Source of the DNA: Serripes groenlandicus
Taxonomy: Eukaryota > Mollusca > Bivalvia > Cardiida > Cardiidae
DNA length: 64,000 bases
Assembly: GCA_031761405.1 (NCBI GenBank)
Contig: JASEVX010000007.1
Coordinates: 61,267,062-61,331,061 of the forward strand
Reading direction: 5' to 3'
Positions within the stretch are counted from its first letter, which is position 1. Every line of letters begins with the position of its first letter. The notes beneath the pieces are model-generated. The model saw nothing but the letters and a program-made list of their open reading frames with translations, had not been told where the DNA came from and searched no databases. This document shows positions 1 through 64,000 of this stretch, piece after piece. The position numbers were made by a program, and so were the translations under genes.

Positions 1-135
1 TTTTGAGTTCGAACCCCAGTACGGACAACATTCCTACGAGGTTTGACAAAAGTCACTGTCACAAGCGTCATTCGTCTTCCACCAAGTGCCTTCAGTCTAC
101 GTGGAAAGGTGTGTAGAGTACTGGTGTACTTATCA
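1..135 (+). mobile_element. SINE-2 copy, cut by the window edge
   Basis: The copy starts inside the tRNA-like head: a B-box-like GAGTTCGAACCCC sits at 5-17. The SINE-2 body follows ('gtttgacaaaagtcactgtc', 'ttcgtcttccaccaag', 'gtctacgtggaaa'). The A box and 5' end lie outside the window, and the 3' core and AATC tail are missing, so the right end is approximate. Identification rests on direct similarity to the complete copy at 16,237-16,576. Confidence 0.7.
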
Positions 136-706
136 ATGTATATCATTAATCTGTGCGAAAGGTTGAATTAATATTTTCAAATTCGTCTTGCAGATGTGTT
201 GTGTGAAAGGGTTTATTAACTCATTTGCAGTAGAAAGCGTTCGATGATCCTACCTTTTGAGCATTTCATCCTTTGCCTAAAGTGTCACCAAAAGCCTTCT
301 ACTGATGGCTAAATTTAACTGCATAGAATCATAATAATCACCTTCCTATGTGATTGCCCGCTGACCTTAATGGAATATGCCCTATAACATCTATTTCTAT
401 TTTTTATGCATACGCTAATCAATATAGTGCGATGAATTTAAAGTAAAATCTACCTAATAATCTTTACATGTACAATCAGTTGAATGAAGTATATAGTTTG
501 TATAGTTTGTACACTTTATTATTTCCAACTTTGCAAATATTCATCGGATGAAAAAGCAGCAGACGGCACGAAAATCTTCCTTCTTGGTAAAAGGATAAGT
601 AATTAGCTGGATGAAATTCAAGCAGAAAAAAAAAAGAAACACAACGTTTCATCATCCCATCTGACCTGAATCTGAATAAAACGTCAACCAAATACATGTA
701 CACTTA
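136..706. other. Non-genic AT-rich spacer
   Basis: No gene is seen. Around 186-221 there is a remnant resembling a MITE-B right end (gcagatgtgttgtgtgaaag, then ggg and a TTAA-like end). Around 557-570 is a lone gcagcagacgg motif typical of MITE sub-ends. The rest shows no recognisable structure. Confidence 0.5.
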
Positions 707-916
707 TTAACCCTATCCCTCATATAGACGCTTTCTGACGCCTCTGCAGCAGACGGCTTTTTGAAAACATAGTGACAAAAGAAGAAATTGCACAAAACGT
801 GCAATTTCTCCGTTTGAGACAATTTTTTCAACTTTAATTATAGAGATTTTCTATTTTTTGACAAAATATGTTCAAAGTCGTCTGCTGCAGAATTGCCGTA
901 TGAGGTAAAGGGTTAA
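707..916 (+). mobile_element. MITE-A copy (piggyBac-like, TTAA borders)
   Basis: TTAA lies at 707-710 and 913-916. The ends read AACCCTATCCCTCATATAGA and, in reverse complement, AACCCTTTACCTCATACGGC, so both termini carry a point change. CTGCAGCAGACGG follows the left end and is mirrored by GTCGTCTGCTGCAG before the right end. The centre has the hairpin AAATTGCAC-aaaac-GTGCAATTT. It is too short to code. TTAA duplication with short inverted ends is the hallmark of piggyBac-mobilised MITEs. Confidence 0.85.
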
Positions 917-1069
917 GTTCCTATGGTCATTACTAGCCTTTTCCTTTTGCCACAATGTTTTCCACTTTTAGTCATAGGTTATCTATTTAATTAATGAGAT
1001 TCTCTATTTTTTGACAAAATATGTTCAAAGTCGTCTGCTGCAGAATTGTCGTATGAGGGAAAGGGTTAA
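917..1069 (+). mobile_element. MITE-A right-half fragment
   Basis: Sequence from about 935 ('ccttttgccacaatgttttc') to TTAA at 1066-1069 matches the right half of MITE-A, including GTCGTCTGCTGCAG. The left half and hairpin are missing. It abuts the previous copy, so the pair may reflect insertion next to an older copy followed by deletion. Confidence 0.75.
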
Positions 1070-1808
1070 ACCGATATCTCAAAAACAACACCAGTATATT
1101 TTCAATTAAACCATTATCGAAATTTAAAATCTTTGAAAACGTCAGACTCAAAGAAGATGTGCATTGACACGACATGATGATACGATAGTGTTAATTGCTT
1201 CCAGATAGTAGATCAACGTCAGACAAAAAGACGTCTTCTTGCACCACATTATCAATATCACATACATGTATAGGGGATTATCATGAGAAAAGTCCACCTT
1301 TTGTCACAATGTCTTTAACTTTATTCAACCAATATACATACATTTATTTACAGATACATTCATATTTCGCCTAGATGTGTTAAATTCCATCTGCTGCAGA
1401 TTTGTCGTATGAAGGAAAGCTTTTAGTATGTGCATACACGCTTATGCGCGACTTTAAACTAACCTTGTGGACAATGTAGACCATAATCAGCATGCAGGCT
1501 TATCGTAGTCCATTGTTGTTTATATCAATGTATCGAAAATTAAAACTCCATAAATTGTAATATTCGAACGGGTTGTGAGGAATTCGGCGGGCTAAGGGCT
1601 AAGGACTAACTAAGGGCGTCATTGCAGTCTTGAGTATTACCTATTTAAATTATATATGACTGTTGGTTATCATGACATTGTGTTATATTAAGTATATAAG
1701 CTGCAGAGTGTCTGTCGCGAAGATGATAACAGGTTAAATCAGTATGCGCGTTTGCATATACATGTAGAAATATGTTCTTATCCATACATGTATACGATAA
1801 GGTTATGT
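1070..1808. other. Non-genic spacer with a MITE-B remnant
   Basis: A degenerate MITE-B right part is visible at about 1294-1424 ('ttttgtcacaatgtctttaa', 'catctgctgcagatttgtcg'). The remainder (to 1808) has no coding or structural signal that I can identify. Confidence 0.45.
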
Positions 1809-1968
1809 ATGCGTGTCTGTATATATGTGCATGTATATATGTATATATGTGCATGTATATATGTATATATGTGCATGTATATATGTATATATGTGCATGC
1901 ATATATGTATATATGTGCATGTATATATGTGCATGTATATATGTATATATGCAAGTGTTTATATGGGT
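1809..1968. repeat. TATATGTGCATG compound microsatellite
   Basis: Alternating 'tatatgta' and 'tatatgtgcatg' units make a nearly pure purine-pyrimidine alternating tract of about 160 bp. It leaves frames open on both strands (Tyr/Ile/Cys/Met-rich translations), but these are products of the repeat. Such tracts can adopt left-handed or cruciform DNA. Confidence 0.9.
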
Positions 1969-2058
1969 GTACGTATGAATAAATATAAACATATATAAGT
2001 TGAAGGCCATATGTTTGATAAGATTTTTTTATTTCTACGTAAATCAAAATGCATCATA

Positions 2059-2059
2059 A

Positions 2060-2125
<66 letters not shown>

Positions 2126-2200
2126 GACTTTATTTATAGAGGCTTCACAGTTGGGCATGCCCAGTCTTCCCTGTGGGCCTCTGTAAAAAATAAAGATATT
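2059..2200 (-). mobile_element. Retroposon 3' end with a TAA tail
   Basis: A (TAA)n tract of about 65 bp at 2059-2124 is joined to 'aaagactttatttatagagg' and 'gggcctctgtaaa'. The same junction occurs at 43,307 onward ('aaaggctttatttagagagg'), so this is a recurrent element end rather than a stand-alone microsatellite. Read on the minus strand it would be a body followed by a (TTA)n tail. The family is not identified. Confidence 0.55.
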
Positions 2201-2265
2201 ATTATTATAACGTATGAATGCATATAAAGATATATAAGTTGAAGGCCATATGCTAGATTGAATTA

Positions 2266-3245
2266 AGATATTATTATTATTTTTATTGTAATTAATGGGA
2301 AATACACCTTCCATAAAGTTTGTGTAAACAAAGAGCGTTGTTGTGGATAAGTTCTCCTTTTTGCATATTATTTTCATATTTTTGTCCACATATTGTCAGT
2401 CTCAGGGACGTCAAACGTCGTCTGTATAAGATAAATGGTTAATGTCACGTGACCAAAGCAATAACATATGAGCTGTTATCCTTGACCCACATTTTTTTAC
2501 ATAAAATATATTAAAAAAAAACGCTGAACCGTGCAGCGACGTTTGTCTTTGATGACTTTCATTATCTTTCTTGTTTATCATTTTCGTTTGATCAATGATA
2601 ATAGTGCATATATCTAACAAAGGAAGTAAACACCTTTGCCATTTCCTTTGAAGAAGATTAATTAACCCAGAAACTGCTGAAAGATCGCCGACTTTAAGAA
2701 ACCCTTAATTATGTTAGAGAAAAATATTATACGCATGTCCATTATTATACGCATGTACAAACTGGCTTTTCCGAACAGTGACGATTCAGATCACTCTGTT
2801 AAAGAATCTTATCCGTGTTATCAGAATCTACATAACTTGACAGAAGCTTCAAATAAGCTTATGTAAGCAATATGTGATAGTGTAGACTTCTTATCTCACT
2901 GAGCGGATACACAGGATGATCTGTATCTACGATGTTCATACAATCCAGCTTGATACTATTCGCACCCACTGGCTGTTATACCAATTTCGTATGGCAAATA
3001 GAACATTTGACCTTACATTTACATGCCTACACGGATGTCTGAAAATGGTACCATGATTCCAGAATCTATCGATTATTTCTGTATGCCTTGCGATTTAAAA
3101 TACATTTAAAGTACTAATACATGAATGATATTATAGATGTTTGTTGTTCTTGTTAAAAGTGTTTTCTTTTGCCCGGCGAAGGTAATTTATCCAAGGTAAT
3201 ACCTCTTCTCCCTTTTTTTCTAGAGATGGATTAATTCAATAACTT
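2266..3245. other. Non-genic spacer
   Basis: AT-rich sequence without a recognisable gene or repeat. Short open frames (for example minus strand 2411-2620) have no recognisable domains. Confidence 0.45.
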
Positions 3246-3510
3246 GTGCTTAACGCGTTTTCAAAAAAAATTCTGATTTATCTCGGTGATGGGTTGGTTG
3301 ATACATTTGGGCTTAACGCCGTTTCCAGCAATTTTCAGGCGTATCACGATGGCCAGTTCACCCTACCCATGTATGCGTCCCTTGTTTTCTCACACAAGTA
3401 TTTCACACAACATTCTTTCCGTGCAACTGTAAGCTTTTCCACATAGACTATAAGCCCATTGGAGTACGACGAGTGACGCTTGTAACTTTGAGTTTTTGTC
3501 AAATCCTAGA
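3246..3510 (-). mobile_element. SINE-2 copy with a second 3' end fused to it
   Basis: The segment 3291-3510 is a SINE-2 in reverse: 'cttaacgccgtttccagcaa', then 'tatcacgatggccagttcac', then 'acacaacattctttcc' and 'gtgacgcttgtaac'. Just upstream (3246-3290), another reverse 3' core ('cttaacgcgttttc', 'tttatctcggtg') ends abruptly. That looks like one SINE inserted into, or recombined with, another. The tRNA head is eroded. Confidence 0.7.
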
Positions 3511-4155
3511 CTGGCAACAGTCCTTATGGTTATTTTTCAATGTTACAATTGGGGGAGAACTCTAATAGACACAATATTCATGCATCTGATTATCGTCCTT
3601 ACGACCCGACCATAATGTAGCTATGTTTCGGACACCAGTTGAAATGCAGCCATATAATAATAATAAACATAGAGCCTTGTGCCAGGCTAGACAAATCCAT
3701 GCCGCTACCGATTGAACTATCAGAGCTAGATCCTTTAGAAGAAGAAGACTTACACACCAAGGCGTCCTCCATCAAGAAACTGCCACTGCAATAGACGTCA
3801 TTTCATTGCGTTTACCTTTAATTGAATTGACGTGTTTTATTTATAATTGTTTGCATCACGAAAGAACAAAAGGTCTGTGCTCTAGTGGGTGACACGTTGC
3901 ATTCTATATTTAATTAAGTGTCCATAAATCAATGTGTAAGGACCGCATCAACTAATTGTCTGAAAGCTTTTATGGTATATAATTACCATACAAAGCATCG
4001 ATGATAACAATGCATCTTGTTTTGTCTTTGTTTGCAACTGATTTATGACATAGTCTATTTCTAAAATTGAATTGGGAGACCGTGTCATATTTTGATCTAT
4101 GTATATTATAAGTCATCGTTGTAACACTATCTCTCAGAATTCGAATTGTTCTTTC
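3511..4155. other. Non-genic spacer
   Basis: Nothing convincing. On the minus strand around 3655-3780, 'gttcaatcggtagcggcatg' resembles an A box of a tRNA-derived head, but no clear B box accompanies it. Confidence 0.4.
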
Positions 4156-4157
4156 GT

Positions 4158-4325
4158 TTACCCTGTTAGCACCGAATTACATAAAGAGACTCTCCTGTTC
4201 AAAATCGGACCACTCCAGTTTTCAAGAAGTACGCGATCTGGAATATTTAATTATGATAACTTTATAACCTGAATCTGTATTGCTTGCAAACAAATCAATA
4301 ATTGCCATTGGTGCTGAGAGAGTAA
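4158..4325. mobile_element. Degenerate MITE-E copy
   Basis: The ends 'accctgttagcaccgaattac' and 'gccattggtgctgagagagt' match the MITE-E termini, with the internal marker 'ttcaaaatcggaccactcc'. The strong central stem seen at 16,891-16,959 is deleted here. Confidence 0.5.
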
Positions 4326-4770
4326 ACTCATTCGTACACTTATGGATCATACCTTTATTTATAATGCATGGATGCCATAGTGAAGCTAATTTAATGACAA
4401 AGTTGGTGACCGTGGATATGATGTCGACCTCTTTTGATCCATTGGTCCGGGGCTGGAACATCTGCATCAACATTTAGGTTATTACCTGAATACCTTTTCG
4501 AAACACATTTAATGTTCATTGCACCTTAAGGTATATGAAGTAAAATTCTTAAGTATATTGGCATTGAAATATTAGAGCAATAGAACAATCGTTTGGCATT
4601 TGCGACCAGTGTATATTCAGATCAGCCACCGCATTCGCGCGCAGTCTGATCTGACTCTTCACAATTCGCCAATATTCATTTAAATCCATTCGCATGGATG
4701 TGGTGGCAGGCGTTTTTCCACACGTGTAACTCTTCCGTTAATGCTTTTTATTTTCTTGAGTAGCGTTCAT
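4326..4770. other. Non-genic spacer
   Basis: Open on both strands over about 4222-4477, but the two overlapping frames have no recognisable domain and part of them lies in the MITE-E remnant. No gene called. Confidence 0.4.
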
Positions 4771-4780
4771 ATATACTGAG

Positions 4781-5067
4781 AGAGACCGTCTCGGTGGTAG
4801 AGCGTCCGTCTTGGGTGCGGGAGATCGTGGGTTCGACACCCTACAAGTCTTACCAAAGACTTTTTTTTAAAGAAAAAGTAATACTGGCTGCCTTCCATGG
4901 CGCTCAATGTTTCGGGGATAGCATTACGACTAACGACTGACTGGCGTCAGGAAAAGAAATGGACCAGTAGTACTGGTAACTTACACAGGAAACGCCGTGA
5001 TATGTACATGTATACATGGAAAATGTGTTTTAAAAGCGGCTTAAAACACCAGATAATCGATCAATCA
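4781..5067 (+). mobile_element. SINE-1, complete, with target-site duplication
   Basis: This is a complete tRNA-derived SINE flanked by a perfect 10-bp duplication, ATATACTGAG, at 4771-4780 and 5068-5077. The tRNA-like head has an A box (gtggtagagcgtccg) near 4794 and a B-box-like GGGTTCGACACC at 4829-4840. The body carries 'gactgactggcgtcagg', 'ggaaacgccgtgatat' and 'aaagcggcttaaaacacc', ending in a short GATCAATCAAT tail. Transcription would be by RNA polymerase III, and mobilisation by an unseen LINE. The intact duplication fixes both ends. Confidence 0.88.
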
Positions 5068-5083
5068 ATATACTGAGTCTAGC

Positions 5084-5321
5084 TTAACCCTTTCCCTCAT
5101 ATAGACGCTTTCTGACGCCTCTGCAGCGGACGGCTTCTTGAAAACATAGTGACCAAAGAAGAAATTGCTCTAAAACGAGCAGTTTCTCCTTTTTGACACA
5201 ATGTTTTTCCACTTTTAGTCATAGGTTATCCATTCAATTATAGAGATTTTATATTTTTTGACAAAATATGTTCAAATTAAAGTCGTCTGCTGCAGATTTG
5301 TCGTATGAGGGAAAGGGTCAA
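5084..5321 (+). mobile_element. MITE-A copy
   Basis: Left TTAA at 5084-5087; the right border is mutated to TCAA (5318-5321). The central stem is the GCTC/GAGC version (attgctctaaaacgagcagt) with one mismatch. It lies 7 bp after the SINE-1 target-site duplication. Confidence 0.85.
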
Positions 5322-5425
5322 GGACAACACGACGAAATTTGTCATTTATAAACATGAGTCTACCGTTTAGTAATTGTCTTCATTAGATATTGCTAGTACG
5401 TTAAACGGTTATATGTATGAGTCTT

Positions 5426-5657
5426 TTAACCCCTTCCCTCATATAAACGCTTTCGAACGCCTCTGCAGCAGACTGCTTTTTGAAAACATAATTACAAAAG
5501 AAGAAATTGCACAAAACGTGCAATTTCTCCTTTTGCCACAGTGTTTTCCACTTTTTGTCATAGGTTTATCCATTCAACTATAGAGATTTTCTAAGTTTTG
5601 ACAAAATACGTTCAAAGTCGTCTGCTGCAGAATTGTCGTATGAGGGGAAAGGGTTAA
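5426..5657 (+). mobile_element. MITE-A copy
   Basis: TTAA at 5426-5429 and 5654-5657. The left end reads AACCCCTTCCCTCATATAAA. The hairpin is the GCAC/GTGC version. Its right TTAA doubles as the left TTAA of the following MITE-B. Confidence 0.87.
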
Positions 5658-5827
5658 ACAGCTCTAGGGGAAACATAACGGAAAATCTCTTGACTTGAAA
5701 GTGTTATTCTTATTATTAAGAGTTGAAAACATTGTGACAAAGGGAGAATTGTTCACGATGAGCAATTTCTCCTTTCGAGTCCTGAATATGCGTCGAAATG
5801 CGTGTGTAAGGTGGAAACGGGTTAAAT
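5654..5827 (+). mobile_element. MITE-B copy sharing a TTAA with its neighbour
   Basis: The copy starts at the shared TTAA and ends 'ggtggaaacgggttaaat'. Its centre ('gttgaaaacattgtgacaaa', 'gttcacgatgagcaatttct') is typical of MITE-B, while the sub-ends are eroded. Back-to-back copies sharing TTAA suggest repeated use of the same target tetranucleotide. Confidence 0.6.
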
Positions 5828-6232
5828 GACTTTGGCTGAGATATAAACTACACAAAAATCAAGCAATTGCTCATTTTTCCAAAAGTATATTTAATTCTGT
5901 ATCAAAAGCGTCATTCTGGCTTCGAAGGACGTAAATGTCTTATATGTTCAAAAGCAGACGACTTTAAAGTACATAGTAAACTGTTTAAATATTTATTGAC
6001 AGATAATTATTAATAATTCAACAATCTTGACATCTGTTTCGCCAATTTAGTTATGAGATGAATATTCAAGTAGATGTCGTCTGCAGGGTGTCATCTTGTC
6101 CACATTCGAGGGCATGTTAACTTTTTCGCTGCCAAATGCAATTAAAGGCTTTTGCAAACAATGCACATTTAGTCTGATCTTAATCGCCAAATATAAAACA
6201 CTTCAGAATGTCAGTTTTTTTGTATTACGCAG

Positions 6233-6467
6233 TTAACTCTTTCCCTCATACGACAATTCTGCAGCAGACGACTTTGAACATATTTTGTCAAAAAATAGAA
6301 AAAATCTCTATAATTGAATGGTTAACCTATGATTATAATAGTGGAAAACATTGTGGCAAAAGGAGAAATTGCTCGTTTTGAGCAATTTCTCCTTTTGTCA
6401 CTATGTTTTCAAAAAAGCTATCCGCTTCAGAGGCGTCAGAAAGCGTCTATATGAGGGAAAGGGTTTT
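6233..6467 (-). mobile_element. MITE-A copy, reverse
   Basis: Left TTAA at 6233-6236; the right border has decayed to TTTT after 'gagggaaaggg'. Orientation is inverted: CATACGACAATTCTGCAGCA leads and the 'gcgtctatatgaggg' end follows. GCTC/GAGC hairpin. Confidence 0.85.
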
Positions 6468-6600
6468 ACTCTTTCACTGCCGAATTTCACAAAGTCGACT
6501 CTTCCATGTTGAAAGTTGGACCACTCAATTTTTCGTCCAGAAGGAAATTTGGTAATATTTTTAAATGTCTAAGTGGCAAACAATGCAGATGTCACTCCGG
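6466..6600. mobile_element. MITE-E end fragment
   Basis: 'actctttcactgccgaattt', 'gactcttccatgttgaaagt' and 'tggcaaacaatgcagatgtc' match MITE-E piecewise. The remainder is missing where SINE-1 sequence begins. Confidence 0.45.
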
Positions 6601-6632
6601 AACATTGCTGAAAGCGGCGTAAAACACTAACT

Positions 6633-6702
<70 letters not shown>

Positions 6703-6726
6703 CCAAACAATCAATCAATCAATCAG
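6600..6726 (+). mobile_element. SINE-1 3' end with long AATC tail
   Basis: Only the 3' terminal SINE-1 core ('gctgaaagcggcgtaaaaca') remains, but its tail is expanded to about 25 TCAA units (6627-6725, two interruptions). This shows that the AATC microsatellites of the window grow from SINE tails. Confidence 0.8.
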
Positions 6727-6827
6727 TAACCTGATATAACATTTCTAGTTGTCTGTTTCGAAAATATATAGTAAAAAAAGCCACACAAAGTGTTACAGCT
6801 TGAAATTGTCTTAAGTACGTGTACTTA

Positions 6828-7015
6828 AAACACTGTCCGATATACAACATTTTCGAAGCAGACGACTTTGATAAAATCTAGGCAAGGCAAAACATACGGG
6901 AACCCTCTATAATTGAAAGAATAATTAATTATTCAATACGAGTTATGAGCTCATTTTTGTGCCACAATGTTGTCAAAGGTCGTCCAGATACGTCTACATT
7001 CGGGAAAGGGTTAAC
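6828..7015 (+). mobile_element. Degenerate MITE-B copy
   Basis: 'aagcagacgactttgataaa', 'gtgccacaatgttgtcaaag' and the right end 'cattcgggaaagggttaacc' match MITE-B. The left terminus is eroded. Confidence 0.55.
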
Positions 7016-7073
7016 CAACAGTGTAGAAACTTTTCCCCACACTGTTCTCGAACACGTTTAGCTGCAAACATCC

Positions 7074-7330
7074 TTAACCCTTTCCCTCATATAGACGCTT
7101 TCTGACGCCTCTGCAGCAGATGGCTTTTTGAAAACATAGTGACAAAAGAAGAAATTGCACAAAACGTGCAATTTCTCCTTTTGCCACAATGTTTTCCACT
7201 TTTAGTCATAGGTTATCCATTCAATTATAGAGATTTTCTACTTTTTGATAAAATATGTTCAAAGTCGTCTGCTGCAGAATTGTCGTATGAGGGAAAGGGT
7301 GTCGGGCGTCTGCGTTAGGAAAAGGGTTAA
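7074..7330 (+). mobile_element. MITE-A copy with an extended right end
   Basis: TTAA at 7074-7077 and 7327-7330. Unlike other copies, 'gagggaaagggt' at about 7290 is followed by a further 30 bp ending in a second 'ggaaaagggttaa'. The true border may therefore be the duplicated terminus at 7327, or the element abuts a second right end. GCAC/GTGC hairpin. Confidence 0.8.
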
Positions 7331-7614
7331 AATGTATAAACAAAGATATGCAGACACGTTTTGTTCCCATTTTCAGCATTGACATAATTTGCATAACATA
7401 ACATACTGTTTTATTATCCTTTGAAGATTACGTTAAATCCGCTGGAGATGAAACGCGATTAAAGCAAACAATTGCTGACCCAGTGAAACAGATGGAAGCT
7501 CTAGTTGTGTGACTGGGTGGCTCTGCACCATATGCTGTAAACACATATAACGCCCCCCAAACAAAGGAACGTTTAATTAGATCGTTTGCTTATTGTGGCT
7601 TACGCCGCTTTAAA
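7331..7614. other. Non-genic spacer
   Basis: No gene or repeat family recognised between the MITE and the minisatellite. Confidence 0.4.
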
Positions 7615-8736
7615 CAGAGCAAGATCGTACACGGGTGAGCGGATCGTACAGCGGAAAGCGGTATCGTACACGGGTGAGCGTGATTGAACACGGATGAGCG
7701 GGATAGTACAGGGGAAAGCGGGATTGTACAGGGGAGAGCGTGAATGTACAAGGATGAGCGGGAATGTACAGGGGAGAGCGGTATCGTTCACGGGAGAGCG
7801 GGGTCGTGTAGACGGGAGCGTGGGATCCTACACGGGGAGCTCGGTCGTACAAGGGAGTGCATGGTAGTACACGGGAGAGTGGAGTCGTACACGGTAGGGC
7901 GGAATGGTACACTAGAGAGCGGGAGTGTACAGGGGAGAGCGGTATATTATAATCCCATATATATCCCATTATAATACGGGAGAGCAGTATCGTACACGGG
8001 AGCGTGGGATCCTACACGGGGGTGCGAGGTCGTACAATGGAGAACAGTGGTATCGTACACGGGAGAGCGGTATCGTACACGGGAGAGCGGTATCGTACAC
8101 GGGAGAGCGGTATCGTACACGGGAGAGCGGTATCGTACACGGGAGTGCGGTATCGTACACGGGAGAGTGGTATCGTACACGGGAGAGCGGTATCGTACAC
8201 GGGAGAGCGGTATCGTACACGGGAGAGCGGTATCGTACACGGGAGAGCGGTATCGTACACGGGAGAGCGAGCGGTATCGTACACGGGAGAGCGGTATCGT
8301 ACACGGGAGAGCGGTATCGTACACGGGAGAGCGGTATCGTACACGGGAGAGTGGTATCGTACACGGGAGAGTGGTATCGTACACGGGAGAGCGGTATCGT
8401 ACACGGTAGAGCGGTATCGTACACGGGAGAGCGGTATCGTACACGGGAGAGCGGTATCGTACACGGGAGAGCGGTATCGTACACGGGAGAGTGGTATCGT
8501 ACACGGGAGAGCGGTATCGTACACGGGAGAGCGGTATCGTACACGGGAGAGTGGTATCGTACACGGGAGAGTGGTATCGTACACGGGAGAGCGGTATCGT
8601 ACACGGGAAAGCGGGATCATACACGGTGAGCGGAATGGTTTACGGGAAAGCGGGATCATACACGGGTGAGCGGAATGGTTTACGGGAAAGGTACACTAGA
8701 GAGCGGGAGTGTACAGGGGAGAGCGGGAAAAGAGGA
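7615..8736. repeat. 20-bp CpG-rich minisatellite
   Basis: Consensus unit GGTATCGTACACGGGAGAGC, about 55 copies. Copies at 8050-8610 are nearly identical; both flanks (7615-8045 and 8610-8736) are divergent variants, the usual pattern of an array homogenised from its middle. One extra GAGC at about 8265-8272 shifts the phase. Each unit has three CpGs and a GTAC. Twenty is not a multiple of three and the unit has no stop in any frame, so all six frames stay open through much of the array. The resulting 211-234-codon translations are not evidence for a protein. Confidence 0.95.
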
Positions 8737-9338
8737 TGCCGGTCTATAATCCCAATCGCTTACAAATCGCTAACATCTAAAACGTTTTTTGAAATTTCTT
8801 TGACAAACGTTCAGGGACACTTTAGCGATTGTATGGACCATTTGAAGTGCCCTTTGGTCTGTACGCAATGAAACGATGTGATGTTTCACCCTTGTATAAC
8901 TATACTACGATATAAACCTATTGTACAATAAGAAAAGAGCAACTGGTGCCAGATGAAACGTATGTCATAAAACAGTCTTACAATTGAATAAAACAGTGTC
9001 TGTCAAATGATTCGTAAAATATGTGACTTTTGTTGTTGATGTAGTGTGTTTGTCGACCTGTTCTGCTTTGTGTTTATTAATCAATATACCATGCAAAAGG
9101 AACAGTTCACTTAAGATATGAAAATATAACACTACATGCCATGACATAACATTGTATTACCAGTTACATGCACTGAGTCAATAAGGCCGTTGTTTAGGTT
9201 GAAGCGGTCTGTATGACATTGTATTGACGCTCGTCTGGAACTCTTTTCAATATAAAATACATTTGCAACACACTAATTTGGAAACACACAGGTAAAACTA
9301 TGGCAAATATGTATAATTGAATTGAATACAGCTGAAAT
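8737..9338. other. Non-genic spacer
   Basis: No recognisable gene. Short open frames lack domains or splice context that I can see. Confidence 0.4.
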
Positions 9339-9466
9339 CATTTTGGCAAAAAGGATAAATTTCTCATTATGAGCAATTTCTCTTTTTTGTCGCATTTTTT
9401 TTTTTTCCAAATTCGTTGTCGGCAGATGCGTCCGAAAGCGGTTTGCATGTGGGAAAGGGATAAAAC
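9339..9466 (+). mobile_element. MITE-B fragment
   Basis: The centre and right part are present ('ctcattatgagcaatttctc', 'gcatgtgggaaagggataaa'). The TTAA is degraded to ATAA. Confidence 0.55.
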
Positions 9467-10091
9467 ATGACGTGTATGTCACGCTAGATCGTGTCAATTC
9501 CTATATTTATATAAACCCGACGGACCCTGCATCTGTACCGAAGTGTAAACAGAATCAAGCTGGCGCCTTCTAGGTAAATATAAGAAATCATGCTTTCGAA
9601 AATAAAGAAATGATTTTTTTCGTAGACTGGAATCAATGCCTTAAATGTTAATGTATATATCGGCACTGCATTATTAAGCTCATATAAAATGAGGACGTTT
9701 TGTGATATCTTTGGTATATCTTTTTCGTAGACTTAAATGAATGTCCAACATGTTAATTTATATATCAGCACTGCACTAATGTGATCATATAAGGTGAGCA
9801 CGTTTGGGGATATCTTTAGTATATCTTTGACATCTGAAAGTAAGTACTATAGAGGTAGATAGATTACGTTTCAAGTCTGGACCAGATAGTTTCCTCTGTT
9901 ATGAGAAATCGCATATTCAGAACATATGATATAACGATCCGCACAGCATCACACAAAGCTTTCATAGTCCGTGTACATGTACTTTAGTCCTAAATGTATA
10001 TTTTTACAAGAAAAAAAACCTAAAACTGTTTTGTTTACAGAGCTCTAGATAAGGTGCGTATTTCACGTTCCAAAAATCCTTATTTGACACT
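9467..10091. repeat. Spacer with a ~120-bp imperfect direct repeat
   Basis: Sequence at about 9598-9712 ('cgtagactggaatcaatgcc', 'tatatcggcactgcattatt', 'gaggacgttttgtgatatct') recurs at about 9725-9836 ('cgtagacttaaatgaatgtc', 'tatatcagcactgcactaat', 'gagcacgtttggggatatct'). This is a two-copy tandem duplication at roughly 120-bp spacing. No gene is seen in the rest. Confidence 0.55.
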
Positions 10092-10169
10092 CAAACCCTA
10101 TGTTGTAGGTACTCAAAAGAATCGTCTCCCTGAGACGATTCTTTCGAGTACCTACAACATAGTGTTTGG
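10092..10169. repeat. Inverted repeat with ~38-bp arms
   Basis: The arms 'ctatgttgtaggtactc' and 'gagtacctacaacatag', plus 'aaagaatcgtctc' and 'gagacgattcttt', form a stem of about 38 bp with few mismatches and almost no loop. A diverged half of the same element appears around 13,029-13,100 ('gtacccacaacataggtttt'). A small MITE or an arrested palindrome are both possible. Confidence 0.75.
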
Positions 10170-10463
10170 TTGCGTCATACGAGAGATGTAGATGGGCGTA
10201 ATACCATTTAACCCCTCCTCACCATGTTTAATGATTAATAATAGGCTGTAGCCTCATTTGTTCTACGCTAATTTGTTTTTATTTGATCCCGTTGCGGGAA
10301 GTCAATTAGGACGTTAAACAGGGCTCATGATATACGTTTAAACTGAATACTAGAGATTCAACTTGTTATTCAGGAAGTTTCTTCTCATTCTCCAATTTCT
10401 AATCAACTTACTACAAATAACTTTAGGGGTGCCAGCCACTGCGTACAAGACAATCATGACTGT

Positions 10464-10703
10464 TTAACCCTTTCCGTAACGTCATACGACAATTCTGCAG
10501 CAGACGACTTTGAACGTATTTTGTTTTGTCAAAACATAGAAAATCTCCATAATTGAATGGATAACCTATGACGAAAAGTGGAAAACATTGTGGCAAAAGG
10601 AGAAATTGCACGTTTTGTGCAATTTCTTCTTTTGTCACTATGTTTTCAAAAAACCTTCTGCTGCAGAGGCGTCCGAAAGCGTCTATATGAGGGAAAGGGT
10701 TGA
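10464..10703 (-). mobile_element. MITE-A copy, reverse
   Basis: TTAA at 10,464-10,467; the right border is TTGA. A small insertion in the left end (ccgtaacgtcatacgac) and a 5-bp duplication (tttgttttgtc) distinguish it. GCAC/GTGC hairpin. The minus-strand open frame across it is not a gene. Confidence 0.85.
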
Positions 10704-11433
10704 GACTTAACATGTTCTCAGAGTAAAATCCCCCCGAGTGATGATGTAAACTGCACGAAACAGAACATGATTTTTTGACTCATGAGTTTGAAGACATTTA
10801 TCACGCCGAGATCATCATGGCACGGCTGTCAAATAAACGCCTGATGACGTCAATGAGCTTCTAAGAATCCACAGTTATATCATTATTGCGTTTTTTTACA
10901 GAAGAGAAACACGTGTGCAACGTCACCAGTAAATGATAGCACACGAAATAGCGAACAGTGAAGGAGCAGGTTAAAGTGTGCAATACGCACGGCCTCACAA
11001 AGAGTCTTTACTGATATACCTTGTTTTATTTAGAAAATGTTTGGATCTAAATGATGCATCTGGCAAAACTTAGTAGCTGAATTACTACAGCTATGCCATG
11101 TGTTGATATTTCTTGCGAACTATAAGTAATGTTGCGGTGGTTTTTTTTTTTGCGTGCCGGGGTTGAATGTATGTAAGAAATCGTGCGGTCCAGATGGGAT
11201 ATCTTTGATATTTTAAACATAGTATTTGAGGTCGGAATGTTAACCCTGTTCCTGGTACAGATGACGTTTCACTCCTTTTCAGCAGACGACTTTATATAAT
11301 AAATATAATTTCCATGAGGAAATTGTAGAAGTTGTTTTTTCCTTGTTCTAATCCCGTTACATCGAAACTATGCTTAATTTTCTAGATGGTTTGATTTGTT
11401 CGTAAGATGTTTTCAAACTAGATAATTGTATTA
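10704..11433. other. Non-genic spacer with a MITE-B fragment
   Basis: A short MITE-B-like piece is near 11,240-11,300 ('ttaaccctgttcctggtaca', 'cagcagacgactttatataa'). Otherwise nothing is recognised. Confidence 0.4.
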
Positions 11434-11668
11434 ACGCTTTCCCACTTACATCAAATCTGCAACAGACGACTTTGAAAATATCTTGACAAAAATGTGAAAA
11501 CTTTTCATAAATCAGAGTTCAATTATTAAAAAAAAAGAACAGATATGAAAACATAGTGACAAAAGGAGAAATCGCTCATCATAAGCAATTTCTTCTTTCG
11601 TCACAATGTTTTCAAAAGTCGTCTAATGATGATGGGTCAAAATGCGTGCACAGGAGCGAAAGGGTAAA
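11434..11668 (+). mobile_element. MITE-B copy
   Basis: The left end 'ttaacgctttcccacttaca' with 'tctgcaacagacgactttga', a central stem ('aaatcgctcatcataagcaattt') and the right end 'caggagcgaaagggtaaata' are all visible. The right TTAA is mutated. Confidence 0.7.
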
Positions 11669-11959
11669 TATCATATCAAAGTAAGGTCTATTAGAGAGAG
11701 ACGTCATATGATAAGTATAACCTATTTTATTCTCTTTTTACATGAGTTGCATAACTCTGGAAATGCTTTGATAGACGTTTTTATGCTTTGCTGTCCAAAC
11801 TGAAAACATGTGTGATAAAAACCAGGCATATTTTGTCGCATTAAAACAGTAATTTATAGAACAGCTCATATTCGTATGAAATTATTTAGCTGTTTGCATA
11901 CTTTCTATATGCAAACATGTGTAAATTCGTGTTGAATACGACAGGACTCCTTGTATGTA
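11669..11959. other. Non-genic spacer
   Basis: Nothing recognised. Confidence 0.4.
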
Positions 11960-12215
11960 ATGATTAGTTGATTGGAGATGACGCCGTTTTTTCAATTGTA
12001 TTTCAGTTATATCTCGGCGACCAGTTCACCTCACGTGTTATTTCTGATTTTCCAGCACCCATGCTCCACACAACATTCTTCCCAGGCAAGTGGCTACCTT
12101 CGCACATACAGCTATTCGGCCCATTGGTGGAAGACGAAAGACGCTTGTCACAATGACCTTTGTCAATCAACTGAAAGAATAACTGGCCAAGCCGGGGTTC
12201 GAACCCACGATCATT
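11960..12215 (-). mobile_element. SINE-2 copy, reverse
   Basis: In order on the plus strand: 3' core ('gacgccgttttttcaattgt', 'tatatctcggcgaccagttc'), body ('ctccacacaacattcttccc', 'ggtggaagacgaaagacgct') and tRNA-like B box in reverse (GGGGTTCGAACCC near 12,193). The A box is lost. The two overlapping plus-strand open frames here are SINE sequence. Confidence 0.8.
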
Positions 12216-12383
12216 GATTGATTCGTGTGTAGGTATACAAGGTTATATATGACGAAGACTAATTTGGAGTCATGCTAGATAATGAAGATGTTGGACACAA
12301 TGGTTTCAAGGACATTATTTCGTTTTGATGAACTAAAATTCGCGTTCGTCTACTAGATATATACTCATTATCACGAGGATCAT

Positions 12384-12572
12384 ACCAAAGACTTTAATAA
12401 TAGTAGTAATGGCTGCCATCCTTGGTACTCAGACTTGCGGGGTTATCATTACGACTGACTGGCTGGTGTCTGGATAAATGGACCAATATAACTCGTAACT
12501 TACCCAGGAAACGCCGTGATATAACTGAAAAAATGTGGAAATTGGCGTTAAACACCAAACAACCAATGTGTA
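12384..12572 (+). mobile_element. SINE-1 copy lacking its tRNA head
   Basis: It begins at 'ataccaaagactttaataat', the junction just 3' of the head, and runs through 'gactgactggctggtgtctg' and 'ggaaacgccgtgatataact' to 'ggcgttaaacaccaaacaac'. 5' truncation is normal for target-primed reverse transcription. Confidence 0.78.
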
Positions 12573-13230
12573 CATGTTATATGTATGTAACGGGCATCTG
12601 CCTGTAAGTATTCAGTCGTATCAAAGATGGACGCTATAGTAATCGACGAATATACCCTTTGAAAAAAAAAATTCGAATTAAAAATGAAATGGCGTTTTTA
12701 TATACGGGTAGGGGTTAAACTGACCCCAATACTTGAACAAAAGAAATAAAACGAACCGTTACACTTTGTTTGCAAGCGACAGTGACTAATATAATAAGCC
12801 ATTACATCCGTAATCACTAACAACAATGCGTCTAGGCCAGCCACAGGTCGATAGAGCACAACTAGTCATAGAAACTAAGGTATTTCAAACAATAGATACA
12901 CTTGTTGCGGTTTTTGCGGTTGTGCACCATGACTACGTTCTGTTGATGAACAAAGAATTTCTTTTTTCTTTGTTCCTGAACCAGAGAACCTTGCGTAAAA
13001 AAAAAATCAGTCATCTATTCAACAATATGGATCGGCTACTTCTTTTAAGTACCCACAACATAGGTTTTAAGGGTAAAATAAGGATTTTAGAACAAGAAAT
13101 ACGAATCTTATAGATCTAGGGCTCTGGTGCCAGAGCTATTGCGAGTAAAGTCTCCATTGGGCGAGGTCATTCCTGAAGATGATTCTAGGAAGAAATGTAG
13201 ATGTTATTCACTATGTTGTTTGTATTGTTA
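12573..13230. other. Non-genic spacer
   Basis: Contains the diverged half of the inverted repeat described at 10,092-10,169 (about 13,029-13,100). The open frame 12,826-13,113 has no recognisable domain and runs into that repeat. Confidence 0.4.
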
Positions 13231-13231
13231 G

Positions 13232-13273
<42 letters not shown>

Positions 13274-13525
13274 ATTTGGTGTTTAACGCCGCCTTCAACA
13301 ATTGTTCAGTTATATCACGGCGTTTCCTGGGTAAGTTACCAGTACTACTGGCCCATTTATCCTGACATCAGCCAGTCAGACGTAATGCTAACCCTACAAA
13401 CTTGAGCGTCAAGGAGGGTATACATTACTACTTGTTAAAGTCTTTGTTATGACTCGATCAAGAGTACAACCGGCGACCTCCCTCACCCGAGGCAGTCGCC
13501 CTACCACTACACCATCAAGGCGGTA
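13231..13525 (-). mobile_element. SINE-1, near full length, reverse
   Basis: The plus strand begins with the tail as (TTGA)n (about 11 units, 13,231-13,273), followed by 'ggtgtttaacgccgccttca', 'tatcacggcgtttcctgggt' and 'ccagtcagacgtaatgctaa'. The tRNA head in reverse ('gcagtcgccctaccactaca') ends at 'atcaaggcggt'. The B box is degenerate (actcgatcaag), so this copy is probably inactive. Confidence 0.85.
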
Positions 13526-13552
13526 CCCGCCGTGATATAACAGTCTCGTAAG

Positions 13553-13727
13553 AAATTGATTGATTGTTTGATTTGTTTTCGCCGCTTTCAACAATGTTTC
13601 AGTTATATCACGGCGTTTCCTGGGTAAGTTACCCGTTCTACTGGTCCATTTATCCTGACACCAGCCAGTCAGTCGCTAATGCTAACCCCGCAAAGCTGAG
13701 CGCCTAGGAGGAAAACCACTTCTACCA
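13553..13727 (-). mobile_element. SINE-1 copy, 5'-truncated, reverse
   Basis: Second of three reverse SINE-1 copies in a row. A short TTGATTGATTG tail and full core are present up to 'caaagctgagcgcctaggag'; the head is missing. Confidence 0.8.
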
Positions 13728-13741
13728 TTTTTAAAAAGTGT

Positions 13742-13905
13742 TTGTTTAATGTGTTTTACGTCGCGTACAACATTGCGTAAGTTACATCACGGTGTTTCCT
13801 GGGTTTCAGTAGTACTGGTCCATTTATCCTGGCACCTGCGAATCCGTCATAATGCTAACCCCCAATCCCTGAGCGCCCGTGATGAAAAGCAATCACTGGT
13901 GACAT
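13742..13905 (-). mobile_element. SINE-1 copy, 5'-truncated and diverged, reverse
   Basis: Third consecutive reverse copy: 'gtgttttacgtcgcgtacaa', 'tacatcacggtgtttcctgg', 'tccatttatcctggcacctg'. It has no tail and is the most diverged of the three, hence probably the oldest. Confidence 0.75.
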
Positions 13906-13974
13906 ACACAGGAAAAACAGTTATATAACTGTATACTTGTATACCTTTCATTTAAAGAGATTTTTCATTTGTTT

Positions 13975-14035
13975 TTACCCAGATGCTTTCAAAGACGTCT
14001 GCTGGTGATTTGTCGTATGTAGGAAAAGAGTTAAG
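13975..14035 (+). mobile_element. MITE-B right-end fragment
   Basis: 'tcaaagacgtctgctggtga' and 'gtatgtaggaaaagagttaa' match the MITE-B right terminus only. Confidence 0.45.
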
Positions 14036-14147
14036 ACGTATATGTCCCACGCAACTAAAAGTGACTAATCGTTCTCGTAATGTTTTGTAAATGAAAAATA
14101 AATGTTATAAATAAAAGTGCGAATTGTCATTTTCAGCACATTCCAAG

Positions 14148-14270
14148 CGGATTTGTCAGTCTCTAAATGGACCAAAAGTACTGGTAACGCACCCAGGAAA
14201 CGCCATGATATAGCTGAACAATTGTTGAGAGTGGCGTAAATAACCACATAAACAATCGACCATCTCTTAA
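14148..14270 (+). mobile_element. SINE-1 3' fragment
   Basis: 'aaatggaccaaaagtactgg', 'caggaaacgccatgatatag' and 'gagagtggcgtaaataacca' identify the 3' half, with a decayed tail. Confidence 0.75.
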
Positions 14271-14276
14271 CCCTTT

Positions 14277-14498
14277 CCCTCATACGACAATTCTGCAGCA
14301 GACGACTTTGAACATATTTTGTCAAAAAATAGAAAAATCTCTATAATTAAATAGATAACCTATGACTAAAAGAGGAAAACATTGTGGAAAAAGGGAGAAA
14401 TTGCTCGTTTTGAGCAATTTCTTCTTTTGTCACTATGTTTTCAAAAAGCCGTCTGCTGCAGAGGCGTCAGAAAGCGTCTGTATGAGGGAAAGGGTTAA
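14277..14498 (-). mobile_element. MITE-A copy, reverse
   Basis: Intact TTAA at 14,277-14,280 and 14,495-14,498 and near-consensus ends. GCTC/GAGC hairpin. One of the best-preserved copies. Confidence 0.9.
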
Positions 14499-14658
14499 TC
14501 ATACCAGAAACAGGACCTCGTTCATCAGTTGTCGCATATCTATCTATGAGTGTCATATTATCCGGTTTGATATCATTTAAAAGTTAGATTGGCGAACAGA
14601 GAGTGGGGAGCGATTCTTCTAGTTATTTGGTAATATAATTCATTCATGTCTATATACA

Positions 14659-14934
14659 CCTTCTCGGTGGTGTGGTGGTAGAACGTGCGCCTCGGATGCG
14701 GGGTGTCACGAGTTCGATCCCCGGTCGGGTCATACCAAATACTATAGCAATTGTAATAAAGGCTGCCCTTCTTGGCTAAGGGTTGCGGGGTTAGCATTAC
14801 GACTGACTGACTGGCTGGTGTCAGGATTAATTGACCAAAAGCACTGGTAACCTACCCAGTTAACGCCGTGGTTTAACTGAAATAATGTTGAAAGCGACGT
14901 AAATCACCAAACAATCAATCAATCAATCAATCAG
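14659..14934 (+). mobile_element. SINE-1, complete, with target-site duplication
   Basis: Perfect 11-bp duplication GTCTATATACA at 14,648-14,658 and 14,935-14,945. The tRNA-like head has an A box (tggtggtagaacgtgcg) and a B box GAGTTCGATCC at 14,710-14,720. The body follows as in the 4,781 copy, ending in (AATC)n. With both promoter boxes and the tail intact, this is the best candidate in the window for a recently mobile copy. Confidence 0.92.
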
Positions 14935-14945
14935 GTCTATATACA

Positions 14946-16228
14946 TATACCATCAAGGCGAAAAGTGAAGTCTCTGGTTATATTGTGGGGGAATTCACAG
15001 GCTCATCCATGTCTTAACTGTACGCAGATGTAATATGACCCAAAGTCGCGGCGGGAAATGGGCTATTACTAGTCAATTACAGGAAATTTCGACTCGATAA
15101 CTTGATACACGACGTTTCCTAGGCCGATCATGCTAAGCGTCGTACTACTTACTAATAGGTATAGACGCGGTTGAAACCATGATCTATGTACATTTACGAT
15201 CGGTTGAATCTGAAGATCCGCCTGTGCAACCATGCAATCTGGTCAGGAACTTGATCATCTTTATTTTTCGGTCGTTTAAGATTTTTGAAAAAAGTTTTCT
15301 TGAACGTGTAAACTTATAATACACACCTGCATCAGTATGTAGCGTGTGCAAAATACGCACCACCATCAGTATGTAGCGTGTGCAAAATACAACGAGTCGT
15401 CATTACGTTAAACATGCGATAAGGTCGCTTTTCGTGTGACGCAGACAAATCAAACAGGACAATCCTTTACCAGGAAACAACGCAGGAACATGATCCTTAA
15501 GTGTGACGTATGCCCATAATCCTTTCCGACATACAATAAACGGGCAGCAGTCGAGCTTGAACTCATTTTTAGGCAAACATAAATTATTATGGAAAATCTT
15601 TATAAATATAAGTATAATTATAAGTAGGTGCCGCAATTGTTTCGAAAGGAGAAATTGCTCCTTTTGCAACAATGTTTTCAAAAAGGCATCTGCTGTAGAT
15701 GCGTCTAATACGTTTGTATATCGGAAAGAGGTAACCCGCCCACTTACATAATAATGCTGATGCAGATTTATGCAAAATATAGAAATTTGGAAAAGGTTAT
15801 ATTAAGAGATAATATTGGTTACCCCGTTCAGTGATGGATTTTTAAAATGGATGAGTCAAACGTCAATAATTCTATGAATATCACGATAACACGGTGCATA
15901 AGAGCCATCCAACAGTTCTCGTGTAGACCCTGGCCAGACGGTGTGCAGAATCGCCGACTGGCCTGGCTGATTTATACTGGTGTGTACACAGGCTTCACAC
16001 AATCCGTTTAAGCCAGGTGCGTGCCGAGGCATACGGAAATGAGTACCATTCGTCCGGAAAGGTAATAACAATGCATTTAAAAAGGAAGGCGTAGATTTTG
16101 TCCGAAAGTGTCAATAAATCTACATGTTGACATATTGCTAGTTTGTGTTTTCTGTATGACCAAACAGACCATTTGGGTTAACCATATATGTAATGTAGGA
16201 TTTCAAAATGTTCTCTAATGACGTCCAC
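14946..16228. other. Non-genic spacer with MITE-B remnant
   Basis: A MITE-B remnant spans about 15,625-15,736 ('gaaaggagaaattgctcctt', 'catctgctgtagatgcgtct'). A 25-bp direct repeat ('catcagtatgtagcgtgtgc' plus 'aaaat') occurs at about 15,330 and 15,363. No gene is recognised in the remainder. Confidence 0.45.
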
Positions 16229-16236
16229 CCACGGTA

Positions 16237-16538
16237 GCCGAGCCCCGGTAGCTCAGTCGGTGACTACACGGGCTGTCAATCCAGGGGTTATGAGTTCGAA
16301 CCCGAGCTGAGCCAACATTCTTCCGACGTTTGACCAAAGTCACCGTGACAAGCGCCATTCGTCTTCCACAAATTGGCTTACAGTCTATGTGGAAAAACAG
16401 TCACTGTTCCTTGGAAAGTTTTGTGTGTGGAGAACTGGTGTGTGCAAGCCAGGAAATACATGAGTAGGTGAGCTGGCCGCCGTGATATGACTGAATGTTT
16501 TTTTAAAACGGCGTTTAACCCCTATCGATCAATAATTC

Positions 16539-16572
<34 letters not shown>

Positions 16573-16576
16573 CCAT
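16237..16576 (+). mobile_element. SINE-2, complete, with target-site duplication
   Basis: The reference copy for SINE-2 (340 bp). CCACGGTA flanks it at 16,229-16,236 and 16,577-16,584. The head resembles a tRNA, with A box GGTAGCTCAGTCGGTGACTA (from 16,247) and B box GAGTTCGAACCC (16,292-16,303). The body includes 'gtttgaccaaagtcaccgtg' and 'gtgtgtggagaactggtgtg'. The 3' part ('ggccgccgtgatatgactga', 'aacggcgtttaacccc') is shared with SINE-1, so both families probably use the same LINE machinery. AATC tail. Confidence 0.9.
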
Positions 16577-16584
16577 CCACGGTA

Positions 16585-16860
16585 TCATTTATGGTTATTT
16601 ATAAAATATTTTATTTTAAATGACGGTGTTAAAGTCATCACCTTGATCTAGATGAGTGTTGATGACATCTCAGCAACAAACAAACCTTTGGAAACAAACT
16701 GTACAAATATATATATTTGAAATGAATTGACTGGGAACACGCGTATACTTCTATTGTGAATAGGCAGACACGATATTATCGTGAATGTTCGTTGATCCAC
16801 GTCCAGCCATGTACACGAACCCACAATACATAGTTCCCAGAACTCCAATACTTATCTCTC
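16585..16860. other. Non-genic spacer
   Basis: Nothing recognised beyond a short AT-rich stretch. Confidence 0.4.
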
Positions 16861-17067
16861 CTGTCTGCCACAGGCACTATTGAGGTTTTTGCAAACAATG
16901 CTGATTTCAGGTGAGTCAGCTCCTAACGAGCTGTCTCACCTGAAATCAGCATTGTTTGCCTTTTAGTTACCAAAATAGTCCAAAACTTTCATAAATTGAA
17001 GAATGGACACACCCGATTTTGAACATGGAAGAGTCTACTTTAAACAATTCGGCGCTGAAAGAGTTAA
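16861..17067. mobile_element. MITE-E copy with intact long stem
   Basis: A near-perfect hairpin occupies 16,891-16,959: GCAAACAATGCTGATTTCAG and its reverse complement CTGAAATCAGCATTGTTTGC flank a GAGTCAGCTCctaacGAGCTG centre. The right part ('cccgattttgaacatggaag') ends 'ggcgctgaaagagttaa', mirroring the left terminus. Best copy of the family in the window. Confidence 0.75.
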
Positions 17068-17494
17068 GCACATATGATGAGCAATAAAATACAATACAAA
17101 AAGTGCGTTTCAATTGACCTTTAACAGATTATATTAACAAAAACGTGACGATTAGGAAAACACAACGGAATTGGAGTTTGACAACCATAGTTCGATGATG
17201 CAGTTTGTACGATCTAATATATCGACTTCTCTATTAAATTATTTGTTTAATTTAATTATATTTGATAAAATGGCTGCCAGATGAGGTTAATATTGTAGTT
17301 GTGGGAACTCAATCGGAATACCTCGTTGATGAATACCTTCACCGATGCTGATGGGTGGCGGAATTACCCGAGGAGTTCCGATTGCTGGGAACTATGTATT
17401 GGTGCATGCGCTCCTCCAGTGTCAACTAATCTTCACCATATCGATCATGATGAGTAACACCTCCTTTTCCCTAAATGTTTTCTTTCTTCTTCAA
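17068..17494. other. Non-genic spacer
   Basis: Nothing recognised; the 62-codon open frame at 17,345-17,533 runs into the SINE-3 insertion and has no domain. Confidence 0.4.
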
Positions 17495-17508
17495 ATTCAA
17501 AACCATAC

Positions 17509-17593
17509 AGGGAACATGAATAATACAATTTAAATGCGCGCTAAATGACCTTAGCTGTCGATGCGCCATAAAACAATATACATTCATTCATTC
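17509..17593 (+). mobile_element. SINE-3, 5'-truncated, with target-site duplication
   Basis: A 14-bp duplication ATTCAAAACCATAC at 17,495-17,508 and 17,594-17,607 brackets 85 bp. The insert contains 'gcgcgctaaatgaccttagc' and 'gatgcgccataaaacaatat' and ends in an (ATTC)n tail. The longer copy at 47,638 shares this 3' end. Bona fide retroposition, although the head is absent. Confidence 0.85.
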
Positions 17594-17607
17594 ATTCAAA
17601 ACCATAC

Positions 17608-18051
17608 TTCCAAAATGTCAATACAGTACGTTATTTTCATCTCATATTAAACAGTTTAATGTAAATGGTAAATGGACCCCCCTCTTCTGTTATATCCCCC
17701 ATGGAGCGATCACCTTACATTATAAACAAGTTTGTAACAAGGATTGGGTGTTTATGTTTTTCTTGAATAATTTATGGTTGGAAAACAAAAACAATTGTAC
17801 TTTAAAGTTTGACGAAGAGGCGTGTACTTTGTAACAATTAAACAAACACATACTTATTTTTCCAGTTTTATCTCGGAAATGATAAAAACGGTTCAACACC
17901 CCAAATATTTGCTTTGGAAATATTTTAGGAAATGAAGTGGATATTGTAAATGCAATTTCTATTTTGACAATGTATTGAAAATTGCGGTAAGCATAAACAA
18001 CTGCTCATTTTCTTATCTTTTCCACAACATTTTGTTTTTAAGATGTGCGCT
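17608..18051. other. Non-genic spacer
   Basis: Nothing recognised. Confidence 0.4.
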
Positions 18052-18269
18052 TTAACGCTTTCCCCAAAACGAACAAATCTGCAGCAGACGACTTTGAAAA
18101 GATATAGAAACAATATGGAAAACCTTTATTACTTTAAGTATTAATACTGAAAGGAGAAAAAAAAACATTGCGACTAAATGAGGTATTACTCATCATGAGC
18201 ATTTTCTACTTTTGCCACATTATTTTCAAAAGTCGTCTGCTGCAAATGCGTCAAGATGGAAAGGATTAA
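18052..18269 (+). mobile_element. MITE-B copy with TTAA borders
   Basis: TTAA at 18,052-18,055 and 18,266-18,269. 'aatctgcagcagacgacttt' and 'aaaagtcgtctgctgcaaat' are inverted sub-ends, and the central stem is 'ttactcatcatgagcatttt'. It shows that MITE-B uses the same target as MITE-A. It lies 100 bp outside the large Foldback-like element. Confidence 0.75.
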
Positions 18270-18368
18270 CAGTCTCGAAGGTCGTCTGTCTTCAATAAAA
18301 ACCTGTTTACGAAAACATAAAAATACAACAACAGTTACCATGAGTTAGTTACATGATGGGAAAGAGTC

Positions 18369-18377
18369 CCCATTCAT
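18369..18377. repeat. Left 9-bp target-site duplication (CCCATTCAT)
   Basis: Identical to 39,635-39,643, immediately outside the opposite terminus. The duplication cannot be extended in either direction, so it fixes both ends of the 21-kb element. Confidence 0.9.
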
Positions 18378-18435
18378 AGGTGTGTGAAGTTAGCGCGTAG
18401 ATCGTAGATCGTAGCTCAACCAAAAATGTAATTGG
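18378..18435 (+). repeat. Left terminal inverted repeat
   Basis: Unique 20-bp tip (AGGTGTGTGAAGTTAGCGCG), then three TAGATCG/ATCGTAG-type heptamers, then GCTCAACC and an A5 run leading to TGTAATTGG. It merges into the 53-bp array. The non-repetitive tip is the most likely recognition site for a trans-acting transposase. Confidence 0.88.
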
Positions 18436-21400
18436 TTGTGCTGGGTCGTAGATCGTAGCTCAACCACTTAAAAACATTCAGAATTGGTTGTGCTGGGTCG
18501 TAGATCGTAGCTCAACCATTTTAAAAAGATTGCGAATTGGTTGTGCTGGGTCGTAGATCGTAGCTCAACCATTTTAAAAACATTGCGAATTGGTTGTGCT
18601 GGGTCGTAGATCGTAGCTCAACCATTTTAAAAAGATTGCGAATTGGTTGTGCTGGGTCGTAGATCGTAGCTCAACCATTTTAAAAACATTGCAAATTGGT
18701 TGTGCTGGGTCGTAGATCGTAGCTCAACCACTTAAAAACATTCAGAATTGGTTGTGCTGGGTCGTAGATCGTAGCTCAACCATTTTAAAAAGATTGCGAA
18801 TTGGTTGTGCTGGGTCGTAGATCGTAGCTCAACCATTTTAAAAACATTGCGAATTGGTTGTGCTGGGTCGTAGATCGTAGCTCAACCATTTTAAAAAGAT
18901 TGCGAATTGGTTGTGCTGGGTCGTAGATCGTAGCTCAACCATTTTAAAAACATTGCAAATTGGTTGTGCTGGGTCGTAGATCGTAGCTCAACCACTTAAA
19001 AACATTCAGAATTGGTTGTGCTGGGTCGTAGATCGTAGCTCAACCATTTTAAAAAGATTGCGAATTGGTTGTGCTGGGTCGTAGATCGTAGCTCAACCAT
19101 TTTAAAAACATTGCGAATTGGTTGTGCTGGGTCGTAGATCGTAGCTCAACCACTACAAAAACATTGAGAATTGGTTGTGCTGGGTCGTAGATCGTAGCTC
19201 AACCATTTTAAAAACATTGCGAATTGGTTGTGCTGGGTCGTAGATCGTAGCTCAACCACTTAAAAACATTCAGAATTGGTTGTGCTGGGTCGTAGATCGT
19301 AGCTCAACCATTTTAAAAAGATTGCGAATTGGTTGTGCTGGGTCGTAGATCGTAGCTCAACCACTACAAAAACATTCAGAATTGGTTGAGCTGGGTCGTA
19401 GATCGTAGCTCAACCATTTTAAAAACATTGCAAATTGGTTGTGCTGGGTCGTAGATCGTAGCTCAACCACTTAAAAACATTCAGAATTGGTTGTGCTGGG
19501 TCGTAGATCGTAGCTCAACCATTTTAAAAAGATTGCGAATTGGTTGTGCTGGGTCGTAGATCGTAGCTCAACCACTACAAAAGCATTCAGAATTGGTTGA
19601 GCTGGGTCGTAGATCGTAGCTCAACCATTTTAAAAACAGTGCGAATTGGTTGTGCTGGGTCGTAGATCGTAGCTCAACCACTTAAAAACATTCAGAATTG
19701 GTTGTGCTGGGTCGTAGATCGTAGCTCAACCATTTTAAAAAGATTGCGAATTGGTTGTGCTGGATCGTAGATCGTAGCTCAACCATTTTAAAAACATTGC
19801 GAATTGGTTGTGCTGGGTCGTAGATCGTAGCTCAACCATTTTAAAAAGATTGCGAATTGGTTGTGCTGGGTCGTAGATCGTAGCTCAACCATTTTAAAAA
19901 CATTGCAAATTGGTTGTGCTGGGTCGTAGATCGTAGCTCAACCATTTTAAAAACATTGCGAATTGGTTGTGCTGGGTCGTAGATCGTAGCTCAACCATTT
20001 TAAAAACATTGCAAATTGGTTGTGCTGGGTCGTAGATCGTAGCTCAACCACTTAAAAACATTCAGAATTGGTTGTGCTGGGTCGTAGATCGTAGCTCAAC
20101 CATTTTAAAAAGATTGCGAATTGGTTGTGCTGGGTCGTAGATCGTAGCTCAACCACTACAAAAGCATTCAGAATTGGTTGAGCTGGGTCGTAGATCGTAG
20201 CTCAACCATTTTAAAAACAGTGCGAATTGGTTGTGCTGGGTCGTAGATCGTAGCTCAACCACTTAAAAACATTCAGAATTGGTTGTGCTGGGTCGTAGAT
20301 CGTAGCTCAACCATTTTAAAAAGATTGCGAATTGGTTGTGCTGGATCGTAGATCGTAGCTCAACCATTTTAAAAACATTGCGAATTGGTTGTGCTGGGTC
20401 GTAGATCGTAGCTCAACCATTTTAAAAAGATTGCGAATTGGTTGTGCTGGGTCGTAGATCGTAGCTCAACCATTTTAAAAACATTGCAAATTGGTTGTGC
20501 TGGGTCGTAGATCGTAGCTCAACCATTTTAAAAACATTGCGAATTGGTTGTGCTGGGTCGTAGATCGTAGCTCAACCACTTAAAAACATTCAGAATTGGT
20601 TGTGCTGGGTCGTAGATCGTAGCTCAACCATTTTAAAAACATTGCGAATTGGTTGTGCTGGGTCGTAGATCGTAGCTCAACCACTTAAAAACATTCAGAA
20701 TTGGTTGTGCTGGGTCGTAGATCGTAGCTCAACCATTTTAAAAAGATTGCGAATTGGTTGTGCTGGGTCGTAGATCGTAGCTCAACCACTACAAAAACAT
20801 TCAGAATTGGTTGAGCTGGGTCGTAGATCGTAGCTCAACCATTTTAAAAACATTGCAAATTGGTTGTGCTGGGTCGTAGATCGTAGCTCAACCACTTAAA
20901 AACATTCAGAATTGGTTGTGCTGGGTCGTAGATCGTAGCTCAACCATTTTAAAAACATTGCGAATTGGTTGTGCTGGGTCGTAGATCGTAGCTCAACCAC
21001 TACAAAAACATTCAGAATTGGTTGTGCTGGGTCGTAGATCGTAGCTCAACCATTTTAAAAACATTGCAAATTGGTTGTGCTGGGTCGTAGATCGTAGCTC
21101 AACCATTTTAAAAACATTGCGAATTGGTTGTGCTGGGTCGTAGATCGTAGCTCAACCACTTTAAAAACATTGCGAATTGGTTGTGCTGGGTCGTAGATCG
21201 TAGCTCAACCACTACAAAAACATTCAGAATTGGTTGAGCTGGGTCGTAGATCGTAGCTCAACCATTTTAAAAACATTGCGAATTGGTTGTGCTGGGTCGT
21301 AGATCGTAGCTCAACCACTACAAAAACATTCAGAATTGGTTGTGCTGGGTCGTAGATCGTAGCTCAACCACTTAAAAACATTGCGAATTGGTTGTGCTGG

Positions 21401-23376
21401 GTCGTAGATCGTAGCTCAACCATTTTAAAAACATTGCGAATTGGTTGTGCTGGGTCGTAGATCGTAGCTCAACCACTTAAAAACATTGCGAATTGGTTGT
21501 GCTGGGTCGTAGATCGTAGCTCAACCACTTAAAAACATTGCGAATTGGTTGTGCTGGGTCGTAGATCGTAGCTCAACCACTACAAAAACATTCAGAATTG
21601 GTTGTGCTGGGTCGTAGATCGTAGCTCAACCACTTAAAAACATTGCGAATTGGTTGTGCTGGGTCGTAGATCGTAGCTCAACCATTTTAAAAACATTGCG
21701 AATTGGTTGTGCTGGGTCGTAGATCGTAGCTCAACCACTTAAAAACATTGCGAATTGGTTGTGCTGGGTCGTAGATCGTAGCTCAACCACTTTAAAAACA
21801 TTGCGAATTGGTTGTGCTGGGTCGTAGATCGTAGCTCAACCACTACAAAAACATTCAGAATTGGTTGAGCTGGGTCGTAGATCGTAGCTCAACCATTTTA
21901 AAAACATTGCGAATTGGTTGTGCTGGGTCGTAGATCGTAGCTCAACCACTTAAAAACATTCAGAATTGGTTGTGCTGGGTCGTAGATCGTAGCTCAACCA
22001 TTTTAAAAAGATTGCGAATTGGTTGTGCTGGGTCGTAGATCGTAGCTCAACCACTACAAAAACATTCAGAATTGGTTGAGCTGGGTCGTAGATCGTAGCT
22101 CAACCATTTTAAAAACAGTGCGAATTGGTTGTGCTGGGTCGTAGATCGTAGCTCAACCACTTAAAAACATTCAGAATTGGTTGTGCTGGGTCGTAGATCG
22201 TAGCTCAACCATTTTAAAAAGATTGCGAATTGGTTGTTCTGGATCGTAGATCGTAGCTCAACCATTTTAAAAACATTGCGAATTGGTTGTGCTGGGTCGT
22301 AGATCGTAGCTCAACCATTTTAAAAAGATTGCGAATTGGTTGTGCTGGGTCGTAGATCGTAGCTCAACCATTTTAAAAACATTGCAAATTGGTTGTGCTG
22401 GGTCGTAGATCGTAGCTCAACCATTTTAAAAACATTGCGAATTGGTTGTGCTGGGTCGTAGATCGTAGCTCAACCACTTAAAAACATTCAGAATTGGTTG
22501 TGCTGGGTCGTAGATCGTAGCTCAACCATTTTAAAAACATTGCGAATTGGTTGTGCTGGGTCGTAGATCGTAGCTCAACCACTTAAAAACATTCAGAATT
22601 GGTTGTGCTGGGTCGTAGATCGTAGCTCAACCATTTTAAAAAGATTGCGAATTGGTTGTGCTGGGTCGTAGATCGTAGCTCAACCACTACAAAAACATTC
22701 AGAATTGGTTGAGCTGGGTCGTAGATCGTAGCTCAACCATTTTAAAAACATTGCAAATTGGTTGTGCTGGGTCGTAGATCGTAGCTCAACCACTTAAAAA
22801 CATTCAGAATTGGTTGTGCTGGGTCGTAGATCGTAGCTCAACCATTTTAAAAACATTGCGAATTGGTTGTGCTGGGTCGTAGATCGTAGCTCAACCACTA
22901 CAAAAACATTCAGAATTGGTTGTGCTGGGTCGTAGATCGTAGCTCAACCATTTTAAAAACATTGCAAATTGGTTGTGCTGGGTCGTAGATCGTAGCTCAA
23001 CCATTTTAAAAACATTGCGAATTGGTTGTGCTGGGTCGTAGATCGTAGCTCAACCACTACAAAAACATTGAGAATTGGCTGACCTGGGTCATAGATCGTA
23101 GCTCAACCACTTTAAAAACATTTTGAATTGGCTGACCTGGGTCGTAGATCGTAGCTCAACCACTTTAAAAACATTGCGAATTGGTTGTGCTGTGTCGTAG
23201 ATCGTAGCTCAACCACTTTAACAACATTGCGAATTCGTTGTGCTGGGTCGTAGATCGTAGCTCAACCACTAGAAAAAAACATTCTGAATTGGCTGACCTG
23301 GGTCATAGATCGTAGCTCAACCACTTTAAAAACATTCTGAATTGGCTGACCTGGGTCGTAGATCGTAGATCGTAGA
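18421..23376 (+). repeat. Left arm: ~53-bp tandem array (about 93 copies)
   Basis: The monomer has a nearly invariant 35-bp part (ATTGGTTGTGCTGGGTCGTA followed by GATCGTAGCTCAACC) and a 17-18-bp part that alternates among a few types (cattttaaaaagattgcga, cattttaaaaacattgcga, cacttaaaaacattcaga, cactacaaaaacattcaga). A blocked pattern is visible: a GGATCG variant marks repeats 581 bp apart (19,762 and 20,343), and the stretch from 20,343 to about 21,148 recurs 1,898 bp later at 22,241-23,046. The inner end (from about 23,068) holds diverged units with GGCTGACCTGGG. Confidence 0.93.
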
Positions 23377-23543
23377 TTCCCACTGACACGTAATGCAGAG
23401 TATACGCATGCATATAAAACATATATACATTACATACACACGCAAACACAGAACAAAACATGTCAGTAAGGATGTCCTTCGTAGTTCCCACTGACATGTA
23501 ATGCAGAGTATACTCATGCATATAAAACATGTATTGTTCTGTG
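23377..23543 (+). repeat. ~110-bp repeat, left copies (1.5 units)
   Basis: Two units start TTCCCACTGACACGTAATGC (23,377) and TTCCCACTGACATGTAATGC (23,485). The same unit recurs in direct, not inverted, orientation at 28,555. It separates the left arm from the central satellite. Confidence 0.8.
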
Positions 23544-26500
23544 TCCCGTGAAAAAAAAAAAGAAAAAGTGTTCCACTCCATTGTGAAATGTTCGTGCTTC
23601 GACTGCCTTGACTAAGGCCTCTATGACGAAGTGCTCCCTTTAAATTACGCGGTAAACTCGGGTAGAAATTCGACTTACGGCCCTGGTAGCTGTCCCGTGA
23701 AAAAAAAATAAAAAGTGTTCCACTCCATTGTGAAATGTTCGGGCTTCCTCTGCCTTGACTCCCTTTAAATTACGCGGTAAATTCAGGTAGAAATTCGACT
23801 TACGGCCCTGGTAGCTGTCACATGAAAAAAAGAGAAAAAAGTTTTCCACTCCATTGTGAAATGTTCGGGCTTCGACTGACTTGACTAAGGCCTATAGGAC
23901 GGAGTGCTCCCTATAAATTACGCGGTAAACTCGGGTAGAAATTCGACTTACGGGCCCTGGTAGCTGTCTCGTGAAAAAAAGAAAAAAAGTGTTCCACTCC
24001 ATTGTGAAATGTTCGGGCTTCGACTGCCTTGACTAAGGCCTATAGGACGGAGTGCTCCCTATAAATTACGCGGGTAGAAATTCCACTTACGGCCCTGGTA
24101 GCTGTCCCGTGAAAAAAAAAAGTGTTCCACTCCATTGTGAAATGATCAGTCTTCGACTGCCTTGACTAAGGCCTCTATGACGGAGTGCTCCCTTTAAATT
24201 ACGCGGTAAACTCGGGTACGGCCCTGGTAGCTGTCCCGTGAAAAAATAAAATGTGTTCCACTCCATTGTGAAATGTTCGGTCTTCGACTGCCTTGACTAA
24301 GGCCTCTATGACGGAGTGCTCCCTTTAAATTACGCGGTAAACTTGGGTAGAAATTCCACTTACGGCCCTGGTAGCTGTCTCGTGAAAAAAGGAAAAAAAG
24401 TGTTCCACTCCATTGTGAAATGTTCGGTCTTCGACTGCCTTGACTAAGGCCTCTAGTACCGAGTGCTCCTTTAAATTATGCGGTAAATTCTGGTAGAAAT
24501 TCGACTTACGGCCCTGGTAGCTGTCCCGTGAAAAAAAAATAAAAGTGTTCCACTCCATTGTGAAATGTTCGTGCTTCGACTGCCTTGACTAAGGCCTCTA
24601 TGACGGAGTGCTCCCTTTAAATTACGCGGTAAACTCGGGTAGAAATTCGACTTACGACCCTGATAGCTGTCCCGTGAAAAAAAAATAAAAAAGTGTTCCA
24701 CTCCATTGTTAAATGTTCGTGCTTCGACTGCCTTGACTAAGGCCTCTATGACGGAGTGCTCCCTTTAAATTACGCGGGTAGAAATTCCACTTACGGCCCT
24801 GGTAGCTGTCCCGTGAAAAAAACCCAAAAAAAGTGTTCCACTCCATTGTGAAACGTTCCGGCTTCGACTGCCTTGATTAAGGCCTCTAGGACGAAGTGCT
24901 CCCTTTAAATTACACGGTAAACTCGGGTACGGCCCTGGTAGCTGTCCCGTGAAAAAATAAAAATGTGTTCCACTCCATTGTGAAATGTTCGGTCTTCGAC
25001 TGCCTTGACTAAGGCCTCTATGACGGAGTGCTCCCTTTAAATTACGCGGTAAACTCGGGTAGAAATTCGACTTACGGCCCTGGTAGCTGTCCCGTGAAAA
25101 AATAAATAAAAAGTGTTCCACTCCATTGTGAAATGTTCGGGCTTCCTCTGCCTTGACTCCCTTTAAATTACGCGGTAAATTCAGGTAGAAATTCGACTTA
25201 CGGCCCTGGTAGCTGTCACGTGAAAAAAAGAACAAAAAGTGTTCCACTCCATTGTGAAATGTTCGGGCTTCGACTGCCTTGACTAAGGCCTATAGGACGG
25301 AGTGCTCCCTATAAATTACGCGGTAAACTCGGGTAGAAATTCGACTTACGGGCCCTGGTAGCTGTCTCGTGAAAAAAAGAAAAAAAAGTGTTCCACTCCA
25401 TTGTGAAATGTTCGGGCTTCGACTGCCTTGACTAAGGCCTCTATGACGGAGTGCTCCCTTTAAATTACGCGGGTAGAAATTCCACTTACGGCCCTGGTAG
25501 CTGTCCCGTGAAAAAAAACCAAAAAAAGTGTTCCACTCCGTTGTGAAACGTTCCGGCTTCGACTGCCTTGATTAAGGCCTCTAGGACGAAGTGCTCCCTT
25601 TAAATTACACGGTAAACTCGGGTACGGCCCTGGTAGCTGTCCCGTGAAAAAATAAAAATGTGTTCCACTCCATTGTGAAATGTTCGGTCTTCGACTGCCT
25701 TGACTAAGGCCTCTATGACGGAGTGCTCCCTTTAAATTACGCGGTAAATTCAGGTAGAAATTCGACTTACGGCCCTGGTAGCTGTCACGTGAAAAAAAGG
25801 AAAAAAAGTGTTCCACTCCATTGTGAAATGTTCGGGCTTCGACTGCCTTGACTAAGGCCTATAGGACGGAGTGCTCCCTATAAATTACGCGGTAAACTCG
25901 GGTAGAAATTCGACTTACGGGCCCTGGTAGCTGTCTCGTGAAAAAAAGAAAAAAAAGTGTTCCACTCCATTGTGAAATGTTCGGGCTTCGACTGCCTTGA
26001 CTAAGGCCTATAGGACGGAGTGCTCCCTATAAATTACGCGGGTAGAAATTCCACTTACGGCCCTGGTAGCTGTCCCGTGAAAAAAAAAAAGTGTTCCACT
26101 CCATTGTGAAATGATCAGTCTTCGACTGCCTTGACTAAGGCCTCTATGACGGAGTGCTCCCTTTAAATTACGCGGTAAACTCGGGTACGGCCCTGGTAGC
26201 TGTCCCGTGAAAAAATAAAATGTGTTCCACTCCATTGTGAAATGTTCGGTCTTCGACTGCCTTGACTAAGGCCTCTATGACGGAGTGCTCCCTTTAAATT
26301 ACGCGGTAAACTTGGGTAGAAATTCCACTTACGGCCCTGGTAGCTGTCTCGTGAAAAAAGGAAAAAAAGTGTTCCACTCCATTGTGAAATGTTCGGTCTT
26401 CGACTGCCTTGACTAAGGCCTCTAGTACCGAGTGCTCCTTTAAATTATGCGGTAAATTCTGGTAGAAATTCGACTTACGGCCCTGGTAGCTGTCCCGTGA

Positions 26501-27860
26501 AAAAAAATAAAAGTGTTCCACTCCATTGTGAAATGTTCGTGCTTCGACTGCCTTGACTAAGGCCTCTATGACGGAGTGCTCCCTTTAAATTACGCGGTAA
26601 ACTCGGGTAGAAATTTGACTTACGGCCCTGATAGCTGTCCCGTGAAAAATAAATAAAAAAGTGTTCCACTCCATTGTTAAATGTTCGTGCTTCGACTGCC
26701 TTGACTAAGGCCTCTATGACGGAGTGCTCCCTTTAAATTACGCGGGTAGAAATTCCACTTACGGCCCTGGTAGCTGTCCCGTGAAAAAAAAACAAAAAAA
26801 GTGTTCCACTCCATTGTGAAACGTTCCGGCTTCGACTGCCTTGAGTAAGGCCTCTAGGACGAAGTGCTCCCTTTAAATTACACGGTAAACTCGGGTACGG
26901 CCCTGGTAGCTGTCCCGTGAAAAAATAAAAATGTGTTCCACTCCATTGTGAAATGTTCGGTCTTCGACTGCCTTGACTAAGGCCTCTATGACGGAGTGCT
27001 CCCTTTAAATTACGCGGTAAATTCAGGTAGAAATTCGACTTACGGCCCTGGTAGCTGTCACGTGAAAAAAAGGAAAAAAAGTGTTCCACTCCATTGTGAA
27101 ATGTTCGGTCTTCGACTGCCTTGACTAAGGCCTCTAGTACCGAGTGCTCCTTTAAATTATGTGGTAAATTCGGGTAGAAATTCGACTTACGGCCCTGGTA
27201 GCTGTCCCGTGAAAAAATAAAAAAAAGTGTTCCACTCCATTGTGAAATGTTCGTGCTTCGACTGCCTTGACTAAGGCCTCTATGACGGAGTGCTCCCTTT
27301 AAATTACGCGGTAAACTCGGGTAGAAATTCGACTTACGGCCCTGATAGCTGACCCGTGAAAAAAAAAATAAAAAAGTGTTCCACTCCATTGTGAAATGTT
27401 CGGTCTTCGACTGCCTTGACTAAGGCCTCTATGACGGAGTGCTCCCTTTAAATTACGCGGTAAATTCAGGTAGAAATTCGACTTACGGCCCTGGTAGCTG
27501 TCACGTGAAAAAAAGGAAAAAAAGTGTTCCACTCCATTGTGAAATGTTCGGGCTTCGACTGCCTTGACTAAGGCCTCTAGTACCGAGTGCTCCTTTAAAT
27601 TATGCGGTAAATTCGGGTAGAAATTCGACTTACGGCCCTGGTAGCTGTCCCGTGAAAAAAAAAAAAAGTGTTCCACTCCATTGTGAAATGTTCGTGCTTC
27701 GACTGCCTTGACTAAGGCCTCTATGACGGAGTGCTCCCTTTAAATTACGCGGTAAACTCGGGTAGAAATTCGACTTACGGCCCTGATAGCTGTCCCGTGA
27801 AAAATAAATAAAAAGTGTTCCACTCCATTGTGAAATGTTCGTGCTTCGACTGCCTTGACT
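23543..27860. repeat. Central ~145-bp satellite array (about 30 copies)
   Basis: Units run TGTTCCACTCCATTGTGAAA, 'ttcgactgccttgactaagg', 'ggagtgctccctttaaatta', 'cgcggtaaactcgggtagaa', 'gccctggtagctgtcccgtg', then a variable A-rich linker of 10-20 bp. Unit length varies from about 95 to 148 bp because internal blocks are lost. A higher-order period of about 1,969 bp is visible: the variant AATGATCAGT occurs at 24,141 and 26,110, and AAACGTTCCG at 24,851 and 26,819. Minus-strand frames of up to 218 codons pass through several units (SRDSYQGRKSNFY-like peptides), but the A-tract length changes reset the frame, so I do not call a protein. Confidence 0.92.
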
Positions 27861-28041
27861 ATTGCAAGCGCGCACATGATGCAGATCGGTGATTGCTGAT
27901 TCTTCGCTGGATCTCCGCTGCGCTTCTATATTACCGTTGCGAGCCGGGTCAAAGTAAGCAATATGATTGAAAACGAAAGTAAAAAGATGAGCCAATCAGA
28001 TTCGGGGTCACCGATCTGCATCATGTGCGCGCTTGCAATAG
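27859..28041. repeat. 183-bp inverted-repeat segment with perfect 34-bp arms
   Basis: The arms start CTATTGCAAGCGCGCACATG (27,859-27,892) and end in its complement (28,008-28,041); all 34 positions pair. The 115-bp interior includes GAGCCAATCAG, a CCAAT-box-like motif, near 27,990-28,000. It interrupts the last satellite unit, but the unit does not resume on the right, so no target-site duplication can be shown. It could be a MITE, or an inverted duplication of promoter DNA. Confidence 0.7.
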
Positions 28042-28554
28042 TAAATGGCCGTAGCGAGAAATTTTCAATCGGTGGCGATGTAAATCGACGGATTGTGCAT
28101 GGTAAACACTAAAAAGGTAAGCTATGACAGCCGAATTTGTTAAATAGTGAAGGTATTGATCTATTCAGACCGTTAACTGGCTGCTGATTGTAGTTTAAGC
28201 GTGATTTCCCTTCTTAACGACATTGTTGTAGAGCCGTTGTAGGTGTCCCACTACTTTTCCGACTAAGCAATATCACCCAGATTTGGTTAATAAATGGCTC
28301 AATTACTCGTTGGTTTGCTTAACAAGGGTAAAGTGTTATATACCGTTGGATAGGTTAGGGATTCAGCTAAATAGATATGTACAGCATGTTAAGATATCTT
28401 GAACATTGTTAGAGAAATCGACGGTAACAGTAGGCTTAGCCGGTTTTCGGAGAGTTCGGAGTTGTAGTCCTTTTCTTTATATATAGTATTGGTGGAATTT
28501 TTTTTTTCGGATTTTTTTTTTCATGAGTCAAGCTCCTGTGAGTTGACCCGGACA
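28042..28554 (+). other. Non-repetitive core; possible captured promoter and first exon
   Basis: This is the only stretch of the 21-kb element without tandem structure. About 60-100 bp after the CCAAT-like motif, ATG at 28,099 opens a six-codon reading (M-V-N-T-K-K) that runs directly into AAG|GTAAGC, a good match to a splice donor (boundary 28,116/28,117). No matching downstream exon is visible, since satellite DNA follows. If real, it is an orphan 5' gene fragment like those carried by Pack-MULEs; the short length means chance is a serious alternative. T-rich tracts follow at about 28,498-28,521. Confidence 0.3.
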
Positions 28555-28790
28555 TTCCCACTGACACGTAATGCAGAGTATACGCATGTATATAAAACAT
28601 ATATACATACCATACACACGCAAACACAGAACAAAACATGTCAGTAAGGATGTCCTTCGTAGTTGACCTGGACATCCCCACTGACACGTAATGCAGAGCA
28701 AACACAGAACAAAACATGTCAGTGAGGATGTCCTTAGTAGTTAACACGGACATGCAATGCAAAGCATACGTCTGCATATGGACACATATA
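28555..28790 (+). repeat. ~110-bp repeat, right copies
   Basis: The first unit (28,555-28,674) is almost identical to 23,377-23,484 over about 105 bp. A second unit (28,675 on) has an internal deletion of about 40 bp joining 'atgcagag' to 'caaacacagaac'. A third is only a decayed start ('acatgcaatgcaaagcatac'). With the left copies, it brackets the central satellite in direct orientation. Confidence 0.8.
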
Positions 28791-28984
28791 CATGTATATA
28801 TAAAAAGTTGTATACCCATATAAGTGATGTGATATCCATGAAAACAATCTGGGAACAGTAAGAGTCACTCTTGGGGAGAGAAAATATCCTTTTCTCAAAG
28901 TGTTATCAAGATATATTAAAATATGTCACATGCTCATTTACCAGGGACGGATCAAATATAGTATATGCATGACTAAATGGTGTT
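28791..28984. other. Short unique spacer before the right arm
   Basis: No repeat or gene recognised. Confidence 0.5.
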
Positions 28985-31900
28985 CTAGTGGTTGAGCTAC
29001 GATCTACGACCCAGCTCAACCAATTTGCAATGTTTTCTAGTGGTTGAGCTACGATCTACGACCTAGGTCAGCCAATTCAGAATGTTTTTTCCATTGGTTG
29101 AGCTACGATCTACGACCCAGTTCAGCCAATTCAGAATGTTTTTCCATTGGTTGAGCTACGATCTACGACCCAGGTCAGCCAATTCAGAATGTTTTTCCAT
29201 TGTTGAGCTACGATCTACGAGTCAATTATGAATGTTTTTCAAGTGGTTGAGCTACGATCTACGACCCATGTCAGCCAATTCAGAATGTTTTACCATTGGT
29301 TGAGCTATGATCTACGACCCAGGTCAGCCAATTCGCAATGTTTGTCTAGTGGTTGAGCTACGATCTACGACCCAGCTCAACCAATTTGCAATGTTTTTCC
29401 TAGTGGTTGAGCTACGATCTACGACCCAGGTCAGCCAATTATGAATGTTTTTCAAGTGGTTGAGTTACGATCTACGACTCAGGTCAGCCAATTATGAATG
29501 TTTTTCTATTGGTTGTGCTACGATCTACGACCCAGAACAACCAATTCGCAATGTTTTTAAAGTGGTTAAGCTACGATCTATGACCCAGGTCAGCCAATTC
29601 AGAATGTCTTTCTAGTGGTTGAGCTACGATCTACGACCCAGGTCAGCCAATTCAGAATGTTTTTCTAGTGGTTGAGCTACGATCTACGACCCAGCACAAC
29701 CAATTCGCAATGTTTTTAAAATGGTTGAGCTACGATCTACGACCCAGCTCAACCAATTCTGAATGTTTTTGTAGTGGTTGAGCTACGATCTACGACCCAG
29801 CACAACCAATTCACAATGTTTTTAAAGTGGTTGAGCTACGATCTACGACCCAGCACAACCAATTCGCAATGTTTTTAAGTGGTTGAGCTACGATCTACGA
29901 CACAGCTCAACCAATTCTGAATGTTTTTGTAGTGGTTGAGCTACGATCTACGACCCAGCACAACCAATTCGCAATGTTTTTAAAGTGGTTGAGCTACGAT
30001 CTACGACCCAGCACAACCAATTCGCAATGTTTTTAAATGGTTGAGCTACGATCTACGACCCAGCACAACCAATTCGCAATGTTTTTAAAATGGTTGAGCT
30101 ACGATCTACGACCCAGCACAACCAATTCGCAATGTTTTTAAGTGGTTGAGCTACGATCTACGACCCAGCACAACCAATTCTGAATGTTTTTGTAGTGGTT
30201 GAGCTACGATCTACGACCCAGCACAACCAATTCGCAATGTTTTTAAAATGGTTGAGCTACGATCTACGACCAGGCTCAACCAATTCTGAATGTTTTTGTA
30301 GTGGTTGAGCTACGATCTACGACCCAGCACAACCAATTCGCAATGTTTTTAAAATGGTTGAGCTACGATCTACGACCCAGCTCAACCAATTCTGAATGTT
30401 TTTGTAGTGGTTGAGCTACGATCTACGACCCAACACAACCAATTCGCAATGTTTTTAAAGTGGTTGAGCTACGATCTACCACCCAGCACAACCAATTCGC
30501 AATGTTTGTAAGTGGTTGAGCTACGATCTACGACCCAGCACAACCAATTTGCAATGTTTTTAAAATGGTTGAGCTACGATCTACGACCCAGCACAACCAA
30601 TTCTGAATGTTTTTGTAGTGGTTGAGCTACGATCTACGACCCAGCACAACCAATTCGCAATGTTTTTAAGTGGTTGAGCTACGATCTACGACCCAGCTCA
30701 ACCAATTCTCAATGTTTTTGTAGTGGTTGAGCTACGATCTACGACCCAGCACAACCAATTCACAATGTTTTTAAAGTGGTTGAGCTACGATCTACGACCC
30801 AGCACAACCAATTCGCAATGTTTTTAAGTGGTTGAGCTACGATCTACGACCCAGCACAACCAATTCTGAATGTTTTTGTAGTGGTTGAGCTACGATCTAC
30901 GACCCAGCACAACCAATTCGCAATGTTTTTAAAATGGTTGAGCTACGATCTACGACCCAGCTCAACCAATTCTGAATGTTTTTGTAGTGGTTGAGCTACG
31001 ATCTACGACCCAGCACAACCAATTCGCAATGTTTTTAAAGTGGTTGAGCTACGATCTACGACCCAGCACAACCAATTCGCAATGTTTTTAAAATGGTTGA
31101 GCTACGATCTACGACCCAGCACAACCAATTCGCAATGTTTTTAAAATGGTTGAGCTACGATCTACGACCCAGCACAACCAATTCTGAATGTTTTTGTAGT
31201 GGTTGAGCTACGATCTACGACCCAGCACAACCAATTCGCAATGTTTTTAAAATGGTTGAGCTACGATCTACGACCCAGCTCAACCAATTCTGAATGTTTT
31301 TGTAGTGGTTGAGCTACGATCTACGACCCAGCACAACCAATTCGCAATGTTTTTAAGTGGTTGAGCTACGATCTACGACCCAGCACAACCAATTCTGAAT
31401 GTTTTTGTAGTGGTTGAGCTACGATCTACGACCCAGCACAACCAATTCGCAATGTTTTTAAAATGGTTGAGCTACGATCTACGACCCAGCTCAACCAATT
31501 CTGAATGTTTTTGTAGTGGTTGAGCTACGATCTACGACCCAGCACAACCAATTCGCAATGTTTTTAAAATGGTTGAGCTACGATCTACGACCCAGCTCAA
31601 CCAATTCTGAATGTTTTTGTAGTGGTTGAGCTACGATCTACGACCCAACACAACCAATTCGCAATGTTTTTAAAGTGGTTGAGCTACGATCTACCACCCA
31701 GCACAACCAATTCGCAATGTTTGTAAGTGGTTGAGCTACGATCTACGACCCAGCACAACCAATTTGCAATGTTTTTAAAATGGTTGAGCTACGATCTACG
31801 ACCCAGCACAACCAATTCTGAATGTTTTTGTAGTGGTTGAGCTACGATCTACGACCCAGCACAACCAATTCGCAATGTTTTTAAGTGGTTGAGCTACGAT

Positions 31901-34900
31901 CTACGACCCAGCTCAACCAATTCTCAATGTTTTTGTAGTGGTTGAGCTACGATCTACGACCCAGCACAACCAATTCACAATGTTTTTAAAGTGGTTGAGC
32001 TACGATCTACGACCCAGCACAACCAATTCGCAATGTTTTTAAGTGGTTGAGCTACGATCTACGACCCAGCACAACCAATTCTGAATGTTTTTGTAGTGGT
32101 TGAGCTACGATCTACGACCCAGCACAACCAATTCGCAATGTTTTTAAAATGGTTGAGCTACGATCTACGACCCAGCTCAACCAATTCTGAATGTTTTTGT
32201 AGTGGTTGAGCTACGATCTACGACCCAGCACAACCAATTCGCAATGTTTTTAAAGTGGTTGAGCTACGATCTACGACCCAGCACAACCAATTCGCAATGT
32301 TTTTAAAATGGTTGAGCTACGATCTACGACCCAGCACAACCAATTCGCAATGTTTTTAAAATGGTTGAGCTACGATCTACGACCCAGCACAACCAATTCT
32401 GAATGTTTTTGTAGTGGTTGAGCTACGATCTACGACCCAGCACAACCAATTCGCAATGTTTTTAAAATGGTTGAGCTACGATCTACGACCCAGCTCAACC
32501 AATTCTGAATGTTTTTGTAGTGGTTGAGCTACGATCTACGACCCAGCACAACCAATTCGCAATGTTTTTAAAGTGGTTGAGCTACGATCTACGACCCAGC
32601 ACAACCAATTCGCAATGTTTTTAAATGGTTGAGCTACGATCTACGACCCAGCACAACCAATTCGCAATGTTTTTAAAATGGTTGAGCTACGATCTACGAC
32701 CCAGCACAACCAATTCGCAATGTTTTTAAGTGGTTGAGCTACGATCTACGACCCAGCACAACCAATTCTGAATGTTTTTGTAGTGGTTGAGCTACGATCT
32801 ACGACCCAGCACAACCAATTCGCAATGTTTTTAAAATGGTTGAGCTACGATCTACGACCCAGCTCAACCAATTCTGAATGTTTTTGTAGTGGTTGAGCTA
32901 CGATCTACGACCCAGCACAACCAATTCACAATGTTTTTAAAATGGTTGAGCTACGATCTACGACCCAGCTCAACCAATTCTGAATGTTTTTGTAGTGGTT
33001 GAGCTACGATCTACGACCCAACACAACCAATTCGCAATGTTTTTAAAGTGGTTGAGCTACGATCTACCACCCAGCACAACCAATTCGCAATGTTTGTAAG
33101 TGGTTGAGCTACGATCTACGACCCAGCACAACCAATTTGCAATGTTTTTAAAATGGTTGAGCTACGATCTACGACCCAGCACAACCAATTCTGAATGTTT
33201 TTGTAGTGGTTGAGCTACGATCTACGACCCAGCACAACCAATTCGCAATGTTTTTAAGTGGTTGAGCTACGATCTACGACCCAGCTCAACCAATTCTCAA
33301 TGTTTTTGTAGTGGTTGAGCTACGATCTACGACCCAGCACAACCAATTCACAATGTTTTTAAAGTGGTTGAGCTACGATCTACGACCCAGCACAACCAAT
33401 TCGCAATGTTTTTAAGTGGTTGAGCTACGATCTACGACCCAGCACAACCAATTCTGAATGTTTTTGTAGTGGTTGAGCTACGATCTACGACCCAGCACAA
33501 CCAATTCGCAATGTTTTTAAAATGGTTGAGCTACGATCTACGACCCAGCTCAACCAATTCTGAATGTTTTTGTAGTGGTTGAGCTACGATCTACGACCCA
33601 GCACAACCAATTCGCAATGTTTTTAAAGTGGTTGAGCTACGATCTACGACCCAGCACAACCAATTCGCAATGTTTTTAAAATGGTTGAGCTACGATCTAC
33701 GACCCAGCACAACCAATTCGCAATGTTTTTAAAATGGTTGAGCTACGATCTACGACCCAGCACAACCAATTCTGAATGTTTTTGTAGTGGTTGAGCTACG
33801 ATCTACGACCCAGCACAACCAATTCGCAATGTTTTTAAAATGGTTGAGCTACGATCTACGACCCAGCTCAACCAATTCTGAATGTTTTTGTAGTGGTTGA
33901 GCTACGATCTACGACCCAGCACAACCAATTCGCAATGTTTTTAAAGTGGTTGAGCTACGATCTACGACCCAGCACAACCAATTCGCAATGTTTTTAAGTG
34001 GTTGAGCTACGATCTACGACCCAGCACAACCAATTCGCAATGTTTTTAAAACGGTTGAGCTACGATCTACGACCCAGCACAACCAATTCGCAATGTTTTT
34101 AAGTGGTTGAGCTACGATCTACGACCCAGCACAACCAATTCTGAATGTTTTTGTAGTGGTTGAGCTACGATCTACGACCCAGCACAACCAATTCGCAATG
34201 TTTTTAAAATGGTTGAGCTACGATCTACGACCCAGCTCAACCAATTCTGAATGTTTTTGTAGTGGTTGAGCTACGATCTACGACCCAGCACAACCAATTC
34301 GCAATGTTTTTAAAATGGTTGAGCTACGATCTACGACCCAGCTCAACCAATTCTGAATGTTTTTGTAGTGGTTGAGCTACGATCTACGACCCAACACAAC
34401 CAATTCGCAATGTTTTTAAAGTGGTTGAGCTACGATCTACCACCCAGCACAACCAATTCGCAATGTTTGTAAGTGGTTGAGCTACGATCTACGACCCAGC
34501 ACAACCAATTTGCAATGTTTTTAAAATGGTTGAGCTACGATCTACGACCCAGCACAACCAATTCTGAATGTTTTTGTAGTGGTTGAGCTACGATCTACGA
34601 CCCAGCACAACCAATTCGCAATGTTTTTAAGTGGTTGAGCTACGATCTACGACCCAGCTCAACCAATTCTCAATGTTTTTGTAGTGGTTGAGCTACGATC
34701 TACGACCCAGCACAACCAATTCACAATGTTTTTAAAGTGGTTGAGCTACGATCTACGACCCAGCACAACCAATTCTCAATGTTTTTAAGTGGTTGAGCTA
34801 CGATCTACGACCCAGCACAACCAATTCTGAATGTTTTTGTAGTGGTTGAGCTACGATCTACGACCCAGCACAACCAATTCGCAATGTTTTTAAAATGGTT

Positions 34901-37900
34901 GAGCTACGATCTACGACCCAGCTCAACCAATTCTGAATGTTTTTGTAGTGGTTGAGCTACGATCTACGACCCAGCACAACCAATTCGCAATGTTTTTAAA
35001 GTGGTTGAGCTACGATCTACGACCCAGCACAACCAATTCGCAATGTTTTTAAAATGGTTGAGCTACGATCTACGACCCAGCACAACCAATTCGCAATGTT
35101 TTTAAAATGGTTGAGCTACGATCTACGACCCAGCACAACCAATTCTGAATGTTTTTGTAGTGGTTGAGCTACGATCTACGACCCAGCACAACCAATTCGC
35201 AATGTTTTTAAAATGGTTGAGCTACGATCTACGACCCAGCTCAACCAATTCTGAATGTTTTTGTAGTGGTTGAGCTACGATCTACGACCCAGCACAACCA
35301 ATTCGCAATGTTTTTAAAGTGGTTGAGCTACGATCTACGACCCAGCACAACCAATTCGCAATGTTTTTAAATGGTTGAGCTACGATCTACGACCCAGCAC
35401 AACCAATTCGCAATGTTTTTAAAATGGTTGAGCTACGATCTACGACCCAGCACAACCAATTCGCAATGTTTTTAAGTGGTTGAGCTACGATCTACGACCC
35501 AGCACAACCAATTCTGAATGTTTTTGTAGTGGTTGAGCTACGATCTACGACCCAGCACAACCAATTCGCAATGTTTTTAAAATGGTTGAGCTACGATCTA
35601 CGACCCAGCTCAACCAATTCTGAATGTTTTTGTAGTGGTTGAGCTACGATCTACGACCCAGCACAACCAATTCGCAATGTTTTTAAAATGGTTGAGCTAC
35701 GATCTACGACCCAGCTCAACCAATTCTGAATGTTTTTGTAGTGGTTGAGCTACGATCTACGACCCAACACAACCAATTCGCAATGTTTTTAAAGTGGTTG
35801 AGCTACGATCTACCACCCAGCACAACCAATTCGCAATGTTTGTAAGTGGTTGAGCTACGATCTACGACCCAGCACAACCAATTTGCAATGTTTTTAAAAT
35901 GGTTGAGCTACGATCTACGACCCAGCACAACCAATTCTGAATGTTTTTGTAGTGGTTGAGCTACGATCTACGACCCAGCACAACCAATTCGCAATGTTTT
36001 TAAGTGGTTGAGCTACGATCTACGACCCAGCTCAACCAATTCTCAATGTTTTTGTAGTGGTTGAGCTACGATCTACGACCCAGCACAACCAATTCACAAT
36101 GTTTTTAAAGTGGTTGAGCTACGATCTACGACCCAGCACAACCAATTCGCAATGTTTTTAAGTGGTTGAGCTACGATCTACGACCCAGCACAACCAATTC
36201 TGAATGTTTTTGTAGTGGTTGAGCTACGATCTACGACCCAGCACAACCAATTCGCAATGTTTTTAAAATGGTTGAGCTACGATCTACGACCCAGCTCAAC
36301 CAATTCTGAATGTTTTTGTAGTGGTTGAGCTACGATCTACGACCCAGCACAACCAATTCGCAATGTTTTTAAAGTGGTTGAGCTACGATCTACGACCCAG
36401 CACAACCAATTCGCAATGTTTTTAAAATGGTTGAGCTACGATCTACGACCCAGCACAACCAATTCGCAATGTTTTTAAAATGGTTGAGCTACGATCTACG
36501 ACCCAGCACAACCAATTCTGAATGTTTTTGTAGTGGTTGAGCTACGATCTACGACCCAGCACAACCAATTCGCAATGTTTTTAAAATGGTTGAGCTACGA
36601 TCTACGACCCAGCTCAACCAATTCTGAATGTTTTTGTAGTGGTTGAGCTACGATCTACGACCCAGCACAACCAATTCGCAATGTTTTTAAAGTGGTTGAG
36701 CTACGATCTACGACCCAGCACAACCAATTCGCAATGTTTTTAAGTGGTTGAGCTACGATCTACGACCCAGCACAACCAATTCGCAATGTTTTTAAAATGG
36801 TTGAGCTACGATCTACGACCCAGCACAACCAATTCGCAATGTTTTTAAGTGGTTGAGCTACGATCTACGACCCAGCACAACCAATTCTGAATGTTTTTGT
36901 AGTGGTTGAGCTACGATCTACGACCCAGCACAACCAATTCGCAATGTTTTTAAAATGGTTGAGCTACGATCTACGACCCAGCTCAACCAATTCTGAATGT
37001 TTTTGTAGTGGTTGAGCTACGATCTACGACCCAGCACAACCAATTCGCAATGTTTTTAAAATGGTTGAGCTACGATCTACGACCCAGCTCAACCAATTCT
37101 GAATGTTTTTGTAGTGGTTGAGCTACGATCTACGACCCAACACAACCAATTCGCAATGTTTTTAAGTGGTTGAGCTACGATCTACGACCCAGCTCAACCA
37201 ATTCTCAATGTTTTTGTAGTGGTTGAGCTACGATCTACGACCCAGCACAACCAATTCACAATGTTTTTAAAGTGGTTGAGCTACGATCTACGACCCAGCA
37301 CAACCAATTCGCAATGTTTTTAAGTGGTTGAGCTACGATCTACGACCCAGCACAACCAATTCTGAATGTTTTTGTAGTGGTTGAGCTACGATCTACGACC
37401 CAGCACAACCAATTCGCAATGTTTTTAAAATGGTTGAGCTACGATCTACGACCCAGCTCAACCAATTCTGAATGTTTTTGTAGTGGTTGAGCTACGATCT
37501 ACGACCCAGCACAACCAATTCGCAATGTTTTTAAAGTGGTTGAGCTACGATCTACGACCCAGCACAACCAATTCGCAATGTTTTTAAAATGGTTGAGCTA
37601 CGATCTACGACCCAGCACAACCAATTCGCAATGTTTTTAAAATGGTTGAGCTACGATCTACGACCCAGCTCAACCAATTCTGAATGTTTTTGTAGTGGTT
37701 GAGCTACGATCTACGACCCAGCACAACCAATTCGCAATGTTTTTAAAATGGTTGAGCTACGATCTACGACCCAGCTCAACCAATTCTGAATGTTTTTGTA
37801 GTGGTTGAGCTACGATCTACGACCCAGCACAACCAATTCGCAATGTTTTTAAAGTGGTTGAGCTACGATCTACGACCCAGCACAACCAATTCGCAATGTT

Positions 37901-39583
37901 TTTAAGTGGTTGAGCTACGATCTACGACCCAGCACAACCAATTCGCAATGTTTTTAAAATGGTTGAGCTACGATCTACGACCCAGCACAACCAATTCGCA
38001 ATGTTTTTAAGTGGTTGAGCTACGATCTACGACCCAGCACAACCAATTCTGAATGTTTTTGTAGTGGTTGAGCTACGATCTACGACCCAGCACAACCAAT
38101 TCGCAATGTTTTTAAGTGGTTGAGCTACGATCTACGACCCAGCACAACCAATTCGCAATGTTTTTAAGTGGTTGAGCTACGATCTACGACCCAGCACAAC
38201 CAATTCGCAATGTTTTTAAAATGGTTGAGCTACGATCTACGACCCAGCACAACCAATTCGCAATGTTTTTAAGTGGTTGAGCTACGATCTACGACCCAGC
38301 ACAACCAATTCTGAATGTTTTTGTAGTGGTTGAGCTACGATCTACGACCCAGCACAACCAATTCGCAATGTTTTTAAAATGGTTGAGCTACGATCTACGA
38401 CCCAGCTCAACCAATTCTGAATGTTTTTGTAGTGGTTGAGCTACGATCTACGACCCAGCACAACCAATTCGCAATGTTTTTAAAGTGGTTGAGCTACGAT
38501 CTACGACCCAGCACAACCAATTCTCAATGTTTTTAAAATGGTTGAGCTACGATCTACGACCCAGCACAACCAATTTGCAATGTTTTTAAAATGGTTGAGC
38601 TACGATCTACGACCCAGCACAACCAATTCTGAATGTTTTTGTAGTGGTTGAGCTACGATCTACGACCCAGCACAACCAATTCGCAATCTTTTTAAAATGG
38701 TTGAGCTACGATCTACGACCCAGCACAACCAATTCTGAATGTTTTTAAGTGGTTGAGCTACGATCTACGACCCAGCACAACCAATTTGCAATGTTTTTAA
38801 AATGGTTGAGCTACGATCTACGACCCAGCACAACCAATTCGCAATCTTTTTAAAATGGTTGAGCTACGATCTACGACCCAGCACAACCAATTCTGAATGT
38901 TTTTGTAGTGGTTGAGCTACGATCTACGACCCAGCACAACCAATTCGCAATGTTTTTAAAATGGTTGAGCTACGATCTACGACCCAGCTCAACCAATTCT
39001 GAATGTTTTTGTAGTGGTTGAGCTACGATCTACGACCCAGCACAACCAATTCGCAATGTTTTTAAAGTGGTTGAGCTACGATCTACGACCCAGCACAACC
39101 AATTCTCAATGTTTTTAAAATGGTTGAGCTACGATCTACGACCCAGCACAACCAATTTGCAATGTTTTTAAAATGGTTGAGCTACGATCTACGACCCAGC
39201 ACAACCAATTCTGAATGTTTTTGTAGTGGTTGAGCTACGATCTACGACCCAGCACAACCAATTCGCAATCTTTTTAAAATGGTTGAGCTACGATCTACGA
39301 CCCAGCACAACCAATTCTGAATGTTTTTAAGTGGTTGAGCTACGATCTACGACCCAGCACAACCAATTTGCAATGTTTTTAAAATGGTTGAGCTACGATC
39401 TACGACCCAGCACAACCAATTCGCAATCTTTTTAAAATGGTTGAGCTACGATCTACGACCCAGCACAACCAATTCGCAATGTTTTTAAAATGGTTGAGCT
39501 ACGATCTACGACCCAGCACAACCAATTCGCAATGTTTTTAAAGTGGTTGAGCTACGATCTACGACCCAGGTCAGCCAATTACA
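28985..39583 (-). repeat. Right arm: inverted ~53-bp tandem array (about 200 copies)
   Basis: Reverse complement of the left-arm monomer, about twice as long. The inner ~0.7 kb (28,985-29,700) is divergent, with GGTCAGCC variants and a deleted unit near 29,216; the core is homogeneous. A higher-order unit is clear: the marker GACCCAACAC occurs at 30,427, 31,642, 33,015, 34,388, 35,761 and 37,134, i.e. four consecutive spacings of exactly 1,373 bp (about 26 monomers) and one of 1,215 bp (three monomers fewer). The linked marker CTACCACCCA keeps the same spacing and is lost after 35,810. A smaller duplicated block occurs at about 38,500-39,440. Confidence 0.93.
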
Positions 39584-39634
39584 TTTTTTTGGTTGAGCTA
39601 CGATCTACGATCTACGCGCTAACTTCACACACCT
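39575..39634 (-). repeat. Right terminal inverted repeat
   Basis: Reverse complement of the left terminus, with A7 instead of A5. It is preceded by a GACCCAGGTCAGCC-type monomer, the same variant found at the inner ends of both arms. Confidence 0.88.
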
Positions 39635-39643
39635 CCCATTCAT
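39635..39643. repeat. Right 9-bp target-site duplication (CCCATTCAT)
   Basis: Exact match to 18,369-18,377. Unique sequence (gttcaaatgacacg) follows. Confidence 0.9.
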
Positions 39644-39679
39644 GTTCAAATGACACGTGATACCTACCTACTGCAGATA

Positions 39680-39929
39680 TCGAGGGCTTGGCGTGAAACA
39701 GTTGTAACTAAAATTCGTATTCTTTTACCAAGGTTAATCACCTCGCCATAAAGTCTTTAAAAGCGTTAAATTATTTTTCTTGGTTAACAATCGAAATTTA
39801 GGTGCCATTGCTCGTTCTGAACAATGACACATAAATTTGCATTGTTTACAAAGGGGTCAAAATTGCCTCTAAATCAGGGTTTTCAAAATAGGCTTTTAGT
39901 TACAACCGTTTCACGCCAAGCCCTCGATA
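39680..39929. mobile_element. MITE-D copy
   Basis: The termini CGAGGGCTTGGCGTGAAACA and TTTCACGCCAAGCCCTCG are inverted. ATAT lies on both sides as a possible 4-bp duplication. The centre contains 'aggtgccattgctcgttctg', whose partner arm (gaacaatgacacataaat) has decayed compared with the 51.2- and 61.9-kb copies. Confidence 0.82.
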
Positions 39930-39987
39930 TCATCCTTGCTATCCGATTTGAATATTCAAACAGTTTCTACATTGACTAAAGAATCAC

Positions 39988-40216
39988 TTAAACCCTTTCA
40001 CACACACATACACACATGTTGACGCATCAGTAGTAAGTGTATCTTGAAAACATTGTGACAAAATAAAAAAAATCCAAGACGACCAATATCTCCTTTTGCC
40101 ACAATGTTCAACTTTTTCAGCAATTATATAACTTCAATTCTAGAAATATTTGAATTTTGACCCTAGCATTTTATAAGGTCGTATGCTTCAGATTTCTTGC
40201 AAGGGGGAGAGGTTAA
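39988..40216 (+). mobile_element. Degenerate MITE-B copy
   Basis: TTAA at 39,988-39,991 and 40,213-40,216; 'cttgaaaacattgtgacaaa' and 'tctccttttgccacaatgtt' in the centre. A CA-rich stretch replaces part of the left end. Confidence 0.65.
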
Positions 40217-40543
40217 AAACTTATAAATAATATCATCAACGAAGATAATTTACAAGGTCATACAGTCGAAAACTGCGCCAGATTTTGGACTGGGTAAATT
40301 CATTATCTCTTTTCAACTTGTAGACGGATTAAGACGTACTTACAGCAAGCGACTTTTGAAAACTACAAAAGAAAACAAATGCTCAAGACAAGCAATTTCC
40401 TGCCCCGGCCACAACATTTTTTCAACTTTATTCAATACGTCCTTTTTATTTTTAAGCGTTTTTCTTTATTTTTACATAAATCATGATGATGTTGCTACAT
40501 TGTTGTTGCATATGGATAAAGTTTGTATATTCGCATAGTTGTA
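40217..40543. other. Non-genic spacer with MITE-B remnant
   Basis: 'gcgacttttgaaaactacaa' and 'ctcaagacaagcaatttcct' (about 40,348-40,400) look like a further, very decayed MITE-B. No gene. Confidence 0.4.
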
Positions 40544-40745
40544 ACGCCACTTTCAACTATTTTCCCGTTATTTCAAGGCGTGTCCTGGGTAAGTTCCCAA
40601 ATCCCCGCAACCCAGTGCGCCAAGCAGGGCAGCCATTACTACCATATATATAGTCTTTGGTATGACCCGACCGGGGGATCGAACACGCGACCTCCCGCAC
40701 CAAAAGCCGGACGCTCTGCCACTACATTACAGAGGCGGTCTCAAC
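40544..40745 (-). mobile_element. SINE-1 copy, reverse
   Basis: Core ('cgccactttcaactattttc', 'caaggcgtgtcctgggtaag'), then a deletion of the 'actggcccatttatcctg' block, then a near-complete tRNA head in reverse (gggatcgaacacgcgacctc; gacgctctgccactac). The tail is lost. Confidence 0.8.
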
Positions 40746-40874
40746 ATTATGTAATATAAATTTACGATTCTCGTCAAATGCTTCTTGAAATGGATGTTTC
40801 TTTAACGCCATATCGAACTACGTGGATGATTTGAACAAAAAGTACATAACATAACTATTATTATAATTGACTAT

Positions 40875-41136
40875 AATATGAGCCGTTCCACGAGAAAACC
40901 AACATTGCGGACTCTGCGTAAAGTATCGACCCAGATCTCATTCAGCATGCCACGCAGGCTAAACCGGACAGACACATTTCGCCTCTTGTGGATTTTCCGT
41001 TTCAGGAATCATTTCTCTATACATCTATACCTCTGAGACGGAATGTGTCGGCCCAGATTAGACTGCACATGCCGATCTGGATCGATACATTATGCATAGT
41101 CCATAACGTTAGTTTTTCTCGTGGAACGTCTTATAT
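40875..41136. mobile_element. MITE-C copy
   Basis: The left end ATATGAGCCGTTCCACGAGA is mirrored by TCTCGTGGAACGTCTTATAT. 'actctgcgtaaagtatcgac' and 'gatcgatacattatgcatag' are the matching inner arms. The central marker 'caggaatcatttctctatac' is common to the family. Reads through both arms can fold on themselves. Confidence 0.82.
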
Positions 41137-41172
41137 TACATAATACAGGTCGCTTTTGTCAAAAAAACCTGT

Positions 41173-41399
41173 TTAACCCTTCCCCTCATTTAGACGCTTT
41201 CTGACGCCTCTGCAGTAGACGGCTTTTTTGAAAACATAGTGACAAAAGAAGAAATTGCACAGAACGTGCAATTTCTTCTTTTTGTCACAATGTTTTCCAC
41301 TTTTTGTCATAGGTTATCCATTTAATTATGGAGATTTTCTATGCTTTGACAAAATATGTTCAAAGTCGTCTGCTGCAGTCGTATGAGGGAAAGGGTTAA
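41173..41399 (+). mobile_element. MITE-A copy
   Basis: TTAA at both borders (41,173-41,176; 41,396-41,399). A small deletion removes AGAATT near the right end. GCAC/GTGC hairpin with loop AGAAC. Confidence 0.88.
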
Positions 41400-41803
41400 T
41401 TTGCTCTACGCGATTTTGATAAACCCAAGGCCGGACGTTAAACCCAATATAGCACCTATAAACACTATGATAAATGTTTTGCTGTTGCAGGATCAACTGT
41501 ACTATTATTTTGCCTTGACCTTGCAATAATTAATTTCTGTTTACATGCCCTTCGAAACCCCTTTTTCAATACTGTTGATCTTTTTTTCCACATGTTTCTT
41601 TTGACGTATCGTCTTTTCACTGCAACCGTTTTGAAATCATTGCGGAAAAAGCAATTACATTGCCAACAAACATGCGATGACTTTTCCTTTTCCCACTATG
41701 TTTACCTCTCTGTATTAAAAGTATACTCGATTGTTACAATGCATAGGACTCCAACATATATTGCGATGTGTATACATCGATGAAGAATGAAAACAAATTG
41801 TCA
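41400..41803. other. Non-genic spacer
   Basis: Nothing recognised apart from a vague MITE-B-like stretch at 41,610-41,720. Confidence 0.4.
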
Positions 41804-42045
41804 ATATGAGCCACCCCACGAGAAAATCAATATTGTGCACTCAGCGTAAGTTATCGACCCGGATCAGACTAAGCATGCCGCACCGGCGAATCCGGATATA
41901 GACACTTTTCGCCTTCTGTGGATTTTCTGTTTCATGAATCATTACTCTATACCTATAACCCCATGAGACGGAATGTGTAGGATGATCTGGGTCGATACAA
42001 TACGCAGAGTCCATAATGTTGGTTTTCCCATGGAACGGTTCATAT
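41804..42045. mobile_element. MITE-C copy
   Basis: Ends ATATGAGCCACCCCACGAGA and CCATGGAACGGTTCATATG. About 20 bp of the right inner arm (the 'gcccggattagcctgcgcgg' block) is deleted. Confidence 0.8.
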
Positions 42046-42248
42046 GTGATGAATATGCAGCCGTGCTGTATGACAAGTATCACGGGCTATTTGCGCGCAA
42101 TATAGATTCACATCTACCTGTTCGCAGAAAACTCAATGAATGTTTGAAGAATCTTGCATCAAAATATTATACTGTACTAGATTGAGGAGACAAGTCTCTA
42201 TTTATAATATTCCGGAGCGAAGATCATTAATAAATGGATTGACACATG

Positions 42249-42466
42249 TTGAGTTTAACGCCGTTTTCAACAAATGTTCAGTCATATAAAGGCCGCCAGT
42301 TCCTCTACGCGTGGCTTTCATGGCGTTATCACTCCAGTACTTCACTTAACGGTCTTTCCAAGAAACCGTCAGCATAGTTGTAGAAGACGAATGGCACTTG
42401 TCACATTGACGTTTGTCAAACGACGGCAAGAGTTTTGGCTTAGCTAGGTTTCGAACTTCGATATTC
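42249..42466 (-). mobile_element. SINE-2 copy, reverse, no tail
   Basis: 'gtttaacgccgttttcaaca', 'cagtacttcacttaacgg', 'gaagacgaatggcacttgtc' and a B-box remnant (aggtttcgaact) in order. The 42,046-42,248 gap before it holds nothing recognised. Confidence 0.78.
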
Positions 42467-42491
42467 AAATAGTTTAGCTTGATAGTTATGT

Positions 42492-42721
42492 TTAACCCTT
42501 TCCCTCATACGACACTTCTGCAGCAGATGACTTTGAACATGTTTTGCCAAAAAATAGAAAATCCTTATAATTGAATGGATAACCTATAACTAAAAGTGGA
42601 AAACATTGTGGCAAAAGGAGAAATTGCACGTTTTGTGCAATTTCTTCTATTGTCACTATGTTTTCAAATAGCCGTCTGCTGCAGAGGCGTCAGAAGGCGT
42701 CTATATGAGGGAAAGGGTTAA
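42492..42721 (-). mobile_element. MITE-A copy, reverse
   Basis: TTAA at 42,492-42,495 and 42,718-42,721; near-consensus ends; GCAC/GTGC hairpin. Confidence 0.9.
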
Positions 42722-42804
42722 AAGAATACACTTTAAATATGCTATTGATAATAGAATGTGGTTTTAATTGTCTGATTAGCAAAAAACTTAATGAAAACCA
42801 TTAC

Positions 42805-42950
42805 GCTCAGGAGTATGGGATTAGCATTAAGACAGACTCACTAATGTCAGTATACATAAAACAGAAGGAGTTTTAACTAACCCAGGAAACGCCGCGATAT
42901 AACTGAAAAAGTGTTGAAAGTGGCGAAAAACATCATACAAACCAATAAAC
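42805..42950 (+). mobile_element. SINE-1 3' fragment
   Basis: 'gggattagcattaagacaga', 'caggaaacgccgcgatataa', 'tgttgaaagtggcgaaaaac'. The head is absent and the tail decayed. Confidence 0.72.
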
Positions 42951-43002
42951 AAATCTAGACACAGATACATGTACAACAACAAGCCCTATTCTTCTGATGT
43001 TG

Positions 43003-43150
43003 ATTGTTTACGGTGTCCTTGAATCTAATACGACCGCCATTCGGATCATTCGCAATACTTGCCTTTCATCGACCAGTGTGTTCGCTTTAGCCATTTAAAT
43101 GCTGTCTATAATTGAAACCCTTTCATCACTGATTATTCTAAAGTAGACTC
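43003..43150. repeat. Left member of a divergent inverted pair (partner 45,290-45,420)
   Basis: 'tgattgtttacggtgtcctt', 'gatcattcgcaatacttgcc' and 'tttcatcgaccagtgtgt' recur in reverse complement at 45,303-45,420. The pair encloses about 2.2 kb with a CTA tract, a retroposon end, a SINE and the 31-bp minisatellite. It may be two copies of one longer MITE in opposite orientation, or the ends of a composite. Confidence 0.6.
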
Positions 43151-43155
43151 TTAAA

Positions 43156-43322
<167 letters not shown>

Positions 43323-43326
<4 letters not shown>

Positions 43327-43480
43327 AGGCTTTATTTAGAGAGGATACTCATTTGACATCGTACATTGTATGCAAGTCAATCTTCCATGAGGGCCTCAAA
43401 CATAAACAAAATGAAACGTGAACAAACGTTGTTTACATATAAACAACTCAACATTGCAATTACATTGTTTACATACATAT
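43323..43480 (-). mobile_element. Retroposon 3' end next to TAA tail
   Basis: 'aaaggctttatttagagagg', 'caagtcaatcttccatgagg' and 'gcctcaaacataaac' align with the end at 2,120-2,190. The 5' side is not resolved. Confidence 0.5.
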
Positions 43481-43495
43481 ATAAATATGGACTTT

Positions 43496-43635
43496 CATGT
43501 TCAAATTCGGGCGACTGCACGTTTCATGTCAAGTTATTGAAATAGTTTGATAACTAAAAGGCAAACTATGCTGATGTAATATGAGACAGCTCGTTTGCAA
43601 AAACATCAATATTGCAATTTGCGCTGAAAGAGATA
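43496..43635. mobile_element. MITE-E fragment
   Basis: 'tcaaattcgggcgactgcac', 'ataactaaaaggcaaactat' and the end 'tgcgctgaaagagataaa'. One arm of the central stem is missing. Confidence 0.5.
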
Positions 43636-43675
43636 AACATTTTTTTTAAAACTTCCTTGTTAATGATTATTAGAT

Positions 43676-43906
43676 TTTTTTTTTTTACGGCGCTTACAAT
43701 ACTTGTTAAAATAAATCACGGCGTTTCCTGGGTATAAGTTACCAGTAAATCCTGCCACCACCTGTTTAGTCGTATGCTCGACCCCGATACACTGAGCGCC
43801 AAGTAATGCAGCCATTACTTCCAATTTTAAAGTCTTTGGTATGGCCCGACCGTGGATCGAACCTGCAACCTTCAATACTCAAGGCGGAGGCTCTACACTA
43901 ATATAA
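43676..43906 (-). mobile_element. SINE-1 copy, reverse
   Basis: 'tacggcgcttacaatacttg', 'tcacggcgtttcctgggtat', 'gcgccaagtaatgcagccat' and the reverse tRNA head (gtggatcgaacctgcaacct). The tail is reduced to T-rich sequence. Confidence 0.8.
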
Positions 43907-43967
43907 ACTGATGAGTTAGGGAGCCAAAAGAACCCGGTTCAACGACGCGAATGTGCCGGCTGGTCTA

Positions 43968-45084
43968 GCTCTATACTGGTGTCACAATCACCGGCTATAA
44001 GATATACTGGTGACACAATCATCGGCTATAAGATATACTGGAGACACAATCACCGGCTATAGAATATACTGGTGACACAATCATCGGCTATAGAATATAC
44101 TGGTGGCACAATTACTGGCTATAAGATATACTGGTGACACAATCACCGGCTATAGGATATACTGGTGACACAGTCACCGGCTATATGATATACATGTACT
44201 GGTGACACAATCACCGGATATAGGATATACTGGTGACACAATCACCGGCTATAGGATATACTGGTGACACAATCATCGGCTATAGGATATACTGGTGACA
44301 CAATCATCGGCTATATGATATACTGGTGACACAATCACCGGCTATAGGATATACTGGTGACACAATTACCGGCTATAGGATATACTGGTGACACAATCAC
44401 CGGCTATAGAATATACTGGTGGTACAATCACCGGCTATAGGATATACTGGTGACACAATCATCGGCTATATGATATACTGGTGACACAATCATCGGCTAT
44501 AGGATATACTGGTGACACAATCATCGGCTATATGATATACTGGTGACACAATCACCGGCTATATGATATACTGGTGGCACAATCATCGGCTATAGGATAT
44601 ACTGGTGACACAATCATCGGCTATATGATATACTGGTGACACAATCACCGGCTATAGGATATACTGGTGGCACAATCATCGGCTATAGGATATACTGGTG
44701 ACACAATCATCGGCTATAGGATATACTGGTGACACAATCACCGGCTATAGGATATACTGGTGTCACAATCACCGGCTATAGGATATACTGGTGACACAAT
44801 CACCGGCTATAGGATATACTGGTGACACAATCACTTGCTATAGGATATACTGGTGACACAATCACCGGCTATAGGATATACTGGTGACACAATCACTGGC
44901 TATATGATATACTGGTGTCACAATCACCGGCTATAGGATATACTGGTACACACTCACTGGCTATAGGATATACTAGTGACACAATCACCGGCTATATGAT
45001 ATACTGGTGACACAATCACCGGCTATATGATATACTGGTGGCACAATCACCGGCTATAGGATATACTGGTGACACAATCATCGT
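43968..45084. repeat. 31-bp minisatellite (about 36 copies)
   Basis: Unit GGCTATAGGATATACTGGTG followed by ACACAATCACC. Variable positions recur in combination (C/T in ATCACC/ATCATC; G/T in TATAGG/TATATG; A/T/G in GTGACAC, GTGTCAC, GTGGCAC). One unit near 44,190 has a 6-bp insertion (ATGTAC), and one near 44,945 lacks a GA. No stop-free frame persists. Confidence 0.95.
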
Positions 45085-45102
45085 TTAATTACATTCGATT
45101 CC

Positions 45103-45300
45103 TACTAACTCTTTTAGCGTCAATGGCAATATTGAGATTTTTGCAAACAATACAGATTCATTTGAGTCAGCTCTTAACGAGCTAACTCACCTGAAATCAG
45201 CATTGTTTTCCTTTTAGTTATCAAAGTATTTCAATACTCTTACGACATGAACAATTGAGTCCCCCGATTTTGAACATGAAAGAGTCAGTGATGATAACGT
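45103..45300. mobile_element. MITE-E copy
   Basis: Begins 'aactcttttagcgtcaatgg', with stem arms 'cagattcatttgagtcagct' and 'agctaactcacctgaaatc' and the end 'ttgaacatgaaagagtc'. Arms are less well matched than in the 16.9-kb copy. Confidence 0.7.
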
Positions 45301-45517
45301 TAAAATGACAGCAGCAGACACACTGGTCGATGAAAGGCAAGGATTGCGAATGATCAGAATGACGGTAGTATCCTATTGTTTATAGAAATTCAAGGACACC
45401 GTAAACAATCAGTTATCAAAATATTCCAAAGCTATCATTACACATGAGGAATGGAGACGCCCGATTTTGAACATGGAAGAGTCTTCTTTAAACGATTCGG
45501 CGCATAAAGAGTTAAAT
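45301..45517. mobile_element. Right inverted-pair member joined to a MITE-E end
   Basis: 45,303-45,420 is the reverse complement of 43,003-43,150. It runs straight into a MITE-E right end ('cccgattttgaacatggaag', 'cggcgcataaagagttaaat'). This junction suggests that the inverted-pair sequence belongs inside a larger MITE-E-related element. Confidence 0.55.
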
Positions 45518-46004
45518 CACACGACGGTCATGGCAAAGACATTCACGAGGTCGTTGCCTGCTCCAACATCACTACACTATTACGACCTTTATTTTCCGTA
45601 GTGTTTTGTTATTTAATGATGCGGGGACTATTAAGTCAAGTCATTAATGGTATAATATGAATTAAACATTCTTATGCTTTGTTATCTTGAAATTAATTCA
45701 AAATATTAATTAACATTAAAATGACGGTTCACATTACGATATTGTTTGGGTTTTTGATCTACCCTAAGCTATGACGTCATTCTATATATATTAACAAGCC
45801 ATTAACATTCAATATCAGGCACGGTTAGGTCAAGGTTAATATGAATAACATTCCATCTGCGTCAAAAGAGGGTTAAACATAGGAGGAACGTGAAATATAA
45901 CGTTTTTGTCAGTTATAACACAGATAGATAAGGATTCATTTGCCTTGTATTTCATCTTTCAAATAATATTATCTCGGCATGATTCTCTTATTGTACATTC
46001 ATTT
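45518..46004. other. Non-genic AT-rich spacer
   Basis: Nothing recognised. Confidence 0.4.
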
Positions 46005-46162
46005 AAGGAATGGAGTGCTTTTTTTTCGTTTTCATGGGGGTATGAACAAAAAAACCTGATCCACTCTCTATGAAATCGCGAAGCGGTTTCATAGAATGTG
46101 TGATCAGGTTTTTTTGTTCATACCCCCATTAAAACGAAAAAAAACAAACCGCTCCATTCCTT
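46005..46162. repeat. 158-bp near-perfect palindrome
   Basis: The arms AAGGAATGGAG...TTTTTTTTCGTTTT...TGGGGGTATGAACAAAAAAA...CCTGATC...CTATGAAA pair with the complement on the right, with under ten mismatches and small bulges. The loop is only a few bases (gcgaagc, about 46,079-46,085). No other copy occurs in this window and no certain target-site duplication is visible. Likely a MITE of a family not otherwise sampled here. Confidence 0.85.
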
Positions 46163-46761
46163 ATATTTTAGCATTAATATGGCTATTTCAGTGAGTAATA
46201 AAACATAATAGTATTTTACAACTTTATTTTCCATAATACAGCACGTCGCCAATGTTATATTTTTTTATTCATGAGGTTATGAACAAAATATTTCAGCCAA
46301 TCACAGACAAGCAAAAGTGATGAACAAAAAAAAAAAAATATATATATTCAAATTATGTTTTACCTTAAACGTGCTGAACTAAAGAAAAAAAGATATTATA
46401 GTCAAAGTTAAAACTGTTCAAATGTTGTCTTGGAATTTTAGAATCATAATTTTGGGAACAATTTAGAGTAGTTATTTCACTTTCCAGTACCATAAACATC
46501 TAAATAGTGATCGCTTATGCTTCATTTTTACTGGGTAGACATATCCAGTAAGGCAAATTTCCATGGCTTTCAATTGAGAGTTTTCCAACGTTTACTGCCA
46601 AAATTGATTTTTATGTATTACTTACTTTGTTGTCACTATTAGTATATATTTGCAGAAGTTTCAACATTTTAATATGTTGATCACCATCTCGGATTCAGAA
46701 CCTTTAACGTAGATCAAGATGTCTTCTATTTTACATAAATCACTCATCTACAATATAGTTT
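46163..46761. other. Non-genic AT-rich spacer
   Basis: Nothing recognised. Confidence 0.4.
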
Positions 46762-46973
46762 AAGTCTTTCAGCGCCAAGTTTCCGAAAGTAAAAACGTCC
46801 GTGTTTAAAATCGGGCAACTCCATTTTTGCATGTTATGAGTTTTTGAATAATTCTATATTTACAACGCAAGCAATGCTCTAAATGCAGATGAGTTAGCTC
46901 GTAACGAGCTGACTGACTTGACCCTTTGTTGCTTGCGATCACTCAATATTGCCAATGGAGCTGAGATAGTACA
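46762..46973. mobile_element. MITE-E copy, reverse
   Basis: 'agtctttcagcgccaagttt' and 'ccaatggagctgagatagta' are the ends. The stem is short: GTTAGCTCgtaacGAGCTGAC. Confidence 0.65.
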
Positions 46974-47085
46974 GATCTTCGCATCCTATTTACAATGACA
47001 CAATGATGACATTTTTAGTTGTGTTACAAATGGAATCCAGTTCAAGAATGCGTTGTTTGTTTATTTGTTTAGATTTATATTTAAT

Positions 47086-47354
47086 ATATGAGCCGTCCCC
47101 CGGGAAAACCAACATTATGGTCTCTGCGTAACGAATCGACCCAGATCAGCCTGCGCAGTCCGCGCAGACTGATCCGGGACGACACATTCCGTCTCGTGGG
47201 GATAGAGGTATAGAGTAAAGTTTCCTGAAACAGAAAATCCACAGGAGGCGAAAAGTGTCTATCCGGGTAAGCCTGCGCGGCATGCTTAAACTGATCTGGG
47301 ACGATACTTTACGCAGAGTCCACAATGTTGGTTTTCTCGTGGAAAGGCTCATAT
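47086..47354. mobile_element. MITE-C copy, near full length
   Basis: Ends ATATGAGCCGTCCCCCGGGA and CTCGTGGAAAGGCTCATAT; both inner arms are present ('gatcagcctgcgcagtccgc'; 'cctgcgcggcatgctt'). Opposite orientation to most copies, as shown by 'ggggatagaggtatagag'. Confidence 0.87.
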
Positions 47355-47479
47355 CTAGTTTTCATTTTTTTCTTCATACCATCGAAAGACTTCATACTGT
47401 AATTGTGTTCAGTTACATATAGATGTATATCATCGTTGCAAAGCGAAGGAGATATGACTCTGTTCAATTAATATTTTTC

Positions 47480-47850
47480 TCTAAAAGTGAAACCCTCAGA
47501 GCCGTCTGCTTTGAATTCTTACGATGAAACCAATATCAAAACCTTTAGTTATGTAATAGTAATTTAATCTCAAAATTGAAAACATTGTGTAAAAAGGAGA
47601 TATTGCTAGATCTTATTAAATACTCCTAATCCCACGAGGCACTACGGTCATGGTGGAGTGCCTTTGGGCAAGGCACATTTTCTAGCCTAGTACTGGTTTG
47701 TTTACCCAGGGATCATGAATAATTAAATTTAATTGCGCGCTAAATGACCTTAGCTGTCGATGCGCCATAAAACAATATACATTCATTCCTAATCCCACGA
47801 CGATTTCAAAAGTTGAGTCTCTGCTGTAGATGTCTTCTGCTATATCGAAA
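47480..47850 (+). mobile_element. MITE-B interrupted by SINE-3
   Basis: MITE-B sequence stops at about 47,637 ('gaaaacattgtgtaaaaagg') and resumes at 47,801 ('cgatttcaaaagttgagtct', 'tgctgtagatgtcttctgct'). The exact SINE-3 insertion between gives relative ages: MITE-B first, SINE-3 later. Confidence 0.7.
47638..47786 (+). mobile_element. SINE-3 copy with target-site duplication
   Basis: A 14-bp duplication TCCTAATCCCACGA at 47,624-47,637 and 47,787-47,800. Head 'ggtggagtgcctttgggcaa' and 'tagcctagtactggtttgtt', then the shared 3' part ('gcgcgctaaatgaccttagc') with an ATTCAT tail. The head also appears at 52,930-52,975 with a different 3' end. Confidence 0.88.
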
Positions 47851-47932
47851 TAGTTAATCCGTAGATCATAATGATATGCATATCGTATTTTGAACTTGAT
47901 AATCTGCTCTGGCATAGTATTTACCTTCAAAT

Positions 47933-48172
47933 GATATGAGACGTATTTGTGGACTCTGCGTAAAGTTTGCCGCACAGGCTAACCCGGACATACACGTTTC
48001 GCTTCCTATGGATTTTCTGTTTCATAAATCATTTCTCTATACCGCTACCCCCCTTAGACGGACTATGTCGGCTCGGATTAGCCTGCGCGGACTGCGGACT
48101 GCGGAGGCTGATTCAGGTCGATTAATTACGCAGAGCCCAAAATGTTGGTTTTCTCGTGGAACGGATCATATA
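47933..48172. mobile_element. MITE-C copy with a shortened left arm
   Basis: The left end is reduced to 'gatatgagacgtatttgtgg', and a deletion joins 'gcgtaaagt' to 'ttgccgcacaggctaacccg'. The right arm is intact up to 'ctcgtggaacggatcatata'. Confidence 0.8.
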
Positions 48173-48221
48173 TAAAACGGCGGGTCACAGCGAAATCTAT
48201 AAGATGACATATCAATTTTGG

Positions 48222-48345
48222 AAGATAGTGATGCAGAGGTAGAGCGTCGGTCTCTCGCAACACATGTCCCGGTTTCGAACCCAGTGATGAGCGGCTTCTG
48301 CATTCGGGAATTTTTCCGCATACACGGCGCGTGTACTGGGACTGA
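48222..48345 (+). mobile_element. SINE-4 head (tRNA-derived)
   Basis: A box 'gcagaggtagagcgtcggtc' and a B-box-like 'cggtttcgaaccc' are about 30 bp apart, as in tRNA genes. The following 'cttctgcattcgggaatttt' and 'cggcgcgtgtactggg' match the reverse copy at 52,198-52,333. No cloverleaf acceptor closes, so it is not a functional tRNA. Confidence 0.65.
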
Positions 48346-48585
48346 GCAGACATCTCAAGCGAGAAGCCAGACGATTGTTTCGCCATCGATGTTATATGAA
48401 TAAGTATAAACTAAGATGACATGCAGGTAGTTAAATCTTCGATTAGTCAGTTTAGCCCATTATGTCTGTCTGATAAGTAAGCAACTTGATCGTTCCTTTT
48501 TAAGTTTAGAACATTTTGCATGCCCATACGGACAGTGTAGACTCTGATTAATAGGCTTAGTCTGATCGGAGTGATACACATTTTC

Positions 48586-48789
48586 CTCTCGCAGACGAAT
48601 CTGCAGCAGATTCTTTCTTGTTATTAAATTTTGACAAAAGGAGAAATTGGGTCATAATGAGAAAGTTCTCCTTTTAGTAACAACATTTTCAACTATATGT
48701 AATTACAATATATCATTTATATTTTATATATTTGTTTGTAGATATTTTCATAGTCGTCAGCTGCAGACCTGTGGCGTATACATATTATC
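48586..48789 (+). mobile_element. Degenerate MITE-B copy
   Basis: 'gaatctgcagcagattcttt', 'ggagaaattgggtcataatg' and 'catagtcgtcagctgcagac'. Both TTAA borders are lost. Confidence 0.55.
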
Positions 48790-49019
48790 TTAACCCTTTC
48801 CCTCATATAGACACTTTCTGACGCCTCTGCAGCAGACAGCTTTTTGAAAACATAGTGACAAAAGAAGAAATTGCTCAAAACGAGCAATTTCTCCTTTTGC
48901 CACAATATTTTCCACTTTTAGTCATAGGTTATCCATTCAATTTTAGAGATTTCCTATTTTTTGACAAATTATGTTCAAAGTCGTCTGCTGCAGAATTGTC
49001 GTATGAGGGAAAGGGTTAA
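48790..49019 (+). mobile_element. MITE-A copy
   Basis: TTAA at 48,790-48,793 and 49,016-49,019; consensus-like ends; GCTC/GAGC hairpin. Confidence 0.9.
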
Positions 49020-49107
49020 CACATCCAGCGCGTGCTTGTCAAAAGTTATTATTGAGTTGTTTGATTCGGCTTTGTCACGTCCGAATACTCGTTGTATTAG
49101 GACGTCC

Positions 49108-49313
49108 TTAACCTTTTACCTTCAGACGACTTTGAACATATTATGTCAAAAAATGGAAAATCTCTATAATTGTATGGATAGCCAAAAGTGAAAAACATTG
49201 TGGCAAAGGGAGAAATTGCTCCTTTTGAACAATTTCTTCTTTTGTCACTATGTTTTCAAAAATCCGTTTGCTGCAGAGGCGTCAGAAAGCGTCTATATGA
49301 GGGAAAGGGTTAA
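49108..49313 (-). mobile_element. MITE-A copy, reverse, shortened
   Basis: TTAA at both borders, but the left end is deleted so that 'aaccttttacc' joins directly to 'ttcagacgactttgaacata'. The stem is damaged on one side (gctccttttgaacaa). Confidence 0.82.
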
Positions 49314-49771
49314 TACGTTCATGCTGTATGCGGGAAAGGGTTAAATAGTTGCAAATTAAAAATCTATCAAATCATGTTAGTTCTCTTATGCACTGTCCTG
49401 AGCTGGAAGTGTGTAGTATCATATATATGCTGTCAACGGATCTTGTTTCATACATTTCGAAATAGCTCAACACTACGTAGAATGTTAGGTATCTCAAGGT
49501 AAATGCAAGGTTACAAAGGTTTACTTAAAAAACCAAACAAACAAACAAACATACATCTTTGAGACAGGCACGTTACATATTGCGATGCAGAATAACCTGG
49601 TCATGTGCCATTCGTTAACTAGAACTGATTAACATTTAAAGTCCGGCTCGAGAACGAATTGTTTGTTTAGATTCCTGATATGGACATACCAAGAAACTTA
49701 AACAATGCAGAAATAGTGTCCTTCCTTGTCGTTAAATAGAAAATACCAGGAATAGAAACGATTGACTCATC
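49314..49771. other. Non-genic spacer
   Basis: An isolated MITE right end ('tatgcgggaaagggttaaat') is at about 49,327-49,346. Otherwise nothing is recognised. Confidence 0.4.
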
Positions 49772-49995
49772 GCTGTCATATCACGGCGGCCAATTCACCT
49801 ATTCATGTGTTTTCCGGCTTTCTCACACCAGTATTCTACACAACATAATTTCCAAGCAACTGGCTGTTTTTCCACCTAGACTGTTAGCTCATTGGTGAAA
49901 GACAAATGATGTTTAGCAGAGTGACGTTTGTCAAACGCCGAAAAGTATGTTAGTCGAGCTGGGAATCGAACTCGCAGCCCCTGCATAAGGATAAA
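49772..49995 (-). mobile_element. SINE-2 copy, reverse
   Basis: 'tcatatcacggcggccaatt', 'cacaacataatttccaagca', 'ttggtgaaagacaaatgatg' and the reverse B-box-like 'gggaatcgaactcgcagccc'. Confidence 0.8.
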
Positions 49996-51203
49996 CGTAC
50001 TAGTATTCGTAGTACTTGCTATCTATCGCGGAAACGTCGGAACATTAATAACGTTAACGTGTTGATGGAGTTGGAAAGAACTATGAAAAGCAACGCGATA
50101 TAAAACAAGTGGGCACATTCAGAACAAGAAATACGTTTAAAAAAGATAAACGGCGATAATTATCAGAACAATCAGTAATTTTCCATGAATTATAAAATTT
50201 GCGCATTAATCTATGTGTTTACCAAAGGCTAATCGTTCATCTCCATTCAGCTTCGGTTTCTATAAATAGATTATCAAGGCCTGGAATACGCCACATGACT
50301 GGAGATTACGCGAGGCTCCCAAGAGGTGTATACGTTTCAATTGACGATAAATAACTGAAAACGTATCATGTTTCAAAAATAATTAATATTTTGCTCTTAA
50401 ATATTATATTTCATACGTTTTCACTGATTTATCAAATTTATTTCTTAAGGAAAAACAATTAAAAGTTAGTATGCAGAACATTTCTTTTTAAAACTTCATC
50501 TCATTAGTGCCTTTCGTAGGATCGCCAACTTAACTATTAACCAATCAAAACATTTCATTGCCTTTATTTCTTCGACATTATTCATAAAATACAACATTTC
50601 ATTGGTCTACAATCTAGATAATTTGTTTAACATCCACGTCAAAACTGAGGTTAAACAGTAATGTCTATTTGCATGATATTGATGTATTGAAGGGTTACGA
50701 AGAACGGATTGCTCCCAGGGAAATTACACTACACGGACTAATGATCGCAACCCAGGTTATGGGACAGAGTCCTGACACATGCTGCAAGACAAGGCTTCGT
50801 AATGTTGCTAAAAGTGATTTGTCAACCTTTGCATTTGGAAGAGTTCCCAGCCCATTCTAAGGATATCCAGATCAACATGTTGATCTGAGCAGCCGACAAT
50901 AAAAAGCCTTCTCAGAATGCGCGATTGTTCCGGCTAGCCTGGATCTGTACTGCTGACACAAAATCAGTTGGTTAGACAACGTTTGCTCATCTACTTCAAA
51001 TAACGTTTAACCACCTTTGTGAAAACATTTAGATAAATCGTGCAGTCTGATCTTGATCTGCAACGTTTTCTACGCTTTCTGTTAATTCATAGAACGTGCA
51101 TCCAGACATATGACATAACCTGAGGTTATTCTAGCACGATGGTACTACATTGTTACGGTAAATTAGCGGAAAAAGCTACACGTCGGCAATTGTGAACAGT
51201 CTA
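49996..51203. other. Longest repeat-poor stretch of the right half
   Basis: About 1.2 kb without a recognised repeat. The 63-codon frame 50,669-50,860 has no recognisable domain. A short palindrome, 'ccagatcaacatgttgatct', lies near 50,869. No gene is called. Confidence 0.4.
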
Positions 51204-51452
51204 TCGAGGGCTTGGCGTGAAACAGTTGTAACTAAAAACCTATTTTGAAAACCCTGGTTTCCGGGCAATTTTGACCGCTTTGTAAACAATGCAAATTTAG
51301 GTGCCATTGCTCAGAACGAGCAATGGCACCTAAATTTTCATTGTTTAGCAAGAAAAATTATTTAACGCTTATAAAGACTTTATGGCAAAGTGATTAACAT
51401 TGGTAAAAAAATACCAATTTTAGTTACAACCGTTTCACGCCAAGCCCTCGGT
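51204..51452. mobile_element. MITE-D copy, opposite orientation
   Basis: Ends CGAGGGCTTGGCGTGAAACA and GTTTCACGCCAAGCCCTCG. The central stem is perfect here: AGGTGCCATTGCTC-agaac-GAGCAATGGCACCT. Flanks are CTAT and GTAT. Confidence 0.87.
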
Positions 51453-51517
51453 ATGTTCATTTCAGCCTATACATACATCACACGAAGACAGGCACTGCTC
51501 AAAAGCATAATGTCTGT

Positions 51518-51790
51518 AATATGACCCGTTCCACGAGACAAACCAACATTGTCGACACTGCGTAAAGTATCGACCCGGATCAGTCTAAGCATGCCGCGTA
51601 GGCTAACCCGAACATATACTTTTCGCCTCCTGTGGATTTTTGTTTCAGGAATCATTACTCCATACCGCTTTCCCCCTGAAATGGAATGTGTCGTCCCGGA
51701 TTAGCCTGCACGTACTGTGCAGGCTGATCTGTAGCGATACATTACGCAGAGCCCACAATGTTGGTTTTAATTTGCGGGACGACTCATATG
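51518..51790. mobile_element. MITE-C copy
   Basis: Ends 'atatgacccgttccacgaga' and 'gcgggacgactcatatg'. The 'ggttttaatttgcggg' change disrupts the usual 'ttctcgtggg' terminus. A detached MITE-C inner piece ('caggctgatctggatctata') follows at about 51,826. Confidence 0.8.
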
Positions 51791-52082
51791 TTAACAGTGT
51801 ATATCTAGATGAGACTCTACTCATATGCAGGCTGATCTGGATCTATATTGTTCGCAAAACCAAATTTGTACCCTTTTCGGGCGGAGTGGTTCATTTTGGA
51901 ATGCACGTACAACCTTACTATGTCCTTTTCAGAACACTTGACGAGTTTTCGTCGATATATAAACACAATCCAAGGTCAAAACTTCAGGATGTTTTTCAAC
52001 TCGATTTATTTGGATTTTACGCAGTTTTCAACATTATTTCCATTATATAACAGTGAATGTTTCACTTATGTATGGTCCCTCG
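51791..52082. other. Non-genic spacer
   Basis: Two overlapping plus-strand frames (51,640-52,050; 51,848-52,159) cover it but start in MITE-C or end in the G run. No domain. Confidence 0.4.
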
Positions 52083-52083
52083 T

Positions 52084-52136
52084 GGGGGGGGGGGGGGGGG
52101 GGTGGGTGGGGGGGGGGGGGGGGGAAGGGGGGGGGG
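52084..52136 (+). repeat. Interrupted poly-G run (53 bp)
   Basis: Runs of G broken only by TGGGT and AA. Strong G-quadruplex potential on the plus strand. Length is prone to sequencing error. Confidence 0.9.
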
Positions 52137-52197
52137 TATTAAAACAGGGTTTAATTTAAATCGATTGCGAAACAAGCTTTCAGCTTATATTAATCAC

Positions 52198-52333
52198 GTA
52201 TCGCTTTCTGGAGAAATAACCAGTACTCGCGCCGTTTGCGTGGACAAAATCCGAAAGGCAGAACCCACTCATTACGGGATTCGAACCCGGGACCTTTGCT
52301 ACGAGAGGCCGACGCTCTACCACTGCACCTCTG
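52198..52333 (-). mobile_element. SINE-4 head, reverse (tRNA-derived)
   Basis: The minus strand reads a tRNA-like head with A box 'gcagtggtagagcgtcggcc' and a textbook B box GGTTCGAATCC (complement at 52,277-52,287). Downstream of the head are 'gttctgcctttcggattttg' and 'aaacggcgcgagtactggtt'. The promoter is better preserved than in the 48.2-kb copy. Confidence 0.75.
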
Positions 52334-52732
52334 TCTTCCACAAACTGTTAGGTCATTTAAGGCGCTTGGACCACGGTGTGTATATCTAACGTGAAGAATA
52401 CTACGACGAAAATGGTCATATTCGAGCAAAGTTGTATCGATAACGAATACCCGTTCTAAATTCAAGGAAGGAAAAACGTTGAATGAATTAGAAAGGGAAA
52501 TATAAGCGGAGCTGAACCGTTTCGCACGAGCTACCAGTATGAAATTAAAAATCAGCCAGGCCCTGAAACTATAAAACTTTTAAAACGTGCTCCATGCTCA
52601 GAAATGAACTCCATGCTCCAAATAAGGCTTTTGATTGGTCAATTTGGAGAACGAATTTGCTTCTGGCCAAACAGATACTTGAGCACAAATTCTGAGCACA
52701 GATTAAAATTTTATAGTTTCGGACCCTGGAGC
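52334..52732. other. Non-genic spacer
   Basis: Nothing recognised. Confidence 0.4.
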
Positions 52733-52826
52733 ATTATGAGCAATATCTCCTTTTTGTCACAATGTTTTAAAAGTTGTCTGCGGAAGAGGCGTCAGAAAGC
52801 GTCCTCATGTGAGAAAATGGCTTAAA
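52733..52826 (+). mobile_element. MITE-B right-half fragment
   Basis: 'attatgagcaatatctcctt', 'aagttgtctgcggaagaggc' and 'tcatgtgagaaaatggctta'. Confidence 0.55.
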
Positions 52827-52917
52827 CAAGAAAGTGCTTATCATAATTTAGCTTGAAGAAAAGCTTAGAATATAATGGGTGGCATATGAAGTTTACGTCG
52901 AAGTTTAAATTTCCCCA

Positions 52918-53062
52918 TTCGGGGCGCAACGCATCTGGTGGAGTGTCCATGGACAAGGTACATTTGCTAGCCTAGTACTCATGAACATGTGATCTGTCGC
53001 CGTGATATTATCGAAATAATGTTGAAAACGGCGTTAAACCCCCCAATACAACAAACAAACCA
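52918..53062 (+). mobile_element. Chimeric SINE: SINE-3-type head on a SINE-1/2 3' core
   Basis: 'ctggtggagtgtccatggac' and 'tttgctagcctagtactcat' match the head of SINE-3 (47,638). The 3' end, however, is 'gtcgccgtgatattatcgaa' plus 'aaaacggcgttaaacccccc' with AAAC repeats, as in SINE-1 and SINE-2. Confidence 0.7.
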
Positions 53063-53099
53063 TTAAATATTCAAATTTCGCGTTTCACAAATCGGTGTT

Positions 53100-53303
53100 A
53101 AATTTGTAATTGAAGTCCAATTTTACGGCTCTGTCGCAGACGGCTTTTGAAAATAGTATGAGTAATTTCTTCTTTTGCAACAAGGTTTTCAATTCTATTC
53201 AATCATGACACATTTTTATTTACAGATTTTTTTTTTAAATTTTAGCCAGTATGTTTTAAAATCGTCTGCTGCAGATTTGTTGTATGAGGGAAAGGGTTAA
53301 CTG
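53100..53303 (+). mobile_element. MITE-B copy, left end eroded
   Basis: 'ctctgtcgcagacggctttt', 'cagtatgttttaaaatcgtc' and the right end 'tatgagggaaagggttaact'. The central stem is reduced to 'tatgagtaatttcttctttt'. Confidence 0.6.
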
Positions 53304-53429
53304 GTTTATCGGTTATGAACCCCAGTCACATAAGCATTCAATCACACATGCATCAAGACCTCTTATTGTCTGACGGGGCCAGTGATGTTGTATGTATATC
53401 CACAACATTCTACTCGTTACAAGGACCCT

Positions 53430-53568
53430 GTCACAAGAAAACACTCGGAATTATGGACTTAGCCCTTTTCAACATAGATACTTTCATTTATAGAGTTTAA
53501 GATATTTTTTAACCAGATGAAGTCAAAGCCTTCTGCTGCAGACTTGTCATATGCGGGAAAGGGTAAAT
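53430..53568 (+). mobile_element. MITE-B right-half fragment
   Basis: 'aaccagatgaagtcaaagcc', 'ttctgctgcagacttgtcat', 'atgcgggaaagggtaaataa'. Confidence 0.5.
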
Positions 53569-53589
53569 AACTAGAGACGTTCCAGACCA

Positions 53590-53900
53590 TCGTAAGCTAT
53601 CTATTTTGTTCGCAATTTAGTTTGTAAGCGTCCTGGGATGATCATCAATGTAACAGTTATTACAGATGATGTATACTTTGATACTAAAACAATAATCCCG
53701 ATGAATTGTTGCACAATACTAATTATTGACAAAGGAGAAACGAACAGTGTAATATAACCGATACAGGCGAGGCACAAGACCAGTTCTTGACCTCTAGTTG
53801 AGTGGGAGACAGTTAAAAGCACCTAAACTATCCAGAACCCAGACCTCTAGATTTACAGTCCAGCGTGCTAACCACTAGACCACTACCGGGCCACTCTGTT
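53590..53900 (-). mobile_element. Possible tRNA-derived SINE, reverse
   Basis: The minus strand at about 53,890-53,827 reads 'tagtggtctagtggttagca', 'cgctggactgtaaatctaga' and 'ggtctgggttctgga': a good A box and a poor B box in tRNA spacing. The following body (to about 53,590) resembles no other repeat here. A decayed tRNA gene is the alternative. Confidence 0.45.
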
Positions 53901-54139
53901 TAAGCCATTAGGTCCGTTTTCCCATGGCCTGACTCATAACGAGTGAAGTACAGAACATGCCCGTGACCGAGTTGGTAACCCATATATTAGAAACATGATA
54001 CCCGTACTCGCGTCACTTAGCACATCAAATATTTATATATTAATGATTTATCAACGAAGCTCACGCTTTACTAGTACATGCAGGTCTACATAATGTACTG
54101 GTATTGGTTGTTGCCCGTGCAAATTAAACTGCCAGTCTA

Positions 54140-54400
54140 TTAACCCTTTCCCACATACAACAAATTTGCAGCAGATGACTTTGAAAACATAGTGACAAAA
54201 CCTGAAAAAAATCCATAAAAGATAGTTTTATTGTTAAATTAAGTTGTAAACAGTGTGGTTTAATTCAGTTCAAAGTGAGAAAGTTATACTTATTAAGTTA
54301 AATTGTCAATCTTTATATAAAATTCATGTTTCTGATGTCACTGCAGCAGGACCATAATTGAAAGATTGTGGTAAATATGAGAAGATACCCATGACAATTT
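54140..54400 (+). mobile_element. MITE-B copy, right end lost
   Basis: TTAA at 54,140-54,143 with a well-preserved left end ('aaccctttcccacatacaac', 'gcagcagatgactttgaaaa'). The right part dissolves into AT-rich sequence; the stated end is approximate. The region 53,916-54,139 holds nothing recognised. Confidence 0.55.
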
Positions 54401-54533
54401 TTTATTTCTTTTTACCGACAATATTATTAACTGTTTATTTAGCAAAGGTTTGATTTTCAAGTTTTCACTTGTCTAATATGGTTTTCTCATTCGTATTTCC
54501 AAAAGCAGACGAATATGTGAGAGTATAATATCA

Positions 54534-54787
54534 GGTAAATGAGCGATAAAACCAACATTTTGGACTCTGCGTAAAGTATCGACCCGAATCAGCCTAAGCA
54601 TGCCGCGCAGGCTTACCCGGATAGACACTTTAAGCCCCCTGTGGATTTTCTGTTTCACGAATCATTACTCTATACCTCTATCCCCCTGGGACGGAATGTG
54701 TCGGCCCGGATTAGCCTGCGCGGACTGCGGGTCTATACTTTACGCAGAGTCCACAATGTAGGTTTTCTCGTGGGACGGCTCAAATGT
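54534..54787. mobile_element. MITE-C copy
   Basis: The left end is damaged ('aaatgagcgataaaaccaac'); the right end 'tctcgtgggacggctcaaat' is good. The central 'tctatccccctgggacggaa' shows the usual five-C run, a useful reference for the G50 copy at 61.3 kb. Confidence 0.82.
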
Positions 54788-55034
54788 GAATTTTTACAGT
54801 AATGGGTTGGACAATGAATGTTCCAGTGACACACTATCTGTTCAAACTCGAAAGGAAACTCGACACCACCATCTGCGTCATAGGGGAATTCGATATTCAT
54901 AGATAGGTGAATTATTAATTCAAATTTGTCTAGTAACAATTAATATTACATAGACTCTTCTCAAAATGCACTTGCCCTTATCTTGCTGCATACCGCATAT
55001 ACTTCATTGCCTTTTCGGGGTTATGGCCATTATT

Positions 55035-55117
55035 TTGTGTATATCACGGTGACCAGTTCAACAACCCGCGTGTTGCATGATCTGTCCGTACCAGTGCAAC
55101 ATAACGCCCTGGAACTT
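55035..55117 (-). mobile_element. SINE-2 fragment, reverse
   Basis: 'tatatcacggtgaccagttc' and 'cgtgttgcatgatctgtccg' match the SINE-2 3' core loosely. It runs into the trinucleotide array. Confidence 0.45.
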
Positions 55118-55450
55118 ACTACTGGTACTGCTACTTCTACTACTATTATTACTGGTACTACTATTACTACTACTATTACTACTGGTACTGGTACTACTAC
55201 TATTATTATTACTGGTACTACTACTACTATTACTACTGGTACTGCTACTACTACTACTATTATTACTGGTACTACTACTACTATTACTACTGGTACTGCT
55301 ACTACTACTATTATTATTACTGGTACTACTACTACTATTACTATTATTACTGGTACTACTACTACTACTACTATTATTACTACTACTACTACTACTACTA
55401 TTACTACTGGTACTACTAATACTACTACTACTACTATTACCACTGGTACT
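55118..55450. repeat. Phased ACT/ATT trinucleotide array
   Basis: ACT and ATT triplets are punctuated by ACTGGTACT roughly every 27-36 bp, giving a higher-order pattern. Frames are open for over 140 codons on both strands (poly-Thr/Ile, poly-Leu, poly-Val); these are composition artefacts. Confidence 0.93.
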
Positions 55451-55568
55451 ATTTCAGGAATCATTACTCTATACCTCTATCCCCCTGAGACCGAACGTGT
55501 CGGCCCGGATTAGCGTGGTCGATACATTACGCAGAGTCCATAATAGTGGTTTTCTCGTGGGCTCATTT
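55451..55568. mobile_element. MITE-C right half
   Basis: Starts exactly at the family's central marker ('tttcaggaatcattactcta') and runs to 'ggttttctcgtgggctcatt'. The left half is replaced by the trinucleotide array. Confidence 0.8.
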
Positions 55569-55647
55569 GTATTTGCCCCTGCATCCTCGGTGTATTTCGA
55601 TTGACCTTACATGCTAAACAATCAGTCTGCACTCTTAGTTCACAAAT

Positions 55648-55854
55648 GAACACGTTCAACCCACGTACGACACATCTGCAGCAATATGGTAAATCTCTAT
55701 AAATAAACGTAAACTTATCGAATAAAGCTGAATACATTGTGACTAAAGGAGATATCTGATTATGAACAACTTTTCTCTCTAGGTCACATTTCTTTTTTCA
55801 AAGGCCGTCTGCTGCAGATGCGTCAACATGCGTCTGCATGCGGGAAAGGGTTAA
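55648..55854 (+). mobile_element. MITE-B copy
   Basis: 'gttcaacccacgtacgacac', 'gattatgaacaacttttctc', 'ggccgtctgctgcagatgcg' and the right end 'gcatgcgggaaagggttaat'. The left TTAA is mutated to TCAA. Confidence 0.68.
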
Positions 55855-56070
55855 TCTGTAAGGATTAAAAAAATATTTAAGAAGAAATCGATTGCTTCAA
55901 TTTCTCCTTGTTCTATATCACGGTCAACTGGGTAACAAATGTATGAGTTCAATTTCTAGGTTTACACTGTTTTCCCCAGTCTCTTTTCGTAATTTTCAAA
56001 CCAACTCAACTGGTAACATTTGCCCACAAACAGACGACTTTTAAAAACATGTTTTCAACTCTATTCTAAA

Positions 56071-56271
56071 ATGCAGTCTGTAGCAGACGGCTTTTTGAAA
56101 AACATACTGACAAAAGAAGAAATTGCTCAAAACGAGCAATTTCTCCTTTTGCCACATTGTTTGCCACTTTTAGTCATAGGTTATCCATTCAAATATAGAG
56201 ATTTTCCAGTTTTTGACAAAATATGTTCAACGTCGTCTGCTGCAGAATTGTCGTATGCTGGAAAGGGTTAA
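56071..56271 (+). mobile_element. MITE-A copy, left end eroded
   Basis: Right TTAA at 56,268-56,271. The left terminus is replaced by 'ctattctaaaatgcagtctg'; from 'tagcagacggctttttgaaa' onward it is normal. GCTC/GAGC hairpin. Confidence 0.83.
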
Positions 56272-57058
56272 AAGAAAGTGTCGACATTTCCCCCCCAGGA
56301 TGCTTTCTAATTCGTCTGCTCCAGGTCTGCTGTAAGTTGGAAAGGGTGATTCCAGATGGACAGCAAAAGATCTTGGGATACTTTGCGTATGAAAAGTATC
56401 CCGAAATACTTCATTGTTTGGAAAAGTCAGCGAAACCCTTTGTTGTGACTTGGTTTAAAATGTATGATAAAAATACCGAATCAAAACACGAACAATCATG
56501 CTTAAACAAGATTCACCGAGACTTCCTACTTATCACTCAGGGGTTAAATTCCATATCGTTACGAGGGGACGGAACTACTTTCGGCTCAAAGCTCGATTGA
56601 TACTGACGGTGAATGATACTATGAACCTTTAGTTTAGTCTACAGTACCAGCCCTATGCTGTTGAAACTCATTTATAAATATCGTTCCGTCGGGTTAATCC
56701 AAATGAGAATCTACAACACACAGGACTTTTTGGAATGAATGTGTTTATTATATACAGCTTTACATTCTAAACATTCTAAATATCTGAAGCTTGTTCTAAT
56801 TTCCAAAAACTGATAATATTTGTAAACTGGGCGGCGAGTTTTTCCGTAAACGTTCAAACCCGGGGTAAATCGGGTACAGAGGACTTGAGTGAAGTGCCTA
56901 TATAAACAGACCCACCGCGAATAAACGTCCAGGCCCATCCTTTTTGGAGCATTTGTATAAATAAACCAGTACCCGCCTGTGCCATTCATAAATTCTTTCA
57001 TGGATTTTTTTTACCCTTATTCATTGATATAAAAATAAATCAAGTACTCCCTTAGTTT
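56272..57058. other. Repeat-poor spacer with an unassigned 125-codon frame
   Basis: The plus-strand frame 56,223-56,600 is partly (first ~16 codons) MITE-A. The remaining ~109 codons have a varied composition (no low complexity) but no motif I recognise, no clear start of its own and no visible splice context. I list it as an unresolved stretch, not a gene. Confidence 0.3.
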
Positions 57059-57065
57059 AACGGAT

Positions 57066-57144
57066 TACCATCCTCGGTACCCAGGCTATTTATAAAAAAT
57101 ATATATATTATGAATAGCCTGGGTAGTGGGTACCGAGGATGACG
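57066..57144. repeat. Inverted repeat with ~24-bp arms
   Basis: CATCCTCGGTACCCAGGCTA pairs with TAGCCTGGG..GGTACCGAGGATG, the right arm having a 7-base bulge (tagtggg). The loop is AT-only. The outer 'cggattac' occurs in direct orientation on both sides (57,061 and 57,143), a possible 8-bp target-site duplication. Confidence 0.7.
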
Positions 57145-57389
57145 GATTACGTGCGCTGTGTAACCATCTAATATTACATACTTATGTAAATCTGGTTGCA
57201 AAGTTGATACATAACCCGTTACTGGTATATTCAAATGAATTTTCTCTTGACTTTATAAAAGTATTTCTGGAAATGGAGAGTAAGTACGTAATTATCAGAA
57301 AAACCATTGCCTTTTTCCTAGAAGGCTTTTCCACTTTGTCTGAAGATGGAGGGTCTTGCCAGAACCTCCATTGTCATGTCCGTTGACAT

Positions 57390-57615
57390 GTTTTTATCGA
57401 CTATAGACGCTTTTTCACGGATCTCCAGCAAACGACTATTGAATACATTGTGGCGAAAGGGAAAACATTGCTTATAATGAGCACTTTCTCCATCTTCTGT
57501 ATTGTTTTAAATTATTTTCAATATTTCTAATTTCATTTATTGACGTTTTCCATATATTAATCTTGATGTTTTAAAAGTCGTCTGCTGCAGAATTGTTGTT
57601 TGCGCGAAAGGGTTT
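57390..57615 (+). mobile_element. MITE-B copy
   Basis: 'cgctttttcacggatctcca', 'cattgcttataatgagcact', 'aaaagtcgtctgctgcagaa', ending 'gcgcgaaagggttta'. The preceding 57,145-57,389 holds an 86-codon frame without recognisable domains. Confidence 0.6.
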
Positions 57616-57832
57616 ACTCTTTCCCTTACTTAAAGGCGGCGTCATTGCAATTATATTAGCAAAGCTATGGAAAATACCTATAAACGAACGTACATTTATC
57701 AAAAAGCGGTGAAATATTGTCGCAAATTGAGAAATTGCTCACTATGAGCAAGTTCATCTTTTACCACACTGTTTTTAAAAAAAACTTGTCAGCAGCAGAT
57801 GTGTAAAGACGCGTCGGTTTGTTTGGCAGGGT
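57612..57832 (+). mobile_element. MITE-B copy, adjacent to the previous one
   Basis: Shares the junction 'gggtttactctttcccttac' with its neighbour; 'attgctcactatgagcaagt' stem; right end decayed ('ggcagggttatatta'). Confidence 0.55.
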
Positions 57833-58008
57833 TATATTACTGCAGATGTGGTCTTTACACGGATTAATCTAGAGATAGACATCAATACTTGTAAGATTAA
57901 GAAGAATTCGTTGACTCAAATTGAAACTACAAATACTAAGAAACGATTGATAAGTCCCGCCAGTTATAAAATAACCACGTGTTCAACAGTCTACTGAGAT
58001 AAACATTT

Positions 58009-58268
58009 GGACCGTCCCGCGAGAAAACTAACATTGCGGACTCTGCGTAAAGTATCGACCCGGATCAGCCTAAGCATGTCGCGCAGGCCTACCCGGATAG
58101 ACACTTTTCGACTCTTGTGGATTTTCTGTTACAGGAATCATTACTCTATACCTCTATCCCCCTATACGTAATGTGTCGGCCTGGATCAGTCTGCGCGGAC
58201 TGCGCAGGCTGATCTGGATCGATACAGTACGCAGGGGCCATAATGCTGGTTTTCTCGGAATGGCTCAT
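58009..58268. mobile_element. MITE-C copy
   Basis: 'ggaccgtcccgcgagaaaac' at the left and 'ggttttctcggaatggctca' at the right, with complete inner arms and the central 'tctatccccctatacgtaat'. The 57,833-58,008 spacer holds nothing recognised. Confidence 0.83.
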
Positions 58269-58607
58269 TTTGTTGTACTTTTGGTACAAAATTATAAAAG
58301 TGTGGGGAAAAAAGAGAGAAAGCATTTTTTTTTTCAATCGTGTTGTCAAAATCCATGTACTGCAAAGGCGTTTGAAATTGTTTTTATTAGCAACCAACTA
58401 CAGCAAACTTGCCTTCTATATATGGACTAACTAATACGAGAATCCAGATCAGTCTGCGCTTCGAAGCAGTCTAACCAGGGCCATCCCTGCTCACCACGTA
58501 GTTGTACAAGCGTCCAAAGCGCTAATGACCAGACACGTGTCTATACAAATTCGATCGTTATATCCTGTATTTACAATATCTCAAAACATAGCTTTTCTTA
58601 TAACGTG
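58269..58607. other. Non-genic spacer
   Basis: A weak MITE-B resemblance ('tactgcaaaggcgtttgaaa') and an MITE-C-like scrap ('atccagatcagtctgcgctt') are the only signals. Confidence 0.4.
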
Positions 58608-58624
58608 ACACACACACACACACA

Positions 58625-58709
<85 letters not shown>
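58608..58709. repeat. (CA)n microsatellite, about 50 repeats
   Basis: Nearly pure (AC)n with one CC interruption at about 58,627. Potential Z-DNA tract. Confidence 0.95.
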
Positions 58710-58710
<1 letters not shown>

Positions 58711-59078
58711 AGTAGACCACGTGTTAGCAAAGGCTAAGATTGATGTCTTCCCAATATTGGTCTTTATGCACAGGTTCCACTGTTTATATAACCAGATTGA
58801 CGTCTTCCCAATGGTGGAACCTGGAGATAAAGACCATCATTGTGAATACATCAATTTGGTCTTTGTTAAGAGGTGGTATTTATTTGCATGGGCATTTACA
58901 CCGAAAATGAGTAATTCTGCAACAAAAAGAATGGTCGCTGTAGACAGGGAATTGCTATTCCAATGTGGTCTTTAGCACAGGTTTGGCCCTTTTATTACAA
59001 AAGTTTTATGTTCCTATTATACAATATTAACTCTTAAAATGGAACATCTGCAGAGAGGAAACCCTTTTAGAACAACAG
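58710..59078. other. Non-genic spacer with a two-copy ~65-bp repeat
   Basis: 'gattgatgtcttcccaatat' with 'ggtctttatgcacaggttcc' (58,738) and 'gattgacgtcttcccaatgg' with 'tggaacctggagataaagac' (58,795) form adjacent direct and inverted partial repeats. The 84-codon frame across them has no domain. Confidence 0.45.
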
Positions 59079-59309
59079 TTTAACCCTTTCCCTCATACGA
59101 CAATTCTGCAGCAGACGACTTTGAACATATTCTGTCAACAAATAGAAAATCTCCATATTTAAATGGATAACCTATGACTTAAAGTGGGAAACATTGTGTC
59201 GAAAGGAGAAATTGCTCGTTTTGAGCAATTTCTTCTTTTGACACTATGTTTTCAAAAAGCCGTCTGCTGCAGAGGCGTCAGAAAGCGTCTATATGAGGGA
59301 CAGGGTTAA
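59079..59309 (-). mobile_element. MITE-A copy, reverse
   Basis: TTAA at 59,079-59,082 and 59,306-59,309. GCTC/GAGC hairpin; the right end carries 'gagggacagggttaa'. Confidence 0.9.
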
Positions 59310-60129
59310 GTTTTTCCTAACCTGGCTTATTATAGAAAAATACTAGTCTAAAGATTGCGATAAAGTGGACTCCATTTGGTGAAAAGGATATTTTTCTTCA
59401 TTACGAGATATTTCTCATTTTCCAACAATGTTTGCGCTGTCCGCTTTAGATGTGACCAAAATACGTTCTTATCTGATATACCTTTAAAGAGCACCACCTT
59501 TCTAGAACGACAGTATATATTATTATTTTTTGCATCAATCAGATCAGATATTGCTCTGGAGAGGTTGTACTGTTTGTTCATAAAAGGTTATCGGAGAAGC
59601 AAGTTTATTGTGATATTTGTAGAATTTACAATGGTGTTTCGTGTACATTGTAAACATTTTTGTCAATGGTCGGATTGTTTCAACAAGTCTGGTGGTAAAA
59701 GGGCAAAGCGACATTTACACGTGTAAATACACATCGGGCTGCCTAATGCCTTGAGGGACAAGAGCACCATTTATCCGACTACACTCATATTTGAACATAT
59801 TTTGTCAAAGAAATAGATAGATTATTTTGTTGACATTCATCCAAATTCTCTTCTTCTCTAGGAATAAGGTGTTATGCAGTATCGAACGAAACTGATGTTA
59901 AATTAAAAGGAACCCGTTAATTGCGAAGCTTCGAAAGAAACCTTTCAAATCCGATGCGTTCGGTACTTTCAGTGATTTGATTTTATCGTAACTCGATGAC
60001 ATGCATGAATTTAAAACTAGAACGCTACGGCCGGTCCCAAAAACATTCCATTAAGATAAAATCCCGGGTCATGACCCGAGTTCACCCTACCCTAGTTGGA
60101 GCCCATTGCCGTTTATGTATGTATTAGGC
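59310..60129. other. Non-genic spacer
   Basis: Open on both strands over 59,348-59,726, without a recognisable domain. Nothing else found. Confidence 0.4.
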
Positions 60130-60292
60130 ACGTGACGTATTTCTAAAGCAGCAGACGGATTCAAGAAGAAGAAAAACACATTGTTGCAAAGAAGGACAAA
60201 TTACTCAAATTGAACAAGTTCTCCTTTTCTCACAATGTTTTATTTATGCAAACTATTCACCGCACATTCAATGTTTACGAAGCAGACGACTG
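60130..60292 (+). mobile_element. Degenerate MITE-B copy
   Basis: 'aaagcagcagacggattcaa', 'actcaaattgaacaagttct', 'acgaagcagacgactgttaa'. It ends at the TTAA of the next element. Confidence 0.5.
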
Positions 60293-60523
60293 TTAACCCT
60301 TTCCCTCAAACGACAATTATGCAGCAGACGACTTTGAACATATTTTGTCAAAAAATAAAAAATCTCGTTAATTGAATGGATAATCGATGACTAAAAGTGG
60401 AAAACATTGTGGCAAAAGGAGAAATTGCTCGTTTAGAGCAATTTCTTCTTTTGTCACTATGTTTTCAAAAAGCCGTCTGCTGCAGAAAGCGTCAGAAAGC
60501 GTCTATATGATGGAAAGGGTTAA
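60293..60523 (-). mobile_element. MITE-A copy, reverse
   Basis: TTAA at 60,293-60,296 and 60,520-60,523. A repeated 'aaagcgtcag' near the right end replaces 'ggcgtcag'. GCTC/GAGC hairpin with loop gttta. Confidence 0.88.
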
Positions 60524-60749
60524 AGTGTGTCGTAAAATTAAAAGAAATTGTCATGACTTTATTTGCAAATAAAGGTACCTATATGTTTAATTTTCAGGCT
60601 GATACGGCTATTCAGCATTCATTGTTTACGTTGTCCTAGTTTTACCCTAAAATTATCATTTAGGAATTTCAATCGGAGGGGTAGTCGTAACTTGACCTAC
60701 AATTTCACTTCTATATTTATATTTCCCGCCCGTGTTATCACTTTTTAAA

Positions 60750-60990
60750 ATTCTTCTTGCTGCAGAGGCGCGTCTGTGCGAGAACGGGCTAAGTCGTCAG
60801 TATCGGTTAAACATTATAGCAAAAGGTGGAATTGCTTAATACGAGCTGAATTTCTCCTTTTGCCGCATGTTTTTTTTTTAAAATCTTTTGAATGATTACA
60901 CTTTCATTTGAAGCGGTTTTCCATATTTTTTCTTCGAAGATTTAAAGGTCGTCTGCTGCAGAGTGGTTGTTTGTGTGAAAGGGTTTATAT
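60750..60990 (+). mobile_element. MITE-B copies, overlapping and degenerate
   Basis: A right end ('cttgctgcagaggcgcgtct', 'gcgagaacgggctaag') is followed by a centre ('ggaattgcttaatacgagct') and another right end ('gtcgtctgctgcagagtggt', 'gtgaaagggttta'). The region 60,524-60,749 has nothing recognised. Confidence 0.5.
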
Positions 60991-61097
60991 AAATGCATCT
61001 GCAATAGACGAATCCTGAAAACGGACATATTGCTTGTAATATTTCTTTATCCAACAATGGTTTCGATTCTTTATTAAATTGTTAAATTTCATTCGCC

Positions 61098-61255
61098 AAG
61101 ATCAGTGTTGGATAACTTGCTTCAATGGCAATATAGAGGTATCACCTGAAATCAGCATTGTTTGTTGCCATTTAGTTGTAACAAAATATTACGAAACTCT
61201 TATTACATGAATATGTTAGTCTCCGCCGATTTTGAACACGGAATATTCTACTGAA
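61098..61255. mobile_element. MITE-E fragment
   Basis: 'cttcaatggcaatatagagg', 'tcacctgaaatcagcattgt' and 'cgccgattttgaacacggaa'. Only one stem arm is left. Confidence 0.6.
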
Positions 61256-61315
61256 ATGTATCTACTCAGATCCGCAGTCCGCGAAGGCTAATCCTGGACG
61301 ACACATTACGTCTCA

Positions 61316-61366
<51 letters not shown>

Positions 61367-61516
61367 TAGAGGTATAGAGTAATGATTCCGAAAACAGAAA
61401 ATCCACAAGAAGCGAAAAGTGTCTGTCCGGGTTAGCCTGCGCGGCATTCTTAGGCTGATCCGGGTCGATACATTACGCCGAGTCCACAATGTTGGTTTTC
61501 TTGTGGGATGGCTCGT
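61256..61516. mobile_element. MITE-C copy with a 50-bp poly-G expansion
   Basis: The left end is truncated: it starts within the inner arm ('ctcagatccgcagtccgcga'). The right end is intact (to 'ggttttcttgtgggatggct'). The family's short run of G before ATAGAGGTATAGAG (4-6 in other copies) is here 50 uninterrupted G at 61,316-61,365. Confidence 0.87.
61316..61365 (+). repeat. Poly-G run, 50 bp, uninterrupted
   Basis: Sits inside the MITE-C copy. High G-quadruplex potential; exact length is uncertain for any sequencing chemistry. Confidence 0.9.
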
Positions 61517-61868
61517 ATTAATAATATACTTAACTACTTTGCCTATATTTTATACATACATTGTAAATCTAGGCCTGCAAAATAGCCTTAATGGTTGAAA
61601 TAGCATGCATAAACATTAATTTGTATTTCCCTTTCACATCAGCATTGTGTTTCTCAACATATTTTACGAAAATAGATGAACTTTATACATAATGAAGACA
61701 TCCTGCTGATATGCATGCTTATTAATCCATGTCATATGAAAAGGGTCTTTGAATATTTCACAAAGGAATATTTATAACGAGTTTGTATATTTCGTTATTC
61801 GCGTTTTAGACAACAAAAACAACATTTATCCAGATTATTTAGTGACACATGCACTCGCATGACAACAT
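61517..61868. other. Non-genic spacer
   Basis: Nothing recognised. Confidence 0.4.
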
Positions 61869-61869
61869 C

Positions 61870-62117
61870 TAGGGCTTGGCATGAAACGATTGTAACTAAA
61901 ATTTGTATATTTTTTACCAAGGTTAATCACCTCGCCATAAAGTCTTTATAAGCGTTAAATCATCTTTCTTGGTAAACAATGGACATTTAGGTGCCATTGC
62001 TCGTTCTGAGCAATAGCACCTAAATTTGCACTGTTTACAAAGGGGTCAAAATTGCCTCTAAACCAGGGTTTTCAAAATAGGCTTTTACTTACAACCGTTT
62101 CACGCCAAGCCCTCGAC
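61870..62117. mobile_element. MITE-D copy
   Basis: Ends CTAGGGCTTGGCATGAAACG and GTTTCACGCCAAGCCCTCG, flanked by ACAT on both sides. The stem AGGTGCCATTGCTC-gttct-GAGCAATAGCACCT has one mismatch. Confidence 0.86.
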
Positions 62118-62773
62118 ATGGTACACAGGAGAATATATATCTTGATCTTATAGCGCGGGAGCACAGACCAGACCTGACCTGGATAATCGCTTGCTCAAAA
62201 TACCGATGGTCGATTTTCGTATGGCAGTGACATATATTTCGGTTATCTGTTGTGTTTTATTGCATGTCCGTTCATATCTAGGCCTCCCTATAGGTCAAGT
62301 AGTCCTTGAGATATCCAAATTTATCGCTACTTGTTCGTGGAATTGTCTATTTTAAGGATTAACCTATTCACATCGAGTGTTTCATGAACTTCCCAAATGC
62401 ACAATAGTTTTGATATTGAAGATAAAATGCGCAATTTATTTGTTGCGATATTGGAAAGAAATTGTGCAATATATCTGTTGCGATACTGAAAGAAAGAGAC
62501 GCACATTAGTCATTATGAGCAAATTCTCCTTTTACCGGAGTATTTTGTTTAAGTCGTTTGCTGCAGAGACGTCAGAAAGCGTATGTATGTGGAACAGGGG
62601 GGTTACACCAAAAGAAGGAACAGATCTGACCAGTCTGATTCTACCGCTACCAATTTGTCTCAAAGTCTTTGCGGATGGGTGGTCAAGAATGCTGAGTGGA
62701 ATCTTGGTGCAAGAAAACCAGTACACACAAACACCTAGGTAATTCGGACGAAGTGAAATAACTGATGTATTGT
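62118..62773. other. Spacer with a MITE-B fragment and unassigned frames
   Basis: A MITE-B right part is at about 62,500-62,597. The rest of the 121-codon plus frame (62,377-62,742) and the overlapping minus frame (62,532-62,912) show no domain I recognise. Confidence 0.35.
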
Positions 62774-63007
62774 TTAACCCTTTTCTCACCTGCAGACGCA
62801 TTTTGAAGCAATAGCAGGAGACGACTTTTTGAAAACATTGTGGCCAAAGGTGAAATTGCTCATAATGAGCAATTTCACCTTTGGCCACAATGTTTTCAAC
62901 TTTACTTAACAATTAAGCTATCTTTCATGAAGATTTTTTAAGGTTTTTGTCAATTTGTTTTCAAAGTATTCTGTTGCAGATTTGTTGTATACGGGAAAAA
63001 GGGTTAA
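62774..63007 (+). mobile_element. MITE-B copy, best preserved
   Basis: TTAA at both borders. The central palindrome is long and perfect: AAAGGTGAAATTGCTCAT paired with ATGAGCAATTTCACCTTT, extended by TTGTGGCC and GGCCACAA. The right end is 'acgggaaaaagggttaa'. A good type copy for the family. Confidence 0.85.
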
Positions 63008-63480
63008 AACGAAATCAAACCCATATTTTAACACATTTTAACGTTATCTGCTTCAGTCGCGTCAAAAGAGATCTGGATCAAAAGATGGGTAACGAAGCAG
63101 ACACTTATTTCAACGAGGAAGTTTTGATTTAAAGATTTAAAACTAAGCTCGATGTAAACAACTAGTTCGTTTCTTAATGTATACCCTTGTTTGCATTGAC
63201 TGTATAGAATAACCCCGGTAGACCTTTTCCTTGTTTTTAGTTTTCCTTGACCCGTCCCCACAGAAGGCGCATGTTGACGCATCTATAAACAAGAATCAAT
63301 CTTTGATAATAATGTGGCAAATGGATGAGCGATCGCTTATTTATTATTTTTCACGATGTTTTCAACACTTTTAATACTTTTAACTTACGGGTATAGACCA
63401 GTTGGTTGCGACGAGGGCTCTATATCAATCTTGAGTGTAACCCAAACTCGACAATTCTTTTTTTTTTTTCAGATGATTTA
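63008..63480. other. Non-genic spacer
   Basis: Nothing recognised; the overlapping 61- and 84-codon frames are on opposite strands and lack domains. Confidence 0.4.
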
Positions 63481-63690
63481 TTAGCCCTTTCCCACATACA
63501 TCAAATCTGCAGCAAGAGACTTTGAAAACATCCAGACAAAAAGAGGCAAAAATCTCTATACATGAAGGTATAATTACTGGAAAGTTGAAACAATGGAGGA
63601 ATTACACATTTTGAGCAATATCTCCATTTGCCACACTGTTTTCAAAAGTCGTGCGCTGCAGAGGCATCACAAAGCGTCTATATGTTTGAA
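63481..63690 (+). mobile_element. MITE-B copy, right end lost
   Basis: 'agccctttcccacatacatc', 'ctgcagcaagagactttgaa', 'cacattttgagcaatatctc' and 'gcgctgcagaggcatcacaa'. It is overrun by SINE-2-like sequence at about 63,685. Confidence 0.6.
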
Positions 63691-63790
63691 GCGTCATTCA
63701 TCTTCCGTCAAGCGGGCAGGTATAACGAGTCTTAATGAAAAGACAGCCGGTTGCGTGGGAAGACTGTTGTGTGGAGAACTGTAGCGAGAA
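63688..63790 (+). mobile_element. SINE-2 body fragment
   Basis: 'gaagcgtcattcatcttccg' and 'ctgttgtgtggagaactgta' match the SINE-2 body. The head and 3' core are missing. To the window end (63,791-64,000) only an isolated MITE end ('tagaaagggttaaaccg', about 63,894-63,910) is seen. Confidence 0.5.
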
Positions 63791-64000
63791 ATTCCAACCG
63801 AAATGGCTTTTTAATTAGTGTGCTTTATTTTATAGTTATATTTCAATATCTGGCCTTGATCATTTCTCAATAGCTAAAGATTGTTTGTACGTATAGAAAG
63901 GGTTAAACCGATAATAATATTATGTTTCAAATGTGGAGAGGCCTTCGCAAAGAAGTTTTTCAAAACTTCCTCATTGCATTGCTATCATAAATTATACACT

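Follow-up and report, generated by a model that had tools for sequence, protein, structure and literature searches.

It has long been asked how satellite DNA arrives at new places in a genome and how it expands once established. The question is raised by a locus of the bivalve Serripes groenlandicus, in which two inverted termini enclose some 21 kb of largely repetitive DNA within the window, that is the whole 64,000-nucleotide stretch of contig JASEVX010000007.1 analyzed here. Foldback elements have been proposed as a source of satellites in one fly lineage, in which the terminal repeats are shorter than 2 kb by the account in PMC4079207. A sequence-only reading had considered the locus a Foldback-like transposon that either delivered a satellite or grew into one. 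According to our analysis, the window element is a copy of a family of non-autonomous giant foldback DNA transposons that most likely depend on a Mutator-like (MULE) transposase acting in trans; we assign this reading a probability of roughly 0.86.

Structure of the window element

The element spans 21,257 bp, in which a 5.6-kb core lies between inverted arms, 5.0 and 10.6 kb long, that are built of 53-bp repeats. Its features are as follows (e32 denotes a sister copy described below):

18369-18377, no strand: left copy of the target-site duplication CCCATTCAT, exact match
18378-18435, plus strand: left terminus, with its outermost 44 bp shared exactly with the right one
18430-23376, plus strand: left arm, 53-bp monomers, ~94 in number and of 20 exact types
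21121-21950, plus strand: 830-bp exchange tract in the left arm, identical to 37694-38523, inverted
23377-23534, plus strand: 108-bp repeat on the left side of the core, ~1.5 copies, same direction as the right-side 108-bp repeats
23544-27861, plus strand: core array of 148-bp repeats, also with 126- and 420-bp periods
27855-28045, no strand: ~190-bp hairpin with 38-bp inverted arms, MITE-like, also present in e32
28046-28540, no strand: core sequence, single-copy within the element
28541-28760, plus strand: 108-bp repeats on the right side of the core
28541-28988, no strand: 448-bp core end, by comparison with the 20 other copies read inside
28987-39610, minus strand: right arm, 53-bp monomers, ~201 in number and of 34 exact types
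30273-37165, minus strand: recently amplified right-arm segment, with a 26-monomer, 1,373-bp higher-order unit
37694-38523, minus strand: 830-bp exchange tract as mirrored in the right arm, identical to 21121-21950, inverted
39577-39634, minus strand: right terminus, inverted match to the left terminus
39635-39643, no strand: right copy of the target-site duplication CCCATTCAT, exact match

Inverted termini of about 58 bp inside a perfect 9-bp repeat, 21 kb apart, had been proposed from the letters of the locus, and the analysis confirmed them. CCCATTCAT occurs there exactly twice, as the two copies of the duplication, and AGGTGTGTGAAG starts at 18378 on the plus strand and ends at 39634 on the minus strand, flush with both. 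The outer 44 bp of the termini are identical, and the likeness extends to ~58 bp with one 2-bp indel. At up to three mismatches the 20-mer terminus is present at only two places in the window, as against 0.01 expected from shuffles, and a flush 9-bp match would arise by chance with a probability of roughly 4e-6, or 4^-9. The window copy has the Foldback-type structure, namely tandem-repeat inverted termini around a middle part. The further proposal, a mirrored tandem-repeat plan for all of the interior, applies to the arms, which are inverted 53-bp arrays (18430-23368 and 28987-39610) and make up 74% of the element, but not to the core, which is not mirrored, and the arms are unequal in length (~94 versus ~201 monomers).

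The arm monomers start with the 20-mer CGTAGATCGTAGCTCAACCA, which the left terminus contains as well. Columns 1-20 of the monomer, common to the terminus, are conserved at 0.93-0.99 among types when the cutting anchor is placed outside these columns, and conservation drops to 0.74, 0.55 and 0.35 in columns 21, 23 and 24. The left arm has further periods of 211 and 264 bp, and its innermost six monomers are degenerate, as are the innermost 13 of the right arm; the amplified part of the latter contains exact self-matches of up to 1,319 bp.

The core (23377-28986) consists mostly of the direct 148-bp array, alongside direct 108-bp repeats, the hairpin and several hundred non-repeating base pairs. 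Among the matches listed, 11 of the 20 further copies whose interior was read contain its 448-bp end at 98.9-100% identity. Translation of 27857-28990 in six frames (stops as X) and of the open reading frames at 23329-23769 and 26736-27419 yielded only Pfam matches that fall short of the curated thresholds (best E values 0.0026 and 0.0038). The same applies to the ten scanned out of 63 flanking open reading frames of at least 75 amino acids (best E value 0.0092), and no RNA gene in the window reached the Rfam gathering scores.

A family of inverted pairs with their own duplications

The 20-bp terminus, searched with up to two mismatches, matches the 1.76-Gb genome of the animal itself 1,142 times (595 forward, 547 reverse), whereas reversed-pattern controls gave 0 and 2 matches. 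Neither the exact terminus nor the monomer 23-mer matched viral contigs; a 17-mer of the terminus matched seven records among prokaryote contigs, all of them bacterial, which were taken as chance. Pairs were analyzed for 100 listed terminus places, all on one contig (C1). They form 32 inward pairs closer than 50 kb, three outward and seven same-strand pairs, whereas 10,000 shuffles of orientation gave a mean of 10.6 inward pairs and a maximum of 21; under the pairing rule 36 of the 100 listed termini stay unpaired. A perfect 9-bp duplication flanks 23 of the 32 inward pairs, and one with at most one mismatch flanks 27, as opposed to 0 of 992 swapped pairs at up to one mismatch. Further copies, inverted pairs within 50 kb and independent 9-bp duplications, which the sequence-only reading had named as checks, were all found. 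As the listed places all lie on C1, numbers beyond this contig are extrapolated; copies with a duplication of their own are estimated at several hundred in the genome.

The inward pairs on C1 measure 1.3-26.9 kb (median 12.4 kb), seven of the 32 being small (1.3-3.9 kb), and those with perfect duplications range from 2.6 to 26.9 kb. In five of the 32 pairs the 9-bp repeat has two or more mismatches: it has two in e9, the flush match in e4 is limited to 6 bp (CTCGAG), and at the borders of e3, e7 and e15 no duplication can be recognised. Some pairs lacking a clean 9-bp duplication may represent ends of separate elements. For e10-e21 (12 of 32 pairs) the ends were read; the other 20 pairs were read inside, and every one of the 20 has 53-bp arms in inverted orientation, even though the arms were no part of the search word. 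One of the 20 has just four monomers on one side, the middle part is shorter than 50 bp in two copies, and the largest arms of the family reach 11.3 kb with up to ~214 units of 53 bp. The middle of e27 is missing; this copy was excluded from the size table and kept with incomplete arms in the monomer comparisons. The fetched stretches contain no N.

Paralogous empty sites with a single copy of the target were identified for two of 28 other copies in a search with joined flanks that also included the window copy, was confined to part of the assembly and omitted e3, e4, e7 and e9, whose duplication is not clean. The site for e18 (2.6 kb) matches at 89% over 99 bp, that for e30 (19.0 kb) at 91% over 177 bp, in both cases with an ungapped junction. 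Candidates for e29 (match covering little beyond one side), e19 (low complexity) and e8, e26 and e31 (joined flanks matching their own stretches) were rejected. For the window copy no empty site was present among the 40 of 873 candidates scored with its joined flanks in this one assembly, these flanks matching only themselves and, to the right, a dispersed repeat. Separate copies, target duplications and empty sites, by which mobility is recognized, are all on record for the family.

Sequence sharing between arms and possible movement of a large unit

The tract at 21121-21950 consists of right-arm-type monomers within the left arm. A run of 15 monomers common to both arms compares with a maximum of eight in 500 Markov resamples, and similar runs exist within e24 (16), e27 (15) and e32 (10). 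Over 21 elements the mean inter-arm run is 4.81, as against 2.56 after permutation, and none of 20,000 permutations was as high; the signal is carried by a minority, runs being three monomers or shorter in 14 of the 21. Such long runs common to both arms of some elements point to an exchange of sequence between the arms.

The copy e32 (26,095 bp) is located on another contig than the window copy and has its own duplication, AGGATACGA. Over 1,125 bp of core sequence the two differ by two mismatches; they have exact matches of up to 1,366 bp, and share identical runs of 25 monomers between the left and 22 between the right arms, whereas outside this pair no run exceeded 11 monomers in 840 between-element comparisons. 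Colinear blocks of at least five monomers comprise 61 left-arm and 52 right-arm monomers; e32 was incomplete in the monomer-run and colinear-block comparisons and complete in later ones. Taking colinear arm blocks and core together, at least ~10.6 kb would therefore have moved. This one sister pair suggests that large satellite-laden elements can move as units, and the arrays have also altered their length after the sister-copy move. Of the two options left by the sequence-only reading, delivery and growth, both thus appear to apply.

An alternative is that only small foldbacks of 1-4 kb jump and that each large copy grew in place, with no giant move at all. Small copies do occur (7 of 32), the 1,373-bp higher-order unit in the right arm seems to be of recent origin, and, with the exception of window and e32, elements whose 448-bp core ends are 0-1 differences apart have at most 11 monomers in common, from which it follows that arrays change fast in place. 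However, the window copy and e32 lie on separate contigs in different duplications and are nevertheless colinear in arms and core over at least ~10.6 kb. Although this counter-evidence comes from a single pair, we regard growth in place as the sole process as unlikely. The likeness of the pair could also stem from ectopic gene conversion between two old insertions instead of a common transposing ancestor. Arm sharing was observed within elements, so exchange between unlinked ones is conceivable; yet the likeness covers the right end, the core and both arms in order, and it is specific to this pair, all others having 11 common monomers or fewer. Conversion would need to have been very long or repeated, and we consider it quite improbable.

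Long inverted satellite arrays are difficult to assemble, and the mirrored arms might be thought to reflect an inversion in an ordinary satellite or an assembly artefact, with a 9-bp repeat arising by chance. This is hardly credible in view of 23 perfect duplications among 32 pairs on C1 versus none in 992 swapped pairs, the flush termini, the paralogous empty sites, the absence of N from the fetched stretches, and arms that are unequal and differ in monomer types. On the strength of the duplication test on the 32 pairs, assembly inversion and chance repeat were set aside.

The transposase

A search of the right-hand part of the window copy's core and of the surroundings of the listed C1 termini revealed no transposase, so that the assignment to MULEs depends on duplication length: at 9 bp it falls within the 8-11 bp given for MULEs in PMC6446971. 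In a profile search with PF10551, 150 of 834 candidates were scored, and each of the 12 scored matches on C1 inside the listed range lies more than 200 kb from any listed terminus. A recurring MULE of 510 amino acids (L075, L076) is bounded by inverted 32-bp tandem repeats of its own; as its 4-kb stretches contain neither AGGTGTGTGAAG nor GTAGATCGTAG, it is a structural parallel and not the partner. The P superfamily was rejected with regard to Galileo, whose target repeats are reportedly 7 bp long, as opposed to 9 bp here. Helitron and Helentron insertions are not known to make a target-site duplication, and these elements were likewise rejected, a duplication being present here.

The family could be mobile but depend on a transposase of another superfamily with 9-bp duplications, or form a separate foldback lineage. 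No transposase is linked to it, and foldback structures arise in several superfamilies, Galileo being P-type (PMC3573991). On the other hand, its duplication length fits MULEs, and Tm1 is described as a Mutator/foldback family with 9-bp duplications (PMC3169594). A source other than a MULE is a serious though minority possibility.

Proposed mechanism and implications

For the favored reading, a giant foldback family served by a MULE, we propose that the transposase binds the terminus and, in all probability, the 20-bp motif repeated in the arm monomers as well, and that the whole unit of roughly 2 to 27 kb would be cut and pasted with a 9-bp duplication. Between jumps, unequal exchange or replication slippage would resize the tandem arms much faster than point mutation alters them, and the inverted arms could pair as a foldback and convert each other. 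The transposon would in this manner take satellite arrays to new sites and go on reshaping them there. We consider the chances about even that the family amounts to a self-dispersing and self-homogenising satellite, with array ends of up to ~11 kb each, jumps of units of at least 20 kb, folded arms that copy higher-order blocks, and a turnover of monomer order exceeding base change.

According to a review, transposition efficiency falls above ~6 kb of cargo (PMC6431247). The copies enclosed by perfect duplications here include some of 25-27 kb, which bears on the cargo size of cut-and-paste transposition. Bounded insertions with their own duplications bear kilobases of one satellite in defined orientation, and they permit comparison of sister copies, comparison of array turnover with core substitutions and a direct view of arm exchange. 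If the finding is general, some supposedly independent satellite loci of such genomes would be single transposon insertions, and seeding and growth of a satellite could be dated separately for each site. No giant foldback family from a mollusc was encountered in the literature searched (titles and abstract starts, subscription papers lying outside); in the mollusc papers checked, the term foldback is absent or confined to a reference, and two terminus/monomer stretches and one reverse complement had no match in searchable paper text.

Comparison with known systems

FB from Drosophila and TU from sea urchin have the foldback plan, on a scale of a few kb by the account of the sequence-only reading as compared to 21 kb for the window element. 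Fly and sea-urchin foldbacks are also mentioned in PMC4079207, the source for Tetris of Drosophila virilis. As described there, Tetris likewise combines a foldback plan with a link to satellite DNA and no coding copy found, the internal tandem repeats of its terminal repeats share a stretch with the outer domain as they do here, and its duplications of 8-10 bp are compatible with 9 bp. In contrast, its terminal repeats are given as at most 1,735 bp, versus arms of up to 11.3 kb, and its structurally complete copies as three, versus 23 perfectly duplicated ones in 32 pairs; large arrays perhaps disrupt transposition of Tetris (PMC4079207), whereas large copies appear to move here. Tm1 from root-knot nematodes is reported to have 1-9 units, mostly of 14 bp, as against up to ~214 of 53 bp, and transposase-encoding copies (PMC3169594), of which none were found here.

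Galileo of Drosophila resembles the present family in its long and variable terminal repeats, some with internal tandem repeats, which are stated to hold transposase binding sites (PMC3573991, PMC3688188); it is assigned to the P superfamily, with inferred 7-bp target repeats and terminal repeats of up to ~1.26 kb (PMC3573991). Rehavkus, defined by a PHD-finger transposase and a minisatellite before the 3' terminus, and Phantom have similar duplications of 9 and 8-10 bp, respectively. Both are described as encoding a transposase and carrying a one-sided minisatellite, which follows the transposase frame in aphid Phantom (PMC6446971), whereas both arms are arrays here. In oyster, Helitron/Helentron elements are likewise mobile spreaders of satellite arrays in a bivalve genome, with arrays described as central and averaging about six monomers for one satellite (PMC8268682); the family studied here differs in its 9-bp duplications and inverted terminal arrays. 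The foldback plan as such is already known from FB, TU and Tetris; its scale and the dynamics of the arms are new.

Architecture of the window element

The giant foldback transposon of the window (18378 to 39634) is 21,257 bp long, and CCCATTCAT lies flush with both of its ends, these being the sole two copies within the window. The inverted termini inside a perfect 9-bp direct repeat about 21 kb apart, as described in the sequence-only reading, are thus confirmed; the termini are identical over their outer 44 bp, and beyond these the similarity extends to about 58 bp, interrupted by a single 2-bp indel. The same reading took everything in between to be mirrored tandem repeat, which holds for the opposed arms, mutually inverted 53-bp arrays, but not for the unmirrored core. 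The features are as follows (e1 to e32 denote inward terminus pairs on another contig, C1):

Element core: direct 108-bp repeats at either side; also an array of 148-bp units, a roughly 190-bp hairpin and stretches unrepeated within the core
27855-28045: the hairpin (190 bp, 38-bp arms), directly after the 148-bp array
28541-28988: the 448-bp right-hand core end
7624-8673, outside the element: minisatellite of 20-bp units, about 1 kb
43972-45080, outside the element: minisatellite of 31-bp units, about 1 kb
About 1000-14450, 56111-59240 and 62829-62899: dispersed repeat around GTCGTCTGCTGCAGA, with many copies in both orientations; it adjoins several giant copies (flanks of e1, e22, e32 and the window copy)

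The hairpin recurs in e32, but not in any of the other 11 copies listed in full. In GAGCT-type monomers of the arms, AGCTCAACCA is accompanied by its reverse complement, TGGTTGAGCT, and every such monomer could therefore fold into a small stem-loop. No RNA family of Rfam reached the gathering score within the window, and no protein domain scored above the curated cut-off in the frames of the right-hand core and two further ORFs of the element.

A dispersed family with its own target-site duplications

With up to two mismatches allowed, the 20-mer terminus matched 595 times in forward and 547 times in reverse orientation across the genome (1,758,966,737 bases, 1,739 contigs), as against 0 and 2 matches for the reversed pattern. 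Pairing and duplications were analyzed for the first 100 terminus places listed, all on C1. These form 32 adjacent inward pairs less than 50 kb apart, besides three outward and seven same-strand neighbours, and 36 of the 100 are unpaired; randomising orientation 10,000 times gave a mean of 10.6 and a maximum of 21 inward pairs. The 32 pairs among the matches listed span 1,339 to 26,948 bp (median 12.4 kb). The expectation of the sequence-only reading that further inverted pairs carry 9-bp duplications of their own was borne out: 23 of the 32 are perfect, 27 have at most one and 28 at most two mismatches, while left and right flanks swapped across pairs agreed with no or one mismatch in 0 of 992 combinations and with up to two in four. 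Copies with perfect duplications measure 2.6 to 26.9 kb. Among 24 sites, that of the window included, the duplication has A or T at position 4 in 21, at position 5 in 21 and at position 6 in 22. If the listed places on C1 are typical, extrapolation from the 32 pairs yields an estimate of about 4.8-7.4 Mb for the family. Three same-strand termini (C1, 202526665, 202528533 and 202530401) are spaced by exactly 1,868 bp and perhaps belong to a tandem array with a terminus in it.

Within the extracted genome stretches, empty sites were sought for 28 copies and for the insertion in the window itself. Two paralogous ones were found: e18 (2.6 kb) and e30 (19.0 kb) are inserted in repeats, the uninterrupted relatives of which lie at window 16891-16989 and within the extracted stretch L076, respectively. 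Both junctions align gap-free with a single target copy. An empty site for the window insertion, a check put forward in the sequence-only reading, was not found among the candidates scored in this assembly (40 of 873).

The interior was read for 20 of the 32 pairs, and the ends alone for the other 12. Each of these 20 has 53-bp arms in inverted orientation, of 4 to 214 monomers. In the 19 fully read copies and the window copy, the arms account for 34 to 99% of the element and reach 11.3 kb, with a median ratio of longer to shorter arm of 1.8. The core end occurs at 98.9-100% identity to the window copy in 11 of 20 copies, which are thus close relatives and probably spread recently; one copy retains 343 bp of it, another 169 bp, and seven are without a match at the cut-off. 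More diverged branches are represented by e23, e26, e29 and e31, and e7 and e25 are near-pure hairpins with a middle of less than 50 bp. The core of e22 (stretch L034) contains a reverse-transcriptase fragment (RVT_1, E 4.4e-7), probably a piece of a nested retroelement.

Probable transposition as a whole unit and probable exchange between arms

By sequence comparison, e32 (26,095 bp, duplication AGGATACGA) is the sister of the window copy, which resides on a different contig, C1407. The two differ at 2 positions in 1,125 bp of right-hand core, have exact matches of up to 1,366 bp and share identical runs of 25 monomers in the left and 22 in the right arms; in addition, the right arms agree across the first 14 monomers counted from the terminus. 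None of 840 between-element comparisons exceeds 11 monomers except this pair. Colinear blocks of at least five monomers take in 61 monomers of the left arms and 52 of the right; with the core added, this implies that the ancestor of the two copies was at least about 10.6 kb long when the jump occurred. Assuming descent, this one pair implies that large units move whole; the rival explanation is that a long ectopic conversion created the likeness. On the assumption of descent, arrays seem to lose their order fast and this single pair to have been caught early, since the remaining 12 pairs with 0 or 1 core-end difference have at most 11 monomers in common. The left arms now differ by 6.3 kb (window 5.0, e32 11.3 kb).

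An 830-bp block is identical, in mirrored orientation, in both arms of the window element (21121-21950 and 37694-38523). It holds a run of 15 monomers, compared with maxima of 6 in 500 monomer shuffles and 8 in 500 first-order Markov resamples. Two of its five monomer types are absent elsewhere in the left arm, whereas the right arm has 13 and 19 further copies of them beyond the block, and transfer from right to left is therefore likely. As judged from monomer strings, a related, shorter stretch of right-type monomers lies at the same place in the left arm of e32, so that an inter-arm exchange probably predates the split of the two copies. Across 21 elements, the longest common run within an element averages 4.81, versus 2.56 for permuted partners (0 of 20,000 as high); omission of e32 gives 4.55 versus 2.43, again with none as high. 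The signal is carried by a minority (e24, 16; window, 15; e27, 15; e32, 10; e9, 7; e30, 7; e22, 5), and 14 of the 21 have runs of at most 3.

Relation to known foldback elements

Judged by the length of its duplication, the family most likely belongs to the MULE superfamily; none of the 12 scored matches to the MULE domain PF10551 within the listed range of C1 lies closer than 200 kb to a listed terminus. The genome also contains a separate MULE family, with a 510-aa open frame that scores identically on several contigs. Its copies in the extracted stretches L075 (about 555-3334) and L076 (about 442-3179) are 99.2% alike and end in inverted 32-bp repeat arrays; this element combines a transposase with the foldback plan at small size.

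The foldback plan itself is already known. New are the scale, with arms of several kb and an estimated several hundred copies, the evidence that at least one lineage of more than 10 kb moved whole, and an inter-arm exchange read directly off monomer order. No comparable giant foldback family in molluscs was found among the literature searched, and the sequence words of terminus and monomer occur in no searched paper text. The 20-mer that starts the arm monomer, its conserved part, recurs about 26 bp inside the terminus; its conservation holds with a cutting anchor placed outside this 20-mer, a control against circularity. Tandem repeats within the terminal repeats of Galileo are described as holding extra transposase-binding sites (PMC3688188), and the outer domain and tandem repeat of Tetris as having sequence in common (PMC4079207), just as terminus sequence recurs in the tandem repeat of the giant family. 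By analogy with Galileo and Tetris, the arms may be iterated transposase-binding sites.
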